Source: Zanthoxylum bungeanum
Taxonomy: Eukaryota; Streptophyta; Magnoliopsida; Sapindales; Rutaceae
Direction: 5' to 3'
Length of the DNA: 64,000 nucleotides
Assembly: GCA_019454045.1 (NCBI GenBank)
Contig: SKCR01007563.1
Coordinates: 1-64,000 of the forward strand
Positions within the stretch are counted from its first letter, which is position 1; the number at the start of each line of letters is the position of its first letter. Both the position numbers and the translations under genes were made by a program. Shown piece after piece: positions 1-64,000 of this stretch. The notes beneath the pieces are model-generated. The model was not told the DNA's origin, searched no databases, and saw only the letters and a program-made list of their open reading frames with translations.

Positions 1-1345
1 GGTTGGAAAGATTAGCGTCAAAGGACATAATCCTGGGTGAAAATGTATTTAACGGCTCTAATTTCCAAATTGGGAAATGAATCTCAAGATATTCTGGAAG
101 CCAAGAGTTACTCTATGTAATAGAGAAACTTCCCTGGCCTGAGTCGGAGTTGAGCAAATAGTAGAAGAGCTTTATAAGACTCATCGTGTTGATAACTTTA
201 CTGCTCAATCCGTTATGCTTGCAGCAATGACACCTTAATTCATCGTCGTCAGAACAAAGGATTGGATCATTATAGTATAATGTTGAAATTGAAGGATATT
301 CATAGATCTAATCTTAGATCTCAGAAGTATGAATTGCAAAAGAAGCTCTTTCACTTACGTATGTCAGATGGTACATCTGTCGAGCACTAGGTGTCGCAGA
401 TGATTACTAACATCGAACAACTAGGTTAGTTGGGCATTACCTACGAGGTCGAGACTTCCATAGATTTGATCTTATAGTCTCTTTCCGAATGCTGGGGCGG
501 GTTCATTATGAACCAAGAGAAAAATCTTGGATAGTTAATGGCTATGCTCAAGGATGCAGAGCCAGAGCTTCCAAAAGGGCAAGAAGCGCAATGCGCATCT
601 TACTTCGACATCCTAGAAGGCCAAGGCTTGGCCGAAGGCTTCTAAGGGTGTGAAGAAAAAGGGCAAAGGCAAAATCGTCAGTCTTTTGGGAAGACAAATG
701 ACATATCCCAAGATGTCTGCCTAAACTGTGGCAAATGGGGTCACTGAAAGCGTGACTGCCGTATGGAAAAGGCATACATGAATGAAGTGAATGCAGGCAA
801 GGCTCCGACTTGAGGTATGTTTGTCATAAATATATCCATTGCTAGTTTTAAAATTGGATTTTGATAATATGTGTGGTACATACATATGTAGTGATGTGTG
901 GGATATGCTGATTATCAGGAGACTGACTTCAGATGAGATTGACCTGCGAGTCAGAAACTGGACGAGAGTCACTGTTTTGGCTGTGGAAACCTAAGTTTTG
1001 GAACTGCCCTTTGGGCATGTACTTAAATTAGGAAAATATTATAATGTACCTAACTTGACTAGAAACATTATCTCTATATCTAGTTTAACCCGTGCGGGGT
1101 ATACCTTTATGTTCCAGAACACTGGTGTTTTGTTTATAAAGATGATTGAGATATACACATAGATGTGAATAACAGTATTTATGTTTTGATATAAATGAGT
1201 CTCAAAAACATATATATGACAAACAAACACTCAAACTGAATAAATCATATGAGACTTATTTGTGGCATTGTCGTCTGGGTCGCATTAACAATACTCGTAT
1301 ATCCACTCTTTTGAAGAATGGATACTATGGACAGATTTGATCCTA
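1..1345 (+). pseudogene. copia-1 gag-protease remnant, including gag zinc knuckle and pre-integrase segment
   Basis: Fragments of copia gag are readable in shifting frames. Around 718-759 a CCHC zinc knuckle reads CLNCGKWGH, stop, KRDC, so the knuckle is interrupted by a nonsense codon. From about 830 to 1230 there is protease-region sequence with many stops. At about 1258-1305 the pre-integrase motif LWHCRLGRINNTRI is visible. In an intact element gag would form the particle and protease would process the polyprotein. Here nothing longer than short fragments stays open, so it is dead. Assignment rests on the knuckle and on the order of the following domains. Confidence 0.75.
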
Positions 1346-1377
1346 AATCATATGACGTCTACGAATCTTGTTTATAG

Positions 1378-2110
1378 GCAAAGTGCCTAAGTGCCTTTTA
1401 GCGGTAAAGGTACACGAGCCACCGAGCTGTTAGCCTTCGTTCATGGTGATGTAAGTGGGCCCATGTCTAGCTAGGCTAGAGGTGGATTTGAATACTTCGT
1501 AACCTTTACGGATGTTGCATCGCGTTATGGTTATGTGTATCTTATGAAACGCAAATCAGAAACTTTTGATAAAATTCAAAAAGTTTCGACACGAAGTAGA
1601 AAAACAGACGGGCAAAAATATTAAGATATTACGGTTGGACCGTAGTGGAAAATACTTGAGCAATAAGTTTCTCGATTACTTGAAAGAGTATGGTATTCTT
1701 TCACAGTGGACTTATCCCAGAATACATCAATCGAGTGGTGTGTCCGTACGAAGAAACCGAACTTTGTTGGACATGGTAAGGTTAATGATGAGTCGCACTA
1801 AGCTACTAATTTCCTTCAGGGGATACGCATTGAACAGTGCTATACTTATTTTGAATAAGGTTCCGACAAAGTCTGTTGGACAGACCCCATATGAAATATG
1901 GACAGGAAAGAAACCGGGTTTCTCAATCCTGGAGATTTGGGAATGTTGGGCATATGTTTGGATGATACCAAACTGCAACCCAAAATGGATAAGTGCCCAT
2001 TTGTAATTGGTTATCTTAGGGAAACCAATTCCACAACTCGCAAGAGAACAAAGAAATTTGTTGCTCTCTATGCGGTTTTCCTAAGAGGAATTCCTAAATG
2101 CAGTGGTAAT
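1378..2110 (+). pseudogene. copia-1 integrase remnant
   Basis: The copia integrase core is recognisable in at least two frames. HGDVSGPMS (first catalytic Asp, about 1441-1470) is followed by EYFVTFTDVASRYGYVYL (about 1490-1545). An open stretch from 1566 then holds KILRLDRSGKYLSNKF, with the second catalytic Asp. Downstream are NKVPTKSVGQTPYEIWTGKKP and FVIGYLRETNSTTRK, typical of the integrase C-terminal part. Frameshifts lie near 1565 and 1920. Integrase would insert the cDNA; this copy cannot make a full protein. Confidence 0.85.
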
Positions 2111-2239
2111 TAGGAGGAAAGTAGGACTCGATGAAAATCAGAGTGATACCGTTCCAGACACCGATCCCTTAACGGAACACGAATAGTTCATCAGGGATGA
2201 ATCTATACCACAATCTTTTAATACACAAGAACCGCGTAG

Positions 2240-3060
2240 GTCGGAGAGAGTAATGAAACAACCTAATAGGTATGGATTTCTGATCTCACCTCATGTAGAT
2301 GTCAATCTTATTAAGGAAGATAAACAGACTACGTATGAGGAAACGATACAAGGTATCAACTCTGGTTTATGGCAAATTGCCATGAAGTCCGAAATGGATT
2401 CCATGTATACAACCAAGTTTGGGCACTGGTTGATGTACCAAAAGGCATTATGCCTATTGGTAGCAAATGGTTCTTCATGGTGAAGACACACATGGATGGC
2501 AACATACAAACATACAAAGCTAGGCTTGTAGCGAAAGGGTATCGTCGTCAACATGATATTGATTACGACGAAACCTTTTACCCGTTGCCATGATTAAATC
2601 CATTCGGATAATGTTTGCTATTGCTGCATATTTCATTTATGAAATATCGCAGCTGGAAGTCAAAGCCGATTTCCTTAATGGAAACCTTTTGGAGGATGTT
2701 TAAAACACCCTGACGGTTTTATCGTGCCAAAACATGAAAATAAGGTTTGTAAGTTAACTCGATCCATTTATAGATTGAAGCAAGTATTATGTTCTTGGAA
2801 CCAAAGTTTTGATGGGATCATAATGGTATATGGTTTCATTCAAAACGAAGATGATTCATGTGTATATAAGAAGGTTAGTGGGTGCGCATTGACATTGGAT
2901 GTCCTATACAATGATGATGTATTGCTTCTTAGCAATTTCATTCCAATATTAAAATCGGTGAAAGCTTGGCTTTCATTAAAATTCTCCATGGAATACTTGG
3001 GAGATGCAACTTTATTCTAAGAATAAGGATCTACTGGGATAGATCTAAAAGTTTTTGGCA
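2240..3060 (+). pseudogene. copia-1 reverse transcriptase remnant
   Basis: Copia RT motifs occur in order: a segment with IGSKWFFMVKTHMDGNIQTY and KARLVAKGY (about 2450-2540), DIDYDETFYPL (about 2557-2590), KLTRSIYRLKQ (about 2753-2785), then the catalytic-site region VLYNDDVLLLSN (about 2901-2935). The usual YVDD box reads YNDD, one residue off, on top of several frameshifts and a stop near 2703. It would copy the RNA into cDNA. It is a non-functional relic. Confidence 0.88.
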
Positions 3061-3480
3061 CTCTCCGAGAACCCGTACATTGAAATATATGTACGCGACC
3101 TGGTGTCTCATATGCTTTGAGCATGAGGAGTCACAATCAGGCCGATCCAGGTGATGGTCACTGGATTGATGTAAAGAACATCTTTGAGTATCTTAGACGA
3201 ACTAAGGATGCTTTCTTAATTTATGGAGAAGGAGAACTTGAGGTAACTGGGTTCACCGTTGCAAGTTTCCGAACCGATGAAGACGACTTTGAGTCGTAAT
3301 CAGGGTATGTATTTTTTTTTGAACAATGGAACAGTGACCTGGAAATCTTCCAAGCAAGATACTATTGCCGATTCAACAAAAGCGGATTATATTGCTGCAG
3401 CTGAGGCAGCAAAAGAAGCATTTTGGATCTATAAAATTCCTAATTGGATTAGGAGTAGTTCTGTTAGCAGCTGAGCTAGG
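3060..3480 (+). pseudogene. copia-1 RNase H remnant
   Basis: Downstream of RT, the segment with HWIDVKNIFEYLRRTKDAFL (about 3160-3215), then WKSSKQDTIADSTKADYIAA (about 3340-3405) and EAAKEAFW, is the conserved copia RNase H / C-terminal RT region. The ADSTKADYIAA stretch is the very conserved ADSTxEAEYxA box. An in-frame stop follows DDFES at 3297-3299, and the C-terminus is lost after the serine run near 3470. RNase H would remove the RNA template. Confidence 0.85.
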
Positions 3481-3701
3481 ATACAGCACAGGCTAAAGAA
3501 TTACGGTCTCATCAACGATCCAAGTATGTACTTCGACGGTTTTATCTGATTCGTGAGATCATACATCGTGGCGATGTGATGATCGAATGAATCACATCGG
3601 ATGATAACCTTGTAAATCCACTGCCGAAAGCGATATCTCGGCATAAACATGAGTGATCCGTACATAGTTCAGGTGTTAGACACTTGAGTGATTTGCTATA
3701 G

Positions 3702-3715
3702 GCCAAGTGTGAGAT
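3702..3715 (+). other. copia-1 polypurine tract
   Basis: GCCAAGTGTGAGAT lies directly upstream of the 3' LTR. The equivalent tract in copia-2 (opposite strand, 35477-35490) reads GCCAAGTGGGAGAT. It primes plus-strand synthesis in the family. Confidence 0.8.
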
Positions 3716-5638
3716 TGATGAACAATTATGACCCATAGCATCTTTTTTGTAAAGGACATGGTGTTCTTGTACAAAATTAACTATGTGACAAATGAAATTG
3801 CTCTTTTATCATTTGTAATTTGATTACTCGGATATAAATGATAAAGGTCCTAATGATTAGTTCCGGATAAATAAGATATGAGACAATATTAATCCACGAA
3901 CGATTTAATCATTAAACATCCATAGTCGTAGTATTATCGAGACTGGACATCGATAATGCGAAATAGACTAGTATTACACTTGTGCGCGCTTTATGGAATC
4001 TTAACGATATAATTCTCATATATTTAAGTATTGGATACTTATGCAAGTGTGATAGGAGGTTCTGTTATCCTTTGGAATGGAAACAGCTTCTCTCTGGATA
4101 GACCCCTCATAATCCCATTGGTAGTATGACTATGTGTCTATGGGAATCCGAATCAGGGTAGGTGTATTTGGTCTTAACCTTAGACTTGCATCGCTAATAC
4201 TTGCGACAATCAGTATGCTTTGGTTTTGGTCGTCCGGGGCTTTAACAGGTTCTGTGTACGCCTCTTCTGGGTATACTGAGAATCGTAGTGTATTGGGTGT
4301 GATTTCAATATGGAAATATCACTTCAGTCATATGGAGATGATGATCACGTATGATACAGAACTAGTACTCTTAAGTTCTGAAATCATCGGGATAATATGA
4401 CTAGGTATGATTATCCGATTATAGAGACTAGTTGCCAGTGATCCGATATATGCTTCGTACGGGGCAGACACAACTCCAGCCCCAGTCCTAGCATGTGACA
4501 TCCGATACTGGATTGTTATACGCAATACTTAGTATACTACGCCTGATATAGATTATATATATCCCTGTTGAATATATTTCTGGAGAATTGGGTGGGCACG
4601 GTGCTTTGCTAGAAGCCAACCATGTCTTGTAGATGTGTAAGAACGTGGTACCGGGTACGCAAGTGTTCGGATAGTCCGATGAACGTATTTACTGCCAACA
4701 TATCTAGGGATCGCTTGGGTCGCTCCTCAAAGATTCACCAATGATATTTGACTCGAACAAGATTAATCTGGGATTAATTATGAGAAAGAAAATTAATCTG
4801 GGATTAATTACGGCAAGAATTAATCTGGAATTAATTTTCAGAGAAAGAATTATCTGGGATTAAATTCGTCGAGAAGAGTGAACGCGATTAATTTGGAATT
4901 AATCGGCAAATTAAATTATTAGTTAAATATATTTACTACTTGATTTATTTAATTGGGCTAAAATAATATATTAGATATATTAATATGGAATTAAATTGGA
5001 TTTTAATTCTAACGAATGAATTAATTTGGAATTAATTCGTATGTGACTTTAGCAATAATTTTGCTAGGCATTATTATTTAATTAAATTGGATTTAATTAA
5101 GTCGCAACAGAAAAATTCGTTTATTCAGAATTAAACGAACCCGGGCCCGAGCGAAGTTGCGTGTTGGATTAGCCGACTTATATTTGGAATTTAAAAGTGG
5201 TGGTACCCACTTGACTTACATCAAGATGTTTGACACTTGATGGAAGTTGTTATTGGTTGAGTAAAGCTTAGATTGCTCTTAAAACACTCAAACCAAATCC
5301 AACACACAAACTTAATATATAAAGAAGTCAATTTAGTTTTCGAAACAAGTTGGACTACAATTCATCTTCTCCCATCTCTCCAAAACCGTGAGCCTCTCTA
5401 CTCTCCATGGAATTTTGTTGTAAAATTTCTACTTGCTAGCACATTAAGGAGTCAAAAGAAGGTGATAGGGAAACTCACCCTTGAGTTTGGAACAACAAAG
5501 AAAGCTTGGAGTTTCCGAAATACCAAGAAAAAAGTCTTGAAACTCATCCGATCAATGTGAGTATTTATGCAACTCTCTTTGATTTATTCACACATAAATC
5601 ATCTTGGAGATCCTTGGCATGTTCTAGGAACACTAACA
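3716..5638 (+). repeat. copia-1 3' LTR (1923 bp)
   Basis: The LTR starts TGATGAACAATTATGACCC right after the PPT and ends at CACTAACA (TG...CA ends). The start, the GACCCATAGC block, the TGTATACTGAG-like middle and the repeated AATTAATCTGG motifs at about 4765-4900 correspond to the copia-2 LTR in reverse complement. No open reading frame inside it is convincing. The second LTR is outside the window. Confidence 0.82.
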
Positions 5639-6291
5639 TATCCATCTTTGAAATATCATCTAATCGGCAACTCAAATAAATTGTCTTCTATATCAATACA
5701 AACTTACTTTAACTCTTGACGAACTTTCTTTAATACCAGAATCTTATAATAACTTAACATTGGTATCTCTTTCACAATATACATATATACAATACAAACT
5801 TAGCAAAATCATTTTATACAATATACGTATCTCTTTCACGTAATTTATAAAACTTAGTAAAAAACCATGCTAATATTATAACAAACAAGTCAAATATAAA
5901 CTTCAAACAAACAAATCAAGCATATCAGCAGTTTACCAGAATTACTAAATTGTTACAGTTCAAATTTTATTAACTTGTTATTATCCTTATACTTAACCCA
6001 TGTCAAACTTTCATATTTACATATCTACATGTGCGCTAATCTAATAGCTAACATCCAAAGCAAACAAAGCAACACGTGAAAACCATAGAGTACATCGTTT
6101 AATATCAAATACATTTCTATCACATGAATCATGAAGTCATACATATATACTTTTATCACAATTATCCATCTCAACCTTTATACCTCTAAATCGTATACAT
6201 AACCAATAACAAACTTATCTCATGCGCACATCAACATGTACTATTACAAATTCTGAAGTCATAACTTATTTCCTTTACCAATCTTTTATAC
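5639..6291. other. AT-rich non-coding DNA, left half of the DNA split by element A
   Basis: No coding potential was found. After removal of element A this sequence joins 15473-16604 through the TATAC target site. The joined 1.8 kb resembles the AT-rich LTR of a chromovirus (Tekay/Del type) on the minus strand, judged only by overall texture and a few phrases in the right half. No LTR ends were identified. Confidence 0.35.
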
Positions 6292-8003
6292 TGACCGGCG
6301 TAAACACACACGTATAACGCAAGCGCACGTATCGTTCAAGTAGTATAAAAATATCGACCCCACGAGGACTTAATATCTAATCTATTAATTTTATGAGGTC
6401 AAATGATTACTAGTATCTAACAGGTTGTTTGATTGATTTGAAATGGTGAAGATTCTAAATTAAAAACAAGTAAATAAAAATTGTTCGAAAGTAGGTTTTA
6501 AGAAAATTCAATATTAAAAACTATCTAGGGTTGTGATTTCTTCCAATATCATTTTAAAGATGAAGTGGTTATCTTAAAGTTGGGTAATATATTGATTTAT
6601 TAACCTGGAACACAAATTATGTGTAAGCCTCTGTCGATGGTCAGACACAAATATCCAGTTTAACCCAATTGAACCATATGTCTATGTCAACCAAATTATC
6701 TGGATTCATTAAGTTTAAGTTCCAATTATGGCTACCCCCGCCCGACAGCTATATGTCTATCCTATAAGGAAATCTATTAAAGGGTTATCTATCCTCAAGG
6801 AAGATCGTGAACTATTGAGTCTAGGGTCTTAAACTTAAAATCCCTATGTCTAGTTCATTTTAAGTTTCCCAGTTCAATTTTATTAATGGCCAGTTAATGA
6901 AAAAGCATTAAGATTAAAACTCAATAAATAAATCTTTATATTAACCAAGCTATAATCTAACCCCTTATAAACCGGTGATATTGGATTTCATCACAACCAC
7001 AGATAACTGGCTTAGTTACGACACATATTTAAGGGTAGTAAAAAGTTAAATAAAATAAAAGACAAAGTAAAATACTGAAAATTGAATTGCTGAAAAGTAA
7101 ATTGCTGAAAGTAAATTGCTGAAAATTAAATTACTGAAAAGTAAATTGTTGAAAGTAAATTGCTGAAAGTAAATTACTGAAAAGTAAAAACTAAAAATTA
7201 AAGAAAGAAAAGTATTGTGCGTAAAAGTAAACTGCGGAAAGTAAAAACTGAAAATAAAGAAAAGAAAGTGCGAAAGCGGAAATTAATAATAATGAAAGAT
7301 ATAAATAAACAAACAAGATACAATCTTCTTAGTATTCTTAAGGAATTTCTTAGAAGAAAATATGAATTTTACAAATGAAATGGCTTGGTATTTATAGGCA
7401 AAATTTTGCCTCCATCAAATCATCCCCCAAATCAATTATTAATTGCTCCACTAATTGCTCCACCAAATCCATTATTAATTTCTCCACTAATCTCTTATCA
7501 TGTTTGGTGATGATTTGATAATTTTTATTATTTTTTTATTTTTTTATTTTTTTGCTTTGAAAATGATTGAAAGTGACTTTAATAATTACACACAACACAC
7601 TTATGGATGGTTCATCCATTTCGGGCATGATATCTTCAAAATTCGAAATTATTTTCTCTTTAAAAGTTGTATATTTTTGAGTCTTTAATCAAGAACTTGA
7701 ATAAGCTCATTCCGATATCGAGAGTAAAAGGTTATGCCCACAATACGACAGATGCGAAAATAAGAATTTCCAAAACTGCACTTCGTTAAAACGCCCTTTC
7801 AAGTTTCCAATCTCCAAAATTAATATGTCAAGTCCAATTTTTGCCCTTATTTGACCCATATTTCATCCTAAATGATTTCATTAAGTCCCAATATTATTTT
7901 ATCTGCAAAATAAACTAAAATATATCAACGTTCATCAAACCGAGAAACTAAACAAATATTAAGTAAAAGGGGCGGTAAATATTGATATATTTTCCGCTCA
8001 TCA
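6292..8003 (-). repeat. Element A 3' LTR (1712 bp)
   Basis: It pairs with 13753-15472 over its whole length with scattered small indels. It holds a run of short repeats around AAGTAAATTGCTGAA (about 7080-7200), repeats of ATTGCTCCACTA type (about 7440-7490), and on the minus strand a TATAAATA box at 7389-7396 followed at once by the 14-bp palindrome GGCAAAATTTTGCC (7397-7410). Confidence 0.95.
7389..7396 (-). promoter_or_regulatory. TATA box of element A LTR
   Basis: The minus strand reads CCTATAAATA. The same TATAAATA is found at the matching place in the right LTR of A (14829-14836), in both LTRs of B (18950-18957 and 29366-29373) and in E (52806-52813, + strand). Conservation across three otherwise diverged LTRs supports a core promoter role. 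Confidence 0.75.
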
Positions 8004-8015
8004 CACCCCCAACCT
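8004..8015 (-). other. Element A polypurine tract
   Basis: The minus strand reads AGGTTGGGGGTG immediately before the 3' LTR. Element B has AGGTTTGGGGGTG at the same place. Confidence 0.85.
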
Positions 8016-9325
8016 AACATTTTGCTAGTCCTTGAGCAAAAAAATAAAATAAAATACAAGAAATAATTAAAATTAAACTAAGCCACTTTCGTAGGGATCA
8101 CGGTTGCATTTAGCATATGCAACAAGCCTTTAAACCCCTAGGTGTCCCTAGTGGACGAGTTATAGTCTCGTGAGGGCTTACAGCAATGATACCCACAAAC
8201 ATTTTGTAAAAGTAAAAAGGTAGTGTAACTAATGCACACAAAAGCAAAAAGACAAGCGAAAAGAGAATAAAGAAGTTAGTGACTAATTAGGTGAAACTTT
8301 TACTCCAAGTTACTAGTTGTTTTGTTTCTTTTTAAATTACTGAATAAGTAAATTCTCCGATTATATTTACCATTCTCCATATACACAGTCGACAAAATAT
8401 TAATCAACCCATTTTTGCCCACAACAGTCATAAGTGCAGTTGATAAGAGAGTAATATTTTTGTCCTAAAGTTTTATCAGATTTCACACCTTTTTGCAGCA
8501 ATGGAATAATTTTCCGGATTTTTTAGATTTTTTTTTAATTTTTTTTTCTCTATTTTTTTTATATACAATATCTTCCATCTATGTAACGAGTGTTGGGTCG
8601 GTGGCTCCCAAACCAGTTGGCTTTAGGGCACCAGGTGTTAAGACACCCCTAAGGACTTAATTACTCAGACTTCAGATATTTTTGCAGCATCTTTGATCCA
8701 TGTAGCGAGCTTTGGGCCAGTGACTCCCAAACCAGTTGGTTTTAGGGTACTAGGTGTTAAAACACCCTTACAGACTTAATAACTCATATCTCAGATTTAT
8801 TTATTTTTACTCCATTGCTTTTTGAGATGCTTCCTCCAATTAAAATAGAGCACTAAATATTACAAACTTTTCAATTTTAACTCATGTTCGTATGTTACTA
8901 TTCATGTTGATAATACCTGTCAACTGAGCATATGAAAATCCATTTTAGTCCGTTTTATGGAGAATTTACAAATTAAATAATTTAAAAGGAGATAAACAAA
9001 AATTAACTTATTTTCGAAATAGGCTTGAGATACGTCTCAGGAGTGGAAACTCCTTACTCAGCTATCTCTTACCAATTTCACATTTTTAGTCAAAATAAAA
9101 ACAAAAACGCAAAATATTTTTGTAATTTTTGAAAATTTTTCAATTTTTTTGTATTTTTCGAAATATTTTGGACTAAAAATAAAAATAACACACAAACTAA
9201 AAATAAGGTACTGATCAACTAATTCCCTCCCCAAAACCTAAATGAGACATTGTCCCCAATGTTTTAAACAGTAGAAGAAGAGTTTAGAAGATAATATCTG
9301 GTTAGCTGAAATTCTATACGAAAAG
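8016..9325 (-). other. Element A 3' untranslated region with tandem duplication
   Basis: Non-coding, between the LOG gene and the PPT, largely alignable to 19481-21125 in B. It contains a two-copy repeat of about 119 bp starting at 8581 and 8700, each copy with the phrase CTCCCAAACCAGTTGG. Long T runs occur at about 8520-8560 and 9120-9180. Nothing coding was seen. Confidence 0.8.
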
Positions 9326-9979
9326 TTAAAGGTTAAGACCCAGATTAACACGATGCCTCTTACCACGATCGTCCTCGGACCAATTTATCTTTGAAAGGAT
9401 AGGGTCAACTTGTGGTTCATAGGCTAAGAGTTGGTCTATTAGATCTGGAGTAGTTTTGGCAGTAAAGAAGAGTTCTTTTAAAGGTTTTGACACGAACCCA
9501 TTTCTCCGGGCATCATCAAGAACCACACAAATAAAATCAGAAAATCCATCAACGTTAAACAACCCAATTGCTTTCTGGTGTATGTTCAGGTTCGCCCAAG
9601 ATAGTACTATAAAAATTTCCTCCAATGTGCCCAAGCCACCTGGCAAAGCGATAAAAGCATCAGCACGGTTAATCATTTATACCAATAGTTTAGACATACC
9701 TGGCACGATTAGTTCCTCTCCGTTTGATGGTTCAATAAGATTTGCCTCTGCCAAGGGTTTTGGGATGATTCCCAAAACGTGAGTACCTCCTTCTTGTACG
9801 GCTTTTGAAATGATCCCCATAAGTCCAAGATTGCCTCCGCCATATACTAAGTGCATATTCCTTGCAGCTAAGACTCGACCCAATTCCTGTGCTGCTTCTA
9901 CGTATTGTGGCTTAACACCAACACTACTACCGCAAAACACACATATGTTTTCAACTCGTCTTCTTGAAGTGGCTTCCAT
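9326..9979 (-). pseudogene. LOG-like: LOG-type cytokinin riboside 5'-monophosphate phosphoribohydrolase, retrotransposon-borne, copy A, nonsense-mutated
   Basis: The frame from ATG at 9979 to TAA at 9326-9328 spans 218 codons, the usual LOG length (about 210-225 aa), with no intron, while plant LOG genes normally have several. Visible motifs are ICVFCGSS (residues 12-19), YGGGNLGLMG (46-55) and PGGLGTLEE (113-121), the last being the family nucleotide-binding and catalytic signature. LOG enzymes release active cytokinin base from its riboside monophosphate in the cytosol. Codon 101 is TAA where copy B has GAA, which splits the frame. The region of the family's M-x-x-R-K-x-x-M motif reads MSKLLV then stop, so its Arg and Lys are absent. 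The gene lies on the sense strand between a cysteine-cluster ORF and the PPT, where other Athila-type elements may carry an env-like gene. Captured host cDNA is the likely origin (inference). Confidence 0.9.
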
Positions 9980-10236
9980 TTTTTTTATGTATTTCTTTCT
10001 CAACTCTGGCTGCCTTCAAAAGTGCAATGACAGGCTGAATTTATAGTACCTGAAAAGGGTGAGTAAAAATAGCAGTAGTACCTGACAAATGATAATTATT
10101 AGTTAGAAGTAAAATAAATCGTGATAGTAAAAAAGGTCTGGATCCTGTCGGAGAAAATAAAAGAAAACAATTACAATTATTAGGAAAAGACAAAGAGATA
10201 TAATATGTACAAGAAAAGAAGTGGCTTGATTGACGT

Positions 10237-10785
10237 CTATGCGTCAGGGAAAAGCTTCCCATCCAATTTTCTTATAAACTGGCAAACAGGGTATTTTTGA
10301 GTCAGATTCCCAAGACTTTATTGTTGTCTTTCTTTTTGGAATTGTGTATGTAATTTGTGAATGGCTATGTGAACATATCCACTGGGATGCGTCTCAAGAG
10401 TTGAAGATATATCATCTAAAGACTCCTTACTCAAGCCATCCCTAATGAATTTAATTTTTTCTTCGCGATTATCAGACACCATTCCTAAAGAACGACAACG
10501 AGTATTGCAATTCCAGCGTGCACATTTGTAACAAACACCCATTTGCTTAGCTCTACGTTTCTTTGCATAGGTGTTTTTTCCAAAACCAGGCAGATGTGAA
10601 ATAAAAGAGTCAGAAGACTCACCTGCCAATCAGACTCGTGCTTCAATTACCCAATGAATGTCATTAGGAACACCATGGATTGTTAGTAATCTCATCCGTT
10701 CCAAGTGAGATTTGTAGACTTTCATCAGATAGTTTTGAGGGAGAGAAGGAAATTGCTTGTGAAGATTTGCGAGAACTTCTTCCAT
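10237..10785 (-). pseudogene. Unknown cysteine-cluster ORF (ORF-X), copy A, two nonsense codons
   Basis: I do not recognise this gene. The frame from ATG at 10785 to TAG at 10237-10239 spans about 182 codons. A central basic stretch (KKRRAKQMG) precedes the cluster CYKCARWNCNTRC, spacing C-x2-C-x4-C-x3-C, which looks able to bind zinc. The C-terminal half contains ETHPSGYVHIAIHKLHTQ. A nonsense codon interrupts the frame just before LAGESSD (about 10624), and a second (TAA for the TTA of copy B) follows KERQQ at 10318. It lies directly upstream of the LOG gene and downstream of the integrase end. The same ORF in the same place in B argues that it is a real gene of this lineage. Confidence 0.75.
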
Positions 10786-10852
10786 CCTGAAATGTCTAAT
10801 CTGCAAAAACTAAACACACCAATTTAAATCACACCAAATCACAATATATACA

Positions 10853-10892
10853 AAAATTGCATGGGTTGCCTCCCTGCAAGCGCTAAGTTTAC
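10853..10892 (-). promoter_or_regulatory. Conserved GGGAGGCAACCC element between pol and the extra genes (element A)
   Basis: The minus strand reads GCAGGGAGGCAACCCATGC, just after the pol end and before ORF-X. Element B has the same motif at 22633-22665 with a flanking GCGCTA. As I recall, similar GGGAGGCAACCC blocks occur after pol in other Athila-type elements. A role in expressing the downstream ORFs is conceivable but not shown. Confidence 0.55.
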
Positions 10893-10922
10893 AGTCGTCA
10901 GCCATACTTGACTTCTCGAACG

Positions 10923-11777
10923 TTAAGCTGGATCTGAAAGTGTAACACTTTCTTTTTGTCGCTCAAATAATTCTCCCCAGTAGTGATTGACACGATTGTT
11001 TTTAACCTTGAAAGTTTTGTTGGAGTCAGGATCATGTATCTCAACGGCTCTATCTGGTAAAACTTTGGTGATCACAAATGGACCTGACCATCGTGATTTT
11101 GGCTTCCATGGGAAGAATTTCCCCCTTGATTTGTTTAACAGTACCTTCTGCCCTGGTTCCATTTGTATGCGCACTAACTTCTCATTATGTCTTTTCCTTG
11201 CCTTTTCCTTGTACAATTTGGCATCCTCAAAAGGCTGTATGTGAAATTCCTCCAATTCGTTGAGCTGGCGGAACTTTTTCTTTTATGTTGCTTGTAGTGC
11301 AAGAATAGGCTTCTTCAGTACGCAGTGCGCTTTATCTTCAGGCTCCACAGGTAATTGACATTCTTTAAGTTTGTCAGTAGAACTTTGTCTTTCATCAGAG
11401 TTCTGAACGGTACTATGTATCACATCAAGTCTGAAACATTCCTCATTCTTTTCATCATCTGGGAAATTCATGGCTTTGAAAACATTGAATGTTACTTCTT
11501 GGTCTTGTACCTTCATGGTTAGTTCTCCTTTTTTTACATCAATAATGGTTCGACCTGTAGCCAAGAATGGTCTCCCGAGGATGATTGGCACGTCTGCGTC
11601 TTCCTCCATATCAAGGACAATAAAATTTGCTAGGAAAATGAATTTGTCAACCTTGACCAACACATCCTCAACTACGCCTTTTGGAAATACGAGCGTTCTA
11701 TCAGCAAGTTGTAGAGAGACTGAGGTGGGCATTGTTTCTCCAATCTGTAATTTCCTGAAAATAGAAAAAGGCATCAA
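10923..11777 (-). pseudogene. Element A protease end fused to integrase C-terminus (pol internal deletion)
   Basis: The 11777-11283 frame starts in protease: MMPFSIFRKLQIGETMPTSV, then a segment with VPIILGRPFLATG. It continues through MKVQDQEVTFNVFKAMNF to TDKLKE and jumps directly to LPVEPEDKAH, which belongs to the integrase C-terminal part ([10 protein letters not shown] in B). A stop at 11283-11285 then precedes an integrase tail frame (11255-10923) with [10 protein letters not shown] and VNHYWGE. In B the same two points lie about 2.6 kb apart, with RT, RNase H and the integrase core between them. The deletion junction is in frame. Confidence 0.85.
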
Positions 11778-11817
11778 GTTAACACTCGCACCTAAATCAC
11801 ACAGAGCCTTACCAAAG

Positions 11818-12602
11818 TTATGTTCTCCTATGACGCAAGGAACAGTGACTGCCAGGATCTTTCAACTTTGGGGGAAGTTTCCTCTGAATGATAGCGCTAC
11901 ATTCTTCTGATAATGCTACTGTGTCGTAATCTCCCAATATCCACTTTTGTGAAAGAATGTCTTTCATGAATTTGGCATAGCTGGGCATTTGTTCCAACGC
12001 TTCTGCAAATGGAATGTTGATATGCAGCTTTTTGAAGATTTCCAGGAACCAAGAAAACTGCTTGTCCAATTTGTTCTTCTGAAGATGTTGAGGAAAAGGT
12101 GGAGGTGGAATGATCTGTTCTTTTTCCTCCATCTGTTGCTTTGTTTCTTTTGGAACTTCCTCAACAGCTGTTTTGGCTCAAACATCTTTGTTGATTTCAG
12201 TACCGTTTTTTAACATGATGGCATGACATTGCTCCTTCCCCATGTTCCTTGGATTTGGCTCTGTGTTGCTAGGAAGGGTACCTGGCATTCTGTAACTCTG
12301 AGCATTTTCAGTTGTCCAATTTGATTCTCTAGTGCTTTAATAGAAGCAGATTGACTTTGAATTAATGCTGCTTGGGATTGAAACATAGCATCATATCTTG
12401 CTGCTTGAGATTGAAACATAGTATCATATCTTGCTGCTTGAGAGTCGTGTTTTGCTTCTATCTTTTTCAAGTGGATCAACACTTCTGTTATTCCTGGTTC
12501 ATTTGCCTGTTCCTGGCTTTTGTTCTGTTGTTGGAATGCGGGTGGTGGATTGTTCATTTCCCTGAATTGTTGCTCCATGCGAAATTGGGATGATTCCTCC
12601 AC
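11818..12602 (-). pseudogene. Element A gag C-terminal / protease N-terminal region, frameshifted
   Basis: Two frames correspond to the gag tail. In 12602-12210, the repeated FQSQAARYDAMFQSQAALIQ and IKALENQIGQL form a Gln-rich coiled-coil-like stretch. In 12132-11818, a frame with PFPQHLQKNKLDKQF and EALEQMPSYAKFMKDILS leads to the protease approach, IIQRKLPPKLKDPGS. Both match B at 26375-26812. Frameshifts at about 12200 and 11810 separate them. An NTYNPGW-type linker is only partly kept here. Confidence 0.8.
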
Positions 12603-12774
12603 CCTGGGTTGTAGGTGTTGGAATATGGATTGTTCCCATGTCTGTTGAAATTGTTGACATAATTCACCGTCTCTTTATGTTGGTTGAAAGATTATGACTC
12701 ATGTGCTCCTCCAAATGGTGAACTTGTGGATCCACCATTAACTTTTATGTTAAGAGTTTCCAGATTTTTTCAAA

Positions 12775-13623
12775 TCACATCAGCTTGGAATTCAGTGATG
12801 TGTTGGCTCCAACTTCATAAATTCCTGCAATTCTTTGGATCATGCTCCTTTCTGTTGGCCATAAAGAATTGTTGTTGGCCATTTCTTCAATTAGGTCCCA
12901 GGCTTCATCTTCTCCTTTTGCCATTAAAGCTCCTCCAGCAGCAGCATTGATTGTGGTTCTCATTATTCCAGAAAGTCCATTATAGAATGTTTGGACCTGA
13001 AGCCATTTTGGAATTTCATGGTGAGGACATTTCCGGAGTAAATCTTTGAATCTTTCCCAAGCTTCGCAGAGGGATTTTGAATCTTGTTGTATAAAGGACG
13101 TGATGTCATTCCTTTGCTTTCCGGTTCTGGCTGGTGGAAAATACTTTGCAAGGAATTTGGTGGCTAAAGTGTTCCAAGTTGTGATGGAACCTGCTGGTAG
13201 TGAATGTAGCCAAGCTTTTGCTCTGTCCTTCAAGGAATATGGAAAAACTCGAAGTCTCATTGCTTCTTCTGATGCTCTGTTGTAGTTGAAAGTGCCGCAA
13301 ACTTCCAAGAAGTTACTGATGTGGGCATTAGGATCTTCAGTTGCATTCCCCCCGAACTGAACTGAATGTTGAATAATCTGAATGCATGTTTTGATGTCAC
13401 ATGTATTTGCTGGTAAGGGAGGAAGTACAATACAGGAAATGAGTCTGTCAACCACCGGAATGGTTCTGTCTCGAATGGGAATCAGTGGTGCAACCTCCAA
13501 CGGTTCAGGTTCAATGTTGACTAAAGCTTCTTGGCCTTCTCGTCTTTCTCTTCTCAACTGTCTGATGGTTCTTTCAATTTCCGGGTCAAGCGGTCGGAGT
13601 TCAAAGCTTCCGGTTCCTCTCAT
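12775..13623 (-). pseudogene. Element A gag (Athila-type capsid region), long open stretch
   Basis: Open from ATG at 13623 for about 282 codons to 12775. It has the N-terminal RPLDPEIERTIRQLRRERRE and the retrotransposon gag core with FPYSLKDRAKAWLHSLPAGS, FLAKYFPPARTGK and FYNGLSGIMRTTINAAAGGA, then a frameshifted tail. The start is chosen because it aligns with the B gag start at 27937. It forms the particle around the RNA. It is almost intact over the core but is separated from its C-terminal part by frameshifts. Confidence 0.88.
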
Positions 13624-13729
13624 GAAGTTTCTGAGAACCTGAAACACAAGAAAACATAAAAATAAGTAAAAAGAAATTAGATACAAGTAACGTATCTAAC
13701 CCCTAAACTATTGTAAAAGATAAATAAGT

Positions 13730-13746
13730 CCCCGGCAACAGCGCCA
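13730..13746 (-). other. Element A primer binding site
   Basis: The minus strand reads TGGCGCTGTTGCCGGGG, six bases inside the 5' LTR. B has TGGCGCCGTTGCCGGGG. This primer site is characteristic of Athila/Calypso-type elements, reported to be complementary to a tRNA-Asp 3' end. A differs from B by one base. Confidence 0.85.
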
Positions 13747-13752
13747 AAAACT

Positions 13753-15472
13753 TGACCGGCGTAAACACACATGTATAACGCAAGCGCACATCGTTCAAGT
13801 AGTATAAAAATATCGATCCCACGAGGACTTAATATCTAATCATTAATTTTATGAGGTCAAATGATTACTAGTATCTACAGGTTGTTTGATTCTTTGAAAT
13901 GGTGACGATTCTAAATTTAAAAACAAGTAAATAAAATTGTTCGAAAGTAGGTTTTAAAAAATTCAATATTAAAAACTATCTAGGGTTGTGATTTCTTCCA
14001 ATATCATTTAAAGATGAAGTGGTTATCTTAAAGTTGGGTAATATATTGATTTATTAACCTGGAACACAAAATATGTGTAAGCCTCTGTCGATGGTCAGAC
14101 ACAAATATCCAGTTTAACCCAATTGAACCATATGTCTATGTCAACCAAATTATCTGGATTCATTAAGCTTAAGTTCCAATTATGGCTACCCCCGCCCGAC
14201 AGGTATATGTCTATCCTGTAAGGAAATCTATTAAAGGGTTATCTATCCTCAAGGAAGATCATGGACTATTGAGTCTAGGGTCTTAAACTTAAAATCCCTA
14301 TGTCTAGTTCATTTTAAGTTTCCTAGTTCAATTTTATTAATGGCCAGTTAATGAAGAAGCATTAAGATTAAGACTCAATAAATAAATCTTATATTAATAA
14401 CCAAGCTATAATCTAACCCCTTATAAACCGGTGATATTGGATTTCACACAACCACAGATAACTGGCTTAGTTACGACACATATTTACGGGTAGTAAAAAT
14501 TTAAATAAAATAAAAGACATAAAGTAAAATACTGAAAATTGAATTGCTGAAAAGTAAATGCTGAAAGTCAATTGCTGAAAATTAAATTGCTGAAAAGTAA
14601 ATTGCTGAAAAGTAAATTACTGAAAAGTAAAAACTAAAAATTAAAGAAAGAAAAGTATTGTGCGTAAAAGTAAACTGCGGAAAGTAAAAACTGAAAAGTA
14701 AAGAAAAAAAGTGCGAAAGAGGAAATTAATTACTGAAAGCTATAAATAAACAACAAGATACAATCTTCTTAGTATTCTTAAGGAATTCCTTAGAAGAAAG
14801 TATGAATTTTACAAATGAAATGGCTTGGTATTTATAGGCAAATTTTGCCTCCATCAAATCATCCACCAAATCAATTATTAATTGCTCCACTAATTGCTTC
14901 ACTAATTGCTCCACTAATTGCTCCACCAATCCATTATTAATTGCTCCACTAATCTCTTATCATGTTTGGTGATGATTTGATAATTTTTATTATTTATTTA
15001 TTAATTTATTTTTTTGCTTTGAAAATGATTGAAAGTGACTTTAATAATTACACACAACACACTTCTGGATGGTTCATCCATTTCGGGCATGATATCTTCA
15101 GAATTAGAAATTATTTTCTCTTTCAAAGTTGTATATTTTTGTGTCTTCTTTAATGTGGAACTTGAATAAGCTCATTCCGATATCGGAGTAACAAGTTACG
15201 CCCAAAATACGACAGATGCGCAAAATTGGAATTTCGAAAACTGCACTTCGTTAAAACGCCCTTTCAAGTTTCCAATCTCCAAAATTAATATGTCAAGTCC
15301 AATTTTTGCCCTTATTTGACCCATATTTCGTCCTAAATGATTTCATTAAGTCCCAATATTATTTTATCTGCAAAATAAACTAAAACATATCAAAACGTTC
15401 ATCAAACCAGAGAAACTAAACAAAATATTAAGTAAAAGGGGCGGTAAATATTGATATATTTTCCACTCATCA
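13753..15472 (-). repeat. Element A 5' LTR (1720 bp)
   Basis: Partner of 6292-8003 with the same ends (TGACCGGCG...CTCATCA) and the target duplication TATAC immediately outside. TATAAATA lies on the minus strand at 14829-14836. The palindrome after it has lost one base compared with the left LTR. Confidence 0.95.
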
Positions 15473-16604
15473 TATACCCAAATCATACATATCCAATCAT
15501 CTCATACATATACAAATACGTAGTCATATGCTTATGCACATGCTTATACATACTCATACATTTACATACATGAATATATATTAGTAGCGATTCATACACT
15601 TCCATACATACATACATATACATAAACATTAAGCTGATTTCATGTCGCACTTTCTATCATATCAATAACGTTGATCCATACCTGTGATAGTCGATTATCC
15701 TAACCATATGTGACCTCGAACTTCGTCCTCAAGAATATACCTTAACTATCCTCTTTTAACATAACATGTCAATCATCTATATATATATAATCAAACACGA
15801 AATCACCAATTTAAGTTCCCATCGCATGGTTTACTTACCTGGCTTCGCGAGCACTCCAGGTCCTAGTCACTTTTGTCAAAAAAAATGGTGAAATACCATC
15901 AGAAAAATGACTTACGGAGTTCTCGACTAAACTACAATAAAATCCTAGATCTTTCTGGAACAACCAAATCAAGTCTATTTTCAATGTTTTCAGTTTCAAT
16001 AATCTTTAAACACCATCATAACATATTCCAAGCCACTAGTTCACCCAAATTCTTGGTTTACACATTTTTAGAAAATCTTCCGAAAAAGTTTCTGCAAACG
16101 CTACTGAATGGTCCTGAACCCTCCGAACCTACCCGGATTTATCCAAACATGTTTGTAATATGATAAATAAATCATATCTATCATCAAACCAAAACAAATC
16201 TTTATACGCAAAAACCTACTTTTACCAAAAACTTACATATTCTATCGGATAAATCAAACCCGTTCCGTTATCACTCGAATTCTACCAAATGCCCATATTC
16301 GATATTCTAATACTCAAACAATTCAATTTATATCAATACTCTACTCTACGAAGCTACTGCATACATCCGAACATTTAACTATAAACTTGAAATTTGCAGA
16401 TTTTTACCAAGAGGTCTTACTGATATTTCTAGGCCATATACAGACTCCAAACGATCCCATGAACATGCTAGAATCGACGAAATTCTCATCAGAGCTACTG
16501 TTTACCATGAGTCTATATTCAACCGAATCTTCTTTCCTCGTTTCACATGAAACCGAGCACAAATCAGAAAATCATCACCTTCATCTTGTAGTGAATCTAC
16601 TAGT
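15473..16604 (-). other. Non-coding, LTR-like sequence (possible Tekay-type LTR, minus strand)
   Basis: No supported coding region. On the minus strand it reads like the long AT-rich LTR of a chromovirus, including an exon-donor-like CGCGAAGCCAGGTAAGTAAA at about 15828-15847 and AAACGAGGAAAGAAGATTCG at about 16530-16550. It is the continuation of 5639-6291. Ends were not found, and where it meets C at about 16604 is only approximate. Confidence 0.35.
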
Positions 16605-16866
16605 ACAAGGTCTTTATCCTTTTCTGGTATAACTGCATGTGGTACAAGGCCTTTATTCTTTTTCTTATCCAGTAATGCTAGCTATTCGAACCTCTACGAG
16701 GCCCATTCCTGCTCAAGGAATCCTGCCTCTACTAGTACCTGCATTGATTATATTTTTATTTCCACTGGTAACACTGCCTCCATCCCGTACTTCTGAAATT
16801 GGACTCCATTGTCCGTCAGTATGTGATGTGGCATTCAGTATCGACATACTATGTTATGGGCTATAA
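16605..16866 (-). pseudogene. Element C integrase remnant with internal deletion
   Basis: On the minus strand HHILTDNGVQFQ (second catalytic Asp region) is followed directly by KYGMEAVLPVEI, which in relatives lies roughly a hundred residues further on. EAGFLEQEWAS and LALLDKK, with shifts, follow. The core between the second Asp and the catalytic Glu is therefore gone. Similarity fades near 16605, where element C is truncated. Confidence 0.65.
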
Positions 16867-17649
16867 ACTTGGCCATCTACCATACATCACCCCCCAACGG
16901 ATTTTTTTTACCTCTTGATAGCGGGCTTCATGCGGAAACATCTTCTTACTGAGGTAGTAGACTGCATGTTCCACCCATGTCTCATCTGCTTGTACCATCA
17001 TCGCCCTCAGCGCTTCGGGTTCTATGGCCGAATACGACACCAAGGGTTTTCCCAGCCTTGGGGGTTTCAAGATGGGCGGTTTAACGAAGTACTCTTTGAT
17101 TTTGTCAAAAGTTTATTGACATTACCTATTCCACTTCGTAGGCTGGTTTTCCTCAATAGCTTGACTATGGGCTCGCATACCAATGTTAGCTTGGTAATTG
17201 CCTTGATTTTTTAAGGGTCTCTGATATACTAGATGTTCCCGAGAAAAGCTCTGACTTTCTTTTCTGTTTTCGGTGCGGGCATCTCAATAATTGTCTTGAT
17301 CTTTTCAGTGTCTACTTCTATCTGCTTCTTGACTTCTTCCCTAACCTTTTTTGCCCACTCTGTCCTCATTCTTTGGAGCTTCTGTTTTACTGGTCTCATG
17401 TTCGATAAGTTGGTATCAGTGCTGGGCAATACCCCTGTCTATTCCCGACATGTCTTCATAGGAACCAGGCGAATACTTTTGCATATTTTATTAATAGTCT
17501 CTCTACTTCTTTCTGCTCATCAGTAGTAACCTCACTTGCAATTAAAATTTCCTGTGGGTTTTCACATGCACCAAGAATAAATGCATTTGTCTTGTTGAGT
17601 TAATGTAAAGATGCTATGTCATGCATGTTATGAGGTAGACTAACAGAAA
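16861..17649 (-). pseudogene. Element C RT-RNase H remnant with the RT palm deleted in frame
   Basis: The frame 17429-17229 starts as a Tat RT N-terminus (RPVKQKLQRMRTEWAKKVRE, EVKKQ). It then passes without a break into the RT C-terminal stretch IEVDTEKIKTIIEMPAPKTE, KKVRAFLGNI. The whole palm, including the YxDD box, is missing between them. Upstream in another frame is the MSGID-type RT start. After a stop, RNase H-like MKPPRLGKPLVSY and EHAVYYLSKKMFPHEARYQE follow at 17070-16861. No polymerase activity is possible. Confidence 0.8.
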
Positions 17650-18535
17650 TGACCGGCGTAATCACACCGTTAAACGCAAGCGCACGTATCGTTCAAGTAG
17701 TATAAAAAATATTGATCCCACGAGGACTTATTACCTATTCTATAATTTTATGAGGTTAAGTGAAAACTGATATCTAACAATTGTTTTATTAAAATGACGA
17801 TGATTCTAAATTTAAAACAAGTAAAAGAATTTAGAGTAGATTAATGAGAATTAAAACTATCTAGGGTTGTGAATTCTTCCAATATTAATTAAAAGATGAA
17901 GTAGTTAAATTATAGTTGGGTAAAATATTGAATTATTAATCTGGAACACTAAATTATGTAAAAGCCTCTTCCGATGGTCATTTACAAATACCTAGAATAA
18001 TCAAATTGAACCATATGTCTATGTCAATTAAATTACCTAGATTCATTAAGATTAAATTTCAATTATTGATTACCCCCGCCCAACATGTATATTCCTATCC
18101 TGTAAGGAAATCTATTAAAGGTTTATCTATCCTTAAAGAAGATCGTGGTTTGTTGAGTATAAGGTCTTTAAACTTAAAGTCTCTATGTCTAGTTCATTTT
18201 AAGTTTAACTAATCAATTTTATTAATGGCCAGTTAATAAAAAGGCATTAAGATTATGACTCAACAAATAACTCTTTAAATTACCCAAACTATATCTAACC
18301 CTTTTAAAAACAGTGATATTAGATTTATCACAACCCTAATATTTAACTTAGTTACAATACATAGTTAAAGCTGATAAAAACTTAAAAGACATAAAATGAA
18401 ATTGCTGAAAAGTAATTGTAGAATAATATGAATTGCAATAAAAAAATGAAATGCTAAGATAAAGGAAATACTTCTACTATATACTATTTAGATATCTCCC
18501 ATAAAATAATAATAATATACTTGTGATATTTTAAA

Positions 18536-18710
18536 CCAACCGTCCGGAATGGCGGTATCCTCATTAAGTCAAATTCAAATATACCAGCCATAAGGCGGAA
18601 CAGAAATATGAATTTAAACCAACCGACCGACCTAGAATGGCGGTATCATCATTAAGTCAGGTTTAACCAGTTTAAATTGAATAACCACCGACCTAGAATG
18701 GCGGTATCTT
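18536..18710 (-). repeat. CCGACC-GGCGGTATC boxes in element B LTR
   Basis: At least three copies of ACCG(A/T)CC...AATGGCGGTATC are spaced roughly 60-85 bp apart, upstream of the TATA box in transcription orientation. The right LTR of B repeats them at about 28955-29125. The E LTR has five related boxes (53061-53245). They look like U3 enhancer-type repeats. Confidence 0.7.
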
Positions 18711-19135
18711 TTTATTAATTCAGGTTTTAAATAGTTTATATATTATATTTTAAGGGAGATTAATCTAAATAGCAAAAGTAAAAGAATTACCTTATTACCT
18801 CAGCATAGAGACGTTACCCCCTCATGGATGGATAGAATTACTACTACAAAGCGTAAATAACTGAATAAAAGAAGAAAATATGAAGAACTCTCAATTTATT
18901 TATAAGGATTTCAGAGGAAGAGGTACATTTGAAACTAAAAATCGAAATCTATTTATAGGCAAAAAAATCTAATTTTTTATTATTATTTTTCTGATTTTTA
19001 TTACTTTATTATTTTATTATTTTATTATTATTTTTTTGGATCGCTGAATTTTCGACACGTGGCATGGTGTGCTAAAAATGACGGCTCGTTGAATCTTTGA
19101 CATGTGGCATGGTGGTGCAATTACCAAAATACCCT

Positions 19136-19300
19136 CGGTGTCGGGACGCCCAAAATTACCAAAATACCCTTTTCGTCAAATTTCACATTTTGCTCCAAAT
19201 CACCTCCAGAATGTCTTGAAACTTTTTTTCGTGTCGGGATGTCCAAAATTACCAAAATACCGTGTCGGGATGCCCAAATTACCAAATACCCTTTTGCCAA
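19136..19300. repeat. Short tandem repeats (GTCGGGA-CCAAAATTACC) in element B LTR
   Basis: The unit GTCGGGATGCCCAAAATTAC recurs with small changes, interleaved with copies of TTTCACA...CTCCAAATCACCTCCAGAAT. The right LTR has the same set at about 29540-29765. Short open frames over this area are created by the repeat and are not genes. Confidence 0.7.
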
Positions 19301-19467
19301 TTTCGCCAAATTTCACACAGTTTGGCTCCAAATCACCTCCAGAATATCCTGAAACTTTATTTATCTACAAATAACACAAAACACATCAAAATATTCACAA
19401 AACTCAAGAAACTATACAAATATTAAGTTAAATGAGTGGGAAATAATGATACATTTATCACTCATCA

Positions 19468-19480
19468 CACCCCCAAACCT
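19468..19480 (-). other. Element B polypurine tract
   Basis: The minus strand reads AGGTTTGGGGGTG, immediately before the 3' LTR, one base longer than in A. Confidence 0.85.
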
Positions 19481-21125
19481 AACATTTTGCTAGTCCTCGA
19501 GCAAAATAAAATAACATAATAAAATTTTAACTAAGCCACTTTCGTAGGGATCACGATTGCATTTAGCATATGCAACAAGCCTTTAAACCCTAGGTGTCCC
19601 TAGTGGACGAGTTGTAGTCTCGTGAAGGTTTACAGCAATGATACCCACAAACATTTTACAAAAGTAAAAAGGTAGTGAAACTAATGCACACAAAAGCAAA
19701 AAGACAAGCGGAAAGAGAATAAAGATGTTAGTGACTAATCAGGTGAAATTTCTAATCCAAGTTACTAGATGTTTTGTTTCATTCTAAATTACTGAATAAG
19801 TAAATTCTCCGATTATTTTTACCATTCTTCATATATACAGCCAACAAAATATTAAACAACTCATTTTTGCCCACAACGGTCATAAGTGCAGTTGATAAGA
19901 GAGTAATATTTTTGTTCTAAAGTTTTATCAGAATTCACATCTTTTTATAGTAATGGAATAAATTTTCTAATTTTTCTGATTTTTTTCTTTGATTTTTTTT
20001 TCTATTTTTTATTTATATACAATATCTTCCATCTATGTAGCGAGCTTTAGGTCGGTGACTCCCAAACCAGTTGGCTTTAGGGCATCAGGTGTTAAGACAC
20101 CTCTAAGGACTTAATTACTCAGACTTCAGATATATATACATATATATAAATTTTTCATCATTTTTGATCCATGTAACGAGCTTTGGGCCAATGACTCCCA
20201 AACCAGTTGGTTTTAGGGCACTAGTATTAAAATACCCTTACAGACTTAATAACTCGGATCTCAGATTTTTTTATTTTTTTTTTATTCCATCACTATTTTT
20301 TTTAGATGTTCCTCCAAATGAACTAGAGTACTGGATATTACAAACTTTTCAATTTTAGCTCATGTCTGTATGTTACCATGTATGTTGATAATATCTGCTA
20401 ACTAAGTATATGAAGATTCATTTTAGTCAGTTTAATGGAGAATTTACAGATTAAATAATTCAAAAGTGAATAAACAAAAATTAACTTGTTTTGAATTAGG
20501 TTTGAAATACGTCTCAGGAGTGGAAATTCCTTACACAGCTATTTCTTACCAATTTCATCTTTTTAGTCACATAACAACCACATATTTCTACTAGTCATAA
20601 AACTATAATTTACATTTTTTTTTCAAAGGCTCTCGCTGACGAAGGATTGTTCACAACTAGGACTCCCCACTCAAGGGTTCAAGCGACCAAGTGAACGCAC
20701 CTTTTTTATACCTTATGGTACGTGCCAACGAATTTATGGTGTGTGACTAACTGTCGAATGGACTTCCCGTTGTAGATTCCCCAGAGGGAAGGTGGAGCGA
20801 GGCTCACTTAAATACCCAAGCCCCTTAGGCTCTTATCGCTTGTTGTCAGGAATAAACAACGAGTCCTCCAAACTAGTCTGTCACAACACGCTACAAGTGA
20901 ATGATTATCTAGGTGCCTCACAGCTTTTCCTTATAAAAAGGTAGTGAGTGAAGGAAGACACCAAACCATCACCTAGCTTTAAATATGCCCTTTATTTTTA
21001 TTAATTTTTTATTTTTTTTGTATTTTTTTTGAAAAATTTTGGACTAAAAATAAAAACACAATACAAACAAGATAAAAGGAGAATTAAGAAGATAATACCT
21101 GGTTAGCTGAAACTCTACAAAAAAT
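19481..21125 (-). other. Element B 3' untranslated region with tandem duplication and a 400-bp insertion
   Basis: Non-coding and alignable to 8016-9325 of A. The CTCCCAAACCAGTTGG duplication is present with starts near 20035 and 20171 (period 136). From about 20570 to 20990 there is a block absent from A. Part of that block resembles the leader of C (see the separate entry). No gene was seen. Confidence 0.78.
20570..20990. other. Insertion in B 3' UTR, partly shared with element C leader
   Basis: A interrupts the equivalent place with nothing. In this block 20625-20735 (GGCTCTCGCTGACGAAGGAT, then TTCACAACTAGGACTCCCCA and ACGTGCCAACGA) matches 43314-43425 of C (GGCTCTCATCGGCGAAGAGT, CTCACAACTAGGTCTCCCCA, ACGTGCCAACGA). 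Neither ends nor target duplications were resolved. It could be a fragment of a C-like element or a separate small repeat. Confidence 0.6.
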
Positions 21126-21774
21126 TTAAAGGTTAAGATCCAGATTAATCCGACGTCTCTTACCACGATCATCATCAGACCATTTTATCTTTGAAATGAT
21201 AGGGTCAACTTGTGGTACATAGGCTATGAGTTGGTCAAGTAGATCTGGAGCAGACCTAGCAGTAAAATTTCTTTCATAGGTTTTGACACGAACCCATTTC
21301 TCCGAGCATCATCAAGAAACACACAAAGAAAATCATAAAATCCATCAACGTTGAGCAGTCCAAGCGGTTTCTGGTGTATGTTCAGGTTCGCCCAAGATAG
21401 AACTATAAAAATTTCCTCTAATGTACCCAAGCCACCTGGCAAAGCAATAAAAGCATCAGAACGGTTAATCATTTCAACCAGTCGTTCAGACATACCTGGC
21501 ACGATCAGTTCCTCTCCGTTTGATGATCCAATAAGATTAGCCTCTGCCAAGGGTTTTGGGATGATTCCCAAAACATGACTGCCTTCTTCTTGTACGGCCT
21601 TTGAAACGATCCCCATTAGTCCAAGATTGCCTCCGCCATATATTAAATGCATATTCCTTGCTGCTAAGACTCGACCCAATTCCTGTGCTGCTTCTATGTA
21701 TTGTGGTTTAGTACCAACAGTACTACCGCAAAACACACAAATATTTCAACTCGTCTTCTTGAAGTGGCTTCCAT
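21126..21774 (-). pseudogene. LOG-like: LOG-type cytokinin riboside 5'-monophosphate phosphoribohydrolase, retrotransposon-borne, copy B, frameshifted
   Basis: The region from ATG at 21774 to TAA at 21126-21128 aligns throughout with copy A and is also intronless. The longest open part (21736-21224, 170 codons) holds YGGGNLGLMG, VLGIIPKPLAEANL, PGMSERLVEMINRSD, FIALPGGLGTLEE and LGLLNVDGFYDFLCVF. A one-base loss near 21745, in the VFCGS region, removes the N-terminus. An indel near 21270 replaces the C-terminus. Where LOG enzymes usually have M-x-x-R-K-x-x-M, this copy has M-S-E-R-L-V-E-M: the Arg is kept and the Lys is Leu. PGGxGTxxE is intact. It sits downstream of ORF-X, as in A. Confidence 0.9.
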
Positions 21775-22012
21775 TTTTTTACTATGGATGTCTTCAAAAG
21801 TGCAATGATGAGTTGAATTTTATAGTACCTGAAAAGGGTGAATAAAATAATAGCACAAGTATCTTCCGAAGGACGATTAATAGCAAAATAATAAAATAGA
21901 TCGTGATAGTCAACAAGATCTGGATCCTGTCGGAAAACAAAAAAACAAATCAATTACTAGAAAAGACAAAGAGATATAATATGTACAAGAAAAGTAACGG
22001 CTTGATTGACAT

Positions 22013-22559
22013 CTATGCGTCAGGAACAAGCTTCCCATCCAATTTTCTTATAAATTGGCAAACAGGGTCTTTTTGAGTCAGATTCCCTAGACTTAATTGT
22101 TGTCTTTCTTTTCGGAATTGTGTGTGTAATTTGTGAATGGCTATATGAACATATCCACTGGGATGCGTCTCAAGAGTCGAAGATATATCATCTAAAGACT
22201 CCTTACTCAAGCCATCCCTAATGAATTTAATCTTCTTCACGATTATCAGACACCATTCCTAAAGAACGACAACGAGTATTGCAATTCCATCGCGCACATT
22301 TGTAACAAACACCTATTTGCTTAGCTCTACGTTTCTTTGCATAGGTGCTTCTTCCAAAACCAGGTAAATAAGAACTACAAGTCTCAGAAAACTCACCTGC
22401 TAGACGGATACGTGCTTCGATTACCCAACAAATATCAGTAGGAATACCTTTGATCATTAGTAGTCTCATTCGTTCCAAGCGAGCTTTGTAAACTTTCATC
22501 AGAGATTTTTGAGGGAGAGAAGGAAATTGCTTGTGAAGACTTGCGAGAGCTTCTTCCAT
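22013..22559 (-). pseudogene. Unknown cysteine-cluster ORF (ORF-X), copy B, one frameshift
   Basis: Not recognised as a named family. From ATG at 22559 (MEEALASLHKQFPSLPQKSL) it continues through VYKARLERMRLLMIKGIP and SYLPGFGRSTYAKKRRAKQ to the cluster CYKCARWNCNTRC (C-x2-C-x4-C-x3-C). A two-base difference from copy A near 22235 shifts the frame. The second half (22240-22013) holds FIRDGLSKESLDDISSTLET, THPSGYVHIAIHKLHT and a C-terminal FIRKLDGKLVPDA. The full length would be about 182 aa. The N-terminal third looks helical and basic. Possible roles are nucleic-acid binding or an element-specific accessory protein; there is no direct evidence. Confidence 0.75.
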
Positions 22560-22632
22560 TTTGAAATTTCTTAATCTGCAAAAACTAAACACACAAAATA
22601 AAATCACACCAAATTGCAATATATACTAAATT

Positions 22633-22665
22633 TGCATGGGTTGCCTCCCTGCTAGCGCTAAGTTT
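22633..22665 (-). promoter_or_regulatory. Conserved GGGAGGCAACCC element between pol and ORF-X (element B)
   Basis: The minus strand contains AGCAGGGAGGCAACCCATGC preceded by GCGCT, in the same position as in A. It survives although surrounding spacer bases differ. Confidence 0.55.
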
Positions 22666-22698
22666 AATGGTCGTCAGCTAGACGTGACTTTTCGAACG

Positions 22699-23849
22699 TT
22701 ATGCTGAATCTGAAAGTGTGACACTTTCTTTTTGTCGCTCCAACGGTTCTCCCCAATAGTGCTTGACACGTTGACTGTTAACTTTGAATGTGTTGTTGGT
22801 GTTGGGATCCAGTAACTCAACAGCTCCATATGGTAAAACCTGAGTGATCACAAATGGACCTGACCACCTTGATTTCAACTTTCCAGGGAAAAGTTTCAAC
22901 CTTGAATTGTATAACAACACCTGTTGCCTTGGTTTCAACTGCCTGTGCACTATTTTTAGGTCATGCCATTTCTTGGTCTTTTCCTTGTACAATTTGGCAT
23001 TCTCATAAGCTTGTAGGCGAAATTCCTCCAATTCATTGAGTTGGTAAAGTCTTTTCTTTCCTGCAGCTTGTGGATCAAAATTCAACTTCTTCAGTGCCCA
23101 GTATGCCTTGTGTTCAAGCTCAACTGGCAGATGGCATGCTTTCCCAAACACCAATCGATATGGGGACATACCAATGGGTGTCTTGTAAGCTGTACGGTAG
23201 GCCCATAATGCATCATCCAGTTTTGTAGACCAGTCCCTCCTTGTTGATCCAACGGTTCTTTCCAAGATTCTTTTGATTTCTCTGTTTGAAACTTCAACTT
23301 GGCCATTTGATTGTGGATGATAAGCTGTAGCAATCTTGTGAGTAACTCCGTATTTAAATAAAAGTGCATCAAAATACCTGTTGCAGAAATGTGAGCCACC
23401 ATCACTGATAATTGCCCGAGGTGTTCCGAATCGAGTAAAAATATTCTTTTTCATGAATTTGATCACCACTTTTGAATCATTGGATGGTAGTGCAATTTTC
23501 AAACCATTTTAACAATCTACAGCAACCAAAATGTAGAGGTTTCCGAATGATGGAACAAAGGGTCCCATGAAATCAATTCCCCATACATCAAATAACTCCA
23601 CTTCTAGAATATTTTGCAATGGTCCTTCATTTCTCCTTGAAATATTCCCATTCTCTGACATCTGTCACATTGAAGAACAAATAAATGAGCATCTTTAAAA
23701 AGAGTGGGCCAGAATAAACCTGATTGAAGGACTTTGGCTGCAGTTTTATTTCCACTGAAGTGTCCGCCGTATGGTGATGAATGACAGTGCTGCAAAACAC
23801 TGTTGACCTCTTCCTGTGGAACACATCGTCTCAGTAATTGATCACACAT
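22699..23849 (-). pseudogene. Element B integrase
   Basis: The zinc-binding domain (23849-23604) shows H..H..C..C in HCHSSPYGGHFSGNKTAAKV and [10 protein letters not shown]. After a frame break and a stop near 23510 comes an open frame of 267 codons (23502-22699). It holds [13 protein letters not shown] (second catalytic Asp), [19 protein letters not shown] (catalytic Glu), [20 protein letters not shown] and the C-terminal [13 protein letters not shown] and VKHYWGE. This matches the Ty3/gypsy GPY/F-type integrase end. The break around 23510-23610 separates the first Asp region. It is largely preserved but not translatable as one protein. Confidence 0.88.
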
Positions 23850-24044
23850 CGTTTGAATAGGTACGGCTCATCCCAAACATAATGTTTGACTTCTTTGAAG
23901 AATTTCTTCCGTTGCTGAGTTGTCCTTCTACGGCCATTTTCTATACTGTCATTTCATGCTCCATCATGTATTAACATAATCAGCATACCAAGGTTTTCCT
24001 GCTGTTTATGGTAAATAGCTGTTCATCTGGAAAAGTTCTTTTGA

Positions 24045-24391
24045 TTAATAGGTCTTTGCCACTATTTCTCCATTTTCAAGCCTTGATAGATGATCTGCCA
24101 CTTGGTTTTCTGTTCCTTTCCTGTCTCTGATCTCCACATCGAATTCTTGCAGAAGAAGTATCCAACGGATCAATCTGGGTTTGGCATCTTTCTTCGAGAT
24201 CAGGTATTTGATTGCTGAATGATCTGTGTAGACCACCACTTTGGGACCCAACAGATAAGAGCGGAATTTGTCAAAAGCGAACACAACTGCAAGTAACTCC
24301 TTTTCAGTGGTTTGTAGTTAAGTTGAGCTTCATTCAAAGTTCTGCTGGAGTAGTAAATGGTGTAGAATATCTTTGCCTTGCGTTGTCCCAA
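24045..24391 (-). pseudogene. Element B RNase H
   Basis: The frames contain [20 protein letters not shown], then the segment with [20 protein letters not shown], and [20 protein letters not shown] with DHLSRLE. This is the standard Ty3/gypsy RNase H with the Asp of YTDH. A frameshift near 24290 and the join to RT near 24395 disrupt the reading frame. Confidence 0.85.
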
Positions 24392-24399
24392 AACTGCAC

Positions 24400-25185
24400 C
24401 TACAGCAGCAAATCACTAGCATCACACATTACCTCAAATGGAAGGGTCCAGTCTGGTGCTACTATGATGGGGGCAGAGACCAGCTTCTGTTTTAAGATCT
24501 CAAAAGCTTCTTGGCATTCATTGGTGAAGTTGAAAGGTACATCTTTTTCCAGAAGATTGCAAAGAGGTTTTGCAATTTTGGAAAAATCTTTGATAAATCT
24601 CCGGTAAAATCCTGCATGTCCAAGAAAACTCCGAATTCCTTTGACTGATGTTGGTGGAGGTAGTTTTTCAATTGTCTCAATCTTTGCTTTGTCTACCTCG
24701 ATTCCCTTTTGTGAGATCCGGTGTCCAAGAACTATGCCTTCTTGCACCATAAAGTGGCATTTCTCCCAGTTGAGTATCAGGTTAGTATCTTCACATCTTT
24801 GTAATACCTGTTCAAGATTTAACAAACAATGATCAAAAGAATCTCCAAACACAGAAAAGTCATCCATGAAAACCTCCATACTCTGCTCCAGCATGTCTGA
24901 GAAGATAGCCATCATACAACGCTGAAATGTGGCTGGGGCATTACATAATCCAAATGGCATCCTGCGGAAAGCAAAAGTACCATAGGGACATGTAAATGTG
25001 GTTTTCTCTTGATCTTCTGGGGCGATGGCAATCTGATTGTATCCTGAATATCCATCCAGAAAGCAGTAGAACTCATGTCCTGCCAATTTGTCCAGCATCT
25101 GATCAATGAATGGCAGCGGAAAATGATCCTTCCTTGTGGCTTTGTTCAGCTTCCTATAGTCCATACATACTCTCCATCCAGTCAC
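24400..25185 (-). pseudogene. Element B reverse transcriptase, long open stretch
   Basis: 261 uninterrupted codons. They include WRVCMDYRKLNKATRKDHFP, FLDGYSGYNQI, FRRMPFGLCNAPATFQRCMM and the catalytic box VFMDDFSVFG (Phe-Met-Asp-Asp, typical of Athila). FLGHAGFYRRFIKDFSKIAK and APDWTLPFEVMCDASD lead into RNase H. The catalytic Asp residues are present. It is marked as a pseudogene because the polyprotein is frameshifted on both sides (near 25220 and 24395), not because of damage in this stretch. Confidence 0.9.
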
Positions 25186-25223
25186 CGTTCTTGTTGGGAT
25201 TAGCTCATTCTTTTCATTGGTAA

Positions 25224-26625
25224 CTACAGTAATTCCTCATTTCTTCTCTCGTACACACTGCATAGACTTACCCAACTGCTGTCTGAGATAGGATAGATGA
25301 TGCCAGCATCCAACCATTTGATGATTTCTTTCTTCACAACTTCCTTCATGATTGGATTGAGTCTCCGTTGATGTTCTACTGTGGGTTTGTACTCATCGTT
25401 CATCAGGATCTTGTGCATGCAGAATGATGGACTAATGCCTCGAATGTCTGCTATAGTCCAGCCAATGGCTTTCTTGTGCTCTCGTAACACCCTCAATAAC
25501 TTTTCTTCCTGCTCCAATGTTAGAGAAGATGAAATAATAACAGGTAATTCAGAAAATTTTCCAAGAAATGCATACCTGAGATGACTTGGAAGTAACTTCA
25601 GCTCCAACTGTGGTGGTTCTTCAATCGAAGGCTTGATCCGATCTTTCTTTGGTAGTTCCAAACTTTCAATTGGTTGTGTTACTTTGAAATGAAATGGCTT
25701 GTCAAGATAGTTGATATATTCCAGAATTTCAGCATCAAACTCAGTTTCAGTTATGTTGGTGATGCAAGCTTCAAGTTTATCCGTAGGAACTGTATTAGTA
25801 TCATGAATGATACTATCAACAACATCAATTCTGAAACATTCTTCCTCTTTTTCTTCACTTGGAAATTTCATGGCTTTGAAAACATTGAAGGTAACTTCTT
25901 GGTCCTGAACTTTCATGGTTAGTTCTCTCCTTTTGTACATCAATCACAGTTCGTCCTGTTGCTAAGAATGGTCTCCCAAGGATGATTGGCACATCTTTGT
26001 CTTCATCCATGTCAAGGATAATGAAGTCTGCTGGAAGAATGAGTTTATCAACTTTGACTAGCACATCTTCAACTACTCCTCTTGGAAATGCAAGTGTTCG
26101 ATCAGCAAGTTGCAATGAAACTGAGGTAGGCATTGCTTCTCCAATTTGCAGTTTTCTGTAAATAGAAAAAGGCATTAAATTAACACTTGCACCTAAATCA
26201 CATAAAGCCTTACCGAAGTTATGTTCTCCAATGATGCAAGGAATGGTGAAACTTCCAGGATCCTTCAACTTTGGGGGAAGTTTTCTCTGAATGATGGCGC
26301 TGCATTCTTCTGATAATGCTACTGTCTCATAATCTCCCAATCTCCGTTTTCGTGAAAGAATATCTTTCATGAATTTAGTATAGCTGGGGCATTTGTTCCA
26401 AAGCTTCTGCAAAAGGGATGTTGATGTGCAGCTTTTTGAAAACCTCCAAGAATCGAGCAAAATGCTTGTCCAGTTTACTTTTCTGAAGGCGTTGAGGAAA
26501 AGGTGGAGGTGGAGTGATCTGTTCTTTTTCCTTTGCTTCTTTTTCCTCCATATGTTTCTCTGCTTCTTTTGGAATATCTGCAATGGTTGCCTTGATTCCA
26601 ACATCTTTGTTGATTTCAGTACCAC
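25224..26625 (-). pseudogene. Element B protease and protease-RT linker
   Basis: The protease core lies in the 26625-25855 frame: ALCDLGASVNLMPFSIYRKL, with the catalytic Asp in DLGA, and DKDVPIILGRPFLATGRTVI. A frameshift near 25930 moves the reading to 25943-25224, which holds MKVQDQEVTFNVFKAM, EFDAEILEYINYLDKPFHF, LKLLPSHLRYAFL and WTIADIRGISPSFCMHKI, then the approach to RT. Protease would cut the gag-pol polyprotein. Confidence 0.85.
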
Positions 26626-27937
26626 TTTTCAAGGTGATGGCTTGACATTGCTCCTTCCCTCGGTTTCTTGGATTTGGTTCTGTATTGCTGGGAAGATTTC
26701 CTGGTGGTCTGTAACTCTGAGCATTGGCCAGTTGTCCAATTTGATTTTCCAGTGCTTTGATGGAAGCAGATTGGCTCTGAAACAGCATCGTACTTTTTAA
26801 CTGAGCCAACACTTCTGCTATTCCTGGTCATTTGTCTGCTCCTGGCCTTTGTTATGTTGCTGAAATCCAGGTGGTGGATAGTTCTGTTGTTGGCCTGAAT
26901 TGTTGCTCCATGAAAAATTGGGATGATTCCTCCACCCTGGGTTGTAGGTGTTGGAATATGGATTGTTCCCCTGTCTGTTGAAATTGTTGACATAATTCAC
27001 CGTTTCTTCATGTTGATTTGATTCTGGTGCTCCTCCATATGGTGACTTGTGGATCCAATGTTAAGAGTCTCCATGAATTTGCATATTTGATCTAGTTTGG
27101 TGTTGACTGCTGTATTGGCTCCAACCTCATAAATTCCATGCAATTCTTTGAATCAAGCTCCTTTCAGTTGGCCACAAGAGATTGTTGTTGGCCATTTCTT
27201 CGATTAGTTCCCAGGCTTGATCTTCTCCTTTTGCCATTAATGCTCCTCCAGCAGCAGCATCAATTGTGGTTCTCATTATTCCAGAAAGTCCATTATAAAT
27301 GTTTGGAACTTGAAGCCATTTTGGAATCTCATGGTGAGGACATTTCCTGAGCAAATCTTTGTACCTTTCCCAAGCTTCGTAGAGAGTTTCTGATTCTTGT
27401 TGTACAAAGGATGTGATGTCATTCCTCAACTTTCCAGTTCTGGCTGGTGGAAAGTACTTTGCAAGAAATTTGGTGGCTAAAGCGTTCCAAGTGGTGATGG
27501 AACCAGCTGGTAGTGAATGTAGCCAAGCTTTACCTCTGTCCTTCAAAGAGTATGGAAAAACACGAAGTCGCATTGCTTCTTCAGCTTCTCGGTTGTAATT
27601 GAAAGTACCCGCAAACTTCCAGGAAGTTGCTGATGTGGGCATTAGGATCTTCAGTTGCATTCCCTCCAAACTGTACTGATTGTTGTATCATCTGAATGCA
27701 AGTTTTGATGTCACCTGCATTTGCTGGTAAGGGAGGAAGTACAATACATGAAATGAGTCTGTCAACCACCGGAATGGTTCTGTCTCGAATGGGAATTGGT
27801 GGTGCAACCTCCAAAGGTTCAGGTTCCATGTTAACAATTGCTTCTTGGCCTTGTCGTCTTTCCCTTCTCAATTGTCTGATGGTTCTTTCAATTTCTGGGT
27901 CAAGCGGTTGTAGTTCAAAGCTTTTGGTTCGTCTCAT
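26375..27937 (-). pseudogene. Element B gag (Athila type), frameshifted
   Basis: The start ATG at 27937 opens FELQPLDPEIERTIRQLRRE. A one-base shift near 27605 moves the frame to 27669-27127, holding FPYSLKDRGKAWLHSLPAGS, LAKYFPPARTGKLRNDI and YNGLSGIMRTTIDAAAGGAL. A further break leads to 27000-26818 with NTYNPGWRNHPNFSWSNN, an Athila-type linker, and to 26812-26375 with SIKALENQIGQL and FPQRLQKSKLDKHFARF. It is a capsid protein relic with three or four frame breaks. Confidence 0.88.
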
Positions 27938-28045
27938 TTAGATTATGATAACCTGAAACACATTAAAACGAAAACAATAAGTAAAAAGAAAATTAGATAC
28001 AAGTAACGTATCTAACCTTAAACTAATATAAAAAGATAAAGAAGT

Positions 28046-28062
28046 CCCCGGCAACGGCGCCA
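28046..28062 (-). other. Element B primer binding site
   Basis: The minus strand reads TGGCGCCGTTGCCGGGG, six bases from the 5' LTR end, the Athila/Calypso-type primer site (tRNA-Asp type). Confidence 0.88.
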
Positions 28063-28068
28063 AAAACT

Positions 28069-29878
28069 TGACCGGCGTAATCACACACGTTAACGCAAGC
28101 GCACGTATCGTTCAAGTAGTATAAAAGATATCGATCCCACGAGGACTTATACCTATTCTATTAATTTTATGAGGTTAAGTGATTACTGATATCTAACAAA
28201 TTGTTTGATTAAAATGACGATGATTCTAAATTTAAAACAAGTAAAAGAATTGAGAGTAGATTAATGAGAATTAAAACTATCTAGGGTTGTGAATTCTTCC
28301 AATATTAATTAAAAGATGAAGTAGTTAAATTATAGTTGGGTAAAATATTGAATTATTAATCTGGAATACTAAATGTAAAAGCCTCTCCGATGGTCATTTA
28401 CAAATACCTAGAATAATCAAATTGAACCATATGTCTATGTCAATTAAATTACCTAGATTCATTAAGATTGAATTCCAATTATTGATTACCCCCGCCCAAC
28501 AGGTATATTCCTATCCTGTAAGGAAATCTATTAAAGGTTTATCTATCCTTAAAGAAGATCGTGGTTGTTGAGTATAAGGTCTTTAAACTTAAGTCTCTAT
28601 GTCTAGTTCATTTTAAGTTTAACTAATCAATTTTATTAATGGCCAGTTAATAAAAAGGCATTAAGATTATGACTCAACAAATAACTCTTTAATTACCCAA
28701 ACTATAATCTAACCCTTTTTAAAAACAGTGATATTAGATTTTATCACAACCCTAAATATTTAACTTAGTTACAATACATAGTTAAAGCTGATAAAACTTA
28801 AAAGACATAAATGAAATTGCTGAAAAGTAATTGTAGAATAATGAATTGCAATAAAAAGAAATGAAATGCTAAGATAAAAGGAAATAACTTCTACTATATA
28901 CTATTTAGATATCTCCCATAAAATAATAATAAATATACTTGTGATATTTTAAACCAACCGTCCGGAATGGCGGTATCCTCATAAGTCAAATTCAAATATA
29001 CCAGCCATAAGGCGGAACAGAAATATAAATTTAAACCAACCGACCTAGAATGGCGGTATCCTCATTAAGTCAGGTTTAACCAGTTTAAATTGAATAACCA
29101 ACCGACCTAGAATGGCGGTATCTTTTTATTAATTCAGGTTTTAAATAGTTTATATATTATATTTTAAGGGAGATTAATCTAAATAGCAAAAGTAAAAGAT
29201 TACCTTATTACCTCAGCATAGAGACGTTACCCCCCCTTATGGATGGATAGAATTACTACACAAAGCGTAAATAAAACTGAATAAAAGAAGAAAATATGAA
29301 GAACTCTCAATTTATTTATAAGGATTTCAGAGGAAGAGTACATTTGAAACTAAAAATTCGAAATCTATTTATAGGCAAAAAAATCTAATTTTTTTATTAT
29401 TATTTTTCTGATTTTTATTACTTATTATTTATTATTTTTTTTTGGATCGCTGAATTTTCGACACGTGGCATGGTGTGCTAAAATGACGGCTCGTTGAATC
29501 TTTGACATGTGGCATGGTGGTGCAATTACCAAATACCCTCGGTGTCGGGACGCCCAAAATTACCAAAATACATTTTCGTCAAATTTCACAGTTTTGCTTT
29601 GCTCCAAATCACCTCCAGAATGTCTTGAAACTTTATTTCGGTGTCGGGATGTCCAAAATTACCAAAATACCGTGTCGGGATGCCCAAAATTACCAAAATA
29701 CCTTTTTGCCAAATTTCGCCAAATTTCACAGTTTTGCTCCAAATCACCTCCAGAATATCCTGAAACTTTATTTATCTACAAATAACACAAAACACATCAA
29801 ATATTCACAAAACTCAAGAAACTATACAAAATATTAAGTTAAATGAGTGGGAAATAATGATACATTTATCACTCATCA
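28069..29878 (-). repeat. Element B 5' LTR (1810 bp)
   Basis: Partner of 17650-19467 with the same ends. It repeats the GGCGGTATC boxes (about 28955-29125), the GTCGGGA tandem units and TATAAATA on the minus strand (29366-29373). Differences between the two LTRs are scattered single bases and small indels. Confidence 0.95.
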
Positions 29879-30489
29879 AAAAGACTCGAACAAGTAAGCA
29901 AAATCAATGTCTTTATTATTAATAAATGCAAGATTATAATTAAATAGGTCAGAAAAATAAACATCTTCGTAATTTACAGTCTTGTCTTCTCTTGTCTCCT
30001 TGCTTTCTCGAGCGTCAGATTCTCCAACTACAGTAGTTCTTCTTACCATTTATCTTTCTCTTTTGTAACTTCCTCTACCTGTGGTTCTTTACCCATCATA
30101 TCCTTGAAGATTTTGGATCCTGGTACTATGATCCCATTGACTTCTACGGATTCAGGCACTCCTTGATATCATGTGGCTTTCATAAAGTATTCTATCAACT
30201 TCATCCATTTCTTATTGGTCTTCGACTCATTACCATCGGATTCATACCCCAATCATCTCTTAGTGGTCTCCCCCTTGAAATCTGGCAGTGCTCTTATTCC
30301 ATGGCCTCAAAAGACTCAAACCTGTGCCCGGCTAATATTTCATTCTTTCCATGATTCTAGCCACTTTAGGGTCCACCCATTCTTCGATGTTTTCCGCCAC
30401 TTGGAAACTTATGAAAGGCTGTATGTCTGAGGTAGCCACAACATTGTCTACTTCAGCCCTGATTGTGACGACTTCCTCTCCATGCGGGA
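29879..30489 (-). pseudogene. Element C protease-RT linker remnant
   Basis: On the minus strand, next to B, degenerate linker sequence reads FISFQVAENIEEWVDPKVAR and IMERMKY in the 30601-30332 frame. It is followed by broken frames up to the B insertion point. This fits the spacer between protease and RT in Ogre/Tat elements. No open frame is longer than about 90 codons. Confidence 0.6.
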
Positions 30490-31340
30490 ACTTAATAACC
30501 TGGTGTAAAGTGGACGGCATGCCCCCAAAGTCTATGAAACCATGGCCTCCCCAAGAACAGAGCAAATGTAGATGGGATATCAAGCACTGTGAACTCCACA
30601 CCGTCTTCTATCGGGCCCATTTTGACTATTGGGACGAAAGTACCTTCGACACCATGTTTGCTATCGTCATATGCTTTGATAGTCATGTTGGAGGGGCTTA
30701 AATGTGTTGTCCGCATACCCAACCTTGACAAAATCTTCAAAGTGTACACATTGATAGATGAGCCATCATCAACCATCACACAATATGTCTTATTGCCTTT
30801 TACTTCCGCTTTTATTAATAGCGGTTTGTTGTGATTCCTCCCCTCTATCATGAGCTCTTCTTCAGAGAATGTTATCAACTGCCTACCCTCTTTCTGTACC
30901 GAACCTATGAACATTGTCGGGTTTGCATCCTCAGGTACCATTATCTTGCTCAGAGCTGCTACCACGACACGTATGTGCTCTTGAGAGACGCATAATAACT
31001 CTCATATGCTCACATGTGCCTGTGTCTTCTTCAATTGACACAACACAGTATCCGCTTCAGTGTTATTCGTATTCTTCATCACCTCTCAGCCTTCTGTTAG
31101 CACTTTTTTGCCTTTTTTCGTTACATCACTGTAAAAACATCCACTGCAAGTCATCCCCTTTACCTCTTCTTTGTCACTGCTCGAGAAGTTTTCCCAAAAA
31201 TCTAACCCCTGCTCTGTTTCATCTTCACTACTAGTATCCCATATCCCCATGCATGAAGCTTGGTGGTTGAGGGTTTGGAGTACAAAGCTTTCGGGAAGGC
31301 CGGAGTTGATCATGTAGGTGGGTGGTGGAACAAAGTGGTA
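30490..31340 (-). pseudogene. Element C protease
   Basis: The 30965-30492 frame (157 codons) carries GSVQKEGRQLITFSEEELMI, the active-site region YCVMVDDGSSINVYTLKILS (Asp-Asp-Gly-Ser, catalytic DGSS), and VEFTVLDIPSTFALFLGRPW. This is the Tat/Ogre retropepsin. Frames upstream (31313-31086) contain LPESFVLQTLNHQASCMGIW and belong to the gag-protease spacer. Frame breaks separate them. Confidence 0.82.
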
Positions 31341-31373
31341 ATTGGGTAGAGGGTTTCTGTGTGTGTTGGGTTG

Positions 31374-32640
31374 TTATTTTTCCGGGTTGGGTATTTTATG
31401 GGTGTTAATGAGGTCTTGGATCTCATGCCTGAGGCAGGCGCAGTTGTCAGTTTCGTGGCGTTTTTGCTGATGGTAGTGACAGTATAGGTTTAGGTCGAGG
31501 TGGTGTGGCACATGGTTTGGAAGTGGTCTAGGTTCTAAGGGTTTTAAGAGTCCTTGCCTCTTCAGCTTTTCAAACAACTTGGACAAAGGTCTACCAAAAT
31601 TAGTGAATCGCTTGTTTCTGTTGGCGGTGACCTCAGCAGGAGCGGGCTTGGCCCCTAAAAGCCCCCCAATGGGCTTTCTAGTCTGACCGTAAAACTTTCT
31701 GTTCTCGGCTTCCTCTTCCTCGATATCCATGACAGATTCTCTTAACTTTCAAAAGTCACTAATCATGGAGGTCATCCTTCTCAGTTTGTTATAAATGGAG
31801 GGCTTGGTGTCCTTAATGATCATCTTAATTTGGTCCTTCTCAGAGGGCCATGTCTGCATCTTCAAAAGCTGGCTTCTCTAGCGATCCAAATAATCTTTGA
31901 AGGTCTCTTCTAGCTTCTGTTTGGTGTTTTCTAGGTCACGGAGTGACAAGTCTATCTCCATGTCCATGACATACTTGTTCAGAAAGGCCTCTGCTAATGC
32001 CCTTCAGCCAACCCTTATCATTTTCTCCAAGCCATGATACCATACTACGGGCGCCCCTTCTAGTGACATCCCAAACATCTTCTGCACCTGACGCTTCGAC
32101 AAACCACTGAACTTATCACTGAAACATATTGTCAGAGATGGACCCTAGGATCTCTGTTTCCATTGAAATTGGCCATGTCAGGCATCTTAAAACTGGGGAG
32201 GCAGCTATTCTTTGAAAGTCATCGCATCATAGTGTAATAGATCTTCATGTTTTCCCTTCATCTTACGGGTAACTGACTCTACTTTTACTCTGAGTTTCTG
32301 TAACTCTGTCTGGGGCCCGACTATCCTTCATATGGCATACTCTGCCATGTCATCATATAAAACAATGATTTCACCCTATTCGGGAGCTCATCACATCTTC
32401 CATCCCCGTTGTTTTTTGTTCCCACTCAGCGGGGTACTGTCAGATTTGCCACAGCGCTGGTCAAAACTTGTAGTTGCTCGATAATTTTGGTCATGTTGGT
32501 CTCCAATTTATCCACGCGGGAACCTTCACTGTCTGACGCATTCATGCTTGCTAAACTCTTCTTGACAAGTCTTCCTTCTTCTCTAACCCAAAAAATATTT
32601 ATGATGGCTGTTAAGACAAGGGGTTAGCATGATGCGTGTA
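31374..32640 (-). pseudogene. Element C gag
   Basis: The capsid core, with stops, reads FKMPDMANFNGNRDPRVHL near 32190-32135. The downstream part is open at 31730-31374. It contains RKPIGGLLGAKPAPAEV, FTNFGRPLSKLFEKLKRQGL and the zinc-binding YCHYHQQKRHETDNCACL, the C-x2-H-type knuckle of Tat/Ogre gag, then RHEIQDLINTHKIPNPEK. The region 31740-32130 is frameshifted several times. It is a particle protein relic. Confidence 0.8.
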
Positions 32641-33392
32641 TGCATAAGATTCATGAGATGCATGTAGTTATCAAAACATCATATACCCTTCCGACCTTAT
32701 TCCTCCCACACTCGTGGTAAGTCCATTTATGTCCTAGGTATGTCTCATTTTATGCACCAACGTGGGGTACACAAAATCGTTCTCTCATACGCTACAGGGG
32801 TGAACCTTGGCTACCTCAATCCATTTTCATCAGTAAAAGACAAAGACCGCCCATTTACAATATTGACTAAGCCTATTATGGGATTGTGCCATTGTCTAGA
32901 AACGACGAATCAGGCCTTTGATAATCACGGTTATGGTGGAGACGGACTTGGAGATATCCAAAAGTATACAAATATGCAATAACAAGGCGTACCCTTCCTG
33001 GATGAAAGCCAGTGCAGATATCGGACTCATACATCTGGCATATTCGGATCATATTTATACCTTCTAAGCCCATCAAGGTTTTCATACAAGTTGGCCCATT
33101 ATCATTTTAAAGCATTCAATCAGATTATCACGAGGTGTAAACTTGTCCCAGTTGAAAAGGCCCTGTCAGGTTTACACTTTTGCGATAAGGTGGCTAAATA
33201 ACTTCAAAAGATATGGGGCCCAAACACAAGGTGGTCCATCATCATTTTGAAAACCTTTGGTCCAATCATCATAAAATACAAACTCGTCCCAGTTTATGTG
33301 GCCCAACAAGTTCGTATCCTATGATGAGAAGCCCAAATGGATCCAAATGATAATGGGCCCAAACATAAGAATTAGGGTAGCTTCTATAGGAC
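32641..33392 (-). other. Element C leader, right part cut off by copia-2
   Basis: Non-coding. It holds repeats of the phrase GCCCAAACA(C/T)AAG with GGCCC motifs at about 33218-33365. The last five bases, AGGAC (33388-33392), are the copia-2 target duplication. The leader resumes at 43267. No gene is visible. Confidence 0.65.
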
Positions 33393-35476
33393 TGTTGAGT
33401 TTTCTAGGGGTCCCATAATCAAAATACAAGCATGAATCACAAGTGAATACAACGACGAAGTTGCGGAATACTTACATCGAGCGGTTGAGAGACGATTTGG
33501 GCAAAAAAACGAGCTCACTGCCCTTCATGAACTGCTCACGCAGTAGCAGCCCACTGCCCTCCATATTCTATTTTTGGTCACCAAAATCAAGCTCCAAGCT
33601 TTCCGAAATGGTTCCCGACTCATGGGTGGACTTCCCTATCACCTTCGCATTGATCCCGGAGTGTGCTAGCACTCTTGTTTTGCCACAAAACCACACTTTG
33701 CTTCCCTTTTGTCCCTCCATTTCCACGGCAGTGAACTGGCCAAGAACAGAACAAATTTGCCCTCTAAGGGAGTGAGAGAGAAAGCAATTTTGTTGCTTAA
33801 AAACGTGAGCAATTTGACTCCACAATTATAATAACGTGAGAGAGAGAGAGTTGTTGAAAAACAAAATGTATTAGGTGTATTAATTTCCAAAATAATAAAC
33901 CATATACCACTTTTCATTTGGAAAAAGTCAAGCATTTAAATGCATCAACTACCTCCATCAATCACATCAATCACATCAATCAATCTTGTCAAGTCACATC
34001 ACTCAAAGTGACAAGTGATTTGACGCTTGATGCGACTAGCGATTTGACGCTTGATTTGACTTGCGTGCCGCACTCGAATTCGAAACGCGAATACGCTCGT
34101 AAATAATCTCGGGCTCGGGTTCGCTAATTCCAAATTAACGAATTTTCTGTTGTGTCGTAATTAAATGATTACGCCAAGCGAAATCACTATTCACGTCGCT
34201 AACAATTAATTCTAAATTAATTCGTTTGCCCGAATTAAAATCTAATTTCAATTCCGCGTCGAAATCCCATTTCCTTTAATATATCGAATATATTAATTAA
34301 TCGATTAATTTCAAATTAATCATTCTCTCTCTTTAAATGATATTTTATCCCAGATAAAATATCTCCGTAATTAATCCCAGATTATTTTCTCTCTCATCTA
34401 ATTAATCCCAGATTAATTAAAAGTGCGAGTCATACGTCATCGGTGAATCTTTGGGAAGCGACCCATGAGATCCCCGGATATGTTGGCAGTAAATACGGTC
34501 GTCGGAGAGTATCTGAATCACGTACGTACCAAGTACTACATTCTACCGATTTACGAGACAAGGTCGACTCCTAGCAAAGCACGATGTCTACCAAATTCTC
34601 CGGTCATATTCATCTAAGAATATTAAGATCTGTATCAAGCGTAGTATACCATTGTATATTGTGTATATCGGTCCAGTATCGGATAGTCACGTGCTAGGGC
34701 TGGGGCTGGATAAGTGTCTGCCCCGTCCGAAGCACATGTCGGATGTCTGGTAACATAGTCTCTATAATCGGATATTCATGACCTGGTCACAATATCCCGA
34801 TTGGATGCGCATCACTCAAGAGCACTAGTACCGTATCCTGCGTGACATCATCTCCACTATAACTGAAGTGATACTTCTGTCTCGACATCACACCCAATAC
34901 ACTACGACTTTCTGATAAAACCCATAAGTGGTGTACACAGAACCGGTTAAAGCCCTGCACACCAAGACCAAAGTCTATCGATTATCGTAAGTATTAGCGA
35001 TGTAAGTCTCAGGTTAAGACTATACACACCTACCTTGATTTCGGCCTCCCATAGACACATAATCATAATACCAATGGGATTCCGAGGGGTCTATCCAGAG
35101 CGAAGCTGTTTCCCGTACCATCGGTGAAAAACAGACCTCATATCGCACTTGCATAAGTATCCAATACTTATATATGAGAACTATGCCTTGTGCCCTCACA
35201 ACGCGCACAAGTGCAATACTAGCCTATTCCGCATTATCGATGTCCAGTCTCGATAATACTCCGGCTAGGGATATTTAATGATTAATCCTTCGGGGACTGA
35301 TACTGTCTCATATCATTCTCAGTCCAGGAACTAATCAGAGGGACCTCTCATCATATTATATCTATGGTGATCTAATCACTAATGATGAGAGTGCAATTTC
35401 CTTGTCACATAGTTAATTTGTACAACAACACCATGATCTGTACAAATAGTGACGCTATGGGTCATATTATCCAACA
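33393..35476 (-). repeat. copia-2 3' LTR (2084 bp)
   Basis: Near-identical to 41180-43266. It contains a GA run at about 33838-33851, AATTAATC motifs at about 34195-34425 and GTCATATTATCCAACA at its right end. Short ORFs over it are chance frames. Confidence 0.95.
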
Positions 35477-35490
35477 ATCTCCCACTTGGC
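35477..35490 (-). other. copia-2 polypurine tract
   Basis: The minus strand reads GCCAAGTGGGAGAT, abutting the 3' LTR. It is one base different from copia-1. Confidence 0.88.
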
Positions 35491-36075
35491 ACATAGCCAG
35501 TCACTCAAGTGTCCCACACCCGAACTATGTACGGTTCGCTCAAATTGCTGAGGAAAGGGTTTTCGTCAGCGGATTTGTTTGATTATCGTTTGACGCGATT
35601 TCTACGATCATCACATCGCCACGATGTATGATCCGAACGAATCAGATGATATAGAAGTATATATCTGGATCGTTGATGAGACCATTAATTCTTTAGCCTG
35701 TGCTGACGCCTAGCTCAGCCGCTAACAGAACTATATCTATCTAATTAGATTTATTATCGATCCAAATGGCTTCTATTGTTGCCTCAGCTGCAGCAATAAT
35801 CCGCATTTGTTGTTTATTCGGCAACAGTTATCTTGCTCGGAATATTTCCAGCTCAGTGTTCCGTTATTCAAACTTTATAGTACCACAGTATTTAACTGTT
35901 TGGAAACTTGCAGCAGTGATCCCAGTCACTTCAAGTTTTCCTTCTCCATAGTTTATGACAACATCTTTAGTTCTCTGAGATACTAATAGATGTTCTTAAT
36001 CTTTAATCCAGTGACTATCACTTGGATTGAACTGATCGTGACTCCATATGCTCGAAGCGTATGAGACATCCTATC
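35491..36075 (-). pseudogene. copia-2 RNase H remnant
   Basis: On the minus strand the stretch around 35755-35850 encodes, across frames, the AEYIAAAEA-type box, corresponding to DSTKADYIAAAEAAKEA of copia-1. Around 35940-36040 is the Lys-Asp-rich segment before it. Only short frames remain, and stops are frequent. The call depends on alignment to copia-1 read in reverse complement. Confidence 0.72.
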
Positions 36076-36960
36076 AAGTACATTTTAAATGTACAATTTC
36101 CCAGAGAGTGTTAACAACTCCAAATCTATCCCAGTTAGATCTTTATTCCTTGAATAAAGGTTGTTACTCCCCAGAATTCTACGGAGAATTTCTATTGAAA
36201 GCCAAGCTTTCAACAATAGCTTTATGGGAATTTCACTGTCAGTGCGCTCTCCCACTAACCTCCTTATATACACAAGAATTATTTCGTTTTAAGTCAAATC
36301 ATAAACCATTATGATTATTTCAAAACGACAGTTCCAAGAACCTTATGCTTGCATTAATCCAAACATGGATCGAATAACCCGCAAACCTTGTTTGTCGGTT
36401 ATACAAAATCGTCCGGATGTTGTAAACATCCTCCAAAAGGTTTCCTTTTCAGGAAAGCGATTTTGATCTATAACTGACACATTTCATAAATGAAATATAC
36501 AGTTATCATCAAGCATCTTCAAAATGGATTTACCATGGCAACATGTGAAAGGTGGAACCGTTATTAACATAATGTTGATAACGATACCTTTCCGTCAAAA
36601 GCCCAGCTTTGTACGTTGGTATGTTGCCTTCCATGTATGTCTTCCTTGAAGATATTTAATGTACCATAGGCATACTGCCTTGTGGTACAACAACTAGTAT
36701 CCAAACATAATTGTTATACATGGAATCCATTTCGGACTCATGGCACTTTGCCATAACAGGGAGTCGATACCTCGTATCACTTCCTCACAACGTAGTCGGA
36801 TGGTACACCTCCATAAGATTGACATCTTTATGGGGTGAGATCAGAAACCCATACCCTAGGTTGTTTCTCTGACTCTATCTGATCTACTAGTTTCTTGTGT
36901 ATTTGAAGATTAATGGTATAGATTCATCATAGATGAACTATTCGTGTTCCATTAAGGACT
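36076..36960 (-). pseudogene. copia-2 reverse transcriptase remnant
   Basis: The minus strand shows, around 36085-36273, a frame with MYIRRLVGERTDSEIPIKLL, matching the copia-1 RT region after the catalytic box. GLRVIRSMFGLMQA-type RT sequence and the MATYKARLVAKGF area (about 36595-36625) are broken by indels. It is highly decayed. Placed by synteny with copia-1 2240-3060. Confidence 0.7.
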
Positions 36961-37880
36961 TCGTGCCTTGAACAGTATTACTCCGATTTTCATCGAGTAT
37001 CACTATCCTCCCACTGACCACTGCATATCAGTATTCCTCTCAGGAAAACCGCATGGTGAGCAACAATCACATTGTTCTCATGTGAGATTTACAAGTACTA
37101 TATTTAAGGTTTCCCTTAGGATAACCTATGTTGGCACTTATCCAATTTGGGTTCTTTAGTTTGGTATCATCCAAACGTTATGCCTGGCATACCCAAATTA
37201 TCAGGAATGAGAAACCCCGTTTCTTTTCTGTTCATATCCTATATGATATCTGTCAAACAGATTTATATGGAACCTTATTCTAAATAAGTTTTGCACTGTT
37301 AATACATGTCCTATTGAAGGAAACAGTAGCTCAGAGCGACTCGTGATAAACCTTATCATGTCCAACAAAATTCGGTTTTAGTTCAGACACACCGTCTAAC
37401 TGTCGTGTCTCAGGAGGAGTCCTCATATGAAAGAATACCGTACTCTTTCATTTACGTATGAAACTTACTGCTTAAGTATTTTCCATTACGGTCTTATCGT
37501 GGCGGAATAATACTATAGCCGATCTGTTTATTTACTTCGTGTCGAAACTTCAATAGTTTCCGATCTGTGTTCTTCAAAAGAAACACATAACCACAACGTG
37601 ATGCCACATCCGTTAAGGTCACGAAATATTCATGTTCACATCTAGCTTAGCTAGATATGGGCCCACTTACTTCACCATGAATAGGGCTAACATATCGGTG
37701 GCCCTTTTACTATTACCAAGTAAATAGTATTATAGGTATTTTACCTAATAAACTAGATTCGCAGACCTTATTTGAATAGTCAAATCAGTCCTAGTACCCA
37801 CTCTTCAAAAGTGTTGATATACGAGTCTTGTTTAATTGTGTCCTAGACAACAATACCACAAATAAGTCTCTATTGATCAA
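36961..37880 (-). pseudogene. copia-2 integrase and pre-integrase remnant
   Basis: On the minus strand, sequences equivalent to PYEIWTGKKP (about 37205-37240), the DRSGKYLS region (about 37490-37530), TDVASRYGYVFL (about 37575-37620), GPMS (about 37655) and the pre-integrase LWH motif (near 37855) appear in the expected order with many frame breaks. Placed by comparison with copia-1. Confidence 0.72.
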
Positions 37881-38510
37881 ATCAATTTGAGCTATTTATT
37901 TGTCATTTTATATGTTTGAGATTTTATTTATATTCAAAATATAAATTCCGTTATTTACATCTAATGTGTTTATCTCAGTATCATCTTTATATAATGAAAC
38001 ACTTAGTGTTCTAGAATATAAAGGTTTTATCCGCATCGGATTAAACACTGATATAGAGATAATGTCTCTAGTCAAACTAGTTACATGATAACATTTCCTA
38101 ATTTAAGTACATACCCAAAGGGTAGTTCCTAAACTTAGGTATCTACGGTCGAAACAGCGACTTTCGTCCCGTTTCCGATTCGCAGAGAAATCTCGGCTTG
38201 AAGTCAGTATCCAGCTCATAGCGGATTCTGAACATCAATACATATATTTTATGTACCACACTAAGTATTTAAAATCCAATTTCAATACTAGTAGTGAACA
38301 TAACTTTGGCAAATATTTTTAAAGTTAGAGCCTCGCCCTTTCTTTAATTCCTTCGTGTCTTCCATATCCAAATGGTAGTCACTTTGGGATATGTCTACCA
38401 TTTGGATATGTTAATTATCTTTTCAATATTTCACAAACCTTTGGCCAAGCCTTGGGTTTTAGAATATCGAAATGATGTGCACCTTGTGCAACTTGCCCAA
38501 TTGCAAACTT
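37881..38510 (-). pseudogene. copia-2 protease-gag remnant, zinc knuckle missing
   Basis: The minus strand at 38510-38430 reads FKSKFAIGQVAQGAHHFDIL then KPKAWP. This matches the gag C-terminal part of copia-1 just before its zinc knuckle. Where the CCHC knuckle should follow there is instead the inverted repeat at 38363-38410. Protease-region sequence (38250-37890) is present without an open frame. Confidence 0.65.
38363..38410. repeat. Perfect 16-bp inverted repeat (hairpin) in copia-2 gag
   Basis: CATATCCAAATGGTAG at 38363-38378 and its exact reverse complement CTACCATTTGGATATG at 38395-38410, with a 16-bp spacer. It lies where the gag zinc knuckle is expected. Confidence 0.9.
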
Positions 38511-41160
38511 TGACTTAAAATAGATTTATTGTCAAGTATATTAAATTAAGCACTAAAGTAATCATCACATAAATCTTCCAAAGATTTATGCTCTACTTAT
38601 TTGCTTAATTTTGGGCTTAGGTATAATAAGTTATTTTATCAAATAAAGTAACTATTATCAATTCCAATGAAAATTAAATCATTTAAATATTCAACTTTTC
38701 ATTTTTATCTTGATTACAATAGTCCAACTATTTAATCAACGATTATTGGTACTATATATATTATAATGATTATAATAGTCCAACTATATAATCAAATATA
38801 ATCCAAATTAATTAACCTCAATTACATTGATTACTATAATCCAATTATAAAATCAACTGTAAACTGAAATTAATTAATCCAAATATATTGATTAATATAA
38901 TCCAATTATATATAATCAAGTATAATACAGTCCAACTGTTTATTAAAACAACAATTTAAATATTAGTCCAACTAACATTTAATATTACGACGAAATAATT
39001 TGAATGCGCGCGTATAGCGAGTAATTGAACGAAATTGCAAATTCAATACTTGCCTCCCACTATTTTCGTCGAGCCTCTAACCCTCTGTCGAGTACTCGGG
39101 AAACCGTGTTTCCTAGTGGGCTAGGATCCCGTTAAAGTATCACACAATCTTGACTTTGGCCAACAAATGTATGATAATTAACTAGGTAGATCTCGAAGAT
39201 CAATTGGATCTCATCCAACTCCTAGATCCAGTAGGTGGACATCCAAGTCCTAAACATATATCTAATATATGCCTATATATCGAATATATACCCTAACCTT
39301 TCCTCTGATGAATCAACTAGGCCTTGGCTTTGGCACAACAAACCTAGTGATCCCAGTCAAGCGCGGACCCATTGACATGGAAGCTTCGTAATCAATGTCG
39401 AAGGATAAGAAGTGTCTTATCATCATACACCCTTAAACATGCATTCTAAATACATAATAAAGCGAGTATGAAAAAAATAATAATGATATGCGGATGGATA
39501 CTTAACACATTGATCCTAGATCAAATCTCTCCCTTTCTCACTCAAGCTAGCACTTGTATTACTTCTACCCGTTACACTACACTTCTAAAGAAACCTCATT
39601 TACATGGAGGGGAATAGGTGAGAAGAGAATACAAAAGAGAATGAAGGTGATAAGGCTGGACACGCAGGTCCAATTTAATAAATCGAATTTATTACAACAA
39701 TTTCAAAATTGCCCCACCCATCTAATATCCATCTGATATACATTATTCACGCATCACAACCATGTATTCACTCACATAAGCATGCTATCAATCAATCTAA
39801 TCAAATTAATTAATCTGATAATTAAGTGATCATCCAATGTTCAAACAACGATTTGATTTTGTTCGAGTCAAACTCGTTTTTGCGAATAAGTACTTAAAGT
39901 ACGAATTCTCGAATCAAATTAAACTACATAATTAAATCCAATTTAATATGCATTTAATACTAATTCATTTATTTAATTCCAAATTAAATATCACACTTTA
40001 TTAACGAACCTTTACGACTTAAATTCCAAATTTAATCGTTACGGGTCTCAAAGCCCAATTAATATCCAATATTAATTAATTAAAGTCTAATGGGCTTTAA
40101 TTAATTTCTTAAGGCGTGGACTTTTGGTCAACTCGGGTCAAATCGAATAACCAAAATCCAATTCGGGATTTACCCCATAAGCCTAGAAATCAATCTTGGC
40201 CCATTAGGCCCAATTAAACTTTAAAGGTCCAATAGTCGCATTTGGGCTTTATGGATGCGGTTTTGGGCCCAATTGGATCCAATCCATTTGGGCTAAACCC
40301 AACTTGAAAAATCAAGCCCAATAAGCCCAATTACAACATTAAAGTCCATTTCCAAAATTAGGCCCAATTAATTAAATATACAAAATCCAATTTTACAATT
40401 TAATTAATCAAAGTGCATTAACATAATTAATCACCTAAGTCATTATTTCCAAAACATAATTAGGCTAATTAATCATGCTTTTAGATCAATTAGTGTCCAA
40501 CACAAATTAATCAAAATCAAACCCATACATGCTTACTTTGTTCTCGGCAATGGGGTTAATTTTATGTCCGATTTGTTTCAATCCAATTAAACCAATTCGA
40601 CATTAAATCAACACTTCTAATCGTTTCAAGTCATCCAATGATCAACGAAACAAAATTCCAAGACATTTAGGGCATACACCTATTCAGCCAACATATCCAA
40701 ATTGGGGAAATTTGTTCCAAACATAATTTCATCAAATTGATCCAATCAATATCAATTATTAAAACATATTTAAGCATACTTAATCATCCAATTTCATAAT
40801 TGCATGCTCAAATAATTTTACCCAATTTCATGCTCATTATCATTCTTGGCAATTTGGGGATTTTACGTCCAATTCGAATTCAATCCAATTGATTCTACAA
40901 TCGACATCAAATCATCATCCCGAATGATTTCCAACACATCCAATTGTCAAAAATCAAAAATCCCAAGACAATTAAATCAATTCAATTTTCGGCCAAGGTG
41001 ATTATTTAGGGGAAAAATGATCCAATCACATTTTCTTGAAATTGATCCAATCCAACTTCAATTCAAACACATTTAAGCATATTCAATCAAACAATTTAAT
41101 TAATTCATGCTCAAAATCAATTTGCCCAAATTTTAACCCTAACTTTTTTCATGCTTTTAA
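38511..41160 (-). other. Long AT-rich non-coding leader of copia-2, origin unknown
   Basis: About 2.65 kb between the gag remnant and the primer site with no coding potential. It is rich in AATTAAT and in GGGCCCAAT / AGCCCAATT phrases (about 40180-40340). It ends with an imperfect tandem duplication. Most of gag (its N-terminal part) is missing, so this segment may include foreign DNA that replaced it. Confidence 0.65.
40530..41160. repeat. Imperfect two-copy tandem repeat (about 300 bp unit) in copia-2 leader
   Basis: Copy 1 (from about 40535) and copy 2 (from about 40840) share, in order, TCGGCAATGGGG / TTGGCAATTTGGGG, CAATCCAATTAA / CAATCCAATTGA, AATTCCAAGACA / AATCCCAAGACA, TTGATCCAATC, ACATTTAAGCAT and a final TTCATGCTCA. 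The copies are clearly diverged. Confidence 0.7.
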
Positions 41161-41178
41161 CCCAAGCTCTTGATGCCA
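41161..41178 (-). other. copia-2 primer binding site
   Basis: The minus strand reads TGGCATCAAGAGCTTGGG, one base from the 5' LTR. It resembles the initiator-tRNA-Met primer site TGGTATCAGAGC used by most plant copia elements, with two or three changes. Confidence 0.8.
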
Positions 41179-41179
41179 T

Positions 41180-43266
41180 TGTTGAGTTTTCTAAGGGTCC
41201 CAAGATCAAAATACAAGCATGAATCACAAGTGAATACAACGACGAAGTTGCGGAATACTTACATCGAGCGGTTGAGAGACGATTTGGGCAACAAAACGAG
41301 CAGCTCACTGCCCTTCATGAACTGCTCACGCAGTAGCAGCCCACTGCCCTCCATATTCTGTTTTTGGTCACCAAAATCAAGCTCCAAGCTTTCCGAAATG
41401 GTTCCCGACTCATGGGTGGACTTCCCTATCACCTTCGCATTGATCCCGGAGTGTGCTAGCACTCTTGTTTTGCCACAAAACCACACTTTGCTTCCCTTGT
41501 CCCTCCATTTCCACGGCAGTGAACTGCCAAGAACAGAACAAAATTTGCCCTCTAAGGGCGTGAGAGAGAGAAAGCAATTTTGTTGCTTAAAACGTGAGCA
41601 ATTTGGCTCCACAAATTATAATAACGTGAGAGAGAGAGAGAGAGTTGTTGAAAAACAAAATGTTAGTGTATTTAATTTCCAAAATAATAAACCATATACC
41701 ACTTTTCATTTGGAAAAAGTCAAGCATTTAAATGCTTCAACTACCTCCATCAATCACATCAATCAATCTTGTCAAGTCACATCACTCAAAGTGACAAGTG
41801 ATTTGACGCTTGATGCGACTAGCGATTTGACGCTTGATTTGACTTGCGTGCCGCACTCGAATTCGAAACGCGAATACGCTCGCAAATAATCTCGGGCTCG
41901 GGTTCGCTAATTCCAAATTAACGAATTTTCCGTTGCGTCGTAATTAAATGATTACGCCTAGCGAAATCACTATTCACGTCGCTAACAAATTAATTCTAAA
42001 TTAATTCGTTTGCCCGAATTAAAATCTAATTTCAATTCCGCGTCGAAATCCAATTTCCTTTAATATATCGAATATAATAATTAATCGATTAATTTCAAAT
42101 AATCGTTCTCTCTCTTTAAATGATATTTTATCCCGGATAAAATATCTCCGTAATTAATCCTAGATTAATTTTCTCTCTCATCTAATTAATCCCAGATTAA
42201 TTAAAAGTGTGAGTCATACGTCATCGGTGAATCTTTGGGAAGCGACCCATGAGATCCCCGGATATGTTGGCAGTAAATACGGTCGTCGGAGTATCCGAAT
42301 CACGTACGTACCAAGTACTACGTTCTACCGATTTACGAGACAAGGTCGACTCCTAGCAAAGCACGATGTCTACCAAATTCTCCGGTCATATTCATCTAAG
42401 AATATTAAGATCTGTATCAAGCGTAGTATACCATTATATATTGTGTATATCGGTCCAGTATCGGATAGTCACGTGCTAGGGCTGGGGCTGGATAAGTGTC
42501 TGCCCCGTCCGAAGCACATGTCGGATGTCTGGTCTGGTAACATAGTCTCTATAATCGGATATTCATGACCTGGTCACAATATCCCGATAGGATGCGCATC
42601 ACTCAAGAGCACTAGTACCGTATCCTGCGTGACATCATCTCCACTATGACTGAAGTGATACTTCCGTCTCGACATCACACCCAATACACTACGACTTTCT
42701 GATAAACCCAGAAGTGGTGTACACAGAACCGGGTTAAAGCCCTGCACACCAAGACCAAAGTCTATCGATTATCGTAAGTATTAGCGATGTAAGTCTCAGG
42801 TTAAGACTATACACACCTACCTTGATTTCGGCCTCCCATAGACACATAATCATAATACCAATGGGATTCCGAGGGGTCTATCCAGAGCGAAGCTGTTTCC
42901 CGTACCATCGGTGAAACACGACCTCATATCGCACTTGCATAAGTATCTGATACTTATATATATGATAACTATGCCGTTGTGCCCTCACAACGCGCACAAG
43001 TGCAATACTAGCCTATTCCGCATTATCGATGTCCAGTCTCGATAATACTCCGGCTAGGGATATTAAATTATTAATCCTTCTGGGACTGATACTGTCTCAT
43101 ATCATTCTCAGTCCAGGAACTAATCACAGGGACCTCTCATCATTTATATATCTATGGTGATCTAATCACTAATGATGAGAGTGCAATTTCCTTGTCACAT
43201 AGTTAATTTGTACAACAACACCATGATCTGTACAAATAGTGACGCTATGGGTCATATTATCCAACA
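41180..43266 (-). repeat. copia-2 5' LTR (2087 bp)
   Basis: Partner of 33393-35476, ending CCAACA next to the AGGAC duplication. The GA microsatellite is longer here (about 41627-41644). The 239-codon open frame over it (41170-41889) is chance and is broken in the other LTR. Confidence 0.95.
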
Positions 43267-43580
43267 AGGACATATAACTATTGTTCGTATGTGGGATTAC
43301 AAAGGTATGGATAAGGCTCTCATCGGCGAAGAGTTGCTCACAACTAGGTCTCCCCACTCAAAGGTTCGAGCGACCAAATGAGAACGCCTTTTTGTACCCT
43401 GGGTACGTGCCAACGAGTGATGGTTATCATCACATAACGATCCTCCACCTTGAGTGAAAGTGAATTCACGATACATGACGCCATCGGGGGGTAAAAATGG
43501 TACGTAAAATATATGAGACTTGGTTAACCAAAATCAAAGCCACGGACACTACAAGGCATTGTTTCGGGGCCGATTCTCTA
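43267..43580 (-). other. Element C leader next to the primer site
   Basis: Non-coding. 43314-43425 is the segment shared with the insertion in B (20625-20735). It starts with the AGGAC target repeat of copia-2. Confidence 0.65.
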
Positions 43581-43598
43581 TCCCCAATGGAGTCGCCA
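43581..43598 (-). other. Element C primer binding site
   Basis: The minus strand reads TGGCGACTCCATTGGGGA, two bases from the LTR end. This TGGCGACTC...GGGGA site is the type used by Ogre/Tat elements (reported tRNA-Arg-like). Confidence 0.75.
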
Positions 43599-43600
43599 TC

Positions 43601-45706
43601 TGTAGGAGCAAAGCAGGGTTTACCGATATGCCTATGATGCTCGAAAACCACGACACTGTTGGGTTCACAGGCCATAGAGAGTACGGATTAGCCCGCGGGG
43701 GACTAAACCAGAGAATAAATGAGTCGCCGCCCAATGTGAACAGGGAAAGATTCAAGGCCGCACTCACCCCTCGCAAAGGAAGACCTTAAACCATTGGGTT
43801 CGAAATGGTCCCTTACTTATGCCAGTATAATGGACGGGTTCACACAATGGTATAGCCAAGGCTTATGCAGTTCATGCAAGGTAATTCAAATAAACATAAA
43901 TTTGCACACTCATAAATATTAATAATCACAATAACATAGTTCCAAAAGCATATTAAATTAAGAAATAAGAGATGCAATAACGAAAATCATAATAAATAAT
44001 CAAAAGCAGGAAAAACGTCCATAAATAAATGGCAAACAAAAATGGGGGTTAATCACGCATATATGAGTATTTCCCGAGTGGCACATGGAGTTGTATCCCA
44101 AGTACAGACCGTACTACCGTCCATTGGATTCGGCTACGGAATTTACGCCTGGGTTTCCATCCGATACACCACAAGGGATAATAACATACATAACCATCAA
44201 TGCAATGTAAATGGACATAAAGAATATACGTGAAATAATAAAATAACGATAAATAGACAAAAAGATAAATAACAAAATAAAAATGAAATAATAAAATAAT
44301 GATAAATAGATAAAAATATAAATAATGAAATAAAGGCGAAATAAAAAAATAACCATAAAAGTAAATTAAAAAAAAAAAGACAAATAACAAAATGCTAAAG
44401 AAAAAGAAAATGTGACAAGAAATTTGGCCGTCTTTGATGTAGGACTTTGCATACCCGGCTGGACGTATTTCACGTCCAGCTAGGCATGCAGCATCCAGAA
44501 CTACAAAAATAAATGGGGTAAGGGTGCCCTCATGTCTTACCTTTTAAGTTGCTTTTTTGGAAGTGCGTTAAGCCGCCGCCGGAAGGATTGAAGCTTGGTT
44601 TCAAAGTTTCTATTTTCTGGTCCGCTGGTTGCTGTCTGCTTTTGTTTGTTTCACTGTGTGTTGCTGTGTTTGCTATTTGCTGTTTTATTGTTTTTTGTTT
44701 GTGTTTGTTATTTTTGGCTATTATTTTTGTTTGTTTTTGGGCTTGCTGTTTTGGTTGTTTTGGCTGCTGTTTTGGATGTTTTTGGCTGCTGTTTTGGTTG
44801 TTTTTGCTACTGTTTTTGGTTGATTTTGGGCTACTATTTTTTTATTTCTGTTTCACAGTTTTTTTGGTTTTCAGTGGCTGTTTTATGGTTTCTATTTCTC
44901 TATTTTGGTTTCTGTTTTTCTGTTGATTTGTTGGCTGTTTGGTGGTGTTTTTCGGTTTGTTTCTGTTTTAGTTTCATGATTTTTGGTTGTTTTGGTTTCG
45001 GTGTTTCTTAGTTTTCCGGTGATGGCTGGGTTTTTCGGTGGTTGTTTCAGTGATGCTAGGTTTTCTTTTGTTTTTTTTCCTTCTGGTTTCTTGGTGATTT
45101 GGTAGGGTTTTTTTGTGTTGTTTTTTTGGTGGTGAGAAGAAGAAAAGAGCCTAGGGTTTCTGTGTGTTTGTCATCTAAGGTGAAGAAGAGAGACCTCCAT
45201 TTGATGATGAAAAAGTGTCCCTTTTATAATATTTTGAAAGGATCTCCAAATAGGGAAACAAATCATGTTGTATTTGGGAGAAATATTGTCAATTTATTTT
45301 TGGAATAAAATCCTCTAAATTTGGTGATGATGAGATTTCAAATCTTGTTAATTTGGCAAGGATGGGATCCAAATCTTGTTAAATTGGAAAGTGTTGATAA
45401 GGGGATTTGAACATGTGGATTGCATTAGGTTTTGGATGGATTGCATGGGTTCATGGGCCGATTTTGTGGTCTTTGGCATGTCGATGGATTTGGGCCGAGG
45501 ATGGGTTGATGGGCCGAGGTTGAGGTTTGAAACAGAAACTGACTGAGCGAATCCGAGGCAGGCTAGTGAGTTCGAAACTGATAAGGTGCTAATTTTGGAG
45601 GTTTTCCTTCCTTCCGGCATTCATTTTTCGCAACTTCTACAACTTTTCAGGTAGTGCCTCCATATGAGACTCATCATCGGGCTTATGTAAAAATGTAGTG
45701 CTTACA
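43601..45706 (-). repeat. Element C 5' LTR (2106 bp)
   Basis: It is bounded by TGTAGG at 43601 and CTTACA ending at 45706, giving TGTA...TACA termini on the minus strand. The inner end abuts the primer site. The outer end abuts D's LTR. Inside are an A-rich stretch (44230-44400) and a 450-bp T/G-rich stretch built on GGCTGCTGTTTTGG (44640-45090). The latter creates long but meaningless open frames. No second copy is in the window. Confidence 0.75.
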
Positions 45707-45975
45707 ACAAACCAGCTCGGTATTACTCAACCACCAATAAGAAGAGTTTGGCCGAGCTCGATTTAGTTATAAAACCAGTATTCTACTTTGTTCCCGTGGA
45801 CGTAGGTTAGATCTATTCCACCGAACCACGTAAATCATTTGTTGATTTTGTGTTTGTTCTTATCTTTTGCTAAATTTTCTTTTGGCCCCCATAAACCAAA
45901 CAAATTCACAGTTAGAGGAGGATTATCCTAGGAGCGGTATTCCACACTTGCCCCAGGAATGAAAATCATCCGTCA
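45707..45975 (+). repeat. Element D 5' LTR, truncated (last 269 bp)
   Basis: From CAAACCAGCTCGGTATTACT onward it matches 62175-62443, including TTTGTTGATTTTGTGTTTG and TAGGAGCGGTATTCCA. The match starts exactly beside the C LTR end. Confidence 0.85.
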
Positions 45976-45980
45976 ATAGT

Positions 45981-45998
45981 TGACGCAGTCTATGGGGA
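45981..45998 (+). other. Element D primer binding site
   Basis: TGACGCAGTCTATGGGGA, five bases after the LTR. It resembles the TGGCGCCGTCTGTGGGA-type site of Tat/Retand-like plant elements, with several changes. Confidence 0.65.
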
Positions 45999-46028
45999 GA
46001 GAGCAAAAATTAGTTTACGTAGTAAGAC

Positions 46029-47650
46029 AATGGCAGGAGACGGGAACCACAGATCGTCGGAGGTTTCAACGACGTAGTGGATGGAGAGAATGGAAGAAAG
46101 CAAGAGAAAGAAGAGGGAGGCAAACCAAACCTTGATGAAGGCCATGATGGAAAAGCTGGAAAGGTTAGAAAAGATGAAAATGAAAAGTTAGAGGCTGGTC
46201 CAAGCCATAGGAGAGATGAGATAGTGAAGGGAAAGAGGGTTGTAGACCTTGGCGGAGATGATGAGCCCGGGAGGAAGGATCTCCAAAAGGTGAGATCTGT
46301 TGTGATAACCAGAGCCTTGCCGGCAGAAAGAGTGTGGGAGGAAGAAGAGGAGAGGCAAACTTCAGAGTCCTCCAGTAATATCCCACGTTTTAAGAGGAAC
46401 GGGCACGGAAGACATGGTGGGGGAGATCGAGAGGTGTCCAGCCATGGAATACATCGTGCTCGCAGTAGCAGGAGTGAAGAAACCCACGGCAGGTACCGTG
46501 ATAATACTGATGACCAGATGAAGGACTGGTTCAGAAAAGAAATGAGAAAATGGGAAGAAAACATGAAGGTAGACAAAAGAGACGGTCAGGACGGAGAAGC
46601 GGCATCCCCCTTCACGAAAAAGATATTGTCAGTAGAGTTCCCTAGATGGTTCACCATGCCGTCTATGGACTCCTACAAAGGTCATACCGACCCCAAATCC
46701 CATGTCAAAAGTTTTGTTTTATTAATGGAGGTTCAAGGGATGGTGGGAGAGGCCATCTGCAAGGTGTTCCCTTTAACCCTGGGCGGACCCGCAATTTTAT
46801 GGTTCAGAAGTTTGTCCCTATGGAGCATCAGTATTTTCTCTCAGTTGAGGAAATCCTTTGTTCGGCATTTCAAAGGAGTGTGTGTGCCAAGGAAGACGGT
46901 GGGAGCATTAATACTGATGAAGCAGGGGGATGATGAACCCCTGAAGAATTTCATTGAAAGGTACCATAATTTGGTTATCGAGGTCGGAGTGTACGAGTCA
47001 TCTGAGGCGCTCGAAAGTCTCAAGGGAGCTCTGAAGGTCAGGAGTTGTCGACTCACCTGAGGATCCAGGATGTGCCAAATTACGCCAACGCTTTGGAGTT
47101 GGCCAATAAATTTATTTTGATGGAGGCAGAATAGAAGGTTGCCCGAGGAGGGGGAACTCGGAAATGAATGGTGGTGAGGCCGGAAATGCCACGAAGGTCA
47201 GACATGGATTTGAGGAAACAACCCATGAGACAAATGGAATTTAGGCCGATGCCTCAGAACAATGCACCCCAAGAGAGAAGGACTCAGGTACAAGTAAATC
47301 ATGTGGCCGGAGGGGCAGTGTATATTCATTTGAATAAGCCGTTGGCTCAAATTGTGAGAGAAATCTAGGATAAGGGCCTCTTGGTAGAGCCGGACCTGAG
47401 GAAATATCCAACGAAGAAGAATGATGAGAGGTCATACTGTGTGCATCACAACCTAAGAGGGCACACAACAGAAGGCTGTAAGGACCTGCTGGAACATGTG
47501 CAAAATGATTATTTGAATGATTATATCAACCAAGGGGCCATGATGGCCCGGCAACGATGCAAACACAGGCAGATGCATATTATCGCTGGTGGAAGAACAT
47601 TGGTCAGAGACTCAAACCGATCCATAAAGAGTTACAGTAGATTCTGAGGA
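46029..47650 (+). pseudogene. Element D gag
   Basis: The main frame is 46077-47060. A charged, Glu/Arg-rich N-terminus leads to the capsid core: ILSVEFPRWFTMPSMDSYKG, HTDPKSHVKSFVLLMEVQG, FPLTLGGPAILWFRSL, FVRHFKGVCVPRKTVGAL and MKQGDDEPLKNFIERY. After a break, 47168-47647 holds IVREI, stop, DKGLL and the Tat-type knuckle YCVHHNLRGHTTEGCKDLL. The frame is broken near 47055, 47160 and at the stop near 47367. It is a particle protein relic. Confidence 0.86.
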
Positions 47651-47679
47651 TCGGAAGTGTTGACAACAGAGCAGGCCCC

Positions 47680-48235
47680 AAGGGTTCAAAGCGGTCGGTT
47701 AGTCCCTATTATGTTCACAGAAGAGGACACCCGGGGAGTGAGCTTCCCCCAAGTCGATGCATTGATAATCAAGGCCGTGATGGATGAACGGATGTGGATA
47801 GGATTCTGGTTGACCTAGGGAGCGCGGTCGACATAATATCCTTGGAAGCCTTGGATGGTTTGGGGGTGGAGTATGCCACTATGACCTAGGACGGAACACC
47901 CTTTATACAGGGTTTAGAGGCGCAATAGTCGTCCCATTGGATAGGATACAGCTGGCCATGATGATTGGGACCACTACCCACACTCGAACGATCATGATGG
48001 ACTTCACAGTGGTGGATTGTATGAGCAGTTACCAGGTTATTGTGGGCCGACCTTTCATGATGAAAAAGAAGGTAGCCGTGTCATGCTATTACCTGAAATT
48101 GAAATTTCCCACCCGAGACGGGATTGGGATAGTTTGTGGAAATCAAAAAACGTCCAGAATTTATTTCGCTACCATCTCAAATGAGACGATTTGTATTGAG
48201 GAGGCCAATAGGAAGAGGAAAAAGAGGGAATAAGA
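47680..48235 (+). pseudogene. Element D protease
   Basis: RILVDLGSAVDIISLEALDG (about 47800-47860, active-site Asp in DLGS) is separated by frame changes from a second frame, 47937-48233. That frame has LAMMIGTTTHTRTIMMDFTV, VDCMSSYQVIVGRPFM and YYLKLKFPTRDGIG. It is a Tat retropepsin with a frameshift near 47820 and a stop near 47888. Confidence 0.8.
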
Positions 48236-48249
48236 GGAAGTCACAGTCG

Positions 48250-49390
48250 AGTCGCCAGACACTCGGCCCGATGATCCCACCCAGTTGGGGGCAGGAGAGG
48301 AGTTGGAGTCAGTAGAACTCTTCGATCTCGGGAAAATCATAAAGGTGGGTGCATGGTTGGAGAAGAACTGGAAGCAAGGTTTGCATAAGTTTTTGGAGGA
48401 TATGCAGAAATTTTTGCTTGGGGGCACAGTGATATGCCCGGAATCGATCCCAAGTTTATTAGCCATCATTTCGTAGTGGACCAGACTCATAAGCCGGTCA
48501 GGCAGAAGAGGAGGATTTTCAATCAGGAGCTCTGCGAAGTGATAGGGGTTGAAGTGGAGAAGCTGATAAAGGCTGGATTTATCAGAGAAGTAAAATACCC
48601 AGAGTGGGTATCCAATGTGGTCCTGGTAAAAAAGGCCAACGGAAAGTGGATGATGTTCATAGACTTCTCCGAGCTTAATGAGGCATGCCCAAATGATAGC
48701 TTCCCGCTCCCGAATGTGGACCAACTGGTGGATTCAACAGCATGTCATGGAATGCTCAATTTCATGGATGCTTTCTCGGGCTATAATCAGGTCAAGATGC
48801 ATCATAAGGATGATGAGAGGACATCATTCATCACTAATTAGGGGCTTTATTATTTTAAGGTGATGGATTTCGGGTTGAAGAATATCAGGGCTACATTTCA
48901 AAGGTTGGTGAACAAGGTTTTCAAGCTCTTCATCGGCAGAACCATGCAGGTTTATGTTGATGACATGATAACAATGACCAAGAAGCCTGAAGATCATTTG
49001 ACCGACCTCAAGAGGGCTGAACCCAGAGAAGTGTGCATTCGGAGTAGCGTTGGGTAAATTCTTGGGATACATGGTCATTGTTCGGGGTATAGAAGCAAAT
49101 CAGCAGAAAACCCGAGTTGTTTTGGAACTGAAGTCCCCTAGGACGGTCAATGAGGTACAGAGCTTGACAGGCCGAGTAGCTGCATTAAACTGGTTCATCT
49201 CCAAAGCCACTGAAAAATGTCATCATTTCTTTAATTTAGTCAAGAATGCAAATAAAGAGGTCACCTGGATGACAGAATGCGAGGAGGCGTTCCTGCAGTT
49301 GAAGCAATACTTGGCTGAACCCCCTCTTTTGGCCAAGTTAGTCCCAGGTGAGACTTTGTTCCTATACTTGCTGTTTCTGAGTATGCTGTA
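48250..49390 (+). pseudogene. Element D reverse transcriptase
   Basis: The 48434-48841 frame includes MPGIDPKFISHHFVVDQTHK, KPVRQKRRIFNQE, VVLVKKANGKWMMFIDFSEL and FMDAFSGYNQV, then a stop. 48860-49057 continues with FGLKNIRATFQRLVNKVF and the catalytic MQVYVDDMITMTK (Tyr-Val-Asp-Asp intact). 49050-49391 holds FLGYMVIVRGIEANQQKT and LKSPRTVNEVQSLTGRVA. Catalytic residues are present, but the frame is broken at 48839 and near 49045. Confidence 0.88.
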
Positions 49391-49738
49391 AGTTCGATGC
49401 TAGTGCAGAAGACAGATAAGGTCCAGAGACCGGTGTACTAAACTAGCAAGGCCTTGCTGGATGCAAAAACCAGATATCCGGCCCATGCATTATTGGCATT
49501 GCCCTTGATCACAACAACCCAGAAGTTACGGCCTTACTTCCAAGCCCATCCTATAGGGGTCTACACCGACCATCCTCTAAGGCAGATCTTGCACAAGCCA
49601 GATGTCTTGGGTCAGTTGGTAAAGTGGTCCGTAGAGTTAAGCGAGCACGACATATCCTATCTACCGAGGGCAATAATAAAGGGGCAAGCTTTAGCAGATT
49701 TTGTCACCGAGTTCACAGGACCACAAATCTTAGCTGTC
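49391..49738 (+). pseudogene. Element D RNase H (first, Ty3/gypsy type)
   Basis: DAKTRYPAHALLALPLI, LRPYFQAHPIGVYTDHPLRQ (catalytic Asp in YTDH), ILHKPDVLGQLVKWSVELS and ALADFVTEF lie in frame from 49454. A frame break and stop near 49440 separate it from RT. Confidence 0.85.
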
Positions 49739-50145
49739 TGTGAGACCAAGTGGGAGTTGTCTGTGGACGGTTCGGTCGGTTCTCAAGGTTGTGGAGCTGG
49801 AGTTGTCCTTTAGAACATCGATGGGGAAGAGCTGGTGTATGACTTGAGATTCGCCTTCGAGGCAACCAATAATAAGGCAGAGTACGAGGCCATTTTTGGC
49901 CGGGTTGAGGCTGTGCATGGCAGTTGGGGTCCGAGATGTAACTATAAAGAGCGACTCTCAACTGGCCATCCAACAGCTAAAAGGCGAGTTCCAAGCCAAA
50001 GAGCCGAACATGATAACTTATCAGGCAGAGGTGAAAAAGTTGGCCGAGGAATGGGCAATGTACATTTCGAGCAGATCGGCCAGGAAAACAATCATCAAGC
50101 GAACTATTTTGCTCGGTTGGCATCATCGATCAAGTCGAAGTAGCC
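49739..50145 (+). pseudogene. Element D second RNase H (archaeal-type, Tat-lineage hallmark)
   Basis: WELSVDGSVGSQGCGAGVVL, stop, DGEELVYDLRFAFEATNNKA and EYEAIF (frame 1), then in the next frame DVTIKSDSQLAIQQLKGEF. The D-G-S-x-N/Q, E-Y-E-A and S-D-S-Q-L boxes are those of a second, archaeal-type RNase H domain placed between RNase H and integrase. This is a diagnostic feature of Tat elements. Frameshift near 49900. Confidence 0.82.
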
Positions 50146-50206
50146 TAGGACTATCCCTCTGGGTTGCCTACATGTAAAGAATATTGGGGAGCCAGAGGTA
50201 ATAGAG

Positions 50207-51460
50207 GTGGATATTGAGGGGAAGACCTTTTGGATAGACCCAATCAGGAGGTACTTAGAGACTGGGGAGACTCCCGAAGACAAGAAGGAAGCAAGAAAGC
50301 TAAAATATCGAAGTTCTAAATTCTGCTTGATTGAAGGGGTCTTATATCGGAGGGGGTATATGGAACCACTTCTAAGATGCCTCGCATCCGAGAAGCAGAC
50401 TATGTGCTCAGGGAAATACACGGATGGATTTGTGGGAGTCATGCCGGGGGACAGTCAATCGCATACAAGGCACTAAGGCATGGAATTTTTTGGCTGACTA
50501 TGCATCAAGACGGGGTGAGAATAGCTCGGAAATATGATGGGTGCCAAAAGAATGCAAACATTCCCCATCAACCGGCCGAGCAGTTGACCACGTTAGACAG
50601 CCCTTGGCCATTTGCCCAGTGGGGACTAGACACCATTGGGCCAATGCCATCAGGACGATGTCAGGCCAAATATCCCATTATTGCAATCGACTATTTGACC
50701 AAGTGGGTGGAAGCCGAGCCTCTGTCTACAATCACGGAGAATAACACAACGTAATTTGTTAGGAAGAACATCATTTGCAGGTTCGGGATTCCCCGGGCCA
50801 TTATTATCGATAATGGGAAGTAGTTTGATAACAAAGGTTTCAGGAAGCTCTGTGAATATCTCCAGATCGCTTTGAGGTTCGCTTCGCCTGCTCACCCAAA
50901 GTGTAATGGACAAGTTAAGGCAACCAAAAAAATAGTCAAGGCAAACCTGAAGGCCATGCTCGGATCTTGTAAGGTATGTGGGTTGAAGAGCTACCAGAAG
51001 TCTTGTGGGAATATCAGACGACTTAGAAAAATTCCACGGGTGAAACCCCATTTTCTTTGGACTATGGTTGTGAAGGAGTCATCCAAGCAAAGATCAAATG
51101 AACACCCATAGAGTCCAATATTTTGGGACCGAGCAGAATGAGGAGCTCTCAGTTACCACATCGACTTGATCGAAGAGAAAATGAAGGTCGACGATCAAAA
51201 TGGTCGTCTATCAACAGAGGATGGCCCGCTTCTATAATAAGATGGTCCAAACTCGATCTTTCATTCCTGAAGACTTGGTGTTGAGGAGAGTTACGTTGAA
51301 TACCCGGAAGCCCGAGGAAGGCTCTTTGGGTGCCAAGTGGGAAGGCCGTACAGAGTGGTAGAGATAGTTAGACCGGGTACCTGTCTTTTGGAGCAGCTGG
51401 ACGGTACCCGGCTCAAGAAGCCTTGGAAAGCCGAGATGCTAAGGAAGTACTTTCAGTAGC
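50207..51460 (+). pseudogene. Element D integrase, catalytic Glu replaced
   Basis: The zinc domain shows HGWICGSHAGGQSIAYKALR and GCQKN. The core shows FAQWGLDTIGPMPSG (first Asp), PIIAIDYLTKWVEAEPL, RAIIIDNGK (second Asp) and HPKCNGQVKATKKIVKANL. The last motif normally has Glu in GQVEAxN; here the base change gives Lys. Stops lie near 50751 and 50820. The C-terminal part runs to about 51460 (KPWKAEMLRKYF), with frame breaks after 51110. Confidence 0.86.
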
Positions 51461-52294
51461 TCACTTCCTTGAGCAGTAGAATGAAATATAAAAAATGTTG
51501 CGAGTAGTCATCCTTTAGGACTGAACAGTAGAATGAAATGTAACGCTTGGAGCTAGCAGAATTTGCATGCCACCCCTTGCGAATTAATGAGCTCGTCCTA
51601 AAAATATTGTGGCAGTTGTTCGACCTGCCGAATCTTTGGATTCACGGCCAAGATAGTCTTCATGGAGAGGCAAGCAAACTGGTGTGCTGGGAGTACTCGA
51701 TCAATTTCCATGAGTACCCCAGCTTATTATGTAGTGGCCACTTGGGATGATGTGGAGGGAAAAAGAAGCGTACGGTGGACCACTAGGAGATCAGGCTATA
51801 AGTAGCTGATATAGACATGCATTGCTCAGAGATGCTTTCAGAGTGTTCAGCTCAAAAGGACCTTGTTAAGTTGATCGGAAGTATCAGAATCAAGTTTAGA
51901 CCAAAAGAGTATTATTGGACGACTACATATTAAAGTCAAAAATTATCTTAGAGCCTCTCTTAAAATGACCCACAAAGAGTTGTAAGAAGGGCATTAGATC
52001 CCATGAATATGAATAAGACTTTCTCATTTAAATTAAAAAATTTTCTATTTTACTTGTTTGTTAATTGAATGAGAAAGCCGTGTTCGATATTCTAGAGATT
52101 TGCTCGTGGTCGAGACAAATCAAGGGGTGCTCAGTATCTGGGAAGGACACCAAGCCCGCGGCACGCCAATCTCGGGTGTCATCATCAAACCCCCGAGTAT
52201 AAGTGTTCTAACCCAGGTATTTTCACTTTTGAGGATCCAGATTGCATCAAGGGATGAAGTACATGTGGGAAAAGAGCGAACCCCTCGTGGCATG
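51461..52294 (+). other. Element D post-pol non-coding region up to the E insertion
   Basis: No gene. A 52-bp spaced duplication of GCAGTAGAATGAAAT lies at 51473 and 51525. At 52150-52195, GCCAATCTCGGGTGTCATCA, TCAAACCCCCGAG resembles 56303-56335 on the other side of E, so repeat units of the downstream array begin before E. The last five bases, GCATG, are the E target duplication. Confidence 0.7.
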
Positions 52295-52704
52295 TGATGA
52301 GCGGAAAATATATCACTATTTACTGCCCTTTTTACTTAATATTTTGTATAGTTTCTCGAGTTTTATGAACATTTTGATTTGTTTTAGTTTATTTTGTAGA
52401 TAAAATAAAATCGGGACTCAATGGAATCAATCATGACGAAATGTGGAACAAATAGGCTTTACTCAATTGTCATATTTTGGCCATAACCTTTTACGCCAAT
52501 ATCGGATTGAGGTGATTCAAGTTCCAGATTAAAGAACATCAAAGATCTACAACTTTGAAGTTCATAATAATTTCCAATTCTGAAGATTTCATGACCGAAA
52601 TTGATGAAACATTCGTAGGTGTGTTATGTATAATTATTAAAGTCATTTTCAAAATAATAAATAAATAAATAATGAAAACTATCAAACTTCCACCAAACAT
52701 CATA

Positions 52705-52790
52705 CATGTTTGGTGGAGGATTTGGTGCCATGTTTGGTGCCATGTTTGATGCCATGTTTGGTGCCATATTTGGTGGAGCAATTGGTGGAA
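52705..52790 (+). repeat. TGCCATGTTTGG minisatellite in E LTR
   Basis: About five units of 15 bp, core GGTGCCATGTTT, directly before the TATA box. The A LTR has ATTGCTCCACTA units in the same place. Confidence 0.8.
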
Positions 52791-52805
52791 GCCTTTAGAT
52801 TTGCC

Positions 52806-52813
52806 TATAAATA
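52806..52813 (+). promoter_or_regulatory. TATA box of E LTR
   Basis: TATAAATA follows TTTGCC and precedes TCAAGCCATTTCATTTGTAA, the same context as in A and B. Confidence 0.75.
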
Positions 52814-53060
52814 TCAAGCCATTTCATTTGTAATTCTCATGCTTTCCTTAGGTTTTTGTAAGGAATTTAAGGATTGCATCTTGTTTGTATTTATTTTCAG
52901 TATTTTAATTATGTATTTTTATTTTCAGTAATAGTAATAGTTTATTTTCTTTACATTTCTTTTATGTTTTGTAGTTAAATTTCCACTGGGAGAATGGTGG
53001 AATTTTTATTATTATAGTTTAGATTAATCTCCCTTAATTATAATATGGACTAAAGGTTAT

Positions 53061-53245
53061 ACCGCCTAAATGGCTGGTTTTATTTATTTGACATAATGTG
53101 ACACCGCATATATGGTCGGTCTTTATGTGACAGATGATTACCGCATATATGGCTAGTTTATGAACAAATAATAACACCGCCTTTATGGTCGGTTGGACTT
53201 AATTAAAAATGTGACTTAATCAGGATACTGCCTATATGGTCGGTT
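53061..53245 (+). repeat. Five ACCGCC-ATGGTCGGT boxes in E LTR
   Basis: ACCGCCTAAATGGCTGGTT (53061), ACCGCATATATGGTCGGT (53103), ACCGCATATATGGCTAGT (53140), ACCGCCTTTATGGTCGGTT (53175) and ACTGCCTATATGGTCGGTT (53227). They are related to the reverse-complement boxes in the B LTR. Here they lie after the TATA box; in B they likewise lie in the part of the LTR that follows TATA in transcription orientation. Confidence 0.8.
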
Positions 53246-54075
53246 GGTAATATCACTGATAATTTCTATATTATAATAAGGGGATTTCTAAATTAGAAAT
53301 AGTAAAAGTGGATCCCATAACCCCCTCATCATTTTATTTTTATTCTAGGGAAGTGATGAAACATAATATTCACATGTTTAATAATAGATTTAAATATATT
53401 ATGTTTAATGCTTTAGTTTGTTTATTGAATCATAAGCTTAATGCTTCTTGTTGCCTGATCACCAATAAGATTGATGTGGTAAACTTAAAATGAACTTGGA
53501 AAAGGGATTTTAGGTTTCAGCATTAGATTCAATAGCTCCCGATCTCACTTAAGGATAGATAACCCTTAATAGATTTCCTTCCAGGATAGACATATACCTG
53601 TCGGGTGGGGGTAGCCACAATTGGAACTTGAACTTAATGAATTCAGGTAACTTAGTTAACATAGACATATGATTAATTAGGTTATTTGGGTATTTGCATC
53701 TGACCATCGGAAGAGGCTTTTGCATATTTTCGTGTTCCAGGTTAGCAAACTGATTTTTTACACATATATATGAGAATCAATTCATCTTTATAATAATATT
53801 GTGTGGAATCACAACCCTAGATATTTATGTCTTTTGTTTATTTTCCTTAGTATTTTCTTTTATGTTTTTATTTTTTAATTTATTTAGCAAATCCACATTC
53901 AACCAACAAATCAAGCGATCATTCTATTCTTCCTTTAATTAGATACTTGTAAATAAATAGAATCAATAATTAATAACAACAATAGAAATTAAGTGCTCGT
54001 GTGATCGATATTTTTATACTACTTGAACGATACGTGCGCTTGCATTATACGTGTGTGATCACGCCGGTCAAGTTT

Positions 54076-54092
54076 TTGGCGTTGTTGCCGGG
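54076..54092 (+). other. Element E primer binding site
   Basis: TTGGCGTTGTTGCCGGGG, about five bases inside the LTR, matches the Athila-type site of B with one change. Confidence 0.8.
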
Positions 54093-54197
54093 GACTTATT
54101 TTTCTTGAGTTATTAATTTTGAAGCTATCTAATTTACTTGTATCTAATTTTATTTATTTTTATCTGTATTGCTTTTTTATTTTTTAGGTGGTTGAAA

Positions 54198-55546
54198 TGG
54201 AACATTAGTGGGCGATTGAGAGATTACGAGCTTTACTAGAAGAAGATACACCCCAAATCAGGGAGCAACAGTCCGGTTTTCTGAGGCCTATTGTCCAGCC
54301 CAACAATTATCATTGGATATGAGAACCAAGCAATACTACATTTTCTCAACAGAACTTATTTAGGAGATGTGAAATATGCGATGGTAACCACCCGAGCGAT
54401 CAATGTATATACCTTTCAGGGTGGCAGAATTATCAGAATTATTCAAGGTACGAAGAACCAACATATTTCACATAACCACATTTTCCATCTTATCCGGCAT
54501 CCACCTACGATCTACATCAAGAACCAGAACCATCAGAGGAAGATCAGTTGATTCACATGCTCAAAGATTGGCTCAAGGAACGGGAAGCTCAATTTGATGC
54601 ATAATTTCAGAGTCAAGCGGAATCCATACAGAGAATGACAGGATAATTCACCATATTCAGAATCTCTAGCCTAGATAAATCGGGAAATCCAGGATAAAGG
54701 TCTATTGGCCAAGCCTGTCATGATGAGGTTCTCGATTGATGGGGGAAACAACATGACTTATTGCATATACCATAATGTAAGGGGACAAGCCACAAATGGA
54801 TGCAGGGACCTGCAGAAGCAGGTGGAAGACCTGGTAAAAAAAAGGCCACTTGGATGAATGCATATACCAAGTGGCTGCGGAGGCCAACCTGAATAACATA
54901 TCTCAATAAGCAAATGACACTGATGAAGCCTTCGAGTACCAAGTGTTTCACAATGACACCTTAACAGAGGAAGAGGCTTAGCAGTATCAAGAATCAGAGG
55001 TATCAGTTCAGGAGCCCAAACAAGCAAAGTCTCAATTTGATTTTTATTATTCGGACTCTGACGAGGAACAAGAAGCAGAGCTGTATGCACCCAAAAAATT
55101 TGAGGATGAAACTCTTTATCCTCAAAATGAGGATCTTAGAGCATGCATTGCACTGATGTTTGAAGAAGAGCTACATGAGCCAGTCATATCAACCATAGAG
55201 GATGAATACCTAAAATCAGACACATCTTTACATCCTCAGGTTGACACTTATGGAGCATGCATTTCACATATGACAGATGAAGAACTGAATACTGAAATCC
55301 TAAAATACCTTTGTGAACAAAAGGTGGAGGAAGATGCAAAAATGGAGGAGCAAATGACTGATCATATTGAAGATTTCATGCATTCAGGAGAAACATCACT
55401 GTTTTGGGGAGTACAGATCAAAGACATCACCCAGAAGCTTGACAGAATGGAACTTCCATTCAAAGTCAAGCACTATACGAGACCTCTCGATTTTCTTTCT
55501 TTCTTTTCAGGAACCAATGGAGCAACAAAGTTTAAAAGTGGATCAT
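54198..55546 (+). pseudogene. Element E chimeric gag remnant (Athila frame with a Tat-type knuckle segment)
   Basis: Upstream is an Athila-like CEICDGNHPSDQC cluster (about 54375-54415), followed by MLKDWLKEREAQFDA, stop, FQSQAESIQRM, the Gln-rich coil seen in A and B. From about 54645 it turns into INREIQDKGLLAKP and YCIYHNVRGQATNGCRDLQK, which matches the Tat-type gag of D (DKGLL...YCVHHNLRGHTTEGC). An acidic open frame follows (55156-55575), with MTDEELNTEILKYL like the Athila TETEFDAEILEYI of B. Several stops occur. The interior breaks directly into the middle of the 3' LTR at about 55546. Confidence 0.72.
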
Positions 55547-56297
55547 CTAACCCCAGCATTTTATTTTTATTCTAGGGAAGTGATGAAACATAATATTCAC
55601 ATGATTAATAAAAGATTTAAATATATTATGTTTAATGCTTTAGTTTGTTTATTGAATCTTAAGCTTAATGTTTCTTGTTGCCTGATCATCAATAAGATTG
55701 ATGTGGTAAACTTAAAATGAACTTGGAAAAGGGAATTTATCTTTCAGCCTTAGATTCATTAGCTCCCGATCTAACTTAATGACAGATAACCCTTAATAGA
55801 TTTCCTTCTAGGATAGACATATACCTGTCGGGTGGGGGTAGCAAAAATTGGAACTTGAACTTAATGAATTCAGGTAACTTGGTTAACATAGACATATGAT
55901 TAATTAGGTAATTTGGTTATTTGCGTCTGACCATCGGAAAAGGCTTTTGCATATTTTCGTGTTTCAGGTTAGCAAACTGTTTTTTAACACATATATATGA
56001 GAATCAATTCATCTTTATAATAATATTGTTTGGAATCACAACCCTAGATATTTATGTCTTTTTTTTATTTTCCTTAGTATTTTCTTTTATGTTTTTATTT
56101 AATTATTTATTTAGCAAATCCACATTCAACCAACCAATCAAGCAATCATTCTCTTCTTCCTTTAATTAGATACTTGTAAATAAATAGAATCAATAATTAA
56201 TAACAACAATAGAAATTAAGTCCTCGTGGGATTGATATTTTTATACTACTTGAATGATTAGTGCGATTGCGTTATAATTGTGTGATCACGCCTGTCA
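55546..56297 (+). repeat. Element E 3' LTR, 5'-truncated (752 bp)
   Basis: From GTGGATC...AACCCC on, it matches 53308-54070 of the 5' LTR, including TTTTATTCTAGGGAAGTGAT. About 1 kb of its start, the PPT and all of pol are deleted. It ends GATCACGCCTGTCA next to GCATG. Confidence 0.9.
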
Positions 56298-56302
56298 GCA
56301 TG

Positions 56303-56760
56303 CCAATCCCGGATGTCATTATCAAATCCCCGAGGCCGGAGCGTTACTAGCCCATCACTCGTATTTTTGGGGAATAGCTCAGGTAAGTCGAACCTAGGGA
56401 GGTTTCTACCCATGTGAGTTGTCTGGCCGATCCCGTTGAAAACCACCAGGCACACGGCATGGGGACTGCCGAGTGGCCTCCATGACCTATGTGACCTCGG
56501 TAAGCCGGACCTAGAGAGGTTTCTGCCCCTGCGAGTTGGCTGGAGAATCCCGTTGAGAACCATCAGGTGCACATCGTGGGGAAGGCCCTAGTGCCTCTGT
56601 GACTCTTGTAGCCTTAAGGGATGGAGAACACGGGGAGGTTTCTTCCCCCGTGAGTTATCTGCCTAACCATCTCAGATCAAGAGAATCATAGCATGGGGAG
56701 GTTTCTTCCCCCATGGAATTTGCAGACTTCAGACCCGCCTAGCATGGACCCCAGTTCATG
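56303..56760 (+). repeat. Degenerate tandem array in D, about 122-bp units
   Basis: Units start near 56380 (GGTAAGTCGAACCTAGGGAG) and 56501 (GGTAAGCCGGACCTAGAGAG), each followed by GGTTTCT-CCC and GAGTTG-CTGG. Two shorter partial copies with GGGGAGGTTTCTTCCCCC follow at about 56630 and 56695. It is non-coding and part of D. Confidence 0.7.
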
Positions 56761-57034
56761 GCATTGCCCGTTCACCGATCTATAGCATGATTAACCGGGA
56801 CACTGAATTGTAAGGTTCATCATTATTATTTTAGGAGGCACCAGACAGAACGGTACCTCGGGGCACCTAGGTTATTGTCCTTTCGAGTCTGAGTGGAGTA
56901 TGTGCTTAGTCAACTCTGTTGTGCTAACCTTGTCCTGGTCTCACTTTTTATTTTTTTCGGATGCCCGGCAAAAGGATGCTTATGCCAGGATCCACTGAGT
57001 ACCGGAGGTCGAAAATCTTCCCTCGTGGATGTCC

Positions 57035-57205
57035 CATTTATTCCACTGGCTCGAGGCTACATTCATTCCGCTGAGGCCATTTATTCCACTGTCTCGGGGC
57101 TACATTCATTCCGTCGGGCCATTTATTCCACTAGATCGGGGCTGCATTTGTTCCGTCGAGGCCATTTATTCCACCAGCTCGGGTTTGGGTAAGGTCCCAC
57201 AAAGT
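57035..57205 (+). repeat. 43-bp tandem repeat, four copies
   Basis: CATTTATTCCAC starts at 57035, 57078, 57120 and 57163 (steps 43, 42, 43). Each unit continues with CTCGGGGCTACATTCATTCC-like sequence. Confidence 0.85.
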
Positions 57206-57830
57206 CTTTATTATTCATCGGTATTGGGTCAGAATATCTCCCTAATGGCTGGATCTTAATTGGTTCGATGAGGCAACATTGACTCGGAGCCAAGTATTTT
57301 GCCAACTCAGGTTTGGGTGAGGTCCCACCAAGGCTAGATCATTCATCGGCATTGGGTCAGAATATCTCCCCAATGTTCAGATCTTAATTGGTCAGAGGAG
57401 GTAACATTTCCTCGAAGCCAAGTATTTTGCCAGCTCAGGCTTGGGTGAGGTCCCACCGAGTCTGGATCATTCATCGACATTGGGTCGGAATATCTCCCCA
57501 ATGGTCGGATCTTAATTGGTCCAAGGAGGTTACATTCCCTCGGAGCCAAGTATTTTACCAGCTCGGGTTTGGGTGAGGTCCCACCGAGTCTGAATCATTC
57601 ATCGGCATGGAGTCGGAGCATCTCCCCCATGGCCGGATCTTGATTGGTCCGGGGAGGTAACATTCCCTCGAAGCCAAGTATTTTACCAGCTTGGGTTTGG
57701 GTGAGATCCCACTGAATCTGGATTATTTATCGGCATGGGGTTGGAGCATCTCCCCCATGGCCTGATCCTGATCGGTCCGGGGAGGTAACATTCCCTCAAA
57801 GCCAAGTATTTTACCTCTGGATTACCCCGA
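57185..57830 (+). repeat. 128-bp tandem repeat, about five copies
   Basis: TTGGGT(G/A)AGGTCCCAC starts at 57185, 57312, 57441, 57569 and 57697 (steps 127-129). Each copy holds ATCATTCATCGGCATTGGGT, GGAATATCTCCCC and GAGCCAAGTATTTT. Short frames over the array are repeat artefacts. It lies between pol and the antisense gene of D, as tandem repeats do in other Tat elements. Confidence 0.88.
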
Positions 57831-58791
57831 GACTATTTTTATTTTTGACATGGGGTCGAAGTATCTCCCCCTTAGCCATATCAGGCTCGAAATTTCACTT
57901 CATGACCAGATATTGGAGAACGAGTTAACAAGTGAGAATTAAAAATTGCGCTAAGTGTTGAAAACAAGAAATAAAGCATTCTGTGAGATATTTAAAAAAA
58001 AGTGTATATTATTACAAAAGAAAAATTAAATTGTTTGTTACCCATTGGGGTCACCCTCACTCCTCAGCCCGCGCAAGGGCAATTTGTTCAGCTTTATCAA
58101 ACTCGGAAGGTAAAATCTCAGGCTCATGCTCAACAGATGGGATCTCAGTTTCAATTTGATTGGTAGGAAGAGCTTCGACTTCTGCCACATGCACTTCAGG
58201 ATCGGCGGCAGGGGCCTCAGGTTGAACCTCTTCATGAACTGGGGACATGGGGATGGCAGATATAGGCGTAGGATCTTGAATCTGCTGTGGAGGAGGCGTG
58301 AGTTAAGCAAGGGCCTCGTCCACTGAGAGCTCCCTCTTGCAGTATTTGATGGCAGTATGGACGGGCCCCATATCCACCACGGAGTATAACATCGGGATGA
58401 TCTCCGCACAGTCTTCAATCCCGTCGAGCTTGGCTTTCTCCAGGTCCGCCTCCAGCTTGGCCTCTTTGTTTTTCAAGTCATCTCGGGCCTGATCCCTCTC
58501 CCTAATTTCCTCTTTGAGTTTGGATTTTGAGCTGGCTATGTCCCATCTCAGTCTTTTGGCCTCGTCCTCCACATCATCCATCTTTCTCTTTGCAACGACG
58601 GAGGCATTACATAGGGAATCAGTCAGTGATGTGGCCTCGGCCTCGGCTTTTTTCAGCTTTTGGACCTCATCTTCCTTTTTGGCCAATTCGGTCTCCCGCT
58701 CTGTCATATAAGATTGGAGCCTCTGCACTTGGCCCCCCTCGGACAGTAGGCTTATCAACAGATCTTTGTTCTGAGCCATCATGTAACTCAT

Positions 58792-58864
58792 CTACACGAG
58801 AGAAGGAAATGGTTAGAATTCTCCAAGTAAAAGCGAAGTACAGAAACAGAAAAAGGGCGTTTAC
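58792..58864 (-). other. Intron in D antisense gene (73 nt)
   Basis: The minus strand shows AACCTTAAG then GTAAACGCCC, and ends TTCTCTCGTGTAG then ATGAGTTACATG. Donor and acceptor join two open coding stretches. Confidence 0.7.
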
Positions 58865-59389
58865 CTTAAGGTTGTGGGCGCAGAACTTGGAGATCACCTC
58901 CTCGGGGGAGATGTCCTCATATTTTTTGATCTGCTCGGGGGGGATCATTTCAGCCAAAAAGTTGATTGCGGGCACCAGATGGGCCACCGTATCCTGGACC
59001 TTTTCCTTGAAGTCTTCCACCCCAACCCCACCATTCTCTTCCCAGACCCAGAGGGGACCTCTGCAGTTTTCGTTTCCTTCCGAGTCTCGGCCCTCTTGGT
59101 GGGGGGATCTTCTTCTTCCTCAATCTCGACTACTTTTTCACTGAGTAAACGTCGAGTTTGTTTGAAGGTCTGGATGGAATAGGGGACAACTGGACTATTG
59201 GGCTCGGAGCAGCTAGTGTATGAGTGGGCCGGGGAGATGGCACTAGATGAGCGAGCAGCTTGGCTTTTCCCTTAGCTTCGGGAGGAACCAGAGTGGTCAA
59301 CCGTCACCGAGAACTACCAGTTTCCCTATGGCCGGTCCTTTTTACCAGACTCTTGATCCGCTCCTTGATGTCACCTGACTTTGTCATCC

Positions 59390-59495
59390 CTGCATAATAC
59401 AAGACATAAAGCATGGTCAGTTTCCGAGTACAAGTAACCTCAATCAGATTTGAACTGAGTATAAGAAATTTGGTAGTAGGATATATTACAGCTAC
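59390..59495 (-). other. Intron in D antisense gene (106 nt)
   Basis: The minus strand shows GGACGATTAG then GTAGCTG, and ends GTATTATGCAG then GGATGACAAAG. It joins an exon reading GLI, stop, NISPQAPGRL to MTKSGDIKERIK. Confidence 0.65.
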
Positions 59496-60454
59496 CTAAT
59501 CGTCCTGGGGCCTGTGGAGATATGTTTCAGATAAGGCCCGATTCCACAAAGGCGAAATCATTGAAGATATCCTTCCAGAAGTCGGAAAAGCTCCTGGCTT
59601 TCTTTATCCTGGCCCGGACCTTATGACTGACTTTTGGAGGATCCCTCCAGCAGGCTGAAAAGGTTTGGAAGTTAGTATATTTTCATGAAATTTACAGAGA
59701 ACTAATGGATCAGGTCCTCATCTCCTTCTGTGACGACGTCTCCGAAATCTATCTCTTCAGAAGCTATTGACCGAGATCAACCCCAGTAGCCCGTGGCCCA
59801 GAACTATGGATCTTTGAAGGTTTTGTTAGTCTAGGGGATATCAGTGATAAGAGTAGGTACGCCGGCGTAAAAGAAGAGGTTATACCAACCGTGGTGTGTT
59901 TTTGGGTTAGCCTTTAGCATGTACAGTCTTTGCAGCTCCTCAAAGGTCGGCTCTCCTAGGCCCGCTCGATGTCATATCACATGGAGGCCGGCCAGTATCC
60001 TCCAACTGTTCAGGATTCAGCTGGCAGAGAGCGACTTCCATCGAGGTAAGAATCCTCACAAAGTATGACTGGATAGACAGTCACATGCCGTATTTGAAGA
60101 ATGATGGGAGGAGAGCCACGGAGCCGGACTCTGGCCGGCTTGCTAAATCGCCAAGATTAGGGACCTCTAGCGCTATATCTATGGAGACCTCGTATTGATG
60201 GAGGAGTACACTCAAAGCATCTTTTGTGATGGTTGAAGGGCGGTCTATGTCCAAGGAGGACCAATCCAGTTCACCCGGTTCAGGATTTGGTCGGGGAATT
60301 CGATGGCGATAGGTGTCGCTCTCTTCCTGAGGGTGTGTTGGCATGGTCTCTAATTCTTCTAAACTGGCCGCCCCTGAGCAGGAGAGAAGCTTTTCCATGG
60401 AAGGAAACCGGAGGATTGGGGGCTGAGCTGAGGACGATTTAGCGTATGACATTC

Positions 60455-60889
60455 CTAAAATAGCAAGGTCCGATGAGGGCAGTTAGTGATCAGTATGGGG
60501 ACATCATATACTCAAGGGCTATTCTGGCGACCGAGAACCTAGACCTAAAGTCTCTAAAGGTCCTAGCAATGGCCAAATAAGTTTTATCCTAAGCATCAAA
60601 CCAAACAAGCATTAAACAACAAACCCAGAAAAGCCGAAAATCAAACATCCTAACTCGCAACCCACCATTTGGCCTAAAAACACATGCATCTTACACCATT
60701 CACCCGACCCGCGAACCACACCACACACTTCCATAACACATTCGCAACATAGAGTAGAGGCACAAACCCAAAAACCTTATAAAAAAGCATGAGGAACAGG
60801 CAATGACACATACATGCACATTCATATGCAGCAGATAAGCATGAGAAGTCTCAGAAATTAGATAAAAGGAGGTCGAGCAGAAGACTTAC
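60455..60889 (-). other. Probable 5'-UTR intron of D antisense gene (435 nt)
   Basis: The donor ATCAA-GTAAGTCTTC is at 60889 and the acceptor TGCTATTTTAG is at 60455, two bases before the ATG at 60452. The leader 60990-60890 lies upstream and the TATA box further upstream. Confidence 0.55.
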
Positions 60890-61020
60890 TTGATTTAAAA
60901 GGTGAATGGAGAGCTGGTCTGGATGGTTTTGAAGTCTGTTGAAGGCAGAGAGCGGGGAAGAAAGTTTTCACACTTTGGGAGAACTGGTTCTTGTAAAAGA
61001 GGGAAAGGTGTGGTGTTTGC

Positions 61021-61030
61021 CCTTTTTATA
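61021..61030 (-). promoter_or_regulatory. TATA box for the D antisense gene
   Basis: The minus strand reads TCTATAAAAAGGGC. It points toward the antisense gene, with expected transcription start near 60990. The spacing to the 5'-UTR exon and intron donor is plausible. Confidence 0.6.
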
Positions 61031-62174
61031 GACAACCCGGGGCATCCCTGGCTGTTAGATCAGAAGAGATGGCTCATATGCGCTCCACGTGTCACTATTG
61101 TATCCCATATTCTCAAACGCTAATGCACGGTTGAGATTAGAAACCTTTCAGCTGGTCTTGGGGGTCGATTACTTTGGTTTTGGTAGGAGAACGTGGATGC
61201 TTGACATGTGTCACGGCCAGATTGAACCCTAAATATGATTTGATGAGCATTTTTAATGGTAATGATGGTTTATTGTTTCCAAGGGATGGCAACCAGAAGG
61301 ATAAATGGGGTATTTGCTTCAAGCCGCGAGTGCCGTTTGGACAAGTATCAGAATTTTGAGTGATCGAGCAGATGAAGATGATGAGGACGCCCTGATTAAT
61401 AACCGAGGTAGTTTTTTGTGGCTCCTACAGACGAACACCGCCGTGTTAATCAGCATTCCCCTGACTTTATTATTCCCGGCACCAACTCGTACACTCATTG
61501 AAATCGAGAACTGTGGGACTTATGTTGATGGTGATTTTTGTGACCAAGTACTTTGAACAGTTCAGCAAGGGCATGAAGGAATCTCTCTTTTTGGGAGGAT
61601 GAATAGTCTGAAGATATTGACCGTTCCTTGATAAGACATATTACGCAGACCTGGTCTCCTGGATTTGACCGACCTGAGGACAAAACGTGGTGCAGATATT
61701 AGAGACCGAAGACATCAGAACTGACCCCGACCACTATAGCTCGGTAGCTCGGGTCAGTCCTATCTTTTTACCCCGATCAGAAAAATGAGCTCGGATATTA
61801 TGGATCAGGTCGGACGTAGTTGGATTAGTTCGGCACAAGAGTTTGTCATCCTCATGAAGTCTGACGTGTAACCGGGATAGTTTGGGCATTTCCCTCTGAC
61901 ACATCCACCGCATAAAATAATCTTTTCAGGCTGTCTTCTTATAGGTTGAGTGTGGAGCGTTCTCAAAACAGAGTGATTTAATGAGGAGTCAGATGGTAGG
62001 CTTACTTTCAGCGGGGCAGTTGGGAAATAGAGCCCATCAGTAGTAGGAAATCCATGTGGCTGACGTCATAAAGATATGGGAACAGTATTACTTTTTCTTA
62101 GTATATAAAGGGATGGTAAACACACTTGTAAGGGCTAGAAAATTTCATTTGGGGCACTACTTGTAAGAGAAAAG
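61031..62174 (+). repeat. Element D 3' LTR, upstream part, start not resolved
   Basis: No gene. The 3' LTR must begin somewhere here, but its 5' partner is missing and no PPT plus TG start could be fixed. One candidate is TTTTTGGGAGGA followed by TGAATAGTC near 61600. A TATATAAAG box is at 62102-62110. Confidence 0.45.
62102..62110 (+). promoter_or_regulatory. TATA box of D LTR
   Basis: TATATAAAGGGATGG lies about 70 bases before the repeated LTR tail. It is the likely sense-strand promoter of D. Confidence 0.6.
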
Positions 62175-62443
62175 ATTAAGCAAACCAGCTCGGTATTACT
62201 CGACCACCTTTTAGAAGAGGTCGGCCTAGCTCGATTCAGTTACCCGTATTCTACTTTGTTCCCATGGACGTAGGTTGGATCCATTTCGCCGAACCACATA
62301 AATCATTTGTTGATTTTGTGTTTGTTCTTATCTTCTTATAAATTTGCTTTTGGCCCCCATAAACCAAACAAATTCCCAGTTGGAGGACGATTATTCTAGG
62401 AGCGGTATTCCAAACTTGCGACTGGAACGAAAATCACTCGTCA
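62175..62443 (+). repeat. Element D 3' LTR tail (repeat of 45707-45975)
   Basis: Same sequence as the truncated 5' LTR with scattered substitutions, ending CTCGTCA. Confidence 0.85.
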
Positions 62444-63216
62444 ACAATTATAGTAGTAAAATATAATTTAGGGTTGAAATGATTTTTATTCCATTCTTTT
62501 TCTTTTAATCAATTTTAATTTAATTATTAAAACAATATGTGGACTTGTTAAATTCTAATTAAATGCTGATAAAATAATTTAATAAAATATGTGAGAGTTG
62601 GAATGAAATTAAACAATCTACAAATTTACCAGAATTTTTGGATTATAAAAATATTTGATACAATTAATTAAAATTTTAATTAAATACACCCTTCTAAATT
62701 GCATATATATACATATATACACACACATCTCTCTATATATACATATGTATATACATGTTATATACACATTTTTTGGAAATGTTGGAAACCTCGTCGCCAA
62801 ACCACTCGATTCGGGCTTAAACGGGACAGGTAAAACTCCCGACTACCCCAAGTTCTTACAAGAAATGCACCTCCTAGGCTCGAATCCAGAACCTCATAAT
62901 CAAATCTTAGGCCATATGTCACCAGGTCACACCTCTTGGGGACATATATACACATACATGTATATACATAATCCATAATTAAATGAAAAAAAGTAATTTT
63001 AATTATTTATTTATAAGTAATTTTAATTATTTATTTATCACTTTTAGACTAAAGCTAAGATGCATGGAAAATAAATAAATAAAGATATACTATAATTAGA
63101 TTTGTAAAAATAATCTTAAAATAATGGAATTTTTAAATACAAAAGGAAAGTTAGAATTATTAAAAGACTATAACTTTTGGAAATAAGGAATTAGAATCGT
63201 AAAAGAACTAAACTAT
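62444..63216. other. AT-rich flank with TA/CA microsatellite, no gene
   Basis: Outside D. Nothing coding. It holds an alternating TA/CA stretch at about 62700-62770, the candidate SINE, and a 24-bp direct repeat around TTTTAATTATTTATTTATAA at 62997-63040. Confidence 0.6.
62759..62955 (-). mobile_element. Candidate tRNA-derived SINE (about 175 bp) with 11-bp flanking repeats
   Basis: TATATACACAT occurs at 62759-62769 and again at 62945-62955. Between them, on the minus strand, a head with TGGCCTAAGA (A-box like) and GGTTCTGGATTCGAGCC (B-box like) leads to a body ending in a short A run against the second flank. This is SINE architecture. The flanks lie in TA/CA-rich DNA, so the duplication could be by chance. 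Confidence 0.5.
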
Positions 63217-64000
63217 GTAACATCCGATAATCCGGCGATTTGTACGTTACCAGAGGTCGATGGCTACTATGTTATCAGAGTCATGATACATGATAAAAAT
63301 CATGTTTAAGCATGTATGAGCTCATGGAAGAATTTTTTAAACATTCAGTAAAATTCTCGCAGTTCCGATACGGAATTTATTCCAAGGTAAAATCCGAAAA
63401 ACTCTTAGTATTTAGGGCATAATTTTTCATACGAACTCTGATTTTTATAAATTTTATATCATCAGAAAGTTAAGACCGAGACCTACAACTTTCATGTTGA
63501 ATATTTTTCTACATTAGAACCCGAAGAAGGTCAAAATTGAGTTTTCAGCAGAAGCTATAGTAAATTTGGGAATTTACTAGAAATGAGTGATGTGGCAAGT
63601 TCTAGACCATTCATTTATAAAAAAAATCTCTTCTGAACACTATAAATATCATGGACTATTCATCATCTTCTCTTCTCCCTCATGTCACGATTTTGACTCC
63701 AAAGAATAACCTCAAAATTTCTTTTTTCTCATGCCAAATGGTGAAGGAAAAATTGATGAGTTCAAGCTCCCTTCATACAAGTAATCTCTCCATCATCTTC
63801 CCTTCTTCTAGTTTCAGTTTTGAACTTGAATTTTAAAAGCCTCAAATTCGCACCTTATGAACCCTATGATTTGGAATTGCTTAATTAGCTTTAATTAAGT
63901 TGCTAGCATGCATGATTGTGCAATTCATGATAATATAAGAATGGAATTGTGTATTGTATGTAAAAAAGGGCCGGATGTATCATTATTTTTTTGAGAATGA
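63217..64000 (+). repeat. Possible start of a chromovirus (Tekay/Del-type) LTR
   Basis: TGTAACATCCGATAATCC could be an LTR start. Downstream phrases such as CCTACAACTTTCATGTTGA, GAACCCGAAGAAGG and a leader-like CATCATCTTCTCTTCTCCCT near 63661 are common in Tekay-type LTRs. The other end is outside the window, and the short open frame at 63651-63836 is not convincing. Confidence 0.4.

Follow-up and report, generated by a model that had tools for sequence, protein, structure and literature searches.

Two LTR retrotransposons, A and B, in the window (the 64,000-nucleotide stretch of Zanthoxylum bungeanum DNA analysed here) each carry an intronless, sense-oriented gene of the LOG family between integrase and the 3' LTR, the env position, and are members of a very large element family in which this gene is under constraint. 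The best explanation as a whole, to which we give an even chance, is that these elements hold a LOG-carrying accessory module in the env position that is selected and whose LOG protein is probably nuclear. The presence of LOG in the env position of both elements, the observation made in a first-pass annotation of this DNA, is confirmed, and its interpretation is partly supported.

Elements A and B

Element A (6292..15472), which like B lies with all its parts on the minus strand, is delimited by a pair of LTRs (3' LTR, 6292..8003; 5' LTR, 13753..15472) with a K2P distance of 0.039 and by a 5 bp target site duplication, TATAC. It is internally deleted, retaining gag (12775..13695; PF03732, 7.1e-24), a protease region, the end of integrase (10923..11366; 63% to the integrase of B), an NABP-like region, and LOG; no reverse transcriptase was found between 6292 and 15472. 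Element B (17650..29878) has LTRs at 17650..19467 (3') and 28069..29878 (5') with a K2P distance of 0.026, and inspection of its ends revealed no clear target site duplication. Just inside its 5' LTR is a PBS-like stretch, which we take to resemble the tRNA-Asp type. Read on the element strand, B has the order gag (27127..27687; PF03732, 3.6e-20), protease region, reverse transcriptase with the start of RNase H (24400..25236; PF00078, 5.4e-31; PF17919, 3.3e-9), integrase (22699..23508; PF00665, 2e-8), an extra ORF, LOG, and 3' LTR. The LTRs of A and B are clearly different, as had been stated, with a best match of only 82.6% over 745 bp.

The LOG of A (9326..9979) spans 217 codons with one in-frame stop, and that of B (about 21126..21774) has frame shifts near 21745 and 21266, the ends in both cases being taken from the DNA letters; the piece of B between 21224 and 21745 matches PF03641 at 7.7e-34. 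Both regions contain YGGGNLGLMG and PGGLGTLEE on the minus strand.

Copy number, context and classification

A degenerate 27-base DNA pattern for PGG[L/F]GT[L/F]EE, searched against the genome for exact matches only, yielded 18,366 sites (9148 + 9218), and the reversed control yielded none (0 + 0), far from a gene confined to two copies. We sampled 20 loci, none longer than 9.9 kb, from score ranks 9-31, leaving out ranks 10, 13 and 19. Thirteen of them had integrase-derived sequence upstream in the same orientation, and 19 had LTR-like sequence downstream of LOG; the ORF upstream of LOG was NABP-like in 17 and acidic in three. A score-blind sample, consisting of the first 40 LOG-motif places in contig order, contained 22 loci with the NABP-like ORF, 14 with the acidic ORF, and four with neither. 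The commoner module in the env position of the family is thus an NABP-like ORF followed by LOG, and the other is an acidic ORF followed by LOG, a form that gave no pol match within the stretches examined.

Protease region, reverse transcriptase and integrase occur in order in L012, L015, L017 and L022, with no Pfam match for the protease region, and Pfam places reverse transcriptase, RNase H, zinc-binding integrase and integrase core in that order in L022, which is the Ty3/gypsy order. A second, archaeal-type RNase H is a mark of Tat/Ogre elements and a chromodomain one of chromoviruses; neither was detected in the pol pieces of L022 and L023 (Pfam, E up to 0.01), which have one RNase H region. 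Athila elements have an extra ORF between integrase and the 3' LTR, and such an ORF was found in the sampled loci. Compared with Pfam, one ORF of the NABP-like kind and one of the acidic kind showed no match to the ATHILA family. On domain order and content, A and B are provisionally assigned to the Tat/Athila type of Ty3/gypsy.

Constraint on the LOG reading frame

Only seven of the 40 score-blind copies have an open LOG frame; in the other 33, one of which is truncated by a contig end, no open frame reaches 200 codons. Extrapolation from 7/40 and the 18,366 sites suggests that open copies number in the low thousands genome-wide. The intact members that had been postulated therefore exist elsewhere in the genome, and the two window copies are both broken.

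Among the seven open score-blind copies, dN/dS was 0.227 for LOG, with integrase at 0.111 (five copies) and the NABP-like ORF at 0.336 (four copies). For a set of 27 open LOG copies, 19 of them from the best-scoring matches and a few with altered ends, the median was 0.239, and the 26 pairs that include the deep lineage L077 gave 0.123 with saturated silent sites; values from open copies reflect both selection on active elements and post-insertion decay. LOG is under constraint across the family. It is conceivable that LOG is passive, hitchhiking cargo and that the open frames are merely young copies, as would suit the large share of broken copies, both window copies among them, and the tandem arrays with several copies in L011 and L016. 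We consider this highly improbable, because the low dN/dS between lineages, the tail kept across distant hosts, the retained catalytic residues and the constrained upstream block (the last three described below) require selection on active copies.

A conserved catalytic site in a changed pocket

Membership in the LOG family is secured by PF03641 scores above cut-off and by a PGGxGT motif that is nearly invariant among 157 element-type sequences. The likeness to AtLOG3 (PDB 2A33) and At5g11950 (PDB 1YDH) extends over nearly the full length (2.1e-55 for P0002 against 2A33) and includes PGGxGTxxE and the catalytic Arg and Glu. The element LOG differs from ordinary plant LOGs in being intronless, in its C-terminus, and in the pocket. 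Catalytic Arg99 is kept in 150 of the 157 sequences, Glu122 in 154, both in 148, and Trp129 in 155. Lys100 and Glu125, residues of the proposed adenine/prenyl pocket, are by contrast both present in eight and both missing in 149, in which position 100 is Leu, Ile, Met or Gln. All nine ordinary plant LOGs and both bacterial LOGs compared keep the pair.

The roles of these pocket residues are derived, in the available parts of two reports, from bacterial LOGs and partly by modelling (PMC4979012, PMC5379747). In CgLOGII the lysine that follows the catalytic Arg is described as essential for AMP hydrolysis, whereas several prenyl-site residues can be changed without loss of that activity (PMC5379747). 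A 2024 study of plant LOGs detected no clear residue differences accounting for their activity groups (PMC11593424). The element LOG might nonetheless be a working cytokinin-activating enzyme, with raised cytokinin maintaining division or a meristem-like state in cells that bear the element, to the benefit of its transmission. We regard this as possible but lean against it: the near-constant catalytic residues, PGGxGT and Trp129, a dN/dS well below 1, and the tolerance of CgLOGII to prenyl-site changes all agree with it, but the equivalent of the essential lysine is replaced, together with Glu125, in sequences whose ordinary plant and bacterial counterparts keep both. Cytokinin activation by the element LOG is doubtful because 149 of the 157 sequences lack both residues, and the description of the cargo as a hormone-activating enzyme is therefore not safe.

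A basic C-terminal tail ending in LxLxL

The sequence LxLxL ends 124 of the 157 database matches and is preceded by a basic stretch in 121 of these; the LxLxL tail is also present in 20 of 27 open host copies, and the basic + LxLxL tail is absent from the seven ordinary LOGs seen whole. LxLxL is given as a definition of the EAR motif in the part of a report available to us (PMC9956375), and the tail fits this motif, which is short. The added tail and the joint loss of Lys100 and Glu125 are also what one might expect of a non-catalytic, nucleotide-binding LOG fold serving as a nuclear sensor, sponge or corepressor adaptor. This seems improbable to us, since both proposed catalytic residues, needless in a mere binding protein, are kept in 148 of the 157 sequences.

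A single branch of element-type LOGs

In a tree of 140 element-type LOGs, drawn from the host, Populus, Malvaceae, Xanthoceras, Paulownia and further database records (those of other plants being known here as protein records without surrounding DNA), all fall on one branch (support 100/97) apart from nine ordinary plant LOGs. This agrees, together with the open copies and the low dN/dS, with an element-borne clade under selection, and the element copies are not scattered among host LOG genes. One branch of 18 rows unites ten copies from the host genome with eight database records (support 99/84), and the deepest branches, Xanthoceras and four database records, keep the ordinary pocket.

The proposal of a single capture of a host LOG mRNA stands insofar as the element LOGs form one branch, but a recent host mRNA is an unlikely source, because the clade lies outside all nine ordinary plant LOGs sampled. 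Recent capture is further contradicted by a Dipteronia LOG piece, which shares 62-87% identity with its leading, host-exon-like matches and 38-45% with the element-like matches listed. Host LOG exons in three loci stop where the element LOG continues. A profile search for LOG relatives in viral contigs returned one weak match (36%) out of 26 pattern matches.

It might be argued that host genes encode the LOG-like proteins of Populus, Reevesia, Paulownia and Xanthoceras, and that elements repeatedly took up LOG from this host clade; these proteins are known here from protein records, and the deepest-branching records have the ordinary pocket. Yet the Reevesia proteins occur as many near-copies spread over numerous separate long sequences, the domain has been recorded in Populus and Citrus elements in the available part of a survey (PMC9289625), and the ten host-genome copies fall within one branch, so that we hold repeated capture to be decidedly unlikely.

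A virus-like ORF upstream of LOG

The usual neighbour of LOG is a predicted nucleic-acid-binding ORF that resembles plant-virus proteins. All five open copies match PF05515 (Viral_NABP) and PF01623 (Carla_C4) at E up to 0.1, and the ORF of L005 exceeds the curated Pfam cut-offs (26.8 vs 23 and 22.7 vs 20.9 bits). As in the cysteine-rich proteins of carlaviruses and relatives (PF05515, PF01623), a basic stretch is followed by a cysteine motif; a mandarivirus CRP is a cysteine-rich comparison protein (PMC12172455, as far as available). Unlike the viral proteins, the NABP-like ORF sits in an LTR element before LOG, and in L005 its Pfam match covers only ~84 residues. A profile of the ORF scored above cut-off at 150 of 150 scored places and in none of 14 control genomes, and a profile search of viral contigs confirmed no relative among 79.

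The corresponding regions in the window are at 10222..10785 in A (minus strand; 87% to the L005 ORF and not among the open copies found) and at 21998..22559 in B (minus strand; of the family with the Pfam matches, with the frame broken near 22233). They were not described in the first-pass annotation, although they lie within the stretch that it covered.

In a first count, covering 76 listed NABP-motif places up to contig C151 and 99 of the 100 LOG places listed, 26 of the 76 had a LOG motif 600-1300 bases downstream. Two apparent cases of an NABP-like ORF without LOG were examined and rejected; the pairing is stronger than 26/76, because both places hold a degraded or variant LOG.

A constrained block before the LOG start

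A short block, AG-TATAAATT, precedes the LOG start and is conserved and constrained. Located from the DNA letters and the alignment, TATAAATT lies at 10038..10045 upstream of the LOG of A, and the TATA-like block with one extra A at 21817..21825 upstream of that of B, both on the minus strand. TATAAATT is present in 34 of 39 sampled loci, and in 20-base windows the block is 78-88% identical between LOG lineages, compared with a leader that falls to 29-66%. In all 34 of these loci an AG lies only a few bases ahead of TATAAATT, so the block could function in splicing rather than in transcription. Recombination between elements could also account for part of its sharing. A splice acceptor ~100 bases further upstream was considered and rejected, as its AG is, by eye, not kept in place in six of 19 aligned sequences (L014, L038, L047, L050, L064 and L070).

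Discussion

In the mechanism we propose for the selected LOG module, LOG would be made from an RNA of its own, either transcribed from an internal TATA promoter or spliced at a 3' splice site within the AG-TATAAATT block. The protein may enter the nucleus through its basic tail, bind TOPLESS-type corepressors through LxLxL, and act on or bind an AMP-like nucleotide that is not the classical cytokinin precursor, thereby helping the element in the host cell. An extended, unlikely version would make the env position a two-gene host-manipulation module, in which the virus-like nuclear RNA/DNA-binding protein counters silencing and the rebuilt-pocket LOG, with its nuclear, corepressor-binding tail and its own small promoter, removes or senses another adenine nucleotide near chromatin; this might be an N6-modified AMP or a nucleotide that signals in plant immunity.

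Steinbauerova et al. (2011) reportedly described two Athila-like elements with similarity to LOGL4. Citrus belongs, like the host, to the Rutaceae. A YgdH domain is present in Citrus and Populus element consensuses in a 2022 survey that cites Steinbauerova et al. 2011, and these are likewise Ty3/gypsy elements with a LOG-family ORF (PMC9289625). The first-pass annotation had known of no described LOG-carrying LTR element, but LOG cargo itself was thus already on record. The 18,366 sites, the pocket change, the basic + LxLxL tail, the NABP-like partner, the upstream block and the rosid and asterid tree go beyond the available part of that report; the pocket change, the tail, the virus-like neighbour and the constrained AG-TATAAATT block are apparently new. 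From orchids, the same survey includes Ty3/gypsy elements bearing an AlkB-like m6A RNA demethylase domain, likewise an acquired nucleotide-related enzyme, although a different one and in other plants (PMC9289625).

These elements provide a clear case of a retrotransposon family in which a captured metabolic enzyme, often beside a virus-like gene, has been maintained by selection during large amplification. The change in the enzyme is open to bench testing, and the open copies allow its expression and activity to be studied directly. Were the two-gene module real, it would correspond, in a retrotransposon, to the counter-defence loci of viruses, and selection would have preserved it in rosids and in one or more asterids; and if LOG acts on a nucleotide other than a cytokinin precursor, this would indicate a nucleotide signal relevant to the control of transposons in plants.

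Elements A and B in the window

The two LOG regions (cytokinin phosphoribohydrolase family, PF03641) lie where the first-pass annotation placed them, in the sense orientation with integrase (IN) on one side and the 3' LTR on the other, within two Athila-like elements on the minus strand of the window. Element A (6292-15472) has an LTR K2P distance of 0.039 and the TSD TATAC, and a search for reverse transcriptase (RT) within it found none; element B (17650-29878) has an LTR K2P distance of 0.026 and no clear TSD. Neither LOG is a working gene: a single in-frame stop interrupts LOG A, and two frame shifts break LOG B. Each element also holds an extra ORF-like region (10222-10785 in A, 21998-22559 in B) that was absent from the annotation.

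Elsewhere in the window, a 2.1-kb direct repeat, 96% identical (33393-35477 and 41180-43267), probably represents the two LTRs of a further element and has an inverted relative at 842-4840. On the plus strand, 46026-51068 holds what is left of another Ty3-like element (a long ORF plus RT-like and IN-like matches), and 52289-56301 is a further element fragment with an acidic ORF (54910-55569), LTR-like pieces (53303-54070 and 55533-56297) and no LOG match.

A large family in the host genome

The host genome (3.96 Gb, 51,709 contigs) carries an inserted piece of plastid matK whose best named matches are in Rutaceae (Zanthoxylum calcicola, 86% over 62% of the query; Skimmia, 86% over 59%). This makes Zanthoxylum a likely host, although for the genus a decayed nuclear copy counts as weak evidence. 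The same genome yielded 47,331 first-look candidates with the Pfam LOG profile, and all 150 that were scored exceeded the cut-off. Rather than just two copies, it contains 18,366 exact matches to a degenerate catalytic-motif pattern (9148 + 9218; reversed control, 0 + 0), which is an undercount of copies because two places with the motif of the neighbouring ORF, and no exact LOG motif, both carry a degraded or variant LOG. That neighbour resembles viral nucleic-acid-binding proteins (NABP). In a sample consisting of the first 40 places of the LOG-motif list, in contig order and ignoring score, so that LOG is present by construction, the ORF just upstream was NABP-like in 22, acidic in 14 and neither in 4 (one truncated at a contig end).

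On our reading of the matches along 20 loci of up to 9.9 kb (two shorter; score ranks 9-31 of the LOG profile search, minus 10, 13 and 19), there is IN-derived sequence upstream on the LOG strand in 13, LTR-like sequence downstream in 19, and an upstream ORF that was NABP-like in 17 and acidic in 3. The pol pieces of loci L022 and L023 match Pfam RT, one RNase H region and the zinc-binding domain and core of IN, with no chromodomain in the same scan, a domain content that would fit the Athila lineage. The second form, with an acidic ORF upstream of LOG, occurs in L003 (1-810), L018, L020 and L025; the L003 ORF has no Pfam match over the cut-off, the stretches of this form that we examined have no gag-pol match, and it is apparently non-autonomous. 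Loci L011 (LOG at 2866-3507 and 6356-6997) and L016 show satellite-like amplification, in which tandem units of ~3.5-3.7 kb, derived from the element's 3' part, comprise the IN end (L016), the NABP-like ORF, LOG and the start of the LTR.

All five open copies of the NABP-like ORF match PF05515 (Viral_NABP) and PF01623 (Carla_C4), the best at 7.1e-7. PF05515 gave 19,137 candidates in the host genome, with 150 of 150 scored places passing the cut-off (best 40.5 bits) and matches in none of 14 control genomes; a pattern for the ORF's cysteine motif matches exactly at 7067 + 7127 sites (control, 0 + 1). Related citrus mandarivirus proteins are reported to carry a nuclear signal and a zinc finger, and one of them to suppress silencing (PMC12172455).

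Origin and constraint of the element LOGs

A maximum-likelihood tree of 151 proteins, including 10 element-type LOGs from the host genome, bore out the expectation that the element copies are monophyletic: 140 element-type LOGs share one branch (100/97), outside which lie nine ordinary plant and two bacterial LOGs. Excluded from the 187 database hits were 30 outside 205-260 residues, the proteins P0019 and P0066, and 18 Reevesia near-copies. Known from protein records alone, the other members come from Populus, Reevesia (Malvaceae), Diplodiscus, Xanthoceras, Paulownia (an asterid) and many further records. At host loci L072-L074, LOG exons stop where the element LOG continues, as at introns. 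Together with the single branch, these exon ends make a single, old, RNA-mediated origin likely. The clade's spread across these plants may reflect either age or horizontal movement.

Intact members exist: at 7 of the 40 sampled loci the LOG frame has a start codon and stays open for 200 codons or more. These seven, 19 copies from among the best-scoring hits and the deep lineage L077 make up 27 open copies, whose 351 pairs have a median dN/dS of 0.239, below 1 as anticipated; the score-blind seven give 0.227, and the 26 pairs of L077 give 0.123 with saturated dS. For comparison, the values are 0.111 for integrase (five copies, a set that includes stops, skipped codon by codon) and 0.336 for the NABP-like ORF (four copies). 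Post-insertion decay raises the dN/dS values. The LOG-carrying family is real, large and constrained.

Adenine/prenyl pocket, C-terminal tail and upstream block

Residue roles from papers on C. glutamicum LOG (PMC4979012, PMC5379747) guided a comparison of 157 element-type sequences, 130 from the database and 27 from the host, against the nine plant and two bacterial LOGs. The proposed catalytic residues are largely kept (Arg99 in 150, Glu122 in 154, both in 148), as are Gly118 (157) and Trp129 (155). Lys100 and Glu125, proposed for the adenine/prenyl pocket, are both gone from 149 and both present in eight, namely four Xanthoceras records and database proteins P0028, P0029, P0033 and P0034. 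These eight are the deepest branches of the element clade; on this rooting, the ordinary pocket would have stood at its start, with the change afterwards. In CgLOGII, replacing the lysine after the catalytic arginine with alanine is reported to abolish AMP hydrolysis (PMC5379747), and by its position this lysine appears to be the equivalent of Lys100. Residues alone cannot settle activity, since a 2024 study reports activity groups of ordinary plant LOGs without clear underlying residue differences (PMC11593424). Judged from sequence, it is rather doubtful that the element LOG still makes cytokinin, as the annotation's hormone-activating enzyme would.

A different set of 157 database hits (205-260 residues, ordinary LOGs included) was used for the tail. 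LxLxL, one of two forms of the EAR consensus (PMC9956375), is the C-terminal end in 124, of which 121 have at least three Lys/Arg among the twelve residues preceding the last four. The five hits flagged as ordinary LOGs have neither feature, the two Trapa ordinary LOGs end otherwise than in LxLxL, and 20 of the 27 open host copies end in it. Such a tail may serve nuclear entry and corepressor binding.

Of 39 sampled loci, 34 have TATAAATT at 46 to 74 bases upstream of the nominal LOG start, preceded within a few bases by AG; the same word occurs in the 270 bases further upstream at 1 of 39. The block is common to LOG lineages with saturated silent sites and to both backbones, and between lineages identity in 20-base windows is 78-88% in the block and 29-66% in the leader after it. 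It could be a TATA promoter followed by a short leader, or else mark a 3' splice site.

Relation to described elements

Steinbauerova et al. in 2011 reportedly described two Athila-like elements similar to LOGL4. The first-pass annotation knew of no LOG-carrying LTR element; however, a 2022 survey reports the YgdH (LOG) domain in consensuses from Citrus sinensis and C. clementina and, without filter, in LTR elements of P. trichocarpa, in agreement with Steinbauerova et al. 2011 (PMC9289625). Our literature search, in a partial library, found no description of the pocket change, tail, NABP-like partner or upstream block. The LOG cargo itself is already known; what is apparently new is a cargo with a changed pocket, a tail, a virus-like partner and possibly its own promoter.
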